Shown here one piece after another: positions 1 to 64,000 of a stretch of DNA of 64,000 bases. The notes under the pieces are model-generated. The model searched no databases. It was not told where the DNA came from and saw only the letters and a list, made by a program, of their open reading frames with translations. Positions within the stretch are counted from its first letter, which is position 1, and every line of letters starts with the position of its first letter. Origin of the DNA: Diacronema lutheri (Eukaryota > Haptophyta > Pavlovophyceae > Pavlovales > Pavlovaceae); the NCBI GenBank assembly GCA_019448385.1, contig JAGTXO010000050.1, positions 1 to 64,000 of the forward strand, in the 5' to 3' direction. The position numbers were made by a program, and so were the translations under genes.

Positions 1-118
1 GCGCTATATACGGCGCGCGGTCGGGCTGGTCCGGCCAGTGTAAGGCTGAGAGTACGACCGGGTCGTACAATCAAGGGTTAAAAGCCAGCCAATGAGCGCT
101 CGAGGGGTCGGGGCGAGG

Positions 119-720
119 TTATGACGAGCCTAGGACCGAGACACCCTCCTGACCGGCCGATTTGGAGTAGAATTCGGGGTCGAGCGGGCGCGGCGGACGG
201 AGGGCCCGAGCCGGGCCGACGGAGGGTCCGACCCCGGAATGCGGGCGACCGGAAGGGCTTGGGTGATTTACGCCTAGTAGAATAGAATGGCGGATTCCGG
301 GGGGCTCGCAACTGGCATCGCGCAAGCTGAGGCCCCCTGACTGACCGGACCGCGCCGAGTGCGCGTGCACCCCGTGGAGGGCGCGGCCAGTCGGACACTC
401 TTCGCGACTGAGCTCGCCGCGGCATACCGTGCGCTGCGCCGGCGCGCTACTTGCCGTTGGCCGAGCTGCGGGTGTTGCGCACCGCCGTGTTGCGCAGCCA
501 GCGGCTGGATGCGCCGGTGGCCGGAACCTTGGCGCGCTTTGGCTAAGCGACCTCGGCCTGCACAGACTCGAACGCGTGCGTAAACTCGAGGCGTTGCAGG
601 TGGCGAGCACGTGAGTTCGCGTAGGAGGTCTTGTACTCGGTGGCCTGACTGTCGACCGACGAGAGCTTGGGCGAGTTCGGCGGCACGTTGGCTCACTTGG
701 GCTCGGTGCGCGGCTCTGCC

Positions 721-753
<33 letters not shown>

Positions 754-1690
754 CTTCGGACTCGCTGCCCGGCTCTGCCTGTGCGGGCGCGATGCACTCG
801 GACTCGATGCCCGGCTCTGCCTTCGTGGGCGCGGTCGCGGGCACGGGCGCGCCCTCGACCCCGTCGCGGTTGAAGACATCGAACTCGACGCACACGCCGT
901 GGTCCTTGAAGTCGGTGGCCTCGCTGTCGTTCGCGTAAGCCTCGGGCGAACTCGCAACGAGCGACGACATCTCGGCGTGGAGCCAGCACATCTCATGCTG
1001 CACCGCGTGTTCAGGTTCTCGAGCGCTCCGTTGAAAGAGTCACTCTCACCGAGGCGCTCGCTGCACCACACCAGATAGCCATCGAGCTTGTGAGCGTGCT
1101 CGTGCGCCCGTGCGAGGTCCTTGGAGAGCGCGTCGGCGCGCGCGCACATGCCGTCGCATGACTTGGCCGGTGTCATGCTGTGCTTCCAAGGCCTGGTGCT
1201 CGGCGTTGAGCGTGTCGTGATCCTCGCGAACGAGCTGCAACCAGCTGCAGCAGCCGCGCGACGCCGCTGTCGCCGACGATGCGCTGGAGCATGTGGCCCA
1301 TGAGGTGTGCGCGGCACGTGGCGAGCGCCACATTTTTGCGCAGCAGCGCGAGGATCCGGGCGCCGCGGACGAGCCGGCCCATGCACTTGAGCGCGTAGAT
1401 TCGGCCGCACATGCACGCGCCGACGACCGAGTCGGCGGGCCCGCCGTCGAGCCAAAGTTGGCCTCGGCCGCATCGCGGCGGCGGGCGACGCGCTGAAGGA
1501 TGCGCACGCGGTAGTGCCGGTCGACGAGCAGCTCGTCGCCGAAGATCTCGTCGGGCAGCAGCTCGGAGACGTTCTGGGGGTACATGCTGTGCGAGCGTGC
1601 ACGCGACGAGATCTCGTCGGGCGTGCCGTCCGTTCGTTCAGAGCAGAGCGCGTCGGACCGGCAGACAGACGATGCAGCGCGCGAAGGCAC
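119..1690 (-). pseudogene. Worn hypothetical minus-strand coding remnant
   Basis: Protein-like stretches follow one another on the minus strand but in different frames, so no single ORF covers them. Recognisable pieces are SELLPDEIFGDELLVDRHYR, then CGRIYALKCMGRL followed by a Cys/Leu-rich helix, then a coiled-coil-like part (TLNAEHQALEAQ, DALSKDLARAHEHAHKLDGY) and a Pro/Glu/Ser linker after DHGVCVEFDVFNRDG. The GRIYALKCMGR piece recalls the beta-3 lysine motif of an AGC kinase N-lobe, but it is too short to assign. No intron pattern that would reconcile the frames was found. I do not recognise the family. Confidence 0.35.
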
Positions 1691-2001
1691 CTGCGGCGCG
1701 CGGCGTGGCCTCGCGTGCCGTCACGAAGCCGCCTGCGCGCACTGCGGAGGCGGCGAGCGCGACGAGGGCGGGCGCGGACGAGGTGCTGAGCGGCGTCACG
1801 TACGCGCCCTCGCTCGCCGAGCTCGACGCCGCGGCGCTGACGATGCGCGCGGCGTACCACACCGACCGCCCCTGAGACGATGCGCGGCGCCCGCGGAGGA
1901 CTGGTCCGTTGGCGCGCAAACCGTGGGCGAAAGGGCGCGAAGCCAACGGCCGTCCGCGCACGTTCAAACGCGCGCATACGGGTGGCATCCTCCCACCTTC
2001 G

Positions 2002-2320
2002 GCGCCGCTTTCTAAAAGGGTGTAGGGTGTAGGGTGTAGGATGCAAAACAAGCCCTCCCCACATTTGGGCCCGACGTCATTCCTTCTTCGAAGCCGTGAC
2101 GTTACTCACATACGAGTACCTTTACTTAGTGTAGGATGTATCTATTCTCTAGGTATTTGCATAGTGTAGGGTGTAGGATAAGTACGGTTATGAAAGTCCC
2201 ATAGGGGGGAGAAGGAATGACGCTGTGACGAAAGAAGGAATGACGTCGGGCCCAAATGTGGGGAGGGCTTGTTTTGCATCCTACACCCTACACCCTACAC
2301 CCTTTTAGAAAGCGGCGGCG
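2002..2320 (+). mobile_element. MITE/fold-back repeat, copy 1
   Basis: About 320 bp bounded by near-perfect inverted repeats of roughly 85 bp (2002-2086 and 2233-2320). Each arm starts GGCGCCGCTTTCTAAAAGGG, continues with three TGTAGGG units and ends near GACGTCATTCCTT. The interior is markedly less GC-rich than the surroundings. No coding capacity. The structure is that of a non-autonomous DNA transposon; no transposase was seen to pair with it. Confidence 0.8.
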
Positions 2321-2558
2321 CCTCGGAGCATGGCGGCTCGACAGCATGGCGCCTCGACAGCATGGCGTCGTCCAGCGTGGCGTCCAGGATGGCGACTGCG
2401 CCCGGGCCGTGACGCCGCGACGTCGTTCGGCTGCGTCACGGAGGAGCGCCATCCGTGCGCCACGGAGGAGCGGCAGGACCACGACGCGGCGTGACGCTGG
2501 ACGACGCCATGCTGTATAGGCGCCATGCTGTCGAGCCGCCATGCTCTGAGGCGCCGCC
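2318..2558. repeat. Inner palindrome arms between the two MITE copies
   Basis: The DNA between the two copies is itself an inverted repeat: 2318-2385 (CATGGCGGCTCGACAGCATG and following) is complementary to 2490-2558, leaving a spacer of roughly 100 bp. The whole of 2002-2873 is therefore one long palindrome with nested short palindromes. Confidence 0.8.
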
Positions 2559-2873
2559 GCTTTTCAAAAGGGTGTAGGGTGTAGGGTGTAGGATGCAAAA
2601 CAAGCCCTCCCCACATCTGGGCCCGACGTCATTCCTTCTTTCGTCACAGCGTCATTCCTTCACTCCCTGTAGGACTTTCGTAACCGTACTTATCCTACAC
2701 CCTACACTATGCAAATACTTAGAGAATAGATACATCCTACACTAAGTAAAAGTACTCGTATGTGAGTAACGTCACGGCTTCGAAGAAGGAATGACGTCGG
2801 GCCCAAATGTGGGGAGGGCTTGTTTTGCATCCTACACCCTACACCCTACACCCTTTTAGAAAGCGGCGGCGCC
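2551..2873 (-). mobile_element. MITE/fold-back repeat, copy 2 (inverted)
   Basis: Same element as 2002-2320 in reverse orientation: the complement of 2551-2873 matches copy 1 along its whole length with a few substitutions. Arms lie at 2551-2640 and 2785-2873. Both copies are flanked by the same GAGGCGCCGCCGC motif except at the outer left end, so the duplication took adjoining DNA with it. Confidence 0.8.
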
Positions 2874-2967
2874 TCAGAGCATGGCGCCCGCCCGCTCGAG
2901 CCGGACCTCCGCGCAGCCGGACTCGCCCCGCCCCGGGCTGCTCTGGCTGGGCGACGTCGTGCGCGCC

Positions 2968-3276
2968 TCAGAACGCCGCGCTCGCCACGCGCACGTAGCC
3001 CTCGTCCGGGTCCGGCTCGGGCGCCGCGTCGCGCACCGAGCGCGACGCGGCCTCGACGCCCGGCGTTTCGGCACGCGAGGCGACGGATGCCTCGTCCGGC
3101 CGGCCCCACGGCAGCTGCAGCTCGAGCTGGCGCTGGATGATGCGCGGCGTCGCCACGCGCCCGTGCTGCACCTCGCGACGTCGCGCGCGCACGTAGAGCA
3201 CGATCGCCACCGAGCCGCTGAGGCCCATCATCGCGCCGAGCAGCACCGAGATTGTGGTCTCATTGTCTGCTTGGGC
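2968..3276 (-). CDS. 3' exon of a single-pass membrane protein (fragment)
   Basis: Minus-strand reading of about 100 residues beginning just after a CAG splice acceptor near 3277. It reads NETTISVLLGAMMGL, a hydrophobic span ending in IVLYVRARRR (one membrane segment with a basic stop-transfer), then a soluble acidic tail ending at a stop at 2968. No ATG precedes the membrane segment in frame, so this is the last exon of a gene. Upstream exons would have to lie where the plus-strand genes from 3444 now sit, and none was found. It may be a host gene cut by the insertion of the neighbouring element (inference). Confidence 0.4.
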   Translation of the reverse strand, partial: AQADNETTISVLLGAMMGLSGSVAIVLYVRARRREVQHGRVATPRIIQRQLELQLPWGRPDEASVASRAETPGVEAASRSVRDAAPEPDPDEGYVRVASAAF

Positions 3277-3443
3277 GCGAACGGAAAACGCGCGAAGGGT
3301 GGCGACGAAGATCGTTGGGTTGGGTTGGGCCACCGGCTCCCGAGGATTGCTTGTGGCGCTCGACTGACCGTTGGCCCAGCTTTTTTTTTTTCTCGAACCT
3401 ACTGTGGAGCCGCCTGCAGCGTGATCTCCCGCGCACAACGACC

Positions 3444-3914
3444 ATGGCCGCCATCGACCTGCGCGCCTTCGACGCGGCGCTCGTCAACTGCGAGATCGTG
3501 AGCACGCGGCCGGTCAAGCCGAGCGAGCAGGCGCGCACGGTCGACAAGCTGAGCTACGGGCCGTCGCGCCGCGCGCTCGCCTTCGTCTCGCCGCCCTGCG
3601 TCGTCGACTGGCCCGAGCTCACGGGCGACGGCAACTTTGGCACCATGTACGGGCCGACGGACGTCGACAAGGCGGCGTACACGGCCGGCGTGACCGACAA
3701 GGAGCTGCCGATTGAAGGCGCGCCGCTCGCGCAGATGGACGCCTACTTTGGCGCCCTGCGCGCCATCGACGATCAGCGCGTCGAGACGGTGCACGCGCGC
3801 CAGAAGGAGCTGCTCAACACGCGCGGCCTCTCGAAGGAGGAGGTGCGCGGCAAGCTCTCGCCCGCCGTCAAGCCCAAGTACGAGGACGACACGCTCGCGC
3901 ACACGCGGCTCTGA
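3444..3914 (+). CDS. Small protein of a large-DNA-virus-associated family (probable ssDNA-binding-like)
   Basis: 156 codons from an ATG in a good context (accATGg) to a stop. Marked motifs are TGDGNFGTMYGPTD near residue 65, then VHARQKELLNTRGLSKEEV, then VKPKYEDD. The next frame, starting 2 bp after the stop, carries FTWAGSERVVPLVDARRE and VYTGLTGSMFGTKWNVCGVM, which look like the C-terminal half of the same protein. From memory this pattern belongs to an uncharacterised family of large viruses of protists, possibly with an OB-like ssDNA-binding fold; I cannot confirm the name. It sits directly before the Pif1-like helicase, as replication genes often do. Confidence 0.5.
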   Translation: MAAIDLRAFDAALVNCEIVSTRPVKPSEQARTVDKLSYGPSRRALAFVSPPCVVDWPELTGDGNFGTMYGPTDVDKAAYTAGVTDKELPIEGAPLAQMDAYFGALRAIDDQRVETVHARQKELLNTRGLSKEEVRGKLSPAVKPKYEDDTLAHTRL

Positions 3915-3916
3915 AC

Positions 3917-5800
3917 ATGTCGACGCGCACGTTCACGTGGGCGGGCTCCGAGCGCGTCGTGCCGCTCGTCGACGCGCGGCGCGAACCGGTCGACGAGATC
4001 CGGCACGAGGACGTCTGCGCCATCGCCACGCAGCTCGACCGCGTCTACACGGGGCTCACGGGCTCGATGTTTGGCACCAAGTGGAACGTGTGCGGGGTCA
4101 TGCTCCTGAAGCGCGCCGAGCAGCGGCCGCAGCCCGGCTCGGACGCCTTCGCCTCGTACGGCGTGCCCGCCTGGGCCGACACGTTCGACTCCACGGGGCT
4201 GTACGTGCCCGACGAGCGCGAGCGCGCAGCGGCGCTCGCGGCGGTGGCCGGTCTGCGCACGGCGCGCGCGCCGGCCGGGCCGGGCGGGCGCGAGCTCGCG
4301 CGCGCGCAGGGCTACCATCGCGCCGAGCGGGCTGCGAGCGCGGCGGCGGCGCGCGCGGCGATGGCCGAGGGCGGCCAGCAGTGCGCGCTCCACGGCGCGG
4401 TCGTCAAATCGGCGCTGCGCGGCGTGGGCAACCGGCTGCATCTTTGCGACGCGCCGGGCGGAACGGGCAAGACGTTCGTCGAGCGCGCCATTATCGCCGC
4501 CGTGCGCGCGGATGGGCACGCGGTCGTCGTGGGCGCGTCCTCGGGCGTCGCCGCCACGCTGCTGCCCGACGGCCGCACCTTCCACTTGACCTTCAAGGTG
4601 CCCGGCGGTGCCGACTCCGACGGGCAAGCCGTTCAATGGCGTGCCGCGCTCCGAGCGCGGGCGCTCCCTGGCCGCCGCGGCGGCTGGTCGTGTGGGACGA
4701 GGCGCCGATGCAGACGCGGTGCCACCTCGACTCGCCTGATCGGTGTTTGCGCGACGTGACGGGCGTCGACGAGCGCTTCGGCGGCGAGACGCTGCTGCTC
4801 GCCGGCGACTTTCGCCAGTGCTTGCCGGTGGTGCGGCGCGGCTCGCGCGCGCAGATCGTGCGCTCCTGCCTCAAGTACTCGGCGCCGTGGCAGCACGATC
4901 GGCAGCACGCCTTGGTCGAGAACGTTCGCGCCTCGAGCGCGGCGCGCGACACGGGCGACGCGCTCGGCGCGGGCGAGTGGGCGGAGCTGCTGCGCAGCCC
5001 CGGCGACGGCGCCGTTCCCGCGGCGGTGCCGGCGGCCGGGGCCATGCCCGGCGCATTCCCGCTCGATCCCGTGCAGCTGCCCGAGGCCGTCGGCGGCGTC
5101 CCCATCCGCGTGGGCTCGGCCTACCCGACGGAGCTCGTGACGACTTTGTCCACGGCGCGACGTGTTGGACCGACGACGGCTCGCTGTGCGACCGCGCGGT
5201 GCTCTGCGCCAAGCAGACGGACGTGGCGCGGATCAACTGGCTGGCGATCGGCCGCTTCCCGGGCGCGGCGGCGAGGTGCGCGTCGGCGGACGAGCTGGCG
5301 CGACGACGGGGCGGGCAAGCAGATTGCGCGGGCGTCGGTCGAATTCCTCGACTCGCTCGAGCACGCGCAGATGCCGCACCGCGTCCTCGACCTGAAGCCC
5401 GGGATGGTGGTGATGCTGCCGCGCAACCTCTCGCCCGGCGAGGGGCTGTGCGGCGGCACGCGGCTGATCGTGCGCGGCGTGCGCGCCGGCGGCCGGCTGC
5501 TCGAGTGCGCACGCCCCGGCGCGGCCGCCGGGCGCGACAGCACCGTGCTCGTCGCGCGTGTCGACCACCACTCGCCCGACGACGGCACGTTCGCGCTTGT
5601 GCGGATGCGCCGCCAGTTCCCCGGTGCGGCCGGCGTAACGAGGCGCAGGGGCAAGCGCTCGGGTGCGCGGGCGTGTGGCTCGCCGAGCCGTGCTTCACGC
5701 ACGGCCAGCTCCACGTGGCCGCTTCGCGCGTCGGGCACACGTCGCGCGTCCGCTTTGCGCTCGGCCCGGACCTCGTGACGCGCAGCGTCGTCTTCAAAGA
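3917..5800 (+). pseudogene. Pif1-like DNA helicase (frame-disrupted)
   Basis: Helicase superfamily 1B signatures appear in order along the plus strand. They are the Walker A motif APGGTGKTF (about 4450-4475) followed by VVVGASSGVAATLL, Walker B VVWDEAPM with LLLAGDFRQCLPVV (4690-4830), an alternative-frame block DRAVLCAKQTDVARINWLA, the Pif1 block LKPGMVVMLPRN...GLCGGTRLIV (5390-5480), and the final HGQLHVAASRV motif (about 5700). These are the motifs shared by Pif1 and Helitron-type helicases, which unwind 5'-3'. The motifs fall in more than one frame and no introns explain this, so the copy is either decayed or affected by sequencing errors. No Helitron Rep (HUH) domain was found upstream. 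Confidence 0.7.
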
Positions 5801-7349
5801 GGTGCTCCGCGCGGTCAGCGGTGGCGAGGCGGCGGCGGCGGCGCTCGCCGCGGCCGCCGTCGCCGCCGCGCGCGAATGCGCGGCGGCGGCGCGCGGTGGC
5901 GGCGGGCGCGGACGGCGCGCGCGGCGCCGGCGGCGGGCGGCGCGCTGGCGGCGGGCGCGCCGCCGGCGCGCGGTGCTGGCCAGCACCCGCCGGCGCGACG
6001 CCCGCCGCGCCGCTCGCGCCGACGCGCAGCCGTCGGGTGCTCGCCAGCACCGCGCGCCGCGCGACCGGCCCGCGTACCTGCGCGCCCTTCTAGGGCGCGC
6101 AGGGCGGCGCCAATGCGGCCGGCGCGCAGGGGCCTCACGCTGGCGCGCTGCCCGCCGCCGCGTGGGTCGCCGCTGCGCGCGTGCCGTCGGCGCTGCCGCC
6201 GCCCGGCGTCGCGCTCGCGCCGCAGCCGCAGCCGCCGCCGCCGCCGTCGCCGCCGCCTGCCGCCTGCCGGCAAGCTGGGCAAGTGCGCAGCGGCGGCGAC
6301 GGCGGTGCGCGACCCGGCGAGCAGGCGGCGCGCCGCCGAGCCGGGGGCGGGCTCCGTGGGCGACGAGGCTCGCCCGCCACTCGCACTACTCGCGCGCCAA
6401 GTGCGCACAACGCGCCCCCCCCCCCCCCCCCCCACCCCACCCCCCGATGAATTTAATGCTCATACCATGGCGTCGCGCCACGGCAGTACGCCCGTGGCCC
6501 CGGCGGCCAGCCTCGCGCCGCTACGCCGTGTCGTCGCGGCCGGCGCACACAGCGAACTGTGTTTCCGCGGCACATGCCCGGCTGCTCGCGCGCTGCAAGC
6601 TTGCCGAACTGCTCGCGCTGGAATGGCGCGTTGCGGGCGTGCCCGCGCACCGCGCGTGTGCCATGCGCGTTCCGGGAGCGCCGCGCCGCGCGCCAAAGCG
6701 GCGCGCGGCGGACGTGCGGCCTCGGGCCGAAGAGGGGCCGGCGCGACCGGCCGCGAGGCGGGCGCAGACGCTCGGCGTGCCGGTCGATGCGTCGTCCAAA
6801 TCCGCGTCGGGCGGATGCGCGCCTGGGCCGGCGCTGCGTGCAGTCGGCGGGGCCCGGCCACGCGCTCGGGCGTAACGTTCGCGCCTGTTCGGCCGAGGCG
6901 CACTCGCCGTCCCCTCGCGCCGGCAACGTGCGTGCGGGCCAGCACGCAGGCAGCGTACGATGCCACGGCAGCGGCGAGCGCGTCCCCGCCGGTGTGCCGC
7001 TCGGCGCCCCGTCACGCGCAACGTGCGCGCCGCCCGCTGCATGCGCACGCATACGCGCGCTGGCAGCGTGCGCAAAATTGCCCGGGCAAGATCGTCCCGC
7101 GCTCGCGCCGCCGACGCATCATTCCATGTGTCCGTTTCGGCATCTGCCACCATCCACCAGCCCTCGAAAGCCGGCTTGCGCGTGGGCGCCCGTCCGGTGC
7201 GAGAAGCGGCTCGCGTCCTCGCGCGGGGCGCCTCCGCGCCAGGCGCCCGGCGCGCGCTCGTCTTGCCGCGCCACCACGCTGATCTGCGCCCAACCCTCGC
7301 TCGCCAATTCCCCCGTCGTCCCTGCTGCGCAGCCCGCAACAGCGCGCGC
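5801..7349. other. Low-complexity and unassigned stretch
   Basis: 5815-6400 is CG/GCC-rich low-complexity DNA giving Ala/Arg/Pro-rich readings in every frame, ending in a 19-base C run (6415-6433). 6440-7349 holds only overlapping Arg/Ala-rich open frames on both strands with no recognisable motif. I see no supportable gene here. Confidence 0.5.
6415..6433. repeat. C homopolymer (19)
   Basis: Uninterrupted C run followed by a C-rich tail with two A interruptions, just upstream of ATGAATTTAATG. Confidence 0.9.
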
Positions 7350-9015
7350 ATGGCGCGTGCACGGCGCGGCGCCTTGAGCAAGTTTTACGTCGTCGGTCGG
7401 CAGCCTGTGGAAGACGCGTTTGACGGCCCGATGTGGCCGGTGAGAGTGCCCGGCGTGCCGCGTGGTGAGCGCCTGCACGGCTTGCCGGGCTCGGCGCGCG
7501 CCCAGCCAGCCTCCCTCCATCCCGCCGCAAACCGTGCGTGCGCACCCCGCACACCCGGCGCTGCGCGGCGCGGCGCAGGCGCGAAAAACGAGGGCAGCGC
7601 GTGCTACACGACCGTCCTTATGCAATCGCTCTTCGCCCTGAACATGCTCCGTGCGATGCTTCGCTCCGCTTCGCGCCGTGCCAACAGCGTCGAGAGGGCG
7701 CGTTTTCGGGACTTTGGCACGCTGATCGAGGACACCAGGGCGCCGACACGGCTGTGTCTTGTGTCCGTCATCGACGTCATCTCGGGCCGTGGCGCGCGAA
7801 GGACGCCGCAGGATGCCGCTGAGTTCTTCCGGTTGCTGCTCGGCCGAGTGCCCGGGCTCGCTGCGGCCTTTGAAGCCGACACACGCGTCGGGCCAGTGCT
7901 CGAGCAGATCGCCGTGCCTTCAGAGGCCGGCGAGGGCATCGCCGTACTCGTCAGCGTCGGCGGCGATGCGGCGCGCGCGCTTGCACACGCTCTGGGGGGC
8001 GCCGCTGGGCCGCCGCGGGATCGCCACACGAACGCGGGCCACTCGGGCGTGCTCACGCCCGCCAGCATTGCTGTCGAGGCGCCGCGCACGACGCGCGGCA
8101 ATGGCTCGCAGTGCAAGAACAACCGCGCGCTCGTGTGCGCGCCGCGGCTGCTGCTCGGCGGGCGCGACCACCTCCCCGTCGCCGGCGTGGTGCACGTGGG
8201 CGAGGGGCCGATGAGCGGGCACCTTGTCGCCATCGTGCTCCGCAACGAGGCTTGGTTTCCGTGCGACGACTACAACGTGCGGCGGCGCGCACGGTCGCTC
8301 GGTGCCGCGACCGGCGGTCGAGCGCAGCCGCGACCGCCCCGTCCTCCCGCGCGGCACGCGCGCGTGGCCTGAAAGCTCGCGCGCGCGCCTGCCGCACGCA
8401 CGCGCGTTGCCCGCGCAGATCTACAACGTGCCTGAGTCCGACGCGCTGGCGTGGGCAAGTGGTGCGAGCATGCTCGTTCACAGCCGGCTCGACGTGGAGC
8501 CGTTGGACCCGGCGCTGGGCTCAGCGTCACCGCCGTCGGCCGCATCGCCTGCGTGGCCGAGCTCGGAGCCCGACGCGCCGACCTTGCCGGCAGCCTGGCC
8601 GCGGGTGCGGCAGATGGCAGCGGTGCCAACAGATGCGACGATCGGCATCGCGGAGACGGCTGCAGACATCTCTACGGCGGCGATCGGCCCAGCTGCGTGC
8701 GAGGCCCGCCAAGTTGTCTCCGTGACGCGCGCATTGCCAACAGCGGTGAGTGCGTCCTCGTCTCCGGCGGCCGCTGTGCCCCCCCCCCCCCCCCCCCCCC
8801 ACACACACACAACTCTCCCTACCTTCTTCCTCCTTTCGCACCTCGCACGCGCACGCCGTCCGCTGTCCGCTGTCCGCGGCCCAAATTGCCTTGCGGAAGC
8901 CGAGCAGGCAGAGCCCTGCTTGGATGGCTCCAGCGCGCATCTTGTGGATGGCGACGCTGTGGGCGAGCACGGACGCTCAAATGTGACCAGTGGCGCGCAC
9001 GTGCACGTGCGCTAA
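7350..9015 (+). CDS. Ubiquitin-specific protease (C19/USP)
   Basis: Cysteine protease that removes ubiquitin from proteins. Gene model: ATG at 7350; exons 7350-7464, 7579-8276, 8419-8745 and 8908-9015; introns GT-AG in phases 1, 0 and 0; 415 residues. The Cys box GAKNEGSACYTTVLMQSLF is rebuilt exactly across the first splice and matches the family pattern NxGxxCYxNxxLQ. The His box GHLVAIVLRNEAWFPCDDYN holds the catalytic His and the following Asp/Asn, with IYNVPESDALAWASGASM after the second splice. The linker is short for a USP, so this is a near-minimal catalytic core with a Pro/Ser-rich tail. The third intron contains a C run and an AC repeat. It lies between helicase-like and giant-gene parts of the left region, so it may be element cargo or a host gene. 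Confidence 0.78.
8779..8810. repeat. C(22) run followed by (AC)5
   Basis: Lies inside the third intron of the ubiquitin protease gene, upstream of its 3' splice site at 8907, where it would act as an exaggerated pyrimidine tract. Confidence 0.9.
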
Positions 9016-9366
9016 CTGGACGTCGAGCGTGTGCGCCTTGTCCGCACGTGTGCACTCACGTGCGTCTGCGGCGATCTGCCCGGCGTAGTAGTCCGCGCGC
9101 GCGGGAGCCGCGTCGGCAGTAGGAGCAGGATAACGTACTTGCGCCTAAGGAGGACGGCGAGAAGTGCGGCTTTTCGCTCGGGGTCTACCATGCCGCCGAG
9201 GTTGGCGCTGGCGCGCGTGAGGCAGTCGGAGCGCGCTGGGCCCGGGTTGAAGGCCTCACCCCGGGGGACGGGAGGATTCAAGGCGCCGAGCCGCTGCGGG
9301 TGCGGCGGGAGGCCCCGGGCGGGTGTGCTAATGCGGCTCGATGGCCGCCTGCCGGGGGGGGGGGGG

Positions 9367-9401
<35 letters not shown>

Positions 9402-9799
9402 GGGCCGCCCGCGGAAACGGAGGTGAGCGTGTGGGAGCGGCGCGCGTCGGCGCGCGCGGCTGGCGTGCAGCACGGATAAGTCTTGTGTGGACTTCGCGGG
9501 GCGGATCCCGGTGCAGGGATTGCCGACGTAGGCCGCGAGCGCGAGCAGGGCGGGGATGAAGACGGATGATGGGGTTGGGGCCAAGGCCGCCGCACCCGCA
9601 GCTATCACGGTGGCAGCGACCGCCACGGTCAGTGCGAGGCTCGCGTGGCCGCTGCGCGGGCAGCTCGCCCGCCAGGTCCAGGAGGGCCGGCCTGCGGCCT
9701 CAGTGCCCAGCGTTGGGCATGTCAGCGTCTGCGTCTGCGGGCCCGCCACTGCGATGGCGCATTGAGCCTGGCGCACCAAAACGCAATCGGTCCGCCGAT

Positions 9800-9831
<32 letters not shown>

Positions 9832-11735
9832 CGAGGCGTGCGCGGGGGCTTGGGGTGGGCTCCGGGTGCCGGCGCTGTGCCAGCGGCGGGCTTGGTTGAC
9901 GCCGTCTCGCCGGGGCCCTTGCGCCTTGCGGCGCGAGCGTCGCGGAGGGGCGTCGGCTGCGCTGGCTCCGCGTCGGCGGTGGCGTGGGGCAGGCTCTTGT
10001 GGAGGGCGGAGCGCTCGCGCACGAGTCGGTTGCCAAGGCGGGCTGTCTGCGTGCCGTTGGGCTGCGCTTGGGCAGGTAGGACCTGCGGCCTCGGGGGCGG
10101 GCGGGTTTTCGTGTTGGGCCAGGCGGCAACGCGCACCGGCCGTGTTCGCGGCCGGCAGGCGGACGTCCGCAGCGGGGCGGAGAATGCGGGTGAAGCGCTT
10201 GCACGGGCGCGGTTCGCACCTGGCGGCCAGGCGATCACGAACCGTTGGGTCGCCCGGCTGTTTGGTGGAGCCGAGGGCAGCAAGGATAGCGAGCTTGGCC
10301 GCCTCATCGGTGACGAGCGGCACTGTTGCCCAGCTCTGTACCTCGAAGCCCTGGATGTGCAGGCGTCGGGGAAGTTCCCGGCAGCGTCGCCTGCGTCCGT
10401 CGAGAGGCGGACCGAAGTCGCGCCCGTGCCCCCGTTGGCGACACCGAGCTCTCGCTCGTTCACACCGGCCCGCCGACGCGGGCGCGTGGTGCGCGCGCGT
10501 TGGGTGCGTGTCTGCCTCGAGCAGCGTGCCCAGTCGCAGTGTGGGCGCGTGTCCGTCTGCCTCAAAACGCCACGTGGAGGGGAAGGCGCGGGGCGGGCTC
10601 GCCGAGGAGGTGCCGCCGCTCGCTGCCACCCGGCGCGGGCTCGGGGCAGCCGTCTTCGGGTGCCGCGCTCTTCGCGCCATGCACGAACGTTCCGCCGCGC
10701 TCGCAGCGCGCGAGCGCACACACAGAGCGCGCGGCGACCCCGGTGGGGGCAGTGCGTCCCGGTGGCACTCGCGGGCGTGCGCCTGGCCTGGGCGCAGCTG
10801 GGCGCGTTGCCGCCCGCGCAGCGAGCCGCCCGCGCGCCTCGCCGCGCGCGCGCTTCGTCGCACGCGTGCGCCCTGCATGCACGCGCACAGCGCGCGGCGG
10901 CTCGGCGCAGTGCAAGGCAGAGCGTGCTGCAACGGTTGCGAGGGCGCGCACGCGCGGCGCGGCGCGCCCCTGTGTGGTCGCCTGCGCGCGGCGCGTGGTC
11001 CGGACGCAGCTCGGTGGCGTGATGCCGTTCGTGCAACACAGTGCGCGTGAGAGCCGCACGTGCACACCTGCAGTGCAACGCGGCATTGCGCGCGTTGCGT
11101 GGGCGGAGCGCGGCTGGATGTGCTTGAGGTCGCGCAGCATGCCGCGCGCCGCGCGCTGTGCGGCGCAGCGAGTCGGCCATGCCCCTGGTCCTCGTCTCCG
11201 GGGGGGGGGGGGGGGGGGTGGTGGTGGCAACCAGGATCCGCCAGCGCGTGGTGGGCGCCGTCCAACTCCCAGCCAGGATGCGCCCCGTTCTTCCCCGACA
11301 CTCTCCGTCCAAACCCGCCGCCCAGCCTGCCGCCGCACCCGCCGCCAACGCCGCCGCGCACCCATCCGCCGAGCTCACCTCGCGCGCGCTCGCGCTCACG
11401 CTGCGCGACGAGGCTGCGCAGGCCGGCGCGCGGCCGTGCAGAGCAGCGCAGGCCGGCGCGCGGCCGCGCGCGCGCGCTCACGTTGCGGCCGCGCAGCGAG
11501 CTTTCGCCGCGTCGCAGCCCCTCCGAGCAGCCACGATGCACGCCCCCGGAGGACGTTGGCCGCGCTCGGAGGCCGCGCTCGGGCGCGCAAAGAGAGGCGG
11601 CGCGGGCAAACGAGTAGGCTCGGCGCGCTGGCGGGTCCTGGTTGTGGGAGAGCGGGGCATTCTCCAGGGCATCATGTAAATTCTCCCAAGTATCATCCGG
11701 GCCGCCATCCGGACACTGACGTGCCCACAGTCTGC
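9012..11735 (-). CDS. Unresolved multi-exon minus-strand gene(s)
   Basis: Minus-strand coding islands separated by C-rich tracts (G runs on the plus strand). The last exon reads GGMVDPERKAALLAVLLRR and stops at 9012-9014. An exon near 9480-9770 has the hydrophobic, probably transmembrane spans LALTVAVAATVIAAGAAALA and VFIPALLALAAYVGNP. One near 10200-10380 has LHIQGFEVQSWATVPLVTD and KLAILAALGSTKQPGDPTV. A possible 5' part near 11640-11735 has CPDGGPDDTWENLHDALENA. C tracts on the coding strand before acceptors support the strand. Exon borders were not settled, and one or two genes are possible. No family recognised. Its stop overlaps the stop of the ubiquitin protease gene. Confidence 0.4.
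9354..9399. repeat. G homopolymer (46, one A)
   Basis: C run on the minus strand, inside a presumed intron of the 9012-11735 gene. Confidence 0.9.
9801..9831. repeat. G homopolymer (31)
   Basis: C run on the minus strand, just upstream of a likely minus-strand 3' splice site (CGCCAG then an exon reading AQCAIAVAGPQTQTLTCP). Confidence 0.9.
11200..11218. repeat. G homopolymer (19)
   Basis: C run on the minus strand, within the region of presumed minus-strand introns. Confidence 0.9.
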
Positions 11736-11737
11736 AG

Positions 11738-12340
11738 ATGGAGGACTCCGTGAAGGACGCTTTGCCCGGCGGGCGGGGCGGCTCGGACAGTTTCTCGCTG
11801 GCCCTCAGCACCATTCTGTCGCCGGGAGATACCCACCCCCACGTGGTCCCATCCACTTGCCTCATCGCCCTGCTGCGTTACGCGGATTTCGGCACGAGCA
11901 GGGTTAGGGTGGGCGACACGGGGTGCTCGCAGCATGCGCTCAAGGTGGCGCTGCGCAACCTGCGCAAAGCATGCGCGGATGCGGACCGGTTTGGGCAGGT
12001 GCTCGTGGTCGTGCTACCGCTCTGCCTCCGCGCGTCCAGCGGCCTCGTGCACTGGACGGCGGCGTACCTGCTCCTCGCGCCGCCCGCGCAGCGCGGCGCG
12101 CCGCCCGGCGCCGCGCTCGCCCTGCTCGCCGATTCGCGCACCTTGGGCAACGGCGAATCGGCGTACGCCACGGCGGCCGGCGTGCTCATCAAGAAGCTTG
12201 CGCAGCGCATCGGCAGAACAGCGCCGCCCATCGATGCCTTCTAGGCGCCCCCGCAGAGTGGGGCCGCGTGTTGCTTCGCCGCGGCAACAGTCGCGGCCGA
12301 GGTCGTGGCGAGCGCATCGACGCTCTACGGCCGCCGCGCG
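11738..12340 (+). CDS. Ulp1/C48-like cysteine protease module 1
   Basis: Reads MEDSVKDALPGG, then HALKVALRNLRKACADADR, then a protease-like core: His in LVHWTAAYLLL (about 12050), acidic residue in LALLADSRT, and a Gln/Cys block PQSGAACCFAAATVA at about 12251-12295. The order His-Asp-Gln-Cys with these spacings is that of the C48 (SUMO protease/adenain) clan. The open frame closes between the Asp and Cys blocks and reopens in the same phase; an intron or a break cannot be told apart here. It leads directly into the giant gene and may be its N-terminus. Confidence 0.45.
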
Positions 12341-15300
12341 AGTGTCCTTGTCGACATCAAGAAGGCTTTGGACGCGCGCCTCGCGCGCCTCACGACGGCC
12401 GCGTACGAGGAGACCCGCGCGCGCACGCTCCGCGCCGCCATCGGCGCTCTGCTCGGCGACCGCGCCAGGCGCTTCGGCCCGTTCACCCGCGAGGCCGCGC
12501 GGCTCGCCGAGGCCGCGCGGCTCGCCGAGGCGTGCGATGCCAGTGTCGGCGGATCCGCGCCCGACGGGCTGCTGCAGGCCGTCGAGGCGGCGCTGCGCGC
12601 GCCCGACGACCGCATCGCACGCACGGCCGCGCTCGACGCGCTCACGGGCGCTGCAGGCCGCGCGCTGTCGACGGCGGCCAGGCCGCGCGGCGCGGCGGCG
12701 CCAAGGCCGCCGTCGCGAGCGCCACCGCCGCGTGCGCCGCAGCGGCGCGCCGCCTCGGCGTGGGGGCCCCGACCATTCAGCAGCCTCGGCGGGGGCGAGG
12801 GCGACGGGGACGATGGCGACGCCACCACCGCTGACGACGGGGAGGGCGCGGAGGACGGGGACGACGACCCCGCGGGCGCGGCGGCTGCGGCGGTGGCGAC
12901 GGGCACGGCGGCGACGAGCGCGGTGGCGGCGGGCGCGGCGCCAACCTCGCCGGCGGCGGCGGACGGCGGTGGCTCGGCGCCGCTCGAACGCCGCTGCGTC
13001 TACACTGCGCCTGATGAGGGCGACGCGGACGCGCGCGTGTACGACGCCAAGGACCCCGAGCAGCTAAAAGCGGGCAGGGCGCGGCTACGGGCGAACAGCG
13101 GGCGCGCGCCCGCCGTGGTCGACACGCTTTTCGCGCACGCGACTGGCACGATCGTCACGCGGCAGCGCACGGAGGGCGTGACCGGCGCGGGCATGCACCA
13201 CCTCGCCGCCCCGACGCAGGGCGCGGGGTACGGTACCGTCGTGCGGGCCGAGCTGGGCGAGCCCGGCTTCGCGGGGACGACATGGCACATGACGTCGGGC
13301 GTGGAGAACCAGCCGCGCGCGGTACGAGCGGCCGCGCGCGCGTACGCGCACGACGGCTGGGGCGGCGTGTACAATGCGCACGAGGACTTTGCCGCCTTCG
13401 AGGGCTTGCCGCGGCTCGCCGCGCCCGAATCGCTCGCGGCCATCGCCGGCGGGTCGGCGGACGCGGTGTTCTGCTGGCGGTCCGGCCGGTCCGTCATCGG
13501 CGAGGTGACGACGGTTCACTTCAATGGCGACCGCGCCGCCGCCATCGACCACGCGCGGGCGCTGCGCGTCAGGCCCGATTGGCGCTCGCAGCCCAGGATC
13601 TACGAGGCGGCGTGCGGCGCGGAGGGCACGGTGCTGCTCGTGTGGGTCGTGCCCGACCGTCACAAGAACCCGCGGCTGGACTGGGCGCCGATTCTCGTCG
13701 TGATCCACCTGCCCGCCGACCCCGACTGGCTCGCGCGCGCCACGCCGGCGATCGCGAAGGCGCGGCGCGAGGTCGAGGACGGACGCGCGCGCGCGGAGGC
13801 GCGCGGCGTGCCGCAGCACCTCGCCTACACGCTGAGCCCACGCTTCCGAGGCACCGCGCCGCGCGGAGCCGCGCGCGTGCCGCCGCGCCTCGGCGCGAGC
13901 GACGCGCGCGAGGCGCGCGCGCTCGCGGCGCTCGAGCCGGCGCTCATGTTCGCGCCGGCCTGGCGGCGCGCGGTGCGCGCGGCGAGCCGCGCCCCCGGCA
14001 GTGGCGCCGCGGCCGTCGAGCGCGCGCTCGCGCGCCTGCACAACGCGCTCGAGCCCGATGACGAGAGCGCGCCCGAGTCGACGCGCGTCGCGCCGCTCGC
14101 CGCCGCGCTCGAGCAGTCGGCGGGCTGGCCGGCGGGCACGGCGCGCATGGCGGCAAGCGTGACCAAGGGCCCCGGCGTCGGAGATGGCGCAGGTGGCGAC
14201 GAAGTGACCAAAGTGGAGGAAACGGCGAAGACGAGCGGCGACGGCTGCACCGGCACGCCTCCTCTGCGCCCGGCCGCGCGCGCGGCCGGCGCGGCGGACG
14301 ACGGAGGGGCGGCGGTCGTGGCGGGCGTCGAGGGCGAGCGCGACGCACTCGCCAAGACGGGTGCCGGCGGCTGCGACGACGACGCTCGCGAGCCGCTGTC
14401 GGCCGGCAAGCCCGGCGCACTCGCCGCCGCGGCGACCGTCGGGGGTCTCGGCGAGCTCGTCGGCAGCCTATGCGCGTGGCTGGCGCGCGGCGCGGCTGGC
14501 GGCGCCATCGCGGCCATCTCCCCCGGGACGGCCGCGCGCGGAGCAAACGGCACGCCGCAGCGCGCCGAGCCGCCGGCCGCCGGCGATCCCGTCGCTCCGC
14601 ACGCGCGCGTCGCCGCTGCGGCGCCCTTGGCGGGCAGCGCGGCGGCGCCGTCGTCGGCCGCGCGCGACGCGCAGCGCGGCGTCGCGGGATTCGACGCGGC
14701 CGCGCACGCGCACGCGCGCGACGGCAGGCGGGCGGCACGGCGGATGCGCGAGCAGGAGGGGGCGGTGCACAGGGCCTTCCGCATGTCCCTCTGGCGCGAC
14801 GCGACGTTTGTCGAGTTCGTTGAGAAGCTGCGCCCCGACGGCGGCGCGCAGCTGCTCGCGCGCGAGCCCACGCGGCGCGCGGCGGCGGTGCTGTGCGAGC
14901 TCGCGCGCGGCCGCGACGGCGCGAGCGGCGCGGCCGGGCTGCTGCACGAGATGAGAGCCGCCGATGCGCGCGCGCGCGAGGCCGCCAAAGCGGCGGAGGC
15001 AGCGCAGCTTGCGCACGGGACGCTGCGCATCGTGGCAACCGTGGCGCTGGGCGGTGCGGTCTTCGCCGGCATGTCAGCGCTGGTCGTTGCTTGCGCGGCG
15101 CGCACGGCGACCGGTGCGCTTTTTGGGGCCCGCCGCCCGCGGGCGGCCGCGCGCGGAGCCGACGACGCGCTCGGCACGCTGCAGCGCGCCAAGCCGCCGC
15201 CCGCCGACAAGGGCAAGCGCAGGCGCGCCAGAGCCAACGACGACCCCGTCGACGCGGCGCGCAAGGCCGTGGGCAAGGCGGAGGGCAACTGCCGCAAGGC

Positions 15301-18300
15301 AGCCCGCCGGCTGCACCTCGCTGCACTGGGCGAGGAGGAGGCGCAGCAGCGCGTGCTCGACGCCGAGGCGGCGGAGCAGCTGGCGCGCTCGCGCGAGCCG
15401 GCCGGCGGCTGGGTAGGCAGCGCGCGCGCGCGCGCGCGCGCGCGCCCCGCCGCGCGCGCGCCCGTCGATTGGCGTGCGCGCAGCGCAGAACGGCGCGCCA
15501 GCTCCGTCACCTGCGCGCCGCCGCGCCCGTGCCCCTCGCGCGCAGGGGCGCCCTGCGGACCTGCGGCTGCAACAGGCGCACTTTGGCATGCGCGAAGATG
15601 CCGACGCGGATGTGCGCCGCGCGCACGAGGCGCTGCGCCGGGCGAGACAGGGTGTGGCGTGCGCCAAGGCCAGCGTGCGGCAGATGGAGGCGGCGTTGCT
15701 CAACGCGACGCGCTGCGCCACCGCGGTGCTCGCGCCGCGTGGCGTGCCGGAGGGTGACGAGCAGGCCGCGGCGAGAGAGCAGGCGGCGCTGGACCGGGAG
15801 GCGCCGCCGGCCGCGCAACGCGCGGCGCCGACGGCGCGCTCGCCCTCGGAGCCGCCGTCCGAGTGGGGCCCGCCAGCGGTCGGCCGGCGCCCGACGCCGC
15901 GTGCACTGTCGCACGCCGCGGGTCGCGGGGACGACAACCCGTTTGCGCCGCTCGCAACCGTCAGCGGCGATTGGTCGCCCACGCCGAGCTCGCGCTCGCC
16001 GTCCTCGCCGCCGCGGCAGCCGCCGTCCGACCGCCGCAGCGCGCAGCGTCGCAGCGCGCGCGTGCGGCCGCCGAGGCCGACCGTTTCGCCCGAGGACGCG
16101 CTCGCAGCCGAGCGCCAGGCGCGCGCGCTGTCGGAGCAGGCGGAGCAGAGGCGCGCCAAAAAGGCCGCCGCCAAGGCCGCGCGCCGCGCCGCGCGCGCCG
16201 CCGACAAGCGGACGGCGCGCGTCGTCCACGCGTGCGTAAGCGCCGCCTTGCGGCGCGTCTGCACGAGCGTCGCCACGGGCACGCCGCTCGCCGTGCTCCG
16301 CGAGCGCGCCGAGGGGCCGCGCGCGCCGAAGCCCGCGCCCGCGCCGCCACGCCGCGCAGCGGACGGCGGCCGCGCGCTCCGCCACGCGCGCCGTGCGGCC
16401 GCCGCGGCGGCGGAGCGCGAGGCGGCGGTGGCGGCCGACGCCGACGAGCGGTTCGAGCGGCAGCCCTCCGCCGCCCGGTTCGACGGCGGCGATGGCGGCG
16501 GAGGCGGCCACGTCGAGGCGAGCGCGCGACCGCGCGCCGGCGAGGCCGGCGAGGCTGGCGCGCACGGCGCGCCTGGCGCAGCGGGGCCCCCGGCGGCGTC
16601 GCTCGCGTCGCGCAGCCCGTGTGATGCGCGCCGCACGGCACGCCTCCCGCACGCACGCGCCGCAGCCACCTGCGCACGCAACGGCGGCTGGGGTGGCAAC
16701 GTCGGCGGCGACGTGTGCGGCGGTTGTTTCGGCGGCGGCGGCGTCCGTCGCGACGCCTGCGGCGGCGGCGACGCCACCTGCGGCTGCGGCGATGGCGGCG
16801 TCGGTGCTGGCGCTGGCGAGGCCCCTGCACACGGTGCGCCGGCGCGCGCGACGGCGTCGCGCTTGCTGCGCTTGCTCGGCGCGCCACGCGCCGTGCTCGG
16901 TGCGATGGCGCACGCCGCGGCCGTGTTGGCGCGCGGCGTGGCCGCAGCCGTCGCTGGCGTGCGCGCCGCCGCGCGCGCCGTGCGGCGCGCGCGCCGCCGA
17001 GCGCCTCGCGCGCGCCGCACGGCTGCGCGGCGGGCTCGCGGCCCGCCGATGCGCGACGTCGACGGCGCCCTGCGGCCCTCGCCGTCCTGGTTGCGCACAC
17101 GCCTCGTCTGCGGCCGGCGCCTCGCGCCTCTGCGCCGCGCGGGCGCGCGCCCGCCGCCCGCACACGCCGCGCCGAGTTCCCGCGCGCGCGCTGCGCAACC
17201 CGACAGCGACGCGCCGGCGTGCGCGCCGCGGCGCTCGGCGCCTGTCGGTGCGCCGCCGCGCGCGCGTGGCCTGCGCGCGGCGCGCGCACGGCGCTTCCTC
17301 GACGTCGCCGGCCGCGCGGCGCGGAGCGCGCGCCTCGGCGCGCGCATCACGCGCCAGCGCACGCCGGGTTCGCCATCGGAGCCCTGCACGGCCGAGAGCG
17401 GCGACGGCGCGGGCGCCGGCGGCGTCGGCGCGGCGGCGCCTGGCGCGGCGACGATGCGCGCCACCGGCGCGCGCGCAGCGCGCGCTGCGGCGGCGGCGGT
17501 CGGTGGCGCCTCGCGTCTCGCGCGCCGCGCGATGGCAAGCGCCGCCGCCGCTGCCACCTCCATCGCCGGCGCTGCCGCCTCCACCGTCGCCGCCGCCGCC
17601 GTTGCCATCGGCGCGGCCGTCACGTCACCGGCGTTCGCCGCGGCGCGCGGCATGGCGGCCGCATGCGTCGCTGCCTGCGCCCGCCCCACCGCCGCGCAGG
17701 CGGCCGCGTCGCGCGCGCTCGGCGCGCTCTTCGTGCTCGTCGACGCGGCCGACGCGGCGGGCGACAGCGACGCCGCGCTCGGCGCGCTCGCGGCCGCGGT
17801 CGACGCGACGGAGCTGCGCCCGCCGCCGGCCTTTTGGCGCGCGGGCCGCGCCGCGGCGTACGCACCGCGTCCGCCGCCCCTCGACTCGGCGCGGCCGCGC
17901 TACAACCGGCGCGCGCGCGCACCTAGCCCTCCCGTCGCGGCCGCGCGGCGCAATCTCGCGCGCGCGGTGCGCGAGCTCACGCGCGCCGCGCGCGCTGAGC
18001 GCGAGCGCGCGCCGGCGCCGCGCGGCGCGCGCGGCGGCGTGCTCCACGCGCTGCGCGCGTCGCTCCCCGTGCACGCGCGTGCCGCGCTCGGCACGGACGC
18101 GGAGCTGCGCGCGGACATCGCCGCGTTCGCGCGCGCGCGCCGCGAGCTGCACAGCCTCACCGACGCCGAGGTGGCGGCGCTCGCGCGCCCGGACGGGCCG
18201 CCGCTGCCCGTGCGGCTCGCGTGCACGGCGGTCGCGCGCGCGCGCGGCGTGACCGTGCTGCTCGACATCGTGCCGCGCGGCGGCGGCGCGCCCGAGCGGC

Positions 18301-19993
18301 TCGTGTGCCGCGCCCGTCGCCGCGGCGCCGCCACGCGCACGCCACGGCCGACAGCCGCCGTTATCGCGCGCGCGCCTTGCATAGCGGCGCGCGTTGGCCA
18401 CACTGAGCCGGCGCGCGCGTGCGCGGGCGGATCGATCGGGGTCGCGCGCCTCCGTTCAGCGCGCCGCCGCTCTTGGCGTGGGGCGCGGCTCGACGTGCAC
18501 ACCCGCGAGCGGCTGGCCACACCGGTGCCAGGCCACGTCGTGGCCTGCGCCGCCGCCTCGGCCATCGGCGCGTGCGTCGCTCGCGCGCGGCTTGGGCTTG
18601 CACGGCTGGCGCGCGCGTGGCCCTGCGCCTCCGCTCCACTGGCCGCTGCTGCTGTCGCCTTCGCGCCTGCCGCCGACGGTGTTTTCTGCGCCCCGCTGGG
18701 CGCTCCTGCATCCGCCTTCGCGCCTGCCGCCGACGGTGTTTTCCCCGCCGCACTAGCCGCTGCTGCATCCGCCTTCGCGCCTGCCGCCGATTTTCCCGCC
18801 CCACTAGTTGCTCCTGCATTCGCCTCCGCGCCTGCCACCGACGGCGTTTTCCCCGCCCCACTAGCCGCTGCCGCTGCCGCGTCCGCGCCCGCCGCCGCGG
18901 GCGCGTCTTCCGCCCCACCAGCCATCGCCGCCGCGCCCGCCGCCAACGCGCGCACCGCCAACGTGCCCGTTGCCAACGAGGCTACCGCCACCGAACCAGC
19001 CGCCCTTGAGCTTCCCCTCCAACCCGCCAACTCGGCGCTGCTTGCGTGGGCGGGCGACGCGGCTGCGCGCCGGCTGGCCGCCGCCGCCGCGAGCGCCGGC
19101 CTCCCGCAGGCAGAGGTGGAGCGCATCGCCAGCGGCGACATGCTCGCCTCAACCGTCGACGCGTGCTGCGAGGTCGTGCTGCGCGTGCACGGGCAGGCCG
19201 GCGGCGGGCATGTCTGCCACGTGCCGCTCGCCGCGCAACCCGCGGTGTTTCAGGACGACGCCGAGCGCGCCGCGCTGCTGCACCGCCTGCGCAGCGAGGC
19301 GACAACGCAGGCTGTCATCGGCGTGTGGAGCCCGTCGGACGAGCGCGGCGGCGCGGGCGGTGACGACGGCGCGCAGCTCGCCTCCGGCCATTTCACCGCG
19401 TTGCGCCTTGTGCGCGTCGCGCGCGCGGGCGAGCATCGCTACGACGCGGTGCTCGTCGACACGCTCGCGTCGCCCTGCAGGCAGGCGCTCATGCTCGCCA
19501 AGGCGATAACTGCCACGCTGCACGCGGCGGGTCTCGACATTTCGCGCGTGCGCCGCGCGCTGCTGCTCAACGAGGCGGCGCAGCGTGGCGCGACGTGCGG
19601 CCTCGCGATAGTGGGCGCGCTCAACGACGCGCTCGCCGCGGCGGGCTGCTCGTCCGCGCCGCGCACGTTCAGCGTGGCGGACATGTACGCTGTCGGCGAG
19701 CGCCTCCGCGTCGCGCTGACCGGCGCGGCCAGCGATCGTGCGCCGGGCGGCGTCTGCGCGGTCACGAGCGCGGTGCGCGGCGGGGGCAGCCCCGATCGCG
19801 CCGAAACGCCGCCGCAGACGCGCGGCGCCAAGGCCGCCGCTGGCGTCACCGCCGCCGCCACCGCCGCCGCCACGCCGCCGCCGCCCGCGCTGGGCGCCGC
19901 CGCCGCCGCCACCGCCGCCGCCGCCGCTGCTGCCGCCGCCGTGGCCGCGCCGCCACCGCCGCCACCGCCGCCGCCGGCCGGCGACGCGGGCGA

Positions 19994-20057
<64 letters not shown>

Positions 20058-23000
20058 GCCGCGCGCACGTTCTTGAAGCTCGCGCCCAGGGCGCGCGCGG
20101 CCGCCTCGGCGCGTGAGGCGTTGCGCGCCGCGTGTGCGCGCGCGGACGCGGCGGCGTCGTCACACGCGTCGGCGCCGCACGCGCCCGCCGGTGCGCGCCG
20201 CCGGCGGCGCGCGGGCGCAGGCGAGCTGGCGCTCGCGGCTGCGCGCGCGCTCGCCTCGACGGAGCACGGCGATTTGACGGACGACGCGCTCGAGGCCGCC
20301 GTCGAGCAGGAGCTGGGCGACGAGCGCGGCCAACTGCTGCTGTGCACGCGGGGCGCAGCGGCGCAAAGGCCCGCGCTTTGCCGGCTCCTGAAGCACGCGT
20401 GCGCGTCGGCGCGCGCGGCGAAGCGCGCGCAATTCACGGTGTTCGTCGTGCGCGCGGCCACGCGCGGCGAGCGGGGGGGCGCCGCCGCGAGGCGCGTGGA
20501 CTCGGTGGTCGAGCTGTCGTGCGCGCTGCACGAGAAGGCGGGCGCGCTCGGCGGCCTCCAGAGCGTCTGTGTGCGTGGCTTTGCCCTCGAGCGCCGCCGG
20601 ACACTCGACGGTGGCGCCGAGGCCGGCGCGTCCGCCATCGGCCAGGACGAGCAGGTCGAGGCAGAGGCGGGCGAGGCGTCCGTCGCCGGCGTGACGATGG
20701 CCAAGCAGCTGCGTCAGTTTGCCGAGCAAGCTGCCCGCGACGACGTGCTCTTCCGCGTCGCCGTGTCCGAGGCCGACGCCCACGCCCGGCTGGCGCGCGT
20801 TGCGGGTGACGATGTCGGCGCGTACAGCGTCGTGCTCGCAGTCGCCGGGCTCGTCTGGCTGGCCAAGGCCGACGAGGTTGCGCCGGCGGCCGCCCGGTCC
20901 GCCGCCGCGCCGCCCGCCGCCCCGCCTGCTGCCGCCACGTCCGCCGACGCCGAGCGCGACGCCTCGCCTTCCGACCGCCTGCGCGCGCTGACGCTCGCCG
21001 TGCGAGTCGCGCTCGCGCGCGGCGTGCTGCGCCACCTCCTCGCCGACGCGTCGCCGGGCGCGTCCGCGACCGCTGGCGGTAGTTGCGCGACGCCCGTCGA
21101 GGCGGCCGCGTCCGACGCCGCGCCGCCCGCCACGGGCGTCGTGACGAGTGGCGTCGCGGCGGGCGCTGTGGCGGCCGCACCGGCTGCTGCGGGCGGTGCG
21201 ACGGCGGGTGCATCGCCCATCACGCGGCCGGCGAAGCGCGCGCGGCGCACGCTCACCGCCGCTCCAGCCGCCTCGGCCGTTGCGGCCGCTGGAGGCGCAC
21301 GCGCTGGCGCACGCGGCGCGGCCGGCGCGCCTCGCGCGCGCGCCGCGCGCGCGCCGGCCGAGTACGTCTGGCTTGCCATCGCGCGCCGGATGCTGGCGGC
21401 GCGACACGCGGCGGCCGCGGGCGGCGACTTTGTCGCGTCGTGCGTCGCCGCGATGCAGGCCGAGTACGGCGACGGCTGTGCCGTCGTCGTCGGCGACGCG
21501 CCTGATGACGCCTTGGTCGAGGCTGCGGCGGCGGCGCTGCTCGAGGGCAAGCACGCGGCGGTGAGCCTCGGCTGCGTCGACCGGCCGGCGGTGCTCGTCG
21601 TGCAGCGCGCCGTGGACGCGCCCACGTCGCGCGTGCACGGGTGGTGCGCGCACGCGGCGGGCGCCGCCGAGTTTGACGAGGGCGCCGCGCACGGCGTGTT
21701 CAACGCGATCGTCGAGCGCGCGTGGGCGCTGCGTCCGGACCCGGCTGACGGCAGCCCGCCGCCCACGCGCACGTGGGAGGTCGAGCAAATCGCTGGCGAC
21801 GCGCCCGACCAGGCGGGCGTGGCCGCGCTGCGCGTGCTCTACGCGCTCGTCGCGGCGCACGGCCGCTACCGCTCGGCCGCCGCGCTCTTTGGCGCGCTCG
21901 CGCAGCTGCACGCGCCCGACGCCGCCGGCGCGCGCGCGGAGGTCGTCGCGGCGGCGTGCGCGGTGCCGCACGGCGCGCGGCCGGGCGCCGCGCCGGCGGC
22001 CGCGCGGGACGACGCGAGGGAGCGCGCATGGGAGGGCGCTCAGATCGCCGCGCTCGCCGTCGGCGCGGACGCTGCGCGCAGGCGTGTCGCGCCCGTGCGC
22101 GCGCTCGTCGACGCGCTCGGCACGCCACCGACCTCGGCGATCACGGGCGGGCCGGCGGTCCGGCTCGCGGGCGCGGGCGACGGCGGCCACGGTGCACGGT
22201 GGGTGGGCGGGCAGGCGGCGACGCCCGCCGAGCAGCTGCCGAGGGAGCTGCTGCGCGCCTACCACGAGGCGGTGCTGTGCGTCACGCCCGGCAGCCTCCA
22301 GCTCGGCCCGGCGGCGCTCGACGCGGTCACGCGGCCGCGCGAAAACGACACGCTGGAAGGCCTCCTCGCGCGCGTCAGCTGGCAGTGCGGCGCGAGGGCG
22401 AGCACGTGCGCCATGCTCGCCACGTTTTCCGAGCAGGCGGGCACCGGCTCGCGCGTCGCGCTCAAGGCCCTCCGCACGAGCTCCGACCTGGCCGGGCTGA
22501 CGGCGGCTGCGGTCGGGCAGCAGGCGCCGCAGACGCCGCCGCCGCCGCTGCTCGTGATGCTCGGCCGCTGCCCCAGCCCGCTCGTCGGCGGCGGCCTCTT
22601 CCCGCCCGACCGCGCGACGGGCGAGCCGGCGGTGCACGCGGCGACGTCCGAGCTCGCCGTCGAGCTGCTGCGCGACGCGCGCGCGCTGGCCGGCACGGAC
22701 GGGCGGCTCGTCGTGCTGTGCCTCGAGGCGTCCAACCCGCTCTGGTTCTGCCCCAAGGTGCGCGAGCTCGAGCTGCCGCGGACGCGGTCGGACGGCGTGC
22801 GCGCGTCCGGCTGCACCTGCCCTGCGACGTGCAGCGATGCGCGCGGCGCGGCGGGTGGCGCTGCCCGCGGCGCATCGACGCGGCCGGCGGCGCGCGCGAT
22901 CAACAAGGCGGTGCTCGACCACTTCGTCGCGCTTTTCGGCCGCGAGGGCTTCGCGACCTTTGAGTTTGCGGGCGGCGGCGAGGCGAGCTGGCTGTGCGAC

Positions 23001-26000
23001 AGCGCGGCCGGCACGACGACCGTCGCGGCGTGCGCGTCGCTGCCGCCGCGCATGGGCGATGGGCAGCTGGCCATCCGGCGGCACACGCTCGGCACGGGCG
23101 CCGACGCGCCGGCGCACGCCGTCGTCTCGCTCCGCGTCGCGCACGTGAGCCACGCCATCCGCCGCGCGGCGGACGACGGCGGCGCGCGCGCCGAGCGGAT
23201 GGCGCGCGCCGCGCGCGCGTTCTGCGATGTGGCGGCCGCGCTGCGCGTCGACGCGATCCTGGCGGAGGTGCCCGAGGACCGCCCGACGGGCACGCCCTTC
23301 CTTGGCGGGCTGCTCAAATTTTGGGACAAAGACCACGGGAGCTCGACGGCGCCAGCCACGCTCGCGCTCGGAGACGTGCGCGAGGTGGCCAAGCGGACGG
23401 CCGACGCAGCGGCCGGCCGAGCGGACGAGGTCCCTGCGGCTGGCCGTCCGCAGGTCGCGGCGCGCGCGTGCGCTGGCGCGATTGGCGGCGGCGCGGGCGC
23501 GGCGGGCGCCTCGGACGCTGCGCCGCGTGCACTGGCGGGCGCGTCGGGTGCGCGCACGGACGGCGGCCCTGCCGACGCACCGCGCCAGCTGGAGAGCCGC
23601 TACGGCGAGGCGAGCAAGCTCGACCTACCCCAAGATTCCACTACGGGCCGCGTCCTCGACGCTCGCGAGGCCCAGGACCGCGCGCGCGTGCCTGCTGCGC
23701 CCGACGGCACAGCGCTGCGCCGCGTGCTCGACGCCGTCGGCGCGGGCGCGCCCGCGCAGCGCAGCCCGCGCTGGCACGACGAGCGATGGGAGGAGGTCAC
23801 GGGCAGCAAGGTTGGCGACGTCGTGAACGACAACGCCGGCGTCGCGCACGAGACGCTCACCGACGAGTACGTGCACCGGCGGCGGCGCGAGGTGCGGACC
23901 AAGGCGACGACCGCGGGCATCCTCGGCGAGGCCGTCGCGCTGCGCAAGCTGGCGGCCGCGTACGGCATCACCGTCGTGTGCAACCTGCCGATGGTGCGTG
24001 CGGACCCGCACGACAAGAGCGCGCCGTTCGCCTTCTCGCCGGACGGGCTCGCCATCCTCCCCGAAAACAACGAGCAGGTCCTCGTCGAGGTGAAGACGCT
24101 CACCAAGGCGGGCGCCACGGCGCACGAGGACGGGCCGCCGCAGCCGCACCGCGATCAGCTGCAGCTCGGCATGCACGTCCTCGGCGTGAGCAAAGCGCTC
24201 TACGTGCAGTACCTCAGGCACGAGGACCGGATCGTCGTGCACGTCGTGACGCGCGGCGCCGGCTGGCTTGCATTCGCGCAGCCGAGGGTGCAGGCCTTCT
24301 GGGCGCGCGTCGTCGAGCGGCGCGCGCGGCTCGAGCGCGCGCGCGCCGACCACCCGGCTGCGAGCCGGCGGCACCGGCGGCAGCAGACGCCGGCCGGGCC
24401 GCCGCTCGTGCTCGCGCTGGACGGGCGCATCCCCGCCGCGCGCGCCGCCGCGCTGCACGCCGTCGCGCACGGCACCGCGAGCGCGGCGGCGGTGACGGCG
24501 GCGGCGGCGACGGGCGACGCGACGGCGCTGCAAGACGCGATCGCGGCGCTGCGCGCGCCCGTCGGCAATGCGGCGATCGACAGCGCAGCGCGTGCGGAGC
24601 GCGCGGCCGTCGAGCGGGCGATCGCGTACCTCGGGCAGCCGGCAGGCGACGCCGCCGCCCGCGGCACGGCCGAGGCGGCCGAGGAGGAGAGGACGGTCGA
24701 CGCCGACATCTGCGCGTTGCTGCACCAGCTCGGCGCGAGCGTGGCGCACGTGCACGTCGAGGACGCGGATTGCGTCACGCGTGAGCACTGGGGCGGGGCG
24801 GTGCTCGCTGCAGCGGGCGACCCGTCGAGCGCCCCCGCCATTTCGAGCGTCATCGTCGCGCACATCGTGCGCCTCGCCGGCTTTGGCGTCGAGCTCCCGC
24901 AGTCGATTCGCGTCGCCCCCAGCACGGCCGACTGGCACGAGGGCTGGCTCGACGTGCAGTGCGTGCTGCTGCGCACGCGCCGGCGCGGGCGGCGCGACGA
25001 CGACTTTGTGGCCGTCGTCAGGCGCGGTGGGCGCTGGTTTGCGTGCGAGCCCGGCCGCGCGCGGCGGCTGCAGTGGCGGTCGGTCCTGCGCCGCGCGCGC
25101 GGCGGCGTCGACGGGACCGGCGAGGAGGCGTTCGCGGTCGTCTACGTGCGGCGCGGCGACGCGGCCGGCGACGCGGCTGGCGACGCGCAGGCCGAACGGG
25201 CGCGCGGCGGGCGCGCGCGCAGGCGCACGCGCGGCGGCACGCGCAAGCGCAAGCGCGGCGCCTCCGCCGGGCTCGAGGCGGCCGCGCCCGCCGGCGCGCC
25301 GGCGGGCGCTGCTCACCGCCCGCCCGCCAGGCGTGCCACGGTCGCCGCGCGCACCACGCGCTCTGTGACCGACGCGCGGCACTCGGCGCCTGCCGCCACG
25401 GTTGCACCTGTCTTCGACTGGCGCGCCGGCCGCCCGCCCCCTGCCGCCGCCGCCGCCGCCAAGCGCGGCCAGGCGCTCGAGCCGGGGCAGTTCGCGCGGC
25501 CGCGTGGGCGCGCGCCATGGGGCAAGGTCTGGGACAGAGTCTCGGGTGCGTGGGCGGACAAGCCGACTGGTGCTGCCGTCGCCGCCGCGCCGCCGCCGCT
25601 GCCGCCCGCCGCCGCGCCGCCGCCCGCCGCCGCGCCGCCGCCCACCGCCGCGCCGCCGCCCGCCGCCGCGCCGCCGCCCGCCGTCGCGCCGCCGCCCGCC
25701 GCCGCGCCGCCGCCGCCGCCGCCACCGGCGGCGCTCGGCCGCCGGCAGCACGTCGGCGCGGGCGGCAGCGCGGCGGGCCGGCGGCTCGCGGCCATCGCAC
25801 GGCGGCAGCGCGGCGTGCGCGCGCCGCCGCCCGCCGCGCGCTTCCTCGCCACGCTGCCGCCACCACGCGACGGCCTCGCGCGCACGAGCAAGCAGGCGCG
25901 CGCGAGGCGCAACGCGGACGGACGGCCGGCGCACGCGCGCGCGGCCAACGCGCGCGCCTTCTACCGCGGCGTGGAGCTCGGCGTGCACGCGACGCGCGCC

Positions 26001-29000
26001 ATCGTCGACGCGCGCCACGCCGACCTGCCGCAGGCCGTCTTCGTGGCGGAGGCGCGGGCGATCGTCGCGCGCTCCGCCGGCGGCGGCGCGCTGCTCGCGC
26101 CGGACGACGTGCGCGACCTGTGCGACGCGCAGACGGACGCCGATCGCGCTGCGATCTGGGCGTCGGTGGGCGCGCACGAGGCGACGCGCATCTTCGCGCT
26201 CGTCACGCGCAACGCGAGCTTGGCGGGCGCGGCGCTGCTCGTGCTGCACACGCCGGCGGGCGCGCCGGCGCGCGCGCTCGGGCTCGTGGCGACGCGCTCG
26301 CGCGCGCCGTCGACGGGCGCGCCGCGCGACGCGCACAGGGCGCTGGTGCAGCGGTTGGACGTGCTGATGGACGCGATCGCCGCGGCGCGAGGCGCGTCGC
26401 CGCTCGAGCTCGAGCTCGCGCTCGCGCCCGAGCCGCAGAGCGCGTGCAACGCGCGTGCGGCCGCGCTGCTCTGCCTGCAGGCCGTCGCGGACGCGAGCGG
26501 CCGTCCCGCCGCTGAGGACGCGCTGGCCGCGCTCGACGACGCGCGCGGCATCGACCGGCACTGCCACGCCGTCCGGCAGCAGATCGAGGCGAAGCTCGCG
26601 TGGCGGCGCGCCGACGGCGCCGTCGGCGTTGACGGCGCCGACGGCGCGCCCGCGCTCGCGCCTGCCGCCGCACCGCCGGCGTGCGCGCCGGCGCACGCTG
26701 CCGGCGAGGCGGCGGTCGACCAGGCGATCGTCACGCGGGTGCGCGACGCGCTGCGCGCGTGGGCGACGACTGGCACCGCGCCCAGCGCGGCGGTGCTCGA
26801 CGACGCCTGCGCCGCGTACACGGCCCGCGCACGCGCGCGCAAGGACGCGCGCACGGCGCTGGGCCCGACGCGCGCGGCCGAGCTGCTCGCCGCGGCCGCG
26901 CGCGGCGGAGCCGACGGGGCGGATGCCGCGCGCGCGCTGCTCGGCGGCACGCCGCGCCTGCTCGTCGTGCTCCTCTGCGTGCCCGTCGCCGCGCCGTCCG
27001 GCGAGCCGCCGCGCCCGGTCGGGCTGCTCGTCGCCGACCGGCCGACGGACGACTCGCGCCCGGCCGCGCTCGTGCGCTACGACTTTGCGCCGCTCGACGC
27101 GGACGTGGCCGTCGCGGTCGGCGCGCATGCCGTCGCGCTGGCCAGTGCGATCTGGCCGCTGCTCGCGGCCGAGGGGGAGCCGCGGCCATCGCCCGTCGTG
27201 CGCTCGCAGCCGCGCGGCGGCGACGATGGCGCGCGTGCGCTCGCAACGTTCGCGTGCCTCGACGCGCTGATGACCGCCAGCGTCGGCGCGCACGGCCTCG
27301 CGGGCGGCGCGGGCATGCTGCCCGCGCTGGTCGCGCGAGGCGCCGCGGCCGCCCAGCGCGAGCGGCAGCTGCGCGCGGCCGCCGAGAGGCTGGGCGGCAC
27401 GGTCGCTGGGTGGCCGGACACGGGCGCGAGCGCGGCGGGCGCGAGCGTCGACGAGGAGGCGCGCACGTACGAGGTCGAGGCGGTCGTCGACGAGCGCCGC
27501 AAGGCGGGCAAGAAGGTGACGTTCCAGTTCCGGATCAGGTGGCGGGGCTACGACGAGAGCGCCGACACGTGGGAGCCTGAGGCCAACGTGAGCAGCGACC
27601 TCGTCGCCCAGTTCCGCAAGACGCGCGACGAGCAGAAGCGGCGCGCGGGCGTATCGGGCAGCGGCAGCGGCGGCGCGGGCGCGGCGTCGGCATTGGCGTC
27701 GGCGCCGCTTCGCGCGCACGGCGAGTCGGGCGCCGCGGGCAAGCGCGCCGCGGCGGGTGCCGCCGCGAGCGCGCGCGACGCCGCGGGCGCGCGCGCGCCG
27801 AGCGTTCCCCGCGCGCGCGGCGTCGAGCGCGCGCGCGTGGACGAGCCCGCTGCGCCGAGCGCGCGCGCCGCCGGCGGCGCGACGGCGCGCACGCGCGTCA
27901 GCGTGCTCCCGGGCTTCGTGGTCAAGCGCTCGACGCTCAACGCGGGGCCGCAGGCGGTGACGGCGCAGCCCGGTGCGCGGAAGGAGCTGCGGCGCATCGC
28001 GGCGGCCGTGCACAGGCTCACGACACAGGCGTACCGCGTCATCAACAAGGTGGTGCGCGACGAGGCTGCGGTGGCGAGCGCGCAGGCCGTCGGCGCGGCG
28101 TCGGGCGGCCCGTCGACCAGCGTGCACACGTCGACCACGATGGACAAGGGAACCGTCCGTGCGATCTTCTCGGCCATCGGCTGGCACAAGGACGAGAGCA
28201 CGTACGGTGCAGCGCCCCGAGGCAAGCCCGCCGAGCAAGCCGCCGCGCAGACCAAGGCGGCGACGGCGCGCGCCGTCGGCGAGATGGCCGAGGGCGTCCA
28301 GCCCGTCTGCGCGGTGGGCCTCACGGAGATCCTCGAGGCGGAGGCGACGCAGGTGTCCACCGCGTGCCTGATGCATCCATCGCGCGTCGTGAACGGGCTG
28401 CTCCGCGACGTCGTCCGCGCGGCAGTCGAGCGCGACGAGGCGCTCGTCGCGCTGCCCGAGATGCAGCGAAACGCGCGCGTGCGCGAGCTGTGCGAGCGGC
28501 TGCTGCGCGGCGACGTGGAGGGCGCGCGCGTCGGCTGCCCCGCCGCGCTCGACCGCCACCTGCCCGACATGGTCCTCCACAAGATCGACTACAAGTGCAC
28601 GCCCACGAAAAGGTGGAACTACGACCGGCACACGACGCGCTACTTCCTCGTGCAGATCCGCACCCTGCAGCACGTGGCCGAGGGGCAGGCGCTGCTCTGC
28701 CGGCTCGCGCACATCCACACGCAGCTGACCGGACGGCCGCCGCGGTACAATGTGGCGCCGCTGCGCACGCACAATGTGCGCGCGAGGCGTGGCTGCCGCT
28801 GCCGCCGCCGAGCGCCCAAGCGCGCGCGCCGCCGCCGTGCGCGCCGCCCCGCGGCCAGGTTGGTCACGCGCCCGCGCGCTCGCGCGCCGCGCGCTGCGCG
28901 CAGGTGCCGCGCAACGTGCGCCTCGCCGCGAGCGCCATCTGGGTGACGCTTTCGGATGACGAGCGCAAGGAGCTGCGCGCGCGGCTCAAGGCGCTGGACC

Positions 29001-30628
29001 TGCGCGACCACGATGGCGAGCCGATCAAGTGGACAGGCACAAACGGCAACACCCCGCCGATGTCGGACGTGCGCGTCAGGTACGCGGTCTTTGCGACGCG
29101 CTTCGACATCTCCAACCGCGTCTTCGACTACGCCGGGCGCGAGCGGCCGCCGGCCGATCTGCCGTGGCACGCGCGGCGCTCGTGGGTTGGCCTCGCGCCG
29201 CTGCCGCGCGTGCCGCTCCCGGGCCGGCAGCCCGTCAAGTCGGTGGTGACAGATGGCGTCGCCGTGCACGCCGTCGGGACCGTCCTCGTGCCGAAGGCGC
29301 AGGCGCCGGCCGGCGGCTCGGGCGTCCTGCACCGCTGGCGCCGGCCGGACGGGCGCATCGCCGTCGCGCTCGGCTCCGAGCTGCGGCGGGCGATCGACGT
29401 CGAGGCGGCGGTCGTCGTCGCGGCCGACCCGAACATGGGCAACATCACCACCTACTCTGCGCACGTCGGGCGGGCGGCCGTCTGGCGGCAGTTCACGCAG
29501 CGCGCGCGCGCGCGCGCCGCGGGCTTTGCGCGCGAGACGGCCAAGACCAACGCGGCGCGGCGGCGCGTGCGCAAGGACGGGCGCGGCGAGGAGTTCAGCG
29601 TGGAGGCGGACGAGGCGCGGCTTGGCGAGGCGCACAGCGCCAAGGTGCTCGGCGAGGGCGAGTTCCACGCCTTCCACCGCGAGAGCGCGCGGGTGCGCGA
29701 GCGCGCCGCCGAGCACGTGTACGACGCGCCGGCGCGCCGGAAGGAGCGCTGGCGGCGCGACAGCGGCGGGCGGTCCAACGCGGCGCGCGTCGCCGAGGCG
29801 CTCATCGCGGCGCACTGTGTCGACGGCGTGACGCGCGACCGGCTGCTCGTGTGCGTGGGCAAGTGGCTGCGCGACCACAAGGGCGCGCAGCCCAAGGGCG
29901 CGCCGCCCGCCTTCCAGGTGGGGCTGCTGCGCGAGCTGCGGCGGCGCGGCGTCGCGGCCGTCTTCGTGCCCGAGCCGTACACGTCGATGCACTGCTCGAT
30001 GCCGCGGCTCGCCAAGGGCGGCAGGCTGCAGCGCTGCGGCGCGGAGCTCGCGCAGAACCCGCGCCTGCCCGTGGCAAAGGGCGGCACGCGCACGGTGCAC
30101 GCGCTCGTCATCTGCCCGGCGTGCAACGGCGGCAAGAAGCCCGTGCACCGCGACTACAACGCCGCGCGCAACATCTTCTACGACGTGCACGACATGGCGG
30201 CGCACGCGGCCGGGCGCGACACCACGTCGACGCCTGAGCGCTTTGCCCTCGTGCTCGCCTGGTGGGCGCGCGGCGAGGTGTGGGAGCGTGAGGAGCGCAT
30301 GGTGCACGGCGAGGGCGACGACTGCGACGACGAGTGCGACGGCGACGACGAGGGCGACGACGAGGGCGACGACGACGACGACGACGATGGCAGCGGCGAC
30401 GGCGGCGGCGGCGAGGGCGACGGCGACGGCGACGGCGACGGAGGCGGCGGCGGCGACGACGACGATGACGGCGGGGGAGGCGGCGGCGGCGACGGCGGTG
30501 GCGACGACGGCGGCGGGCGCGGCGGCGGTGGCGGCGGCGGCTCTCGCGCCCGCACCCCCGCCCGCGGAGCTGCCAGCGCCAGTGCCGGCGGCGGCAGCGC
30601 GCGCGGGCCGAAGCGCGGCCGGCGTTGA
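12257..30628 (+). CDS. Giant multidomain protein: C48-like, YqaJ exonuclease, chromodomain, Fanzor nuclease
   Basis: One plus-strand gene with two introns whose splices are frame-exact in phase 0: exons to 15412, 15546-28775 and 28904-30628 (introns of 133 and 128 nt, GT-AG). The product is about 6,000 residues; the true start is unsettled. Order: a globular part (13000-13850), a linker, a hydrophobic segment (15028-15102), coiled coil flanking the first intron (GEEEAQQRVLDAEAAEQLAR before, ADADVRRAHEALRRARQG after), C48-like module 2 (19030-19740), Ala/Pro tract, further protease-like folds, YqaJ domain (23757-24350), Pro/Ala repeats, chromodomain (27465-27627), Fanzor domain (27900-30190), acidic/Gly tail and a basic GPKRGRR end that could be a nuclear signal. 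The second frame is open for 13.2 kb without a stop, which argues for selection despite high GC. Large minus-strand ORFs opposite are shadows. I know of no described protein with this layout. Confidence 0.7.
19030..19740 (+). CDS. C48-like cysteine protease module 2 (domain of giant gene)
   Basis: Within the giant gene. VIGVWSPSDERGG is followed by GHFTALRLVRVARAG with the candidate His, then YDAVLVDTLASPCRQ with the Asp, then LNEAAQRGATCGLAIVGALN with Gln and Cys. This is the His-Asp-Gln-Cys order of Ulp1/adenain-type proteases, which cleave SUMO-like tags or polyproteins. The upstream helix STVDACCEVVLRVHG matches the position of the helix before module 1. All four candidate catalytic residues are present. 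The domain is assigned on motif order only, so the fold remains an inference. Confidence 0.5.
19846..20070. repeat. GCC-repeat tract (poly-Ala/Pro coding)
   Basis: (GCC)n and (CCG)n arrays in frame within the giant gene, coding two Ala runs separated by a Pro run. Likely a flexible linker after C48-like module 2 and prone to slippage. Confidence 0.85.
23757..24350 (+). CDS. YqaJ/lambda-exonuclease-type domain (domain of giant gene)
   Basis: Within the giant gene. The entry motif RSPRWHDERWEEVTGSKVG is the classic RSxxWxxxRxxxITxS start of the YqaJ family of PD-(D/E)XK exonucleases. It is followed by TTAGILGEAVALRKLAAAYG, the catalytic Asp in FAFSPDGLAIL, the E-x-K motif in LVEVKTLTK, and the Gln helix HRDQLQLGMHVLGVSKALYV. 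All active-site positions are kept. These enzymes degrade one strand of dsDNA 5'-3' for recombination and are common in phages and large DNA viruses. In an RNA-guided nuclease protein it could process cut ends (inference). Confidence 0.8.
25588..25725. repeat. Tandem PPPAAAP-coding repeat
   Basis: About eight imperfect 21-bp units (GCCGCGCCGCCGCCC-type) coding PPPAAAP repeats in the giant gene, between the part after YqaJ and the next globular part. Confidence 0.85.
25960..27420 (+). CDS. Two further protease-like folds, probably inactive (domain of giant gene)
   Basis: Within the giant gene. The first (about 25960-26600) has TRIFALVTRNASLAGAALLV and ends in PQSACNARAAALLCLQAVAD, which keeps a Q-x-x-C-N block. 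The second (about 26700-27420) has LLVVLLCVPVAAPSGEPPRP and ends in SQPRGGDDGARALATFACLD, with no Cys in the equivalent place. An earlier stretch (21350-21960) ends in GDAPDQAGVAALRVLYALVA, also Cys-less. I read these as degenerate repeats of the C48-like fold; this is pattern-based and uncertain. Confidence 0.3.
27465..27627 (+). CDS. Chromodomain (domain of giant gene)
   Basis: Within the giant gene. TYEVEAVVDERRKAGKKVTF opens the domain, FRIRWRGYDESADTWEPEAN holds the aromatic-cage Trp and Tyr and the WEP motif, and NVSSDLVAQFRKTR is the C-terminal helix. The match to the chromodomain consensus (Y-x-V-E-x-I-x-x...W-x-G-Y-x-x-x-x-x-T-W-E-P) is complete. Chromodomains bind methylated histone tails and steer some retroelement integrases to heterochromatin. 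Here it lies about 90 residues before the Fanzor region. Confidence 0.9.
27900..30190 (+). CDS. Fanzor (TnpB-like) RNA-guided nuclease domain (C-terminus of giant gene)
   Basis: Within the giant gene and interrupted by the 28776-28903 intron (phase 0; PLRTHN joins VPRNVRLAASAIW). The N-terminal part has IAAAVHRLTTQAYRVINKVV and KIDYKCTPTKRWNYDRHTT. RuvC-I is VVVAADPNMGNITTYS (Asp at 29426), RuvC-II is VFVPEPYTSMHC (Glu at 29972), and RuvC-III is HRDYNAARNIFYDV (Asp at 30152), the DxNAARN hallmark of TnpB, Fanzor and Cas12. Between II and III lies a zinc-ribbon-like region with Cys at 29993, a second about 14 residues on, and a CPAC pair before GGKKPVHRDYN; the first knuckle is unusually long. 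VCVGKWLRDHKG before RuvC-II fits the Fanzor strand pattern. Fanzors cut DNA guided by an RNA from the 3' end of their element. All catalytic residues are present. Confidence 0.88.
30307..30600. repeat. Acidic/Gly low-complexity tail of the giant gene
   Basis: GAC/GGC triplet arrays coding long Asp and Gly runs after the Fanzor domain, ending in a basic GPKRGRR and the stop at 30628. Confidence 0.85.
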
Positions 30629-31034
30629 CGCACGGCCGAGCCGCGCAGCGGTCGACGCTTTGCGGGCTCTGCCCAGGTCGCGCGCGGCTGGCGACGCGTG
30701 CCGCGCGCGGCACGACCGTGCACGCCGCCACCCGTGGCCGAGCGCGCCGCACCAGCCGGCCCGCTCCAACCGCCGTGCGGATCACGGACGCTCGCTACGG
30801 CTCGTCGGCGCGCGTCACCTGCGCCGGCGGCCACGGCGCCGTCTGCTCCGGCCTCGTCGCGAGCAGCCCGACCGCTGCTCGCCGCCCGCACGCCGCCGCA
30901 GCAACGCTGCGCGTCGTGCTCCCCCGCTCGCCAAACGCGAAGAGCTCCCTCACAAGGACGTCCTTCCGAACGGCCCGCGCTGCACTCGGGGCGCGATCGT
31001 GCCCCTGATCGGATTTGGCTTGACCATCTATACC
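30629..31034. other. Non-coding stretch after the Fanzor gene
   Basis: About 400 bp between the giant-gene stop and a hairpin, with no supportable ORF. In TnpB and Fanzor elements the guide RNA usually comes from this position. Nothing in the sequence proves a guide RNA here. Confidence 0.4.
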
Positions 31035-31080
31035 GTGACGTCATGACGTGACGCCAAAAACCCGCGTCATGACGCGTCAC
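31035..31080. repeat. Imperfect hairpin with CRE-like TGACGTCA
   Basis: GTGACGTCATGACGTGACG is followed by a short A-rich loop and CGCGTCATGACGCGTCAC. The two sides are largely self-complementary (46 bp in all). TGACGTCA at 31036-31043 is also a perfect CRE/bZIP site. It could be a right-end hairpin of the element or a regulatory site. No matching copy was seen at the left. Confidence 0.55.
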
Positions 31081-31214
31081 AGCCCATCCTTGGGCAGGAG
31101 TGAGGACGGGGCACCTCCGGAAGAACGCTGGGTGCTGCGTGTGAGGTGTTGGGCCTGCCGCCCTACTGGCGCTTTCACGCACGTCGGGCCTCTCGTTACG
31201 AAGCGTGCTCGCGC

Positions 31215-33110
31215 TCATTGCGCGGCGGCGAGGAGGCCCAGCTCCGCCTCAGCCAGGCCCTCGAACGCCCAGTCGTCATCGGGCAGCGCCGCCGCGCGCG
31301 TCTGCGCTAGGCGCTCGCGCGCCGCCGCGACCACCGAGACCGACCCGACGAAGAGCGTGACGCGCGCATTCGTTTCGCCACGCGCGAAGGCGCCCGGTCC
31401 GTCGGCAGCGCGCTCGTGCTCGGCCGCCAGCCCGGTCGCACAGTCGACGGCCGCAGCCACCGAGTCAACGATCGTCCACGGCGCGTCGGGCACCTCCGCG
31501 CGCGCGATCACGAGCAGCGCGGCCGGCTCGAACGCCTTTGGGTGCGCGGATGCGACGAGCTGGAGCGACGGCACGGTGACCTCGCCCGCGGCATCAGCCG
31601 CGCCCGCACTTCCTTGGCGCTCAGCTGCTCTCGGCGCGGTGTGGCGCAGCGCAAAGTGGCCGAGCATGCGGAGCAGCACGCGCACGTCCTTGTCGCGGTT
31701 CGCGCCGAATGCGACCGTGAGCGGCGCCGGCCCCCAACCCTCGTCGTCCAGGTGCCGCAGGAGCGCGCCGAGCGCATCCTCGTTGTGAGCGACATCCAGA
31801 AGGCATGAGCGTACATCGCCAAGCCGAACGACCTCAAGGCGGCCAGGCCAGCGCGTCGCGAGCGCGGCGCGTAGCGCGCGGTCGACGGCCGGTTGCGACC
31901 ACGCCGGCACGTCGCGCGCCCACGGCGGCTGCCATGCGGGCGCGGCGGCGTTCGCGTCGGACCGGGGCTGCGGCGACTGGGGCTGTGGGGACTGCGACTG
32001 TGGGGACTGCGACTGTGACTGCGACTGCGCGGCTTGAGAGAGCAGCGCGCGCACGAGCGCAATGGCGAGCGACAAGTTGTGCTGCTGGTGCGCGGGGCGG
32101 AGCCAGTGCGGGAAGAACGCCGTGCCGCTCACCGTCGACGGCTCCGACGCGCGCTGCTCGCGCGCCGCCACGCCGGCGGCGAGCTCAAGCGCCCTGCGCA
32201 TGTCCGGATCGTCAAGCGCGGGAAAAGCGAGGGTCGCGCCGCGCTCCGCCGCCACGCGATGGAGCACGGCCATCACCTCTGCCGGCTGCGGTGCTGCAAA
32301 TGCGGGCACTCGCCGCTTGAGAATGCCCGCTTTCTCCCCGCCAATCAACTCGAGGGTTCCGCCAAGCACGTTGATGTGGTCGAGGCCCACGCGGCAGATG
32401 CCAACGGCGGCGGCGGGCGCCTCCTCGGCGGCGACAGGCGTGGGCCACGTCGATGGCGCTATGACCGCACCGCCTTCGGCTGGCTGCGCTCGTGCGCTCG
32501 CCGCACGCCCGCCGTCCGGGAGCGCGCTCGGCTCGAGCATAGAGCGCGGGAGCCGGTCGGCGACCACGTGGTTCGTGCAATCCCAACGGCCGCCCATGCC
32601 GGTCTCGAGGACGAGCCAGCGCACGCGCGCGGCCCTGAAGACAACGAGCGCGAGCGCGCTCAGCTTCTCAAACGGCGTCAGCCCGGCGCCAACGACCAGC
32701 TGGTCGCCGCCCGCGCCATCTGTGCCCGCGTTCGGCGCGAGCTCAAGCTCGGCCGCGCGCAGCTCGCGCACGCCCGCGACGGTCTGCTCGCGCGTGGCGA
32801 GACGACCGTCGATTCGGATGCGCTCGCGCCAGCAGTGCACGTGCGGCGAGGTGAAGAGCCCGACCGGCCCGGCGCCCGCGCCGCGCAGCAGCTCGTCGCA
32901 CAGGGCGGTCGTGGTGCCCTTGCCGTTTGTGCCCGCGACGTGCAGCACGCCGATGCAGCCCGGCAGCCGGTCCGGACGGCCGAGCGCGTCGAGCAGGCGA
33001 TCAAAGCGCCGCCAATAGTCCGCCGGGCGCAAGTCCGGCGCGGAGGCGAGCTTGGCGTTGCTAAAGACGTAGCGCACCGCCCCTGCATACTCCATCGACG
33101 GCCCTTCCAT
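31215..33110 (-). CDS. Folylpolyglutamate synthase / dihydrofolate synthase
   Basis: Adds glutamates to folates (Mur-ligase fold), keeping them in the cell and making them better cofactors. Single exon, 631 residues. The P-loop is HVAGTNGKGTTTALC (about residue 60), followed by FTSPHVHCWRERI, LETGMGGRWDCTN, GLDHINVLGGTLELIGGEKA with AGILKRRVP, the HNLSLAI helix, and LLDVAHNEDALGAL where most family members have D-G-A-H-N-P. A Gln/Ser/Pro repeat (QSQSQSPQSQSPQ) is inserted before the C-terminal domain. An alternative start is Met6 (MEYAGAVRYVF). No organelle targeting is evident. The lysine-carrying GGEKAGILK and the GKG triad indicate an active enzyme. Confidence 0.92.
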   Translation of the reverse strand: MEGPSMEYAGAVRYVFSNAKLASAPDLRPADYWRRFDRLLDALGRPDRLPGCIGVLHVAGTNGKGTTTALCDELLRGAGAGPVGLFTSPHVHCWRERIRIDGRLATREQTVAGVRELRAAELELAPNAGTDGAGGDQLVVGAGLTPFEKLSALALVVFRAARVRWLVLETGMGGRWDCTNHVVADRLPRSMLEPSALPDGGRAASARAQPAEGGAVIAPSTWPTPVAAEEAPAAAVGICRVGLDHINVLGGTLELIGGEKAGILKRRVPAFAAPQPAEVMAVLHRVAAERGATLAFPALDDPDMRRALELAAGVAAREQRASEPSTVSGTAFFPHWLRPAHQQHNLSLAIALVRALLSQAAQSQSQSQSPQSQSPQPQSPQPRSDANAAAPAWQPPWARDVPAWSQPAVDRALRAALATRWPGRLEVVRLGDVRSCLLDVAHNEDALGALLRHLDDEGWGPAPLTVAFGANRDKDVRVLLRMLGHFALRHTAPRAAERQGSAGAADAAGEVTVPSLQLVASAHPKAFEPAALLVIARAEVPDAPWTIVDSVAAAVDCATGLAAEHERAADGPGAFARGETNARVTLFVGSVSVVAAARERLAQTRAAALPDDDWAFEGLAEAELGLLAAAQ

Positions 33111-33699
33111 GGCGGCGCGGCGGAAATGTCACGCTACCGTCGCGCGCCTCGCGCAGCTCAACGGCGCGCGCGCCGTCGATGGGCCCTTCCGCCACGAGCT
33201 TCGAGCGCGACGCGCTGAGCGAATGGCAACGGCTCGTGGCCGTTCATGCATGGCGGCAAGCCAGGCTCGAGCTCGTCGGGCCGGAGGCCGGCGCACGAAA
33301 CGCCGAGCGGCCTATGCGTGTCGACTTGAAGTCAGCATTGGCATCCGTGGACCCAAGTCGGCGTGTCCGCTGTCCCTCGCGCGCTGTGGCGAGTGTTTGC
33401 CGTGCGAGGCTGGCGCGAGGCGTGGCACCTCCCGAGGAGTGGCGAGGATGCTCGAACGATGCGCGTTGCGGAGTCCGTTGTGGTGCGCACAGAGGGGTAG
33501 GGTCAAGTCATGTCATGGTCGGCCGCGCGTGAGCGTCGAGCCGGGCGCCGTTTGGCGGGTGCGCACGGCCTCGGCGAGGAGAGCGACGCAGGGAGGCGAG
33601 GGGAAGCGCAGCAGCTGCGGGCCTACGCGCCAGAGCGCGCGCATCCCGTCCCGCCAAACGGCGCGAGCAGAGCGAGCCGCGAAAGGCCAGCCGCAGGCT
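33111..33699. other. Intergenic, no feature seen
   Basis: Between the FolC start and the 3' end of the LOV kinase gene, both on the minus strand. Contains the FolC promoter by position. No motif, RNA or conserved ORF was recognised. Confidence 0.5.
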
Positions 33700-36600
33700 T
33701 CATGCGCCCATCTCGGCGTGCGCGGCACGACGCCAGCGGTGCACCTCAATGAGGAGGGCGCCGAGCTCGTTCGCGTCGATCTCGACCTGTGCGTGCGTTC
33801 GGGGGCGCGGTCGGTGCGTCGCGTGTGGGGGCGCCGGAGGCGAGCGCGCGCCGCGCGCGTCGGGCGCGAGGCCAACGCGCGGCGCGCGTGCGACGGCACG
33901 CGAGGCGAGGCAGCCGCGCGCGCGCCGCGCGCCCTCGGATGCGCCGGCCGCGCGCGCGGCACCTGCACGCCGAGGAAATAATCGGCGCGCCCATCGATCT
34001 CGATGCACGGGTGCATCGAGAGAAGGTTCCAAAATGGGCGGCCGAGGCGAGTTACGTTGAGCAGGTGCACGCGGCACGGCTCGCGCGCGGCGATCGACCA
34101 CTTGAGGAGCATGATCGCGCTCGGGTCGGTCAGGTTCGACTGGAGAAAGCGGCAGTTGTGCCCGAGACAGTCGTCCGAGTTGTAGTGCGTCAGCGCCTGC
34201 TCGGCGCACGACGCGGCGGGCGGGCGGGCGGGCGACGCGCGCGGCGCGCAGCGGCGAGCGCCGCGACGTGAGCGCTGGCGTGAGCGGCGGTAACGGCGCG
34301 TCGAGCTCGCGACGCGAGGCGCGCGCCGGCGCGACGAGGCGTGCGCGCACGGCAAAGCCCGGGTTGATGTAGACGAGGGGCTGGTCTCTTGAGCACATCT
34401 CCGAGATGACGACCGCGTACCCGTCAGAGTCGACGCACGTGCGCAGCAGCAGCTGCTCGGTGGTCGGCGGCGGCTTGTCGAGCAGCGACGCCCGCCCAGC
34501 GGCCCCGCGCGCGGTGCTCGACGGCGTGCCCGCCGGCGAGTGCGGCGCGGTCAAGCTCGCGGCCGCCGCGGACGGGCTCACGGGCGGATCGGCCGCGTGC
34601 TCGGGCGCGGTGGCGGAGGGCCACGGCCGGTTGCGCGCGTCGACGAGCCGGTCGCGCACCGATTGGGGCAGAATACCCATGTGGCGCGGCACGCCCATCA
34701 GCGATGGCTGCAGGTCGTGGTACGCGCCGCGGTTGGCGATCGCGGCCTCGCGCGCGAACGCCGGCCCGGGCGCGTCGCGCTCCTCGCCAAATACGGTGAG
34801 GGCGGCGCGCGGCACGAGCGCCTCGGCGGCGGCGGCGCGCGCGGCGACCGCGACGGGCCCGCTCCCGAACGCCGCGTCGGCCGCGCGCGCGTTCTCGTCG
34901 GCGAGGAGATCGGCGGGCATGTACGACATGTCGAGCAGAGCCATCGCGTACATCCGGCCGTCCTCGAGCTTGGCGAGCAACGCCGCGTCGCGCCGCGCGG
35001 CCTCGAGCAGGCTCGCCGCGTGGCGCGACGCGTCGCCGTCGTCCTCCGCCTCGGCGGCGACCGCCTCGGCGGCGATGGCGGCGGAGTAGAGAGCGCGCGC
35101 GCGCCAGAGCGCAACGAGCGTCGGGACGGGTTTGACGGGCGCGAGCGCGAGGAGCGCGATGAACGTCTTGTCGTTCTTGCGCTTGTACGCGATGAGCACG
35201 CGCCGCGGCTCGGTGTCGCGCAGCGCGCTGACGAGCTGGTCGGAAGAGCCGCGCGACGTGACCGCACCCTCGAGGATCTTGACGCCGGCGGGAGACGCGC
35301 ACAGCTCAGCGGCGGAGTAGCCGGACGACTGGCAGAAGGAAGCGTTCACGAAGAGGTAGCGCGCGGGCAGCTCGGCCGCGTCGACGAGCGCGAGGCCGTC
35401 GCCGCACGCGGCGGCGATCAGCTCGACGGCCACGTCGACGCCGAGCGGCGGCGCGGACGGTGCCTTGCGGATCGCCTCGAGCGCACCGGCGGTCGCCGAG
35501 CCGACGCCGTCGCGCGCGCGCAGCGCCGTCATGCGCTCCTTGGTCACCTGCGCGCGCAGCGCCGCCTCGTCGTAAAAGGTCTGGTGGCGCACGATCTTGC
35601 CGTCGCGGATGCCGTCGATCGAGACGCCCGAGCACTTGACGCGCGCCTGCGTCGGCGCGAGCACAAGGAGCGTGCCGTCGTAGTCGGTCGCGCGGTACTC
35701 GCCGAGGTGGGTCCCCTCCCACGTCCAGTGCGTGAGCGCCTGCGCGCCATTGTCGGAGATCTCGACGCTCTCGATCGTCCGGAGCATGTCCGGGAAGGCG
35801 GTGATGAAACGGTCGCGCCGTTTCATGTACGCGGCGAAGCCCTGCCCGTCCGCCCCTGCCACAACCGCGGCCGTGCGCGAGACTGCGAGCGACGCCTTGG
35901 TCGCCGACTCCTCAAAGTCGAGGCTCCTGTCGAGGACCTGAGCGAAGAGCGCGCGCGCGGGTCGTGCAGCGCAACGTCCCAGAGGGGGGGCCGGGGCGGG
36001 GCGGGCGGAAGGTGGCGAGGGGCGGAGGGGGCGCGGCGTCCCAGAGAGGGGGGGCCGGGGCGGGGCGGGCGGAAGGTGGCGAGGGGCGGAGGGGGCGCAA
36101 CGTACGCGCGCGGCCGACACGGCGCGCGCGATCGGCGGTCAGCCGGACGAGCGGTGGCTCGAGCGGCACGCGCACGGTCGACGCGTGCTCCCGCCCTGCG
36201 CCCCCTTCCCGCGCACCTTTGCGAGCTCCAATTCGCTCAGCCGCTCGTCATAGGCCCAGCGATACCTCCTGTGCACGAGCGCCTTCGCCACTTCGATGCC
36301 CGTACGGTCGGTGACGAGGGCGATCACGCACGCGCGCGGCGCGGCGAGCGGCACCGAGCCCATCGAGCCCAGCTTGCCGCCCGCCGAGTTGTCGGCCGAG
36401 TGGCGCGAGACGCGGCTCGTGGTCGGCAGGGCCTCGCCATCGTCGGGCGGGTCGAGCTGCACGACCTCGAGCCGGAGGCGCGCGACGTGCATCGCGTTGC
36501 CCTCGGCAAGGAGCTGCTCGGCAATCGCCGCATCGTCCGCACTCACGTCGTGCGTGACCTCGCCGCCCGCCATCTCCGACTCGGTGGGGCGCGGCATGGA

Positions 36601-38466
36601 GCGCGGCCACAATCGGACAGTCACCTCCGCCGACTCGGCGCCCGCCTCCGCGTCGTCCGCGCTGCGGTGCGCCGCGTCGGTCACGGTGGCGAGCGCGTCC
36701 TTGAGCGCCGCGCGGTCGCGCGCGTCGACGAGATCCACCTCGTTGAGCGCACGTCCGACGATGAACTCGCCGGCCTCGTCCTGCTCGTCGGCGTGCCGCT
36801 GCCTGCGCCGGACGCGGAGCAGCCGCGCGAGCCGTTTCGAGATGCCGACGATGGTGCCGGCGAGGTTCACCTCGAGCGAGAGGCCGTCGAGCGCGGTATG
36901 CGCCTTAAGGAGCTGTCCGGCCGCGCCGGCGCCGCCCGTGCGCTCGAAGGGGCGGAAGCCCTTCTCGAGCTGCGCGAGCCCCTGCTTTGGGTCGGCGCCC
37001 TGCGCGGCCGTGTACTGCGCGTCGGAACCGTCCGAGTCGAGCGTGTCGGTCGCGCCCGGCACGTGCGGCGCATGCAGCTCCTTGCGGTCGAGGGCGGCCC
37101 AGTCAATCGACGCGAAGAAGGGGTGCGCCTTGAGCTTGTCGAGGCCGCCCGAGTTCGAGCCAAGCCGGATGGCCGGGTCTGGAGCCGAGCAGCGCGGACA
37201 GTGAGGCACAGTGGTAGGGGGGGGGGGGGGGGGGCGTAACGGTCGCATGAGCGTGCGCATCGGACGTGCGCGCGAGGAGAGGGGCGTCTGGGCGCGCACC
37301 GAGGTGGAGGAGGTTGCGCAGGAGAGAGGTGAGCTCGGGCGAGAGCCACGACGGGATCTGGTACGAGCCACTCGTGATCTTTCGAACGAGCATCGCGAGA
37401 GCATCGTCTGAAAATGGTGGCGCCCCGACCGCCATCTCGTAGAGCACGCAGCCGAGCGTCCACCAGTCGACCGCGCGCCCATACGGCCGGCCGGAGAGCG
37501 CCTCGGGCGCCATGTAGCTTGGCGTGCCGCAGACGGTGCGCGTACGCAGGTCCTCGTCCTTGAATTCCTTTGGGTCGCCGAGCCGCTTGGAAAGGCCAAA
37601 GTCAGTGAGAAGCAAATGGCCGTCAAGCGACACCATCACGTTCTCCGGTTTCAAATCGCGGTAGACGATGCCCTGCTCGTGGCAGTGCGCGAGCGCAAGC
37701 ACGAGCTCGGCTCCGTACACGCGAACCCAATCCTCGGGCAGGCGGCGCCTGTGCCCGCGCAACGCCGCGAGAGCGCGGTTCAGCCATGCGCACGGCGGAG
37801 TGGCGGCGTGAAAGACGCGCGGGACCGGCCACACACGCGCGCATGGCGCCAGTCGGCAGCGCGGCGGACGCGCGGCGCTCGCTCCTCGCGCCCGCGCGCC
37901 GCGCGCATCGAGCGGCGCCTCGCCTTTTGTCAATGAGGGCGAAGAGGTCGCCCCCGCCCGCATAGTCGAGGACCATGTACAGGTTGACCGGATCCTGGAA
38001 GGAGCAATGGAGCGAAACGACGTACGGGTTGTTCATCGTCTGCAGCAGCTCGTTCTCCGCGATGGCTTGCGCGATCGAGTTGTGCCCCTGCGAGGCACGC
38101 GAGCCGCGCGTCGAGCACACATGCGCCCGCGGCAGCCCGGCGCACGTGAGCGATGGGACGGCGGAGCGCCGCGCTCGCGAGCACACGATGCTCGCCGTAT
38201 CCACAAAGCCGACGATGCGGTTTGCGCGTGACGCCGCAATCGCCGACCACGCCCGGCCCGTCGGCGCGCGCGCCGGGCGCGCTCACCTTGTGCACAATGT
38301 TGGTCTTGTCGACGCACTTCATCGCGTAGATGCGGCCGTCGAGCTTCGAGCGGACCATGAGGACGCGGCCATACGCACCCGTGCCGCAGACCGAGAGCAC
38401 CTCGTACGAGTCCGCCGAGATGTGCTCCACCGAGCCCTGCCGGACCTTCTCGCCGGCGAGTGCCAT
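33700..38466 (-). CDS. AGC kinase - SnoaL-like - PAS - LOV photoreceptor
   Basis: Minus-strand gene, all junctions frame-exact. Exons 38466-38287, 38087-37924, 37748-37300, 37178-36217, 35937-34351, 34196-33963 and 33786-33700; 1,220 residues; intron 2 is GC-AG. The kinase (residues 20-330) has P-loop GTGAYGRV, Lys50 in YAMKCVDK, YRDLKPEN near 145, DFGLSKRL, CGTPSYMAPEAL, and the AGC end LDPAIRLGSNSGG with HPFF. A SnoaL/NTF2-like fold follows at about 600-730 (AFPDMLRTIESV, WTWEGTHLGEYRA, DGIRDGKIVRH). A PAS fold lacking the flavin Cys lies at about 765-860 (LFVNASFCQSSGYSAAEL). The C-terminal LOV domain has LVYINPGFA, GHNCRFLQS with photoactive Cys1129, HLLNVTRLGRPFWNLLS and YFLGVQVEID. It is predicted to sense blue light through a flavin-Cys adduct and regulate Ser/Thr phosphorylation. 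The order is the reverse of phototropin (LOV-LOV-kinase). Confidence 0.92.
35976..36099. repeat. 62-bp direct tandem duplication in intron 4 of the LOV kinase gene
   Basis: Two near-identical 62-bp units starting GTCCCAGAG and rich in GGGGCGGGGC, wholly inside the 35938-36216 intron. Confidence 0.85.
37217..37234. repeat. G homopolymer (18)
   Basis: Reads as C18 on the coding strand of the LOV kinase gene, inside intron 3 (37179-37299), upstream of its acceptor. Confidence 0.9.
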
Positions 38467-38938
38467 CCCCCTTCGCCCTTCCCACCGAGGCCCTGACTGT
38501 AATCAACTCCGGCTGCCGGGATATTTAGCAACGTGTAACAGACATGCAGGCGGACGCAGGGCCCCCGAGCTTCGTCGTTCGCTTCAAGTGCTCGGCGCCG
38601 CGCCCGCGCTCGGTGCCGCGTGCGTGCGCATGCGCCGCGCGGCACGGGTGCGCCACACAGAGCGGTGCGTCGCCGAGCGCGCACGTGAGCGCGCACACGC
38701 ACCTGAGTCCTGACGGGCGGTGACGGCCTGAGGGCTGACGAAACGGTGCTTCCTTTGCCTACGACTCATGCGCTCCGGCAAGCGCACCAATCATTCCCGC
38801 TGCATTCTGTACTTTGTATCTCACTGACCATATCATTCTCACTCCAAATGATAGAAACCGCAAGCAGAATAATGTAATTCCAGGGGAAGGTTCGTAGCAT
38901 CCGGCGTGCCGGCTGGCGGCGACGCTGAGCGCGCGTGA
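38467..38938. promoter_or_regulatory. Divergent intergenic region
   Basis: Lies between the start of the LOV kinase gene (minus) and the hypothetical gene at 38939 (plus); it must contain the kinase promoter. It is locally less GC-rich near 38740-38890. No TATA box or named operator was recognised. Confidence 0.35.
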
Positions 38939-39600
38939 ATGGCGGGTGAGGTGCTCGATGCGCCGGCCGCGTTTGAGACGGCCGTCACGCTTGACGTGGC
39001 GCGCGCGCGCGCCGGGCTCGGGCTGCTGCGCCAGGGCGCGCCGGCGGGCGCGGCGAGCATCGTGTCGGCACTGCAGCCGGCGCAACGCCGCGCGTGGCTT
39101 GCGTTCATGGCTGCGCTGGAAGGCTCTGGAAGGCGCGGGCGGCGTGTCTCGCGACCGCGCGCAGGTCGTCGCGCTCTACGGCTCGATGGTCGCCAAGATG
39201 GGCTGCGCGGACACGCGGACCAACTTGTCGGGCCAGCCGTGCGCGCCCCGCTCGGCTGGCGAGCGAGCTGAATCGCGCGCTGCTGCCGCAACCACAGCGC
39301 AACTGCTGCCCGCGTGGCGCCTCGAGCCCACGCAGCGCACCGGCTGCGCGGAGCGCGCCTACGCTCGTCTCCGCGCTCAACCTGACAAGCGGCGGCCACA
39401 ATCGCCTACATGCACAGGCCATTCGCGAGCGTGCACGGCCGATCGGACCGTGCTCGAGCCCGCCGCCTTGCGCGCGCTGCTCATGCTCGACTTTTCCCGT
39501 CAACGACGCGCAACCGAAGCACGACGTCATGGCCGCGTTGGGCGAGCACGGCACTTTGCGCTGCTACTGCATCGCAAATGCACCTTGCCTTTTTTTCCCA
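38939..39600 (+). pseudogene. Hypothetical gene disrupted by a 10-bp duplication
   Basis: ATG at 38939 begins a clean protein-like frame (MAGEVLDAPAAFETAVTLDV, LRQGAPAGAASIVSALQPAQ, RRAWLAFMAALE). It breaks at a tandem duplication of CTGGAAGGCT/CTGGAAGGCG (39116-39135). One frame over, the peptide resumes with GAGGVSRDRAQVVALYGSMV and AKMGCADTRTNLSGQP. Later pieces (LVSALNLTSGGHNRLHAQAI, VNDAQPKHDVMAALGEHGTL) need further frame changes not explained by introns. Either a recently broken host gene or assembly error. No family recognised. Confidence 0.4.
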
Positions 39601-39715
39601 CCCCCTCTTTTCTTTTCTTTTTTGTTTTGATGCCGTGCGGCCTTCGCGTGCTCGCGATCATGGACGGGCCGCGCGGTGCATCGAGCTGGCACATCGCACC
39701 GGTGCATTTGCGATG
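39570..39715. repeat. Perfect 15-bp inverted repeat pair
   Basis: CATCGCAAATGCACC at 39570-39584 and its exact complement at 39701-39715, enclosing a T-rich 116-bp segment. Could be a small MITE or an RNA hairpin at the end of the preceding gene. Confidence 0.6.
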
Positions 39716-39964
39716 GCCAAGCCCTCCCCGGCTCCCCCTCTCGGCTCGCCCCCACCAGACCTTCTCTCATGAAATGAATTTTCGGTTTTTGAAATATTTC
39801 GAACAGCCGTGTTCGCCGCGCCGGCCATCGGATCCGCGTGCGCGCGGCGGCTCGGCTGTCGGCCACCTCAAGGCGCGCCAGCGGGCGCGCGGGCACGTCC
39901 GCGCGTGGGTCAGGCGGCCTTGCGCGCAAGCACTCGCCAGCCGAGACGCGCCTGTGGGCGGGCC

Positions 39965-42900
39965 ATGCGCCGGCCCGCGAGCACGAGCGGCGCAACGCGC
40001 TCGCTCTCCGGGCTGCTCGGCCAGGCCGAGCGTGAGGCAGCGGACGCCGAGGCCGAGGCCGTGGCCTCACGGGCGCGATTGCTCACGCTGGCTGCGCCCG
40101 AGCTGCCGTCGCTCTGGCTGCCGCCGCCGACGCGTGGCCGCTCGGCCAAGCCGCCCTTGTCCATGGAGGGCGCGCGAAGGCGCGTGATGCTGCGCGGCGA
40201 GACGCGCGGCTCAGAAGGTGAGCGCTACGCACGCGACGACGATGCGATGCTCGCGGCGATGCTCGCGAGCGACGCGTCGGCGCGCGCGCGCGGAGCGACG
40301 CCAGCCGAGCCGTGCTCGGGCGTCGACTTTGAGGAGGTGGAGAACGAGCTCACGCCGCAGCGCGTGCGCGACGAGGCGCGCATGCCCGCGCTCATGCTCG
40401 CGCTCGCGCTCACGCTCGCGCTGTGCGTCGCGTGCATCGCGGCCGCGCTCGACGCGTCGCTCTCGCTGATTGCCGAGGAGAAGCTGCGGCGCGTGCTCGC
40501 GCTACAGGACGGCGGCGCGCGCGCATGGCGGCCCTTCGTTGCCCTCGCTGGCGTGAACTGCTGCTTTGTCGGTTTCGCGGCCCTGTGCGTGAATTACGTC
40601 GAGCCGTGTGCGAAAGGGTCGGGCATTCCGGAGATCAAGGCGTATCTGAACGGCCGCCGCGTGCCGCGCGTGTTGCATTGGCGTACGGTCGTCGCCAAGG
40701 TGCTCGGCGTGCTCGGCTCCGTGGGTGGGCAGCTGCCGGCCGGCAAAGAAGGCCCACTTATCCACGCGGGTGCCGGCCTCGGCGCGACGCTGTGCGCGGC
40801 GCTCGCGAGAACGCTGCACGCGTCGCGCAGCGTGGGCGCGCTCACCACGCCCTCCGCCGTGCGCGACCTGGTCTCGATCGGCTGCGCGTGCGGCGTGGCG
40901 GGCGCCTTTGCTGCACCGATCGGCGGCGTGCTCTTCGTGCTCGAGGAGGCGGCCTCTCCGCAGTTCTGGCACACCAGTCTGACCTCGCTCACGTGCGCCG
41001 CCGCGCCGCCAACGCGCCGGCTCGTCGCCGTCCGCCGCGCCGCCGAACGCCGCGCGCCCCGTCGCCGCGCGCGCGCGCGCCCGCCGCGCCGCCGTGCGAC
41101 CCCGCAGGTTCCTCGCCGCATCGGCTGCCGCTCTCGCGGTCTCTGCGCTTTCGTCGCTGCGGACGCCGCACGCGGGGCAGATGGCGCAGGCGGCGCTCGT
41201 GCACTTTGGCGCCTTTGAGGGCGCGAGCCGGCCCGAGTGGTACGACCGCGAGAGGCCATGGCGGATGGCAGAGCTTCCATCGCTCTGCGCGCTCGGCGTC
41301 GCGTGCGGGCTGGGCGGCGCGGGCTTTATTGCGCTCAACGTGCGCCTGACGCGCTGGCGCAGGCGGCACGTCACCTCGCGCCGCGCGCGGCTGCTCGAAG
41401 CGCTGCTTGCCTCGCTGCTCACCACGACGTGCATCTTCTGGGCGCCGCTCATCGCGCCATGCCGGCCAACGGCCGGCCTCCCCTTCGCGCTTCTGCCGGA
41501 TTCGCCGATGCTCGCCGGCCCCCACTGCGACGCGCGCGCGCACGGCGGCGAGGAGGACGCGACGCCCGCGCACGTGAGCGTGCTCGCGTCGCTGCTGCTC
41601 CACCCGCTCGACCACGGCGTGCGCATCCTCTTCCACACGACGGGAGCGCTGCCCGCCGCTGAGCTCTTCGGCTGTGCGCTTCTCCTCTTATGGCTCGCAT
41701 GCTGCGCATACGGACTTTCCGTCCCGTCGGGCATCTTCGTGCCGACGAGTGCGCGCTCGCTCGCGCGCGCGCCGGGCGCCCACCTCTCACGCCTCTCGCG
41801 CCTGTCACGCTCGCCGACCGCGCTCATCCGCCCGCCCCGCCCCGCCCCACCCTCCGGCGCGCATGGCTGCGCGCGCACGCACCCCTCCCAGTCGCGATCG
41901 GTGCGTGCCTCGGCCGCGCGGCGGGCGAGCTGATTGTGCTCGTCATGCCGCGCGGCGCGGGCGTGGACGTTGGAGGGATGGCGCTTGTCGGTTCTGCCGC
42001 CTTCCTCGCGGGCGTCACGCGCGTCACGCTCTCCGCCGCGGTGATCGTCGTCGAGACGACGGCCAACGTGACATACGCGCCGCCCGTTGCGATCGCCGTT
42101 TTGCTCGCAAAGGCCGTCGGCGACTGCTTCGGACCCGGCCTGTACGACGCGCACCTCGAGCTGCAGCGCATCGCATTCCTGCACGATGCGCTCCCCGACA
42201 GCGTGCGCCACCTGCGCGCGGGCGACGTTGCGAGCTCGCCCGCGGTGTGCGTGTCCGAGGTCTCGTCGGCGCGCGCGCTCATTCTCCTCCTGCGCGGTTG
42301 CTCGCACAATGGCTTCCCCGTCACGTACACGCACGGCCCGGGCCGTGAGCGCAAATTCTCGGGCATGATCACCCGGCAGCAGCTGCTCGTCCTGCTCAAG
42401 CACAGGGCCTTTGTTCCCGAGCTCGCAGCCGGTGCGCCGGCCGCGCCATCCGTCTGCGCGGCGCCGCGCGCCTCGGCCGCCTCGTCCGCGGGCAACGGCG
42501 ACGGCGGCTCTGTCGACGCGGCTGCCGGGCGGGAGGCCGCATCGCCGCCGTTCGATCCCTCGCCGCGCGCGGCGGGCGGCGCGAGCTCGCTCCACGATGG
42601 CTTCCTCTGCTCGAGCGGACACGCAGACGGGCGTGCCGAAATTGCCGAAGGGCAGCAGATCGCGCGAGCGGAGACCGTGGGCATCGAGCTGGCGCGCGCC
42701 ATGCCGCGCCAGGCCTCGGCGGCCCGCGCCAACGGTGGCGAGCTGCTGCACAGCTCGGCGCCTGCACGCGCAGGGACGTCGCCCCCGGGCTCGCCAAGCA
42801 CTGCAGCGCAGGCCGAACCGAACGACGCCTCGCCGGCTGCGTCGTGCGGGCCGGGTGGCGACGCGCCGCTGAGCCGAGCGCCGTCGGCACCTCGTCTGAC

Positions 42901-43482
42901 GCAGGGCTTGACGGCTGGGCCGCATGCGGCGGCAGGCCTCGAGGTCTGCGCCTCGTCGGGACGCTGGGTGCGCACAGCAAGCTTTGCCCCCAACGTACGC
43001 GCTGCGCTGCGCCCCGTCGCCGCGCCGTGCCGTTCCGCGCGGCGCCAAGCCGCGCGCACGCAGCGCGCTCTGCCTTCGGACTGCACGCGCGACCGCGCCC
43101 AGCGGCGCGCTCATGCGCTCCCGCTCGCGCGCGGCACGGACCCGACCCGCACCTCGCCCATCAGACATTGTTGCCCTACCGAGCCTTCCAGGCGCGGGAG
43201 CGGCGCGAGTTGACTGTCGCAAATGTCAGGCTGCGCGAGGCCGAGCTCGACCGGCTCATCGACCTCGCGCCGTACATGAACGCGGGCGCGATCACGGTGC
43301 ACCCGTCCGCACAGCTCGCGCGCGTGCACCTGCTCTTCCGCTCGCTCGGGCTGCGCCACCTCGCGCTGACGGACTCGTCGAGCACCGTCGTCGGGATCAT
43401 CACGCGCCGCGACATCACGGACGCAACGGCCCGAATAGAGCCCGAGCCTGAGGCGGCGCTCGACGCAGAGCTGCATTTGTAG
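39965..43482 (+). CDS. CLC-type chloride channel/antiporter with CBS domains
   Basis: Membrane anion channel or Cl-/H+ exchanger. Exons 39965-40992, 41108-41748, 41892-42994 and 43165-43482, all GT-AG and frame-exact; 1,029 residues. Cytosolic N-terminus with acidic DFEEVENELTPQRVRDE, first helix LMLALALTLALCVACIAAAL, then the pore motifs GSGIPEIKAYLNG, GKEGPLIHAGAG (the gating Glu present), GAFAAPIGGVLFVLEEA, and SGIFVPTIAIGACLGRAAGE rebuilt across the second splice. A cytosolic end follows with CBS1 (LRAGDVASSPAVCVSEV, FPVTYTHGPGRERKFSGMI), a long Ser/Ala/Pro linker, and CBS2 (LIDLAPYMNAGAITVHPSAQ, LALTDSSSTVVGIITRRDI). The gating Glu is compatible with either channel or exchanger; the unusually long CBS linker is notable. 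Confidence 0.93.
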
Positions 43483-43532
43483 ACAGCAGGGAATCACCCG
43501 CACGTTGGCGTGCCGCCGGGACACCCTGCTGC

Positions 43533-44615
43533 TCAAGGCTTCGGCTCGCGCGCGGCGAGGCTCCTCCCGCGCCTGCGCCTGCTCGCCTCAGAGAGCGCGG
43601 CCCACTCGGAAGGGTACTTTTGGTGAAGGTGGCGGTCCTCTGGCGAGAGACGCGGCACCCAGAACATGGCCGCCGGCTCGAAGAAGAAGTGCGTCACCTG
43701 CGAGAGGCGCGTTGCGTTCGGATCGAGGACCGGGCCGCCGCCGTGGAGCAGCGAGTTGGCCCAGACGATCACGTCGCCGCGCTTGACGTCGGTCATCAGC
43801 TCGCTGGCGAGGCCGCGCTCGGTGATGGTCTCCGCGAGCACGCGCTCGTACAGCGGATACGCCGTCGAGTTGGGCACGACGCCCCTGAGCGGCAGGTCCT
43901 CGCGGATGCCGAGCTGCGCCATGTCCCACAGTCCGAGGCGGTGCGACCCGGGGTAGACGATGAGCGGGCCTGAGGCAACGTGGACGTCCTCGAGCGCGAG
44001 CCACGCTGCGGCCATCAGCCCGCGCGTGGGGAGCGTGTCGAAGTGCGTGACGTCGCTGTGCGCCGGCTGGGCCGTGCCGTACTTGAAGTTGAGCGTCTGG
44101 AACGCAAAGGGCGTGCGCTCGTGCAAGAAGGCGAGGAACCCCTCGGTGTCCGTATCCGTTGCAATGTCCAGAACGGCCGGATGCGCAGCGTTGAGCAGCC
44201 TGTCCCGGCCGCCAGCGGTGCGCGTGAAGGCCGCAGCCTGCTCGATCGTCTCCGCGCGCAGCGAGCACGGCGTAAAAATCGTGTAGCCCTGCTCGTGGAA
44301 TTGCTCGTAGAGGAAGCCGTACGATCGACCGCGGCAGTCCTGCCGTTCGTCCTCGAGCTTCTCATGCTCGCGCGGGTCCATCCAATCATGCGGCTTGAGC
44401 GTAAAGTCGTCGGCGCAGCGCACGAGCTCGTGACCGAGCTGTCGCCCGCGCGCAAAGAAGTAGCGTCGGATCGCGATCGTCTTGGAGCCGAAGCGCTCGG
44501 CGATGTGTGAATGTGCCTGCGCGTAGCACAACCAATCGGCATGCGTCATGGCCGAGCGCGGAGTGGCGAGGAGAGGCGCGGCAGAAGCGCCGAGGGCGAC
44601 CAAGAAGCTCAACAT
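43533..44615 (-). CDS. Phytanoyl-CoA dioxygenase (PhyH)-family Fe(II)/2-oxoglutarate oxygenase
   Basis: Single exon, 360 residues. Starts with a hydrophobic leader MLSFLVALGASAAPLLATP that looks like a signal peptide, so the enzyme is probably secreted or in the endomembrane system. The iron-binding triad is visible: the HxD motif in AQPAHSDVTHFDTLPTRG and the distal His in VIVWANSLLHGGGPVLDP, with a downstream Arg (ATRLSQVTHFF) where 2-oxoglutarate is bound. Other conserved parts are WLALEDVHVASGPLIVYPGS and HRLGLWDM. The substrate cannot be told; family members hydroxylate lipids, halogenated or amino-acid-type compounds. Confidence 0.85.
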   Translation of the reverse strand: MLSFLVALGASAAPLLATPRSAMTHADWLCYAQAHSHIAERFGSKTIAIRRYFFARGRQLGHELVRCADDFTLKPHDWMDPREHEKLEDERQDCRGRSYGFLYEQFHEQGYTIFTPCSLRAETIEQAAAFTRTAGGRDRLLNAAHPAVLDIATDTDTEGFLAFLHERTPFAFQTLNFKYGTAQPAHSDVTHFDTLPTRGLMAAAWLALEDVHVASGPLIVYPGSHRLGLWDMAQLGIREDLPLRGVVPNSTAYPLYERVLAETITERGLASELMTDVKRGDVIVWANSLLHGGGPVLDPNATRLSQVTHFFFEPAAMFWVPRLSPEDRHLHQKYPSEWAALSEASRRRRGRSLAAREPKP

Positions 44616-44935
44616 CGCGTTCTCTTCGCCCGCGAAAATAGCCCGCGAAAAACTGAAATAGAATGGACAAGATATACATAGCGAGCTATCTATATATGGT
44701 GCGGTCCGGGCTTGTCCGGTGTCAAGGACATCTGGGACTCATTCATAAAATACGCACAGACCAACCAAAATTTAAGACGTCTTCTAAATGGCCGCTGGGC
44801 AACGAATCAAGCGAGCAACAAGGAGCTCGCAGCGCAGGTCCAGAGCGCAACCCTGTGCACGCCGGCAGCGGGAACGTTCGCCCGGCATGTTAAATATACA
44901 GACGACGCGGGGGGAGGGGGGAAGGGGAGGGAGAA

Positions 44936-44960
44936 GGGGGGGGGGGGGGGGGGGGGGGGG
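44936..44960. repeat. G homopolymer (25)
   Basis: Uninterrupted G run preceded by G-rich imperfect repeats, intergenic. Confidence 0.9.
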
Positions 44961-45382
44961 CGGACGAGTCTGCGGCCTTGTTCGGGGTCAAGGAAGGGAC
45001 GCGAACTCGCCCGGGCGCGTCAGCAGGGGGGGAGGGGAGGGCGTGCACGGGGGCCGAGGCGGGACGATCGACGAACGAGCGGGCAAGATGTCGCACGCAG
45101 CGCAGCGTAAATCCGACGTCAAGGCGACGACCCTGGGCACGCCGGCATACACTTATGACGCTGCCGGGCGCGGCGTATGAAATCGTGTAGTCTCGCGCGG
45201 CGGCACAGGACTGCGCGGGGAACGCAAGGTGAGGCGCATGCGGGAGGAGCAGGACGGAGGGTGGGGGGAGGGTGTTGGGGGCAGAGACAGGAGGGGGAGA
45301 AGGAGGTGCATTACAGGCGCATGAAGGGGGTGGTCCGCCCCCTGCCGCGTACCATCCCCCCTTCCGGCGTGCGCTTCGGACG

Positions 45383-45403
45383 CCCCCCCCCCCCCCCCCC
45401 CCC
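45383..45403. repeat. C homopolymer (21)
   Basis: Uninterrupted C run, intergenic, with a further C-rich tail. Confidence 0.9.
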
Positions 45404-45570
45404 ACCCCCCCCTCGCTACCTTCGTCCCGCTTCGGCCCTGTGTACACCCCTCCGGCCTGGGCCTCCTCCATGCCGACTGGCGTCACAGGCGCTAGCGCCG
45501 CAACAACGGCCGCGGCTGTTCGCGCCTCTGCGCGCGACCGTGCTACGTCCGCTGCGGCTCGGCAGTGGGC

Positions 45571-47135
45571 TCAACATTCGCACGAGCCCTCTTTGAACGC
45601 GCTCTTGAGCATGACTTCCTCCTCCTCGACGATCTCAAAGGGCTCCTCGCTGAGGAGGAAGTCCTTGAAGCCGAGCCGCTTGGTCGGCGGCACTTTGTCG
45701 CCCGGCTGCACGCCCGCGCCCAGCCGCACGTTGAGCTCGCGGAAGCTGACCGACTCGGGCAGCACCTTGGCGGCGAGCCGGCTGAGAGTGAGCCGGCCGT
45801 CCTTGCTCTCGCGCAGCGCCTGCACCGCGCGTCGGCTCAACTCGCCGCGCAGCTCGTCAGCTGAGGCCAACAGGGCGCCTTCGGCGAGTTGCGGCAGAGG
45901 TAGCGGCATGGACGATGGCGGCACTGGCAGCGGCGGCGGTGCGTCATCGGGCTGCGGCGATTCGCACGCGCCGTCGAGCAGCGCGCACGGCACGTTCGGC
46001 TGCTGCGCGCGCGCTGCCGTCGATTGCTCGCCGGTTCGCTTCCGTGCGAGCCGCTGCAGCCGCGCGTCAAGCGCGGTCGGCGTCACGACGAGCGCATTTG
46101 CGCAGAAGTCGTCAAGCGACTGTTGGCAGCGCGCGGCGAGCCGCGCCGCGTCGAGCGGCGCGACATCCGCGAGCAGCCCGCCGGGCAGCGCGCCGTGCTC
46201 GGCGAGCAGGTTGGTCATGAAGACGCCGTCTACTCGTTGCACCTGCACTCGGTCGATGTGTGCGATCACGCCGGATGGGATGACGAGCTCGGGCATGCGC
46301 GCGGAGCTTAGGCGCGCGTGCGACATGCGGAACGCGTCATGCGTCTGCAGGAACTGCGCGCTCGAGAATGTCGGGTTGCGGCGTGCGCGCCGCCGGCTGA
46401 AGAGGAAGGGGTTAAGCATCTCGGCGGCGAGAGAGGCCTGGGCGCCCACCTGCCGCAACCGCTCGACTTTGGACGGGTGGCGGGGCTTGATCATCTTGCA
46501 CTCAAGCGTGAGGAACGACGACGCGCCGTCCCAGAGGACCAGGTCGCCCTGGAACTGCACTCGGCCGCGGCCGCAGCCGGGTGCGATGGGCGCGTCGCGC
46601 GCGCGCGCCGACCATGTGAGCGCGCATGCGCGACGTCGCGCGCGATGCGCGGCACCGCGTGGCACGCGCATGTCACCTGACAGACGCTATGCTTGTTCGC
46701 ATGCACCGCCACGAACCACTCGTACGCGAAGAGGTAGGGTGTGCGGCCGAAAAGCCACCTCCGGTTGACGGCGCACCATTGGTGGAGGATCCGCTCGTCG
46801 AGGTCGGGCACGCGCTGCGGAATCGGGCTGAGGATAAGGCGACTCACGCGCGCATCGAGCTCCTCCACGGCGGCGCGCGCGCACTGGAGCGGTGGCGCGG
46901 GCCCGATGCCTGGCGCATCTGATGGCGCCGAGAGCCATGCCGGTCCGGCGCCCAGAAGCGTGCGGATGCGGTCGAGCAGCCGGCCCGACACGGCGGGCGA
47001 CGCGTGCGGCGGCGTGGCCAGCAATGCGGCCGGCAGCGCGGAGCGGGCGCGCACCGCCGCCGTCGCGAGCACATTCCACACCGCATGCGTGCCGTCGCGA
47101 GCGCGTTCCAGCCCGCCCCGCCAAATGCGCGCCAT
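45571..47135 (-). CDS. PD-(D/E)XK-like protein with possible OST-HTH C-terminus
   Basis: Two exons, 47135-46677 and about 46554-45571 (phase 0; acceptor may be 6 nt further on), about 480 residues. Exon 1 has RVSRLILSPIPQRVPDLDER, HQWCAVNRRWLFGR and TPYLFAYEWFVAVHANKHS. Exon 2 opens with GDLVLWDGASSFLTLECKMI, an Asp-x(n)-Glu-x-Lys pattern typical of PD-(D/E)XK nucleases, followed by a Gln helix VERLRQVGAQASLAAEM. The C-terminus GRLTLSRLAAKVLPESVSFR, then KRLGFKDFLLSEEPFEIV, resembles an OST-HTH/LOTUS fold, an RNA-binding wing seen in germline and RNA-processing proteins. Both assignments rest on motif shape. A nucleic-acid enzyme is plausible, its target unknown. Confidence 0.55.
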
Positions 47136-47246
47136 CCTGCGGCAAAATGTTCGGACTGCCGACGGGCTCTCGTCACAGTCAACGCAACGGGCTCACTCAA
47201 CTCATGAGTCCATTGCGGCCGGACGGGCCGGGGCGTGGACGATGGG

Positions 47247-47248
<2 letters not shown>

Positions 47249-47284
<36 letters not shown>
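47249..47284. repeat. G homopolymer (36)
   Basis: Between the start of the 45571-47135 gene and the 3' end of the RGG gene. C-rich on the strand of both genes. Confidence 0.9.
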
Positions 47285-47285
<1 letters not shown>

Positions 47286-47298
47286 GAGGTTGTCGCCT

Positions 47299-49793
47299 TC
47301 AAATGTCGGTACCAAGCGCAAAAATGGTGTGGCTGCTGACCGTCCCGTCCGGCCGCAGAGTCTGCACAATGCCAGGCTCGCACCCGTCGAGCGCGACGCA
47401 GATACAGCCCGAGCTCTCGGGCTGCAACGCCAGCTCGTCGCCCCACGCGAGCTCGATCGTGTCGACGAGCATAGCCACAAGCGTCAGCGCCCTGCGCGCG
47501 CACGAGCGCGCGCGTGGCGCGCGGGTCGGACGCCGCGCGTGGGCGGCCGCGGCTCGCACGAGCGCGTGAGCACGAGGACGCGCGAGGGACGCGCGCGGTG
47601 GCGGCGTGCGCGGCTGCGGCCACGCCGCCGCGCGGCGGTTGCCGCGCCGCATGCGTGCCCACCTCGGCGAGACGCGCCGAACGAGGATGAGGAGGGCGCC
47701 GTTACAAAATCGCCTGGCCGCCATGCGCAAGTTGCTGAGCAGATCCTGCAGCGCGAGGGCCTGGACCTCGTGCGGACGCGTGAGTCGGAGCGCGTGCAGC
47801 GCCTGCTCCTGCGCCAGCGTGAGCCCAACCCCGAAGGCGCGCATGAGCTCGGCCGCGAACGACGCGCAGTCCCCATCGCACCACGCGGAGGCGTTCAGCT
47901 CGACCACGTCCCGCCCCGCGAAGCCGAGCTTGGAGCACACGTGCGAGGTTGGCGTGTTCGCGGGCATTGCCCAAATCCAACCCTCCGCCTCGCCCTGCCC
48001 GCCTCCGGCGCTCTCGCCGCGCGCGCTGCCGGGTGCGCTCAGAGCACCCGCATGGCCAACCGGATCGTGCACCGCGTCGAGCAGCAGGTGCGGCGCGGAA
48101 GGCATGGCGGATCGGCGCGCGGCTGGCTGCGGCATGCACGCCAAGGGCAGCGCGTGCGACGCGCGCTGCGTTTCGTCAAGCTGCGCGCGCGGCATGGGCG
48201 GCGGCGGCGGCGGCTGCGTGCGCAGCTGCGGCTGCCGAGGCGGCGGGCGGCGGGCGGCGAGGGGCGCGCAGATGTCAGCCGGGCGCGCGCGAGCGGCGAG
48301 ACGCGACGGCGCACGCAGCGGCGCACCGACGCGATGGGGGCCGCGAAGTGTTGCGCGGCCACGCCGCCGCCGCCGCCGTCGCCACCGAGTGCGCGACCAT
48401 TGCCGCGCCCGGCGCGCGCGGCGGAAGCACCACGCCCGCCGCCGCCGCCGCCGTGGTCTGTTGCTGCCGCATAGGCGGGACGCGCACACGCGACGCAGTG
48501 CGACGTCCACGTGTCGTCGATCGAGTGCGCAGGGTCGGGCGCGCTCGCGGGTGGCTGAGGCGGAGCGGCGGGCAGCGGCGGCCCGCACCCGCGCGCGCGC
48601 CCGCCGCCAACGTCCAGCGCTGCGACGATGCCGCCGCCGCGCGCGCGCCCGCGCCCGCGCCCGCGCCCGCCACGCCCGCGGCCGACGTCGGTTACAGCGT
48701 CAATCTGCTGGCTGACCGCGAATTCGAAAAGCGGCGCTGCGGCTGAGCCGACCGCGGCGCTCACGGGCGCGCGTGGCTGCGCGTGCTCGTGCGGCGGCGG
48801 GACGTCGTACTCGACGCCACCAGCCCAGCCGCCGTGCGCGCCGGGCAACCCAAAGCCGCGCCCGCCGCCGCGCCCGCCGCCGCGCCCGCCGCCGCGTCCG
48901 TCGCCGCGTCCCCGCCCGTGCGCGCGTGCGTCGCCAGCCGCCGCGTCATGCAGCGCGCGCGGCGCAGCGGCGGCGGCGGCGAGCGCTCCTGGCGCCGGCT
49001 GCTGTGCACGCTGCGGCTGCTGCTGCGCATACGCCTGCACCGCGCCGCCCGACAGCTGCCCGTACGGAGGCGCCGGGGCGCCGGCGTAGGCGGGCGGCGG
49101 CGAATTGAAATGCGGCGCACTCTGCTGCCGGGCCGACGGTGCGTAGCACGACCCGGCGGCGTCGGGCAGAGCGCTGGCGGGCCTGCTGGCGGCGCCACCG
49201 GGGATGACCGTCGCCTGCACGGCCTGCGCGCTCAAGTGCGGCGCGCGCGGCGCGGCGGCGGCGAACCCGAAGCCGCCGCAGCCGTTGGCGCCGAACCGGC
49301 TCGTGCTGGCAGCAAAGCCGGCAGAGCCGTTGCCGAGGGTGTTCGCGGCAACGCTCGCGCCCCGCCCAATTGCACACCCGCCGCCGCAGAGCATGCCCGC
49401 CCCACGCCCGCTTCCCGCGCCGCTCCCGCCGCGCCCGCCTCGCGAAGGCAGTGCGGCAAAGTCGTCCGCGGCGCGCGGCATATCCCTGCCGGCCCCCTTG
49501 TGCCCGTCGGCAACGGGGTGCACGCCGGCGTGTGCCGCGCGCGGAAGCGCGCTCGGTGGACCACGGGGCTGTGGCTGCACGAGCGCGCGAGCCGGCTCGG
49601 CCTTGACGTGCGCGCCCGCGGCGGCCCCGCCCTTGGCGCCGCCGCCGCCCTTCTGCTCTTGCAGCCTGTCCTCCAGAGAGGAAAGCCGGCTCGTGAGCTC
49701 CTCGATCTCTGCCTGCTTGCGTAGGTGCAGCTCCGACTCGAGCACGGCGAGCGTGCGCTTGAGCTCGTCCACCTCCGCGCGGGCCTTGGACAT
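47299..49793 (-). CDS. Coiled-coil RGG-box protein
   Basis: Three exons: 49793-48327, 48231-47714 and 47491-47299; the second intron is GC-AG; all joints frame-exact; 725 residues. An in-frame ATG at 49898 would add 35. The N-terminus is a coiled coil (MSKARAEVDELKRTLAVLES, then LTSRLSSLEDRLQEQ). The middle is Gly/Ala/Gln-rich disorder with RGG/GRG arrays (GRGRGDGRGGGRGGG, VGRGRGGRGRGRGRARGG), typical of RNA-binding and condensate-forming proteins. A short Cys motif follows in DDTWTSHCVACARPAY. The C-terminal folded part has WIWAMPANTPTSHVCSKLGF, ALTLVAMLVDTIELAWGDEL and GTVSSHTIFALGTDI and was not recognised. Probably an RNA-associated protein; no specific function is claimed. Confidence 0.75.
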
Positions 49794-50053
49794 GGTTGGC
49801 CACTCGGAAAGCGGAAAGACGAACTCGCCCTCCTCGTTTGGTCTCCGATTTTGGAGAGATGGCGGGAGGGTCGGCGCTGGCCGGGGCGCGCCATCCAAGC
49901 GCCGCGCCCGCGACTGACGAGCACAAGCTGCACGTCTTGCACCGAGCGCCGTTTAGCACGTCTCCCGCGCTGGCATAGCGTCGCGCCCGGCGTGAGCGGC
50001 GCGGGTGGCGCGAGCTCGGTGGACGCGTCTCCTTCGCCACGCCCGCGCCCGCC
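49794..50053. promoter_or_regulatory. Head-to-head promoter region (RGG gene / RhoGEF)
   Basis: Short interval between the RGG protein start (minus) and the RhoGEF reading frame (plus), so probably a shared promoter. The exact starts on both sides are unsettled and no core motif was recognised. Confidence 0.35.
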
Positions 50054-51073
50054 GTGCTCTCCACGCCGCGCCTTGCCGAGCCCGCCGCCGGCGACCCCGT
50101 CGGCACGATTGACGCGAGCGGTTGGCTCGACGTCGTGTGCGAGCTCGCGAACACCGAGGAGGCGTTCGTGCGCAGGCTGGACGAGCTGGTCGAGCTCGGC
50201 CTTGAGCGCGCTCTGGTTCTCGGAGGACGAGCTCGCGCGCATTTTCTCCAACGTGCGGCAGGTCAGCCGCCGCGCCCTACCGCACCGCGCACCCCTTGAG
50301 TGCGCGGGAACGCGTACTCCGCGCCGGCGCCGACGTGCGGCGCTCAGGCGCGCCACGCGCCTTTGGCGGCAGGTGCGCGAGGTCTCGCTGCACAAGGACC
50401 TGGTCACACGCATGCTTGCGCGCTGGGACCCCGCCTCGCAATGCGTCTCGCACGTGATGTGCGCGCATATGGACGCGCTCGATGTCTCCCTCGCCTACGC
50501 ACACAACTCCGCCGCGCGACGCGCCAGCAGCGAGCATGCGCGGCGACTCAGCCGCGCTGCTCGCGCCGCCAACCGCGACCCGCGGGCGGTGCAGCCTCTG
50601 ACGCGACGCCGGGCGCGCGCTCGAGCGTGGGCGGCCTGCTCGTCTGGCCCGTGCAGCGGCTTTCGCCAAACTTGCTCTTTCTTGCCCGACTTGACGCCGT
50701 GACGCTGCGCGCCCACCCGGAATGCGCGCCGCTGCTCCCGGAATGCGCGCCACTGCTCCCGGACTGCACGCCGCTGCTCCGCTGCCGCGCCGCGCTCGAC
50801 GCGCGGCTGCACGCGCCTAACGACTCGCTCGCCGAGGCTGCCGCCATCCATGCCGCGCTCGCTTTCAAGGCGCGCTTTGTCGGGGTCTCACCGTGCGTCT
50901 CGCAGCACCTCGTCGTGCGTCTCTCGCGGCTCTCGGAGCGGCGACGGCGATCGCGCACCCGTCCCGCCGTCCGCTCGCTCCGCACCGCACACACCGCCGA
51001 CGCACAGCGCGGTCGCCAAGGCCCGACCGAGCCGACCGGCTCAGATGGGCGCTCCGGCCCACTGGCCGCGTGA
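50054..51073 (+). CDS. Dbl-homology RhoGEF
   Basis: Exchange factor for Rho-type GTPases. The DH helices appear in order: WLDVVCELANTEEAFVRRLD (helix 1), WFSEDELARIFSNVRQ joined across intron 50262-50372 (GT-AG, phase 0) to VREVSLHKDLVTRMLARWD, then CVSHVMCAHMDALDVSLAYA, and the hallmark LLVWPVQRLSPNLLFLARLD (usual LIxPVQRxxRYxLLL). One frame step lies near 50205, between LVELGLERA and LWFSEDEL, without room for an intron, and another joins the last block; an indel, sequencing error or unseen GC-AG intron may explain them. A PECAPLLP-type unit is repeated three times after the hallmark. No PH domain was seen. No ATG was found in frame before the DH part, so the start is unknown. Confidence 0.68.
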
Positions 51074-51086
51074 AGGCTGACTCTCA

Positions 51087-52193
51087 TCACACGGAGGCCG
51101 GTCCGCGGCCTTTCTCAGCATCGTACCCAACTCCTTCCTCTCTCTCGTACAGGAGGCCGTCGGCATCGTCGCTCAACTCGTCGTGCAAATGGTCGTCGTA
51201 GCCTTTCCGCGCGCTCTTCTCCTTGAGCGGCTGGTGCGTCGCGCCCTGCGGCTGCACCGCTCGCGCGTACTGGTAGAGCGCGAAACCGCCCATCGAAACA
51301 GTGTAACCGGCGGCCTGGAGCGCGGTCACATCGGCGCCAAAGAGGGGGATGGAGCCGACGACGACGGCGACGTTCTTCATCATCGAGACGACCTTGAAGG
51401 TGACGGAGGAGGTGTTCTTGATCACCGAAAGGATGAGCAGATTGACGACAAAGCCCATCAGCCCTTGCGTCGCGTAGAGCAGCGGGCGCGCGGCCATCTT
51501 TGGCAAGCCGACCGTCAGCATGCCGTCGAGCTCGAGCGCGAGCACGCCGGCGGCGAGGGCGAGCGCGCAGGGCGGCGCGAAGCAAAGCAGGCCCTCGAGC
51601 ACGTGCAGCTTCATCCCAGACATCAGCTTCTGCATCAGCACCACCTTGCCCGCCTCGGCCGTCTCGGCGGCGAGCATGGCGACAAAGCCGGCGAGCACAA
51701 ACGCCGCCTCGCCGTACGACGAGATGGCGACGCCGACGCCGATCACGCAAAGCGACGCGCAGAGCGGGGTAGTAAACGCGTCCACGCCAAAGAGCACGCC
51801 GACGAGCAGCGTGATCACCGGCGTCATGCCCTTGAGCATCTGGATGAACGGGACGGAGATGTACAGGTAGGCGAGGTTGCCAAAGTAGAGCGTCAGCGCG
51901 CCAAAGATGCCGATCGGCAGCGCGCGGCCAAACCAAAATTTGCGCGTGATCTCGACAGTCTGCGGCACCACCTTGAGGTGCACGACCGCCACGTACGAGC
52001 AAAAAGATGACGTCGTCATCCCGAGGCACGAGAGGGCCATCGGGAACCGGAAGCCATCCACGTCCATGATGTACTTGTTGAGGAAGATGATGCCCGAGCT
52101 CGCGATTGACCATGTGAGGCATGAGAGTACCGCGCGCACAACCGAGAACTCGCTCATCTCCGCCTCTGCGGCCCCTCGCGACGGCAGCGCCAC
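51087..52193 (-). CDS. Triose-phosphate/nucleotide-sugar transporter family (DMT) protein
   Basis: Single exon, 368 residues (alternative start Met13, MSEFSVVRAVLSCLTW). About ten membrane helices alternate through the protein, beginning AVLSCLTWSIASSGIIFLNK and including GIFGALTLYFGNLAYLYISV, PFIQMLKGMTPVITLLVGVL (the TPT-family Lys after the QML motif), SYGEAAFVLAGFVAMLAAET and VVSMMKNVAVVVGSIPLFG. The pattern is that of plant and algal TPT/NST-type antiporters of Golgi or plastid envelopes that swap phosphorylated metabolites or nucleotide sugars. The acidic cytosolic tail (DDHLHDELSDDADGLLYERE) is hydrophilic. Substrate unknown. Its stop is 13 bp from the RhoGEF stop. Confidence 0.9.
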   Translation of the reverse strand: MALPSRGAAEAEMSEFSVVRAVLSCLTWSIASSGIIFLNKYIMDVDGFRFPMALSCLGMTTSSFCSYVAVVHLKVVPQTVEITRKFWFGRALPIGIFGALTLYFGNLAYLYISVPFIQMLKGMTPVITLLVGVLFGVDAFTTPLCASLCVIGVGVAISSYGEAAFVLAGFVAMLAAETAEAGKVVLMQKLMSGMKLHVLEGLLCFAPPCALALAAGVLALELDGMLTVGLPKMAARPLLYATQGLMGFVVNLLILSVIKNTSSVTFKVVSMMKNVAVVVGSIPLFGADVTALQAAGYTVSMGGFALYQYARAVQPQGATHQPLKEKSARKGYDDHLHDELSDDADGLLYEREEGVGYDAEKGRGPASV

Positions 52194-52291
52194 TGCGGCA
52201 CCCCGGCCACGCCTCCAAGCCAGCGCGGCGGCGGAGAATCCCTACGACCAGCAAGAAGCGATTTTCTTCACCACCCGTTTTGGCGCGAACA
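52194..52291. promoter_or_regulatory. Bidirectional promoter, transporter / POLD2
   Basis: 98 bp between the divergent start codons (52193 minus, 52292 plus). It must hold both start regions. No TATA-like box seen. Confidence 0.45.
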
Positions 52292-54204
52292 ATGATGGAG
52301 GACGCGTTCGAGGGCGCGTTCGCCGGCGAGGAGGTGTCCGGCGAGGTGCGGCGGGCGGACGCGCCGTACGAGGCGATGGACGGGCCCTTCCGCACGACCG
52401 CGAGCGACCGCGCGCTAAACGGCCAGTACGCCAACATTTACTTCGCGCGGCTCGCAAAGCTGCGGCCGGCGGTGCTCGAGCAGGCGAAGGCACAGTGGTG
52501 CATGAGCGACGCGGAGGTCGGCGCCAAGCTGACGAAGACGCTCGACGTGTCGGATGAGGCGGAGGACTGCGTCGTTCTTGGCACGCTCTACGCCGATATG
52601 AAGCTCAAGCCTAACGTGCTCGAGGAGTACACGCGCGATCCGCTCGCGCCCGCCGCGCCCGTGCCGACCCACTACTGCAGCGCGGACGACAAGCTCATCA
52701 TCGAGGACGAGACGGGCCGGCTGGTGCTCACCGGGTCGCTGCTCGTCGGGCATCGTTTCGTCACGGGCGTTGTCATCGCCGCGCGCGGCCGCCTCGACGC
52801 CAGCTCGGCCTTTATCGTCTCGGCGCTGTGCGAGGCGGGGCTCGCGCCGCAGCCGCCACTCCCGTCGATCGTCTCGCTCGCCGATGCGGACGCGGAGCCG
52901 CGCGCGTCGGACCAGTACCTGGCACTCGTCTCGGGGCTGCACGTGGGCATCGAAGGCGACGGCGAGCACATGCTCGCGCTCCAGCTCCTCTGCGATTACC
53001 TCGCGGCGCACGTGGGTGGCGAGACGGAGCTCGGTCTGCAGTCGCGAATCGTCCGGCTCGTGATTTGCGGAGAGGCGCTCGCGGACGCGGACGCGGGCAG
53101 GCCGACGGGCGGCGAGGCGCTCAAGCCGATGCGCGCGCGTGCGCAGCGCTCGCTCGCCGCCTCGCTGCAGGCCCTCGAGGCGATGCTGCTGCCCGTGGCC
53201 GCGAGCCTTCCTGTCGACGTCATGTGCGCGCGCCTCGCGCGCGCGTGCCACGCGTGCCACGCAGCCACGCAGCCACACAGCCGCGCTGTTTGGTATTACG
53301 AGACGAGCGCGCTCACGCTGCGCGTCCGCGTGCGCGCGCGTTTCTTCACGCGCCGCCCCGTTGTCCCTTCTTCCCCTCCTTTCCCCTCCTCCCCTCCCTC
53401 TTTCCCCTCTTTCCCCTCCTTCCCCTCCTTCCCCTCCTCCACCGCCCGTCGCCGCGACTGCCGCCGCCGGCGCTGCACATGTGGCCCTCCCAGGCCTGGC
53501 GTGACCGACCCGTCCAATCTCAACCTGCCGCAGCAACCGCTGCACCAGCTCCTCCTTCCGCTCCTCTGCCGACACGCGCATTTCTCGTCCACGCCCAACC
53601 CGCACGCCTTCAGCCTCGCGGGCGTGCGCGTCGTTGGCACGTCCGGCCAACCCGTCTCCGACGCGCACAAGTACCACGCCGATTCCAACGGCTCGGCCGG
53701 CGCGCCTGACGCGGTCGAGACGCTCGAGCGCATGCTACGATGGTGCGCGTAACACGCGCGTGGACCGACCGTCCGTCTCGGCGCGCGCATGCCCACGGCT
53801 CAGTGCGCCGGCGACGACGCCATTGCCCCGCGCTCCTCCCCGGGCGCTCTCGCAGCGCGCGCGAGCGCGCGCAGCTCACGCGCGCGCCGCCCGCGCGCGC
53901 GCGCCGGTGCGTCGCCGCGTCGCGCGCCGCGCGCAGGCGTCACCTCGCGCCCACCGCGCCGGACACGCTCCCGTGCTTCCCCTTCGCAATGGACGATCCT
54001 TTTGTCCTGACAGAGAGCCCGCACGTGCTGTTTGCGGGCAACCAGCTGCGGTACGGCACACGGCTCGTGAAGGGGGCGGGTGGGCAGCGCGTGCGCGTCG
54101 TTGCCGTGCCGAGCTTTGCGCGCAGCCGCACGGCGGTGCTCGTCAATCTGCGGACGCTGCGCTGCCACCCGCTCTCCTTTCAAAGTTACCGCGCGCAGCC
54201 GTAA
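52292..54204 (+). CDS. POLD2: DNA polymerase delta small subunit
   Basis: Regulatory B-subunit of the replicative DNA polymerase delta in the nucleus, bridging the catalytic subunit to the others. Exons 52292-53223, 53494-53742 and 53937-54204, GT-AG and frame-exact; 482 residues, close to the usual 470. The OB-fold part has YCSADDKLIIEDETGRLVLT and FVTGVVIAARGRLDASS. The inactive phosphoesterase part has LQLLCDYLAAHVGGETE, SLPVDVMPGVTDPSNLNLPQ (rebuilt across the first splice), GVRVVGTSGQPVSDAHKY, APTAPDTLPCFPFAMDDPFV and CPHV-like ESPHVLFAGNQLRYGTRLV. The C-terminus AVLVNLRTLRCHPLSFQSY matches the family end. Met52292 is followed at once by a second Met. Intron 1 is CCCCTCCTT-rich. Confidence 0.96.
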
Positions 54205-54406
54205 GCCGAGCGCGTGCGCAAAGGCAACTGGCTGGGGCTGCGCGGACGTGAGTCATCGACGCAGCCAACACCCGGCGACTCGGTTCCCCGTCCTCGTGTG
54301 TTCAGACACCACGCACTGCGGCATTGGTGCCATTGCCGAAGATCGGCGCCATCGTTCGGTCACCGGGCCCTTTCGCCCGTAGCGAGGCCGGCGACAGCAG
54401 GGGGTG

Positions 54407-57400
54407 ATGAGCGTGCGCGTGCTCGGCATCCTCGCGTGCCTGCATGCGGCGCACGCGGCGGGGGTCGACCAGGTCGTGAAAGGCGAGTTCTCCGCCGACT
54501 ATGACGGTGGCAACGACTACTACTTTGAGGTGCGCGCGCGACGCGGCGCGGGGGCCATGCGGCTCGGCGCACCTGGCGTGAGCGTCGCGCGCGCGCGCGC
54601 GCGCGCGCGTGAAGAAGCCAACGCGTTCACACGCGCGCCGCTGCCGCGCGTTTCTCGTCCCACCTCGCCACAGGACCCGTACGACGAGTCGCTCCCGCCG
54701 CTCCCGTTTGAAACGACGCCAAACATGACGTGCAAGAGCACGCGCTCCAGGCGGTTCGAGCTGCCGTACCACGGCGTCTCGCTGGGCGGGTGGATGGTGC
54801 TCGAGCCGTGGATCACGCCCTCCCTCTTCTACCAGTTTCTCGGCACGCCCGAGATCTACGGCTCCGACGCGCCGCAGCACACGGCCGGTGCGCGCATGCG
54901 CGCGCTCGGCGCGGGCGCGCCCGCTGCCCACCGCCGAGGGCAGCGCGCTCGCGCTTGACGCGCACGATGCGTTGACGCCCACCGATACGATTGACGTTGC
55001 CTCCTTCTCACCGCATGCACGTTCACCACCGCCTCGCCGCGCGCGCGCGCCGCGGCGCGCTGTGATGCTCGTCCGCACGACTGCACGTCATGCGCCTGGT
55101 GCGGACAGTGGACATGTGGAGCTTCTGCACGGTGCTCGGGCCAGAGGAGGCGAACAAGCAGCTGCGCAGACACTGGCAGACGTGGGTCACCGAGGATGAC
55201 CTGCGCAAGCTGCACGCAATGAAGATCAATGCGTTGCGCATCCCGGTCGGAGATTGGATGTGGCGGCCGTACGGCGCGTACGTCAACTGCACCGCGGGCG
55301 CGCTGCACGAGCTCGACCGCGTGCTCGACCTCGCGCACGCGTACGGCATGCGCGTGCTCCTTGATCTGCACGGCGTAAAGGACTCGCAAAACGGCTTCGA
55401 CAACTCAGGCCGCATGGCTGCTATCGAGTGGACGCAGGTGCCCGTCATGCCGCCGGCGGGCGGCGTGGCGAGCTCCGGTGCCGTGCAGTCCACCTTCTCG
55501 CACTGGGCGCTGCAGTCGCCGGGCTGGATCGGCGAGTTTGACCGCAAAAAGTGGAAGACCGTTACGCTCAATTGGGGTAATGTCGATTGGGCCATCGGCA
55601 CGCTCTGCCTCATCGCAGGCGCGTGCGCGGCGCGCCATCAGCACGCGCGGCGCCGCGAGCGTTGCCCTCGCCTGCTCGCTCTCCTCACACGCGCACACCG
55701 CTCCACGCCCTGCTTCGCCCGTGCGCGCGTGCGCTTTGTCTCGGACTGCCGGCTGCGGTGCGCACCGGACTGGTGTGCCCCTCGTGCGCAGAGATGTACA
55801 AGGACCACCCCGCCATCTTTGGGCTGCAGCCTCTCAATGAGCCATGGCAATACACGCCAATCGGACCACTCAAGCGGTACTACTTTGAAGGGTGCGCACG
55901 CACGCCGCCGCGCGGCAGGCGGCAGCGGCGGCTGGCGCGCGGCGCGCACGGCGGCCGCCCTCCTCACGTGCCGAGCGCGTTGCACGCGCGTGCGCGTCTC
56001 CGCAGGTACAAGGCGGTGAAACGGCGTGCCCCTAAATGGAAGTACGTGCTCTCCGACAGCTTCCGCCCCGTGATCGACATCTGGGCGCCATTCATGACCG
56101 GCTGGTGAGCGCGCGCGCCCAGCGGGGGCGATGTGCACGCGGCGGCCGCGCGCGCGCATGCCGGCTCTCGCGCTCACGGCGCGGAGCGCGCGTGGCCGCA
56201 CGTCATCGCTTGCGAGCGTTCGCCGGCCTCTAACCCTTTGGCGCGCATGCCCACGCGCAACCCGGCGCCATGCGGCCGGCCGCCCTGCGCGCGCGCGTGT
56301 GTGGTGCGTCGCGCACAGCCCCGGCGTGGTGCTCTCAACGCACCTTCACCAGGCGTGGATGGCTGCGCAGCCGCTGCTCAACTTTTTAATCAACGCGTGC
56401 GACTCGAAGCGCGCGCTCGCGGGTGCGCTGCGCCACGCCGCGCGCGCCCGTGAAGCGCGCCACGCTTCGTGCGATGTTGCGCGTGACGTCACGCGTGACG
56501 CGGCGGCGCTCGGCGGCGCGCAGGTCTCCACGAGGAGGCGATGGAGGTGATAGTGGGCGAGTTCTCGCTCGCGACGGACAACTGCGCGATGTGGCTCAAC
56601 GGCTTCAACGACAACCTGCCCGGCTACCCCGTCGTGGACTGCGCGTGGGTGCGATGCCCTCCACCTTACATGGGCGACGAGCAGCCGGGCTGCCCTCCCG
56701 ACGAGGCCAAGGCGGAGCAGGGGCCCTTTGGTACCGGCATGTCGACCCCACGGTGCGCATACCCGCGCCCACGCGCGCGCGCCGCCGCCGCGACCGAGCT
56801 TGGCGGAAAGGCGCGCCCGGTGCGGCTTTTGCATCCGCAGCTGTGTGCCGCCATCTTTGGGTGCGTCACCTCCCGCCCGCCCTTCCGCTTCGCCGCTCCT
56901 GCGCCGCCGCTCGCAGCTATGGCTGGTGCCCGGTCGACAGGCCGTGGCCGGACGACGACGCGGCAACGCGCCGGCTCGCGCTCAAGAAGCTGAACGCCTT
57001 CCAGGGCGTGTCGGGCTGGTTCTTTTGGAATTTTAAAACGGAGCTTGAGCCCAAGTGGAGCTACCTTGCAGCTGTGGAGCGCGGGTGGATGCCGCGGGAC
57101 CCGAGCGCGTGGAACGATGGGATCGAGAACGCGTGCAACCTGGAGGACAGGAACGGCTTCAAGTGCCAGCTCAAGCACCAGGCGAACCCAGCCCTCATCG
57201 TCAAGGCGATCAAGTACGCGTGCAACACGACGGGCATGTCCGTTCCGTACTGCTACCAGGCACGCCGCCACGAGCCGACGCGCTGCGCCCGTCGGAAGCC
57301 AAAGGCGCCGTGCCCCGCCGCCATGCTGCACGCTGCCCGCGCGCGCGCGCTCGGCGTCGCGGCAGCCCGCGTGGCTCACGCGCGCCCCCACGGCGCGCGT

Positions 57401-57803
57401 GCCCCGCCCGGCGACGCGGCGCCAGGACGCGGATTACCGGCTGCAGCACGCGTCCAAGATTCTGACGCAGTATTGGCGCATCCACCACCGGGAAGGCGCG
57501 ACGTGCGATTTTGACGGCATCGCCGAGCTGCTGCCTGACTGGGCATATGGCTCAGACCCCTCAGACACCATGTACGGCCCGCGGCTCCTCGCGCCGTCGG
57601 GGCTGCGCGCGCGGCTGCCCCTGCACGCGCCGCTCGTCGCGATCGGCCTTGCCGGTCTCGTCTTCGTCGGCGCAGTCGCCGCGCGAGCACGCGCAGCGCG
57701 CTCGCGCCGGGCAGCCGATGAGTACGCGCTGCGCGAGCCGCTGGCCGCCGGCGCGCGCCGAGTTGCCGAGCCGGGAGAGGCGGACTGCGCACCAGTACTG
57801 TGA
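54407..57803 (+). CDS. GH5-type exo-beta-1,3-glucanase, membrane-anchored
   Basis: Nine exons: 54407-54529, 54674-54887, 55109-55618, 55792-55891, 56006-56104, 56319-56422, 56524-56740, 56917-57259 and 57426-57803. Total 695 residues, every joint frame-exact; introns 3 and 8 are GC-AG. The signal peptide is MSVRVLGILACLHAAHAAG. Then come YHGVSLGGWMVLEPWITPSL, the motif VTEDDLRKLHAMKINALRIP (HWQTWVTEDD region of the family), GMRVLLDLHGVKDSQNGFDN, the acid/base Glu in IFGLQPLNEPWQYTP, THLHQAWM, and the nucleophile Glu in EVIVGEFSLATDNC. WFFWNFKTELEPKWSYLAAV closes the barrel. The C-terminal VAIGLAGLVFVGAVAARARA is a membrane anchor with a basic cytosolic side. It is predicted to release glucose from beta-1,3-glucans (storage or wall polymers) at the cell surface or in vesicles. 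Confidence 0.93.
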
Positions 57804-57920
57804 TGCGCCCAAAAGCTTGGCAGGCGCCGCTGCGCCTGCAGTTTGAGGCCCTCAGCTGTGGAGAATGACCGGGCGTGCAGCGTGCTCCGAAGGCGGCGTG
57901 CACAGCTCCGCGGGCAAAGC

Positions 57921-58064
57921 CATGCTGCCCCACAGCTGAGAGCAGGTTGAGGAGCGAGAGATCAGCCCATGCTGCCCCACAGCTGAGAGCAGGTTGAGGA
58001 GCGAGAGATCAGCCCATGCTGCCCCACAGCTGAGAGGAGGTTGAGGAGCGAGAGATCAGCCCAG
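57921..58064. repeat. 47-bp direct repeat, three copies
   Basis: Unit begins ATCAGCCCATGCTGCCCCAC and ends GGAGCGAGAG. The copies end at 57960 (its first bases differ), 58007 and 58054, with near-identity between units, and a 10-base start of a fourth runs into the end of the 58056-59156 gene. Lies between the convergent 3' ends of the glucanase and coiled-coil genes. Confidence 0.9.
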
Positions 58065-59156
58065 TGCGTCCGGCGTGTCGTCGCCGGGCGCGCGCAGTCT
58101 GCGCTCAATCTCGCGGCGCATCTCGCGCAGCGCAAGGTCATGCGCCACGTTGGGCACGCCGCCCAGCTGCAGGCCACGCAGCTTGCGGTGCACCGCGCGC
58201 AAAGCTTCCTCGCGCTCAATCGCGATCGCCTGCCAGCCGGCGGCCTCGGCCTCGAGCCCGCGCGCGGTGAGCTTGCGCTCGGCCTCGACGCGCGCGCGCG
58301 CAAGGATAAACTCCTCTGAACGGTCAGCGCTGAACGCCGCCTCGCGGTTCGCCTGCACCTCCGCGAGGTACTTTTGCCGCCAGGCCTCCGCCTGGCGCTC
58401 GCTGGCGCACGCCGCGTCCGACACAGACGTCAGCTTCTCGCGCAGCGCGTGCAGCTCGACTTCGGCGCGCTCGGCGCGGCTGTGCGCGAGCTGCATCTCC
58501 GACTCCCGCCGCTCCAATTCAAGCGCCTCGAGAGCCACCACCGCGTCCTCATCCGCTGACTTCCGCGCGCCGCCGCCCTCGGCGCCGAACGCCGCGCCGG
58601 CGATACCCGACGTGCGGCCGGCGAGCTCGTCGAGCGAGGCGGTGGCGGACGCGATGAGCGCATTGCGATGGCGGTGCGCATGACGTGCCTCCGCTGCACT
58701 GAGCGGCCGCCGCCTGCCCTTGGCCGCCTCCGCTGCGCGCGTCTCCGCCGCGGCCGCGAGGAGCGCGTCGCGCTCGCGCCGCAGGTCCTCGCGCTCGATC
58801 GCGCACTTGCCCAGGCTCAACGATTCGCAGCGGTGCTTCCAGCGCTGCGTGTCGGCGCGCGCGCCACGTAGCTGCGTGGCCGCTTGCTCGACCTCGCGCA
58901 GCGTCAGCTGCTCCGCGAGCTGCGCGCGGTCGAGCGCGCTCTGTAGCCGCTTGACCGCCGCGCCGAGCGACGCGCGCGCCTGGACCTCGCGCTCGTATTG
59001 CGAGCGCCACGCCTCGGCTATCTCGCGCGCCTGCGCCGCCACGCCAAATAATTCGCGCCACCGCGCCGCCTCGTCCTCCGACGCCTGCAGCTGCCGTCGC
59101 AGCGTGTCATTCTCGCTCGCCAGCCGGCTGTCCACTGCTCCCAACGGATCCGCCAT
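58056..59156 (-). CDS. Coiled-coil protein of unknown function
   Basis: Single exon, 366 residues, almost wholly heptad-like helix: AVDSRLASENDTLRRQLQAS, AEQLTLREVEQAATQLRGAR, EALELERRESEMQLAHSRAE and LALREMRREIERRLRAPGDD. A short non-helical break lies near residues 175-200 (AGRTSGIAGAAFGAEGGGA). No catalytic motif. The shape suggests a cytoskeletal, centrosomal or flagellar rod. The start codon is 17 bp from that of the divergent cis-prenyltransferase gene. Confidence 0.75.
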   Translation of the reverse strand: MADPLGAVDSRLASENDTLRRQLQASEDEAARWRELFGVAAQAREIAEAWRSQYEREVQARASLGAAVKRLQSALDRAQLAEQLTLREVEQAATQLRGARADTQRWKHRCESLSLGKCAIEREDLRRERDALLAAAAETRAAEAAKGRRRPLSAAEARHAHRHRNALIASATASLDELAGRTSGIAGAAFGAEGGGARKSADEDAVVALEALELERRESEMQLAHSRAERAEVELHALREKLTSVSDAACASERQAEAWRQKYLAEVQANREAAFSADRSEEFILARARVEAERKLTARGLEAEAAGWQAIAIEREEALRAVHRKLRGLQLGGVPNVAHDLALREMRREIERRLRAPGDDTPDALG

Positions 59157-59173
59157 CGCCCGTGGGACCCACG
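59157..59173. promoter_or_regulatory. 17-bp gap between divergent start codons
   Basis: The coiled-coil gene starts at 59156 (minus) and the cis-prenyltransferase at 59174 (plus). Either a bidirectional promoter reaches into both coding regions, or the 5' untranslated regions overlap. Confidence 0.5.
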
Positions 59174-60223
59174 ATGGCGGCCGATCGGCGGCTCCCGTGG
59201 TGGCTGCGGTGGACGTGCGCCATCTTTCGCGCCGGCGAGGTGCCGCGGCACGTGGCGTTCATCATGGATGGCAACCGGCGGTACGCGCGCCAGCTTGGTG
59301 TCGAGCTGCAGGCGGGGCACACGGCAGGGTTCGACAAACTCGAGCAGGTGCTCGAGTGGTGCCTCGAGCTCGGCGTCGAGGCGGTGACGGTCTTCGCCTT
59401 CTCGATCGACAACTTCCGTCGGCCCGCGGCGGAGGTGGACGCGCTGATGAGCCTCGCGCGCGACAAGTTTGCGCACTTTCAGGCTCACGAATCGCTCATT
59501 CAGCGATACGGGATGCGGCTGCAGATCGTCGGCGACCTCCACCTCGTCCCGCCCGCCGTCCTCGCAGAGATGGAGCGCGCGGTCGCGCTCACGCGCACGC
59601 ACACGGGGCCGTTGCTCAACGTGTGCTTCGCCTACACCGCGCAGCACGAGCTCTTGCACGCCACGCGCGCAATTGTCGCCGCCACGCGCGCGGGCGAGCT
59701 CGACGTCGACGAGATCGACGAGCATGCGATCAGCCGCGCGATGCCGAGCAACGTCGCGCCAGACGGGCAGCAGGTGCGCGCGGCGTGGCGCCGGTGCCAG
59801 ACGCGCTCGTAGCGCGCGCGCGACGGGGGGCTCATGCGTTCCGCGACTTTGGGTGCCCTCGCCCACGCGCGCGCCGGTTCGCAGGTGCCTGCGGTCGATT
59901 TGCTCGTGCGCACGTCCGGCGAGCGGCGCCTGTCCAATTTTTTGCTCTGGCAGGCGGCCGGCGCTCGGTTGGCCTTCTTGGACGTGCGGCGCCGCACCGC
60001 CCTCGTGCGAGCATCCACCGCGCGCCCTCGCTCGCGCACTGACGCCGATGCGACCGGCATCCGGCGCGCATCGGTGCGCGCGCGCATGCAGGTGCTGTGG
60101 CCCGCGCTGAGCGCATGGTCCTTCTTCGCTGTGCTCATTCAATTCCAGCTCTCACAGCCCGCCGTCGCCAGCGCAGCGTGGCGGGACAGAGAATGCGTGC
60201 GATCGTCGGGCTGCTGCTCGTGA
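59174..60223 (+). CDS. Cis-prenyltransferase (dehydrodolichyl/undecaprenyl diphosphate synthase type)
   Basis: Makes long-chain polyprenyl diphosphate for dolichol and N-glycosylation. Exons 59174-59752, 59885-59983 and 60092-60223, GT-AG in phase 0; 269 residues. Start chosen at the ATG following the in-frame GTG at 59162. The N-terminal hydrophobic RRLPWWLRWTCAIFR suggests membrane contact. Family motifs in order: HVAFIMDGNRRYARQLG (catalytic Asp), GHTAGFDKLEQVLEWCLELG, VFAFSIDNFRRPAAEVDALM, LLNVCFAYTAQHEL, VDLLVRTSGERRLSNFLLWQ and LWPALSAW. All five conserved regions are present. The C-terminal end ends in an RSSGCCS tail without the RxG motif of the human-type heteromer subunit. Confidence 0.93.
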
Positions 60224-60226
60224 AAC

Positions 60227-62693
60227 TCACGGTTCTGCGCGCTCAGACACTGTCTGAGCTACATCGCCATCGAGATCCGACGAGCTCAGGTTGCGAGAAC
60301 GCGGGCCGTCGCGCGCGGAGTCGCCCTCGGGCGGGAGGAAGTCGGCGATCTGCGCGAGCGACAAATACGACGCGACCGACGTGATCGGCGGCATCTCGGA
60401 CAGGTTGCCCGACGAGCTGTGCAGGCCAAGTGGCGTCGAGGAAAAGCGGCCCCTTGCGAGCTGCTTGCGCCCCGCGCCGGCGGGCGCGGCGTGGTGCGCG
60501 GCGTGCACCTGGCCGTTGTGCAGCCCACCGCCCATGGCCATGTCGAGCGTGTTGAATGACGGGATCTGGCCGACGCGCTTCAGGCCGTGCGAGCCGCCAC
60601 CGTCAGCCGACGGCCGGCGGCTCGCCGCGAGCGAGACGGGCGCGGGCGCCGCCTGCAGCGTGGCCTGTAGCTCGCGGCAAATGGCGTCCATCTCAAACTC
60701 GATGCGGCAGAGCGAGCGGAGCTGCGACGCGCGCGTCCACACCGCGCGCTGCCCGCGGAGGATCGCGAGCTGGAGGTAGGCCGGCGTCGGGTTGTCAACC
60801 ATGTGGAGAAGGTCTGAGAGCGGGTACGCCGGGTAGAGGTTGAGGTCGCCATCGTATTCTTGCACCATCACATTGAAGACGCGCGAGAGCGTCGTCTTGA
60901 ACGGGAGCGAGCCGACCGAGATCTCGTTGAGCGTGCGGATGTACGCGGAGACCTCGGCGCGGAGCATTCGCAGGAGCAGCGCGGTGACGCCACCCGTCGC
61001 GATGCCCGACTCGTTGACCGCTTTGGTCGAGAGGAGCGTGGCGGCCGGGTTGACTTGCGAGACGATGAAGAAGTTGATGTTGAACAGCTCCGTCAGCCGC
61101 GCCTTTGGCAGGTCCGCGTCCACGCATCCGTCGGTGAACTTGAGCTCGTCGAGCGCGACCGCGTGGCCGGACGGCCCGCGCGCCCACAGCTCGCAGGGCG
61201 CGAAGATGCCAGGCACGGCCGAGCTCGCGCGGCATGCCGACCAGACGAGGACGTGCGGCGCGGTGAGGTAGTTGAGCAACATCGGCTCGCGCCCGTCCGA
61301 CCGGCTCACCATGATGTTGAGGATGCGGCCCGTCGCGTTGAAGGCCTGCAGGAACGTGCAGTCGCCCACGAGCTCACGAATCGTCTCGCCAAGCGTCTCA
61401 ACATTGAGCACCGGCCCACGCGGGGCGAGGAGTGAATGGATGAGCGTGGAAAGGCGCGCCCACACGCCCGGGCGCGGCGCTTTCGCCGCGCCGCTCTCGC
61501 CGTCGCCGTCGAGTGCCCCGCCGCTGCTGCCGCCCGGCCGCGAGCGCGCCGCGCCCGCGCCCGTACGGTCCATCGGCTCGAAAAAGGTGTGATCGGTGAC
61601 GAGGTCGGCGAGCTCGTGGTCGGAGAAGAGGAGGCGCTCGAGCTCGACGTTGGTGCGCACGCCCGCGATCGCCGCGATGATCGAGCCCGCGCTCGTGCCG
61701 CTCAGCACGCGCGGGAGCATCCCGAGCTCCAGAAAGGCGCGCAACACACCCAAGTGATGCACGCCGAGTGCCGCGCCGCCGCTCAGGTGGAGCGCGGTGC
61801 GGCCGTACGCGTGGCGCGTCTCGTTCATGAAGGCGAGGACGTCGCGCTGCGAGATCACCAGCCCGTCGTTGGACGGCAGCCCGGACAAACCCATCTCCTT
61901 GACGAAATGGAGGGCGGCAATCGTGGCGTTCACATACTCTTCGAGCATCTGCTTTGTGCCGGTCAGCGAATGCGCGTAGAGCTCGGCGCGGCCGATGTTG
62001 AACTGCGTACGATACTGGCGCGAGCGCAGCGTGTACATGAGCTCGTACACGTTGTTCTCGTGCCGGTACCGCGCCAGGTCCTCAATGCGCGCGAGCACCT
62101 TCGCGCGTGTGAAGTAGGGCGAGCGCGGGTCGCGCTTCCACGCGAGCACGGACGGCGACGACGAATCGATGGCAAGCGCAGCGCGCTCCCACTCGGCGTA
62201 GCTCGTCGCGGCGTCGAGCGCGTTCCAATCGCGGTCGGATCCCAGCCGGAAGCGGCTGAACCGGATCGACTTGCGCAGCCAGCGCCGCACCGAGAGGAAA
62301 AGATGCAGCACGACCGCGAGCGCAAACTGGCGGAGGAAGACCTGCGTGCGCGCGGCGCGCGCGGCGCGAGGCTCGAGCGTGCGCGAGGGCGCGCGCCGCG
62401 CGCGCCGGGCACTCCGCTTCGCACACCGCGCGCGGCTCGCCGGCGCGCGCGCCCCGTACGTCGGGCGCAAACACAGTGCGAAAAAGGCGGGCGGCGACGA
62501 GGAGCGCGCTCGCGACGCCATCGGGCGGCTGGAAGAGCGTTGCGATGAGCGCGAGCAGCCGCCGCCGGCTCCGCGCGTCGACACCGAGCGCGACGAGCAG
62601 CGGGGAGACGACCGCTGCCGCGCCGCCGTTTTGACGCTCCATGCCACGCGAGGGTTTGCCGCCAAGCGAAAGGTTTTGAGAAGCTTGTTCCAT
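60227..62693 (-). CDS. Patatin-like triacylglycerol lipase (SDP1/TGL family)
   Basis: Breaks down storage triacylglycerol on lipid droplets. Two exons, 62693-62460 and 62341-60227 (phase 0, GT-AG), 782 residues. Exon 1 has DARSRRRLLALIATLFQPPD and AARLFRTVFAPD, joined to VFLRQFALAVVLHLFLSV, a hydrophobic hairpin-like anchor. The family-specific part before the lipase core is DWNALDAATSYAEWERAALA and NNVYELMYTLRSRQYRTQFN. The patatin core has ALHLSGGAALGVHHLGVLR (oxyanion loop), the Ser motif LSGTSAGSIIAAIAG near residue 290 and the Asp in KFTDGCVDADLPKARLTEL, completing the Ser-Asp dyad. A Gly/Ser insert (SRPGGSSGGALDGDGESG) sits after the DHTFFEP motif. The tail is disordered. Its stop lies 3 bp from the cis-prenyltransferase stop. 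Confidence 0.94.
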
Positions 62694-62818
62694 GGCGGTG
62701 CCCCCTTGCCGATGTCGACCGCGGGCGTTGCGGGGCTCTTCAGAGTTCTGCCCGGCCGGCCGCCTCCCTCGCGGTCTCGCTGTCCTGTCCTGCGAAGCGC
62801 TGACTTGGGTACCTCGCG
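62694..62818. promoter_or_regulatory. Gap upstream of TAG lipase gene
   Basis: 125 bp between the WS/DGAT stop and the lipase start, same strand. No motif recognised. Confidence 0.3.
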
Positions 62819-64000
62819 CTACACGTAGGTCACGGGCGGCAGGCCGTGTGCCGCGCGCAGCGCGTCCACCGCGGGCGCAAACCGGTCGGCGATCGCCTGC
62901 GGCTGCCGCTCGACGCCCTCGTCCGTGAGCACAAACGCGCCAAGGCGGCCGCGGTAGGTGAACGACGAGACGCTCATCCCAACGGCGGAGCGCACAGGCG
63001 CCCAGTACGCCACCGAGTGCACGCGCTTCTCGCCGCCGGGCGCCCCCCAGACGATGGGCGCGTCCGGGCCGGGCAGCGTCGAGAAGAGGAGCGTCGCCTT
63101 GTCGGAGACCAGCGCGAGGAGCGGCACGCTCGCGCATTCGGGGAGGAGCGCGTGCGTCAGGCGCAGAACGAGCACCATCGCGTGCGCGACGACGCCCGCC
63201 TTGAGCTCGGCGACGCGCTCGGCCGCGCGCGCGAGCGCCGCGCGCGGCTCGGCGCCAAGGCCGACCGGGAGGGGGACGAAGACGATGGCGAACTCGTTCT
63301 CCATGCGGATGCGCCCGCCGCGGGGCCGCGTGACCACAGGCGCGACGGCGTGCACGTCGCGCGGCACGGCGGCGCCGCGCTCGAGAAGCCGCTCGCGCAG
63401 CGCGAGCGCAATGGCGGCGAGGAGGACAGCGTTCACAGACGTGCCGGCTGCTGCCGCGAGCTCACGCACAGCGGCGAGCGGCACGGAGCGCGAGCGACCC
63501 ATCCGCTTCTTTGTCGTGATCCGCCCGCGAAACGCGTTACGGTCCGCCGGTGCGACAAGGCGGCCGAGTGAGAGCAATGGCAGCTCGATCGCTGCGCGCA
63601 GCGCGACGCGTAACGACAGTCCGCCCACGCCCAGCCTGCCGTGTGGCCCAACGCTCGCGCGCGCGCGCGCGCCGGCGGCAAACTTGGGCTCGGCGCCCGC
63701 CGGGCTGAACGCGCGCACGAGCAGTTCGACGAGCGCGGCGCCGTCTGCCATCGCGTGGTGCGTCTGCAACAGGACGACCGACCGCGCCGCGCTCGCACTA
63801 CTTGCAGGCGGCGTGGTGCCGCCGCACGCCGTGCGCGTCGCCGCGCCCGCGCGTGCCGTCGCGCCTGCGCGCGCGGCCGCAGGCTGGTCAAGAGGCGGAA
63901 GCAGCGGGTCGAGCGGCGCGCCCACCGGCTCCTCGACGAGCTCAAAGCGCCAGAGCGGAGAGTCGAAGGCGGTGCCGACGCCCGCCGTCCCATCGGCGAG
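62819..64000 (-). CDS. Wax ester synthase/diacylglycerol acyltransferase (WS/DGAT), C-terminal part
   Basis: Partial gene leaving the window at its right edge. It reads FDSPLWRFELVEEPVG, then the catalytic HHxxxDG in VVLLQTHHAMADGAALVELL, the KKRMGRSRSVPLAAVREL block, the NAVLLAAIALALRER helix, and the C-terminal domain IRMENEFAIVFVPLPVGLG, LVSDKATLLFSTLPGPDAP, VHSVAYWAPVRSAVGMSVSS and FTYRGRLGAFVLTDEG, stop at 62819. These are the standard bacterial/plant WS/DGAT parts in order. The enzyme joins acyl-CoA to diacylglycerol or fatty alcohol. An Ala-rich stretch at 63800-63880 between the two conserved blocks may be an intron. Confidence 0.9.
   Translation of the reverse strand, partial: LADGTAGVGTAFDSPLWRFELVEEPVGAPLDPLLPPLDQPAAARAGATARAGAATRTACGGTTPPASSASAARSVVLLQTHHAMADGAALVELLVRAFSPAGAEPKFAAGARARASVGPHGRLGVGGLSLRVALRAAIELPLLSLGRLVAPADRNAFRGRITTKKRMGRSRSVPLAAVRELAAAAGTSVNAVLLAAIALALRERLLERGAAVPRDVHAVAPVVTRPRGGRIRMENEFAIVFVPLPVGLGAEPRAALARAAERVAELKAGVVAHAMVLVLRLTHALLPECASVPLLALVSDKATLLFSTLPGPDAPIVWGAPGGEKRVHSVAYWAPVRSAVGMSVSSFTYRGRLGAFVLTDEGVERQPQAIADRFAPAVDALRAAHGLPPVTYV

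Follow-up and report, generated by a model that had tools for sequence, protein, structure and literature searches.

A predicted YqaJ-chromodomain-Fanzor gene in a high-copy 31-kb mobile element of Diacronema lutheri

Fanzors are eukaryotic RNA-guided nucleases whose benefit to mobile elements is unsettled (PMC10432273); the comparisons here draw on the available excerpts of the papers cited. Published Fanzors resemble the one described here in lying within DNA mobile elements, in carrying a D...[TS][TS]xxC4...RD motif and in having introns in some genes. The published prototype is a 633-aa single ORF, whereas here the Fanzor forms the C-terminus of a predicted gene of ~6,200 codons with YqaJ and chromodomain regions, within a 31-kb element. 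The TnpB proteins of IS200/IS605 are also RNA-guided RuvC nucleases, and cutting by TnpB followed by copying through homologous recombination has been described, with the element proposed to be restored by recombination after the cut (PMC10432273). In contrast to IS200/IS605 TnpB, an exonuclease and a chromatin reader appear to be fused to the nuclease here, a PIF1 helicase is encoded on the element, and TnpA was not found in it.

Two other groups carry one of the partner domains. ISL2EU elements (PHIS superfamily) are eukaryotic DNA transposons with a YqaJ exonuclease domain, but they are about 4.8 kb long, their YqaJ ORF is separate and lies beside a DDE transposase, and their target duplication is AT (PMC4482050). 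Neither Fanzor nor chromodomain is mentioned in the available excerpt of that paper. ISL2EU elements are typified by a DDE transposase with THAP. We recognised no transposase in the present element, the DDE family is absent from the ORFs scanned, and both flanks are C. Chromodomain LTR retrotransposons encode a chromodomain within a mobile-element polyprotein (PMC6338049, excerpt), but no reverse transcriptase or integrase family was detected among the element ORFs that we scanned. The first-pass annotation, made from the sequence by a model, knew of no YqaJ-chromodomain-Fanzor fusion, and we found none in the open PMC literature among the matches listed, as excerpted there.

A high-copy mobile element with sharp ends

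The window, a 64,000-nucleotide stretch of Diacronema lutheri contig JAGTXO010000050.1 (positions 1 to 64,000), holds a giant gene that belongs to a high-copy, recently amplified mobile element of this marine haptophyte alga (Table 1). The window copy begins with TATATACGGC directly after a C and ends with GACCATCTATA directly before a C. At the 5' edge, C precedes TATATACGGC in 17/17 copies compared, whose flanks are unrelated. At the 3' edge, CATCTATA is followed by C in 15/15 copies compared, including the window copy; this count leaves out the diverged loci L028, whose 3' end has a single altered base, and L024, L025 and L029, from which the CATCTATA-type anchor is absent. An empty-site search for one copy (C5) matched a related repeat with a different middle; the target duplication would be either absent or 1 bp long.

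We found at least 40 matches to the 5' part of the element in the genome (40 scored, 289 candidates). The chromodomain/Fanzor stretch occurs at 92 loci or more (92 scored, 348 candidates), and the last exon at 75 or more (75 scored, 463 candidates). Protein identity is 100% after rounding in the 92 and 75 scored copies. A genome of 43.5 Mb holds many nearly identical copies of the nuclease gene, a multicopy nuclease family. Diverged relics of the element are present besides these copies.

Table 1. Features of the element in the window
Feature	Position	Strand	Basis or remark
Whole mobile element, ~31.0 kb	5..31032	+	Common sharp ends among copies with unrelated flanks
Nested near-perfect inverted repeats	2000..2886	.	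With GTGTAGG repeats; non-coding 5' part
Short ORF (MAAIDLRAFDAALVNCEI...)	3432..3911	+	Upstream of helicase
PIF1-like helicase, two frames	3911..5775	+	PF05970, PF21530; one predicted intron
ORF with ubiquitin-specific protease (UCH) domain	6876..8369	+	PF00443
Giant gene, three exons, 6,210 codons	11738..30628	+	One internal and the final stop in window copy
Exon 1, 1,225 codons	11738..15412	+	Coding periodicity
In-frame stop of window copy	12242-12244	+	Sense codon in sister copies inspected
Uncharacterised domain in exon 1	about 13085-13930	+	13105-13502 matches a C53 locus
Intron 1 (predicted, GT..AG)	15413..15545	+	Frame join, codon scan
Exon 2, 4,410 stop-free codons	15546..28775	+	Open frame, periodicity
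Stretch with EukProt Pavlova lutheri match, holds uncharacterised domain	22413..23687	+	99%, unspliced, exon 2 frame
YqaJ / lambda-exonuclease-like nuclease domain	23772..24182	+	PHROGs; Pfam borderline
Chromodomain	27468..27620	+	PF00385; Y..W..Y aromatic-cage positions kept, by eye
N-terminal Fanzor part, probable	27867..28775	+	Position in chromodomain exon
Intron 2 (predicted, GT..AG)	28776..28903	+	Frame join, codon scan
Exon 3, Fanzor catalytic half	28904..30628	+	PF07282; relatives P0002 and P0003
3' non-coding end, candidate guide RNA place	30629..31032	+	By position only

PIF1-like helicases are typical of Helitrons, which insert between A and T. The element could accordingly be a Helitron-like rolling-circle element that captured Fanzor and YqaJ, with the giant protein an accessory dispensable for copying. 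Its PIF1-type helicase would suit such an origin, as would the published occurrence of Fanzor1 in Helitrons (PMC3627910, excerpt). However, we detected no Helitron_like_N domain (HUH, PF14214) in the element; the genome as a whole gave a single match, on contig C63. The ends are TATATACGGC...CATCTATA rather than TC...CTRR, and a C flanks the element at either end (17 and 15 copies). We rejected Helitron identity on the missing HUH Rep domain and the non-Helitron ends and flanks, and we consider the capture scenario improbable.

Structure and coding evidence of the giant gene

The first-pass annotation had placed the gene at 12257..30628. Its join of three frames held: 12257-15412, 15546-28775 and 28904-30628 connect in frame with a terminal stop only. 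We rejected the start at 12257 because the frame opens at the ATG at 11738, with coding periodicity upstream. The longer frame includes the internal stop (Table 1), so the window copy does not encode the full protein as an uninterrupted frame. Of 40 scored copies, 38 differ from the window at some point within the 601 bases surrounding this stop; all four of those inspected have a sense codon in place of the stop, and so does the sister copy C32. This sister copy is 99.7% identical to the window and all three of its exons are stop-free, with indels relative to the window of +9 and +3 in exons and +2 in intron 2.

We assessed whether the long frame could be a by-product of 80% GC DNA in which only the Fanzor, and perhaps YqaJ, is a gene. 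The same stretch does contain open antisense frames, as long as 1,715 aa. However, 30 of 31 600-base blocks from 12001 to 30600 (21 of 22 within exon 2) show the order GC3 > GC1 > GC2 in the proposed frame, and no antisense frame fits the pattern. Only a tandem-repeat block at 18601 departs from it, and the blocks at 16801 and 25201 show little contrast. Given the base composition, the 13.2-kb middle exon that the first reading had pointed out would stay open over its length with a probability of ~10^-18, and four large antisense frames gave no Pfam matches. Codon-position periodicity and this probability led us to reject a chance open frame; the by-product reading is largely refuted and hardly credible.

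The sequence is consistent with the two introns proposed earlier. Both have GT..AG edges, and codon log-odds, in a scan that used portions of this giant gene for training, fall to about zero within 15413-15545 and 28776-28903 and return in the new frame after each. Exon 1 could instead be a separate gene running from 11738 to a stop at 15757, followed by a second gene whose ATG lies just past 15546 (e.g., 15588) and which retains a real YqaJ-chromodomain-Fanzor chain. Unspliced, the exon 1 frame is open to 15757 and the exon 2 frame from 15474, and codon 1240 of the spliced frame, at 15588, is Met. The transcript-type evidence, moreover, is confined to part of exon 2 (22413-23687), outside intron 1; it is a match to a EukProt Pavlova lutheri protein that is probably transcriptome-derived. 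Against two genes, the codon log-odds in the exon 1 frame die out at ~15412 and are negative beyond, those in the exon 2 frame set in at ~15546, and the intron between them is bounded by GT..AG. We regard this division as unlikely, though worth weighing.

The exon 2 frame spans 4,504-4,519 codons in 41 of the 92 scored copies and is longer in 9 and shorter in 42; 50/92 have at least 4,500 codons. Codon changes between the window and C32 comprise 26 nonsynonymous and 7 synonymous, so protein selection is not visible among young copies. Counts by codon position gave no clear third-position substitution excess in diverged copies, which therefore look like decaying relics.

Domains of the predicted protein

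The YqaJ/lambda-exonuclease identity is well supported by profile matching. The first-pass annotation called its motifs complete; a PHROG RecE-like exonuclease profile matched the domain at 4.6e-17, but Pfam gave 15 bits for the whole ORF and 21.1 for a piece of it, neither reaching the cut-off of 22. TIGR03033 matched at 3.4e-7, yet with 30.5 bits against a curated 68. In a genome-wide YqaJ search (150 scored, 203 candidates), a single locus (C71, 28.2 bits) passed E 0.001, and YqaJ scores of the window type are weaker than those of the C71 type, which exceeds the Pfam cut-off. By eye, we recognised E, D, ExK and Q residues, which we take to be the catalytic YqaJ motifs.

The chromodomain noted earlier was confirmed by PF00385 (4.6e-14, 52.5 bits versus a cut-off of 25.1), and as a profile-based assignment its identity is secure. 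Its best PDB match is a CDYL-type chromodomain (3.7e-11); the Y..W..Y positions, presumably the aromatic cage, were taken from that alignment.

The identity of the Fanzor catalytic half is likewise secure, judged from its residues and relatives. D at 29426, E at 29972 and D at 30152 are present together with a Cys4 zinc finger and an RD motif. PF07282 (TNB domain) scored 28 bits against a cut-off of 26.3, but NCBIfam guided_TnpB gave only 14 of 100 bits. Two relatives, P0002 and P0003, are 44-45% identical with aligned catalytic residues, and both alignments begin exactly at 28904, the predicted exon border. These relatives and the EukProt match come from searches in which the best 8,000 candidates were scored. 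The Fanzor motifs had also been described as complete. The stretch 27867..28775 has no Pfam match; from its position and the Fanzor1 motifs, we take it to be the probable N-terminal part. A second Fanzor family exists in the same genome; in the single copy inspected, the frame is open for 1,779 codons with no intron there and has a low-complexity N-terminus.

Elsewhere in the protein, 13105-13502 matches a C53 locus (90% nt, about 71% aa). No PDB sequence matched the domains at 12950-13930 and 22227-23489, even at E values as high as 1. We found no relative of the giant protein in the protein database (1,434 candidates scored), and four queries against IMG/VR found no relatives.

A further claim was that C48-like protease modules might mature the protein. 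Pfam matched 0/5 of the C48-like pieces, PDB sequences gave nothing below E 0.1 for the two pieces tested, internal similarity gave z <= 2.0 in 21 pairs, and AF2 prediction from a single sequence without homologues gave pLDDT 41. We do not regard the modules as established, and self-maturation by them is unsupported. This bears on the alternative that the frame is a polyprotein yielding YqaJ, chromodomain-Fanzor and the rest as separate proteins by internal starts or post-translational cutting. In-frame ATGs occur throughout exon 2, for instance upstream of the chromodomain; the low-complexity linkers are large, with A, G, P and R making up 47-63% of each block; and protease-like modules had been noted in the first reading. 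However, no 2A/NPGP motif was found in the giant protein, and the C48 similarity is without statistical support. We think separate products doubtful.

A possible mode of spread and other genes of the element

YqaJ, the chromodomain and the presumed Fanzor N-terminus share one 13.2-kb exon, with the catalytic half across an intron, which makes one polypeptide the simplest reading. The earlier suggestion that a single chain combines targeting, cutting and end-processing keeps this footing, but the internal stop counts against it in the window copy. Our preferred explanation, held tentatively and a little short of even confidence, is that the giant gene is the main gene of the recently amplified 31-kb element and that its three exons would encode one YqaJ-chromodomain-Fanzor protein of ~6,200 residues, whose function is deduced from its domains. 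Also counting against it are the shorter exon 2 frames of 42 scored copies, the codon changes between the window and C32, the weaker YqaJ match of the window type and the missing giant-protein relative among the candidates scored.

A guide RNA may be read from the 3' end of the element. The Fanzor stop at 30628 lies near the element end at 31032, and published Fanzor guide RNAs overlap the Fanzor gene or lie beyond its stop on the side of the right end (PMC10432273, excerpt); we counted this agreement in position for the preferred explanation. The fold of 30830-31033 is weak, at z -1.56 with 11/200 shuffles equally good, and the window gave no Rfam or tRNA matches.

With such a guide, the Fanzor would cut an unoccupied allele or sister site, and the tethered YqaJ exonuclease would resect the broken ends to 3' tails. 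The element's PIF1 helicase might then aid copying back of the long element by recombination-dependent synthesis, while the chromodomain might bring the complex to marked chromatin or keep it there. To insert for the first time at new C-flanked sites, the element would need some further activity, as yet unrecognised. As a whole, a transposase-free RNA-guided homing element, in which the chromodomain finds chromatin, Fanzor cuts, YqaJ resects and PIF1 drives 31-kb copying, so that spread hinges on programmed cutting and recombination, is a speculative and quite unlikely reading. If a Fanzor is naturally joined to both an end-resecting exonuclease and a chromatin reader, in a recently amplified element that bears PIF1 too, the cut-and-copy idea would become directly testable in an alga, and the fusion would be a natural design coupling cutting with end processing.

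The mobile-element context (31 kb, high-copy, with a PIF1 helicase and a deubiquitinase-like gene) was missing from the first-pass annotation. PF05970 scored 54 bits in 3716-4756 and 87 bits in 3712-5778, and PF21530 scored 48.7 bits. Profile searches with the short ORF upstream gave no recognised family. The arms of the inverted repeats are 207 and 174 nt long, with complementarity of 97% and 95%. In the ubiquitin-specific protease ORF, PF00443 scored 33.8 bits against a cut-off of 23.9, and by eye we recognised what we take to be the Cys and His boxes of the UCH domain.

A predicted three-exon reading frame

We examined the giant gene as a single coding unit. The three plus-strand stretches that the first-pass annotation had linked do join in frame, both introns are GT..AG, and the long open middle exon was confirmed: its 4,410 codons are stop-free, which has a chance of ~10^-18 given the base composition. 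Across 12001-30600, 30 of 31 blocks (600 bases each) show the codon-position order GC3 > GC1 > GC2 in this frame, with the frame switching at each intron; the sole block that breaks the order is a tandem-repeat block at 18601. Codon log-odds fall to about zero within both introns, in a scan trained on parts of the giant gene itself. The proposed start at 12257 did not hold. The bias by codon position extends upstream to ~11.8 kb, and the frame runs upstream to an ATG at 11738.

Between this ATG and the earlier proposed start, the window copy has an in-frame stop at 12242-12244. In a 601-base test around it, two of 40 scored copies (the window copy and one on contig C15) were identical to the window and 38 scored lower; all four inspected of these 38 have a sense codon at the site, and therefore copies intact there exist. 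The copy on contig C32, read across all three exons, lacks the internal stop and is 99.7% identical to the window, with two exonic indels (9 and 3 bases) and one intronic indel (2 bases). Since the codon differences comprise 7 synonymous and 26 nonsynonymous changes, selection is not visible between such young copies. The open frame of exon 2 spans 4,504-4,519 codons in 41 of 92 scored copies, is longer in 9, has 4,000-4,499 codons in 11 and is shorter in 31.

Coding features of the element (window positions)
Feature	Positions	Strand	Basis or location
PIF1 helicase	~3911-5775	+	Profile match
Ubiquitin-specific-protease-like domain	in 6876-8369	+	Profile match
Giant gene, exon 1	11738-15412	+	
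Further domain, distinct from YqaJ, chromodomain and Fanzor	~13085-13930	+	Exon 1
Giant gene, exon 2	15546-28775	+	
Further domain, distinct from YqaJ, chromodomain and Fanzor	~22413-23487	+	Exon 2
YqaJ domain	23772-24182	+	Pfam, PHROG and TIGR03033 profile matches
Chromodomain	27468-27620	+	PF00385
Giant gene, exon 3	28904-30628	+	

Domains of the predicted giant protein

The chromodomain was recovered clearly (PF00385, E 4.6e-14), and its best relative of solved structure is a CDYL-type chromodomain (3.7e-11). The annotated YqaJ nuclease matched the PHROG RecE-like exonuclease (4.6e-17), but in Pfam it reached 15 bits for the full ORF and 21.1 bits for the piece against a cut-off of 22. It also matched the lambda-exonuclease family TIGR03033 under the curated cut-off (3.4e-7), and a PDB sequence search with the domain gave no useful match. 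The copy on contig C71, which differs from the window by four residues inside the domain and one just past it, scored 28.2 bits, above the Pfam cut-off, and was the sole locus to pass E 0.001 among the best 150 of 203 candidates in the genome. The domain occurs in two sequence types, represented by C71:175587-176000 (locus L001) and window 24066-24189. The C48-like modules that had been proposed found no support. For the two further domains, PDB sequence searches with 12950-13930 and 22227-23489 gave no match up to E 1.

A EukProt entry of 425 aa, whose name refers to Pavlova lutheri scaffold1219, matches 22413-23687 at 99%, unspliced; its name and source suggest that it derives from a transcriptome. 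It shares four of the five residues that set the C71 copy apart from the window there, and its source is therefore a copy close to the C71 type. The C71-type YqaJ is close to this only presumably expressed match, and the window type scores below the Pfam cut-off. A protein query found no giant relatives among 1,434 scored candidates.

The Fanzor assignment was upheld by PF07282, the profile of the Fanzor/TnpB catalytic half (28 bits, cut-off 26.3), and by the RuvC D/E/D residues, Cys4 finger and RD; the NCBIfam guided_TnpB model (14 bits only) and the best Cas12f match in PDB (E 0.26) count against it. Database relatives among the best 8,000 candidates scored are P0001 (99%), probably from the same species, P0002 (45%) and P0003 (44%). 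The alignments of the latter two begin at exactly base 28904, which supports the predicted exon border there; alternatively, they might be genes that themselves start at that point. Judging from position and from what we take to be Fanzor1 motifs, the Fanzor's N-terminal part probably lies downstream of the chromodomain, in the last stretch of exon 2; a Pfam scan of this stretch gave no family match.

The same genome holds a second multicopy Fanzor family (loci L002-L023 and L073, C85:59500-69499), ~29% identical to the window's Fanzor over 112 aa. The copy read in L073 (L073:1246-6582:-) has a 1,779-codon open frame with a low-complexity N-terminus. Locus L017 (C53:159333-162560) carries at positions 863-1329 a diverged piece (90% nucleotide identity) of the exon 1 domain. 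This piece follows directly after a Fanzor of the second family, lies on the other strand and may be a nested insertion.

Copies, ends and genomic setting

The 31-kb multicopy unit is a mobile element. We searched 43,492,796 bases in 103 contigs; the published Diacronema lutheri NIVA-4/92 genome is reported as 43,502,671 bp in 103 contigs with 73.25% GC (PMC8379373). The last exon has at least 75 copies (best 75 of 463 candidates), each at 100% protein identity after rounding and 74 of the 75 scored without an internal stop. There are at least 92 copies of the chromodomain/Fanzor stretch (best 92 of 348 candidates; protein identity 100% after rounding) and at least 40 of the element's first 600 bases (best 40 of 289 candidates; 99-100% identical). 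These counts cover the best matches, and older, diverged copies are also present: five of 30 loci fetched with the PF07282 family (L024, L025, L028, L029 and L030) contain pieces whose nucleotide identity is 82-97%.

In 17 copies compared, a C closes unrelated flank directly before TATATACGGC; at the 3' end, a C directly follows CATCTATA and then unrelated sequence in 15 copies, the window copy counted. These counts leave out L028 (diverged, one base changed at the end) and L024, L025 and L029 (3' anchor not found). Because the ends are sharp and common across copies, we set the element's limits at 5-31032. Eleven copies with both flanks, two of them with a single base of 3' flank, gave no evidence of a target duplication of more than one base. 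Shortened copies exist, and one on contig C28 fuses 4-5087 to 23450-31033. The copy on contig C5 is inserted in a relative of a short repeat (C89:843814-843962, L078) that contains GTTCATGAAC palindromes and varies in its middle.

Contig C72, whose first 64,000 bases make up the window, starts right at the element's 5' end. As the PacBio subread N50 of 23.5 kb (PMC8379373) is below the element length, contig breaks probably fall at element copies. By arithmetic on match positions, several contigs start within ~20 bases of an element end (e.g. C1, C5, C6, C12, C26, C29 and C72), probably as assembly breaks at the 31-kb repeat. Of the 10 ORFs scanned in 31034-64000, some match nuclear genes of ordinary kinds: DNA polymerase delta small subunit, PhyH dioxygenase and CLC channel. 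Transposase, integrase, capsid and reverse-transcriptase families were absent from the element ORFs scanned with Pfam, a scan that some short ORFs fell outside. In the non-coding 5' part, 2000-2886 holds long inverted repeats, nested and accompanied by tandem units of GTGTAGG.

Known parts and a proposed working

Fanzor1 is already reported in DNA transposons (PMC3627910), chromodomains in retroelement polyproteins (PMC6338049) and YqaJ in the eukaryotic DNA transposon ISL2EU. As ISL2EU is described (PMC4482050), its YqaJ is a separate ORF next to a DDE transposase, whereas here YqaJ shares one frame with the Fanzor and chromodomain. The parts are each known in mobile elements; what appears to be new is their union, as searches of the open PMC library showed no case of all three sharing a reading frame among the matches listed.

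Lambda-type exonucleases produce 3' tails, a substrate for recombination, and PIF1 helicases drive break-induced replication. From sequence, we infer a possible cut-resect-copy machine, which fits an exonuclease and a PIF1 helicase on one element, the former fused to Fanzor. The Fanzor would cut DNA, the fused YqaJ would resect the ends into 3' tails, the element's own PIF1 helicase would drive copying, and the chromodomain may position the machine on marked chromatin. Cutting by TnpB is proposed to lead to its element being copied back through recombination (PMC10432273), and HUH transposases are reported to co-occur with some Fanzors (PMC10432273, PMC3627910). Helitron Rep has a single match in the genome, on a contig other than C72.
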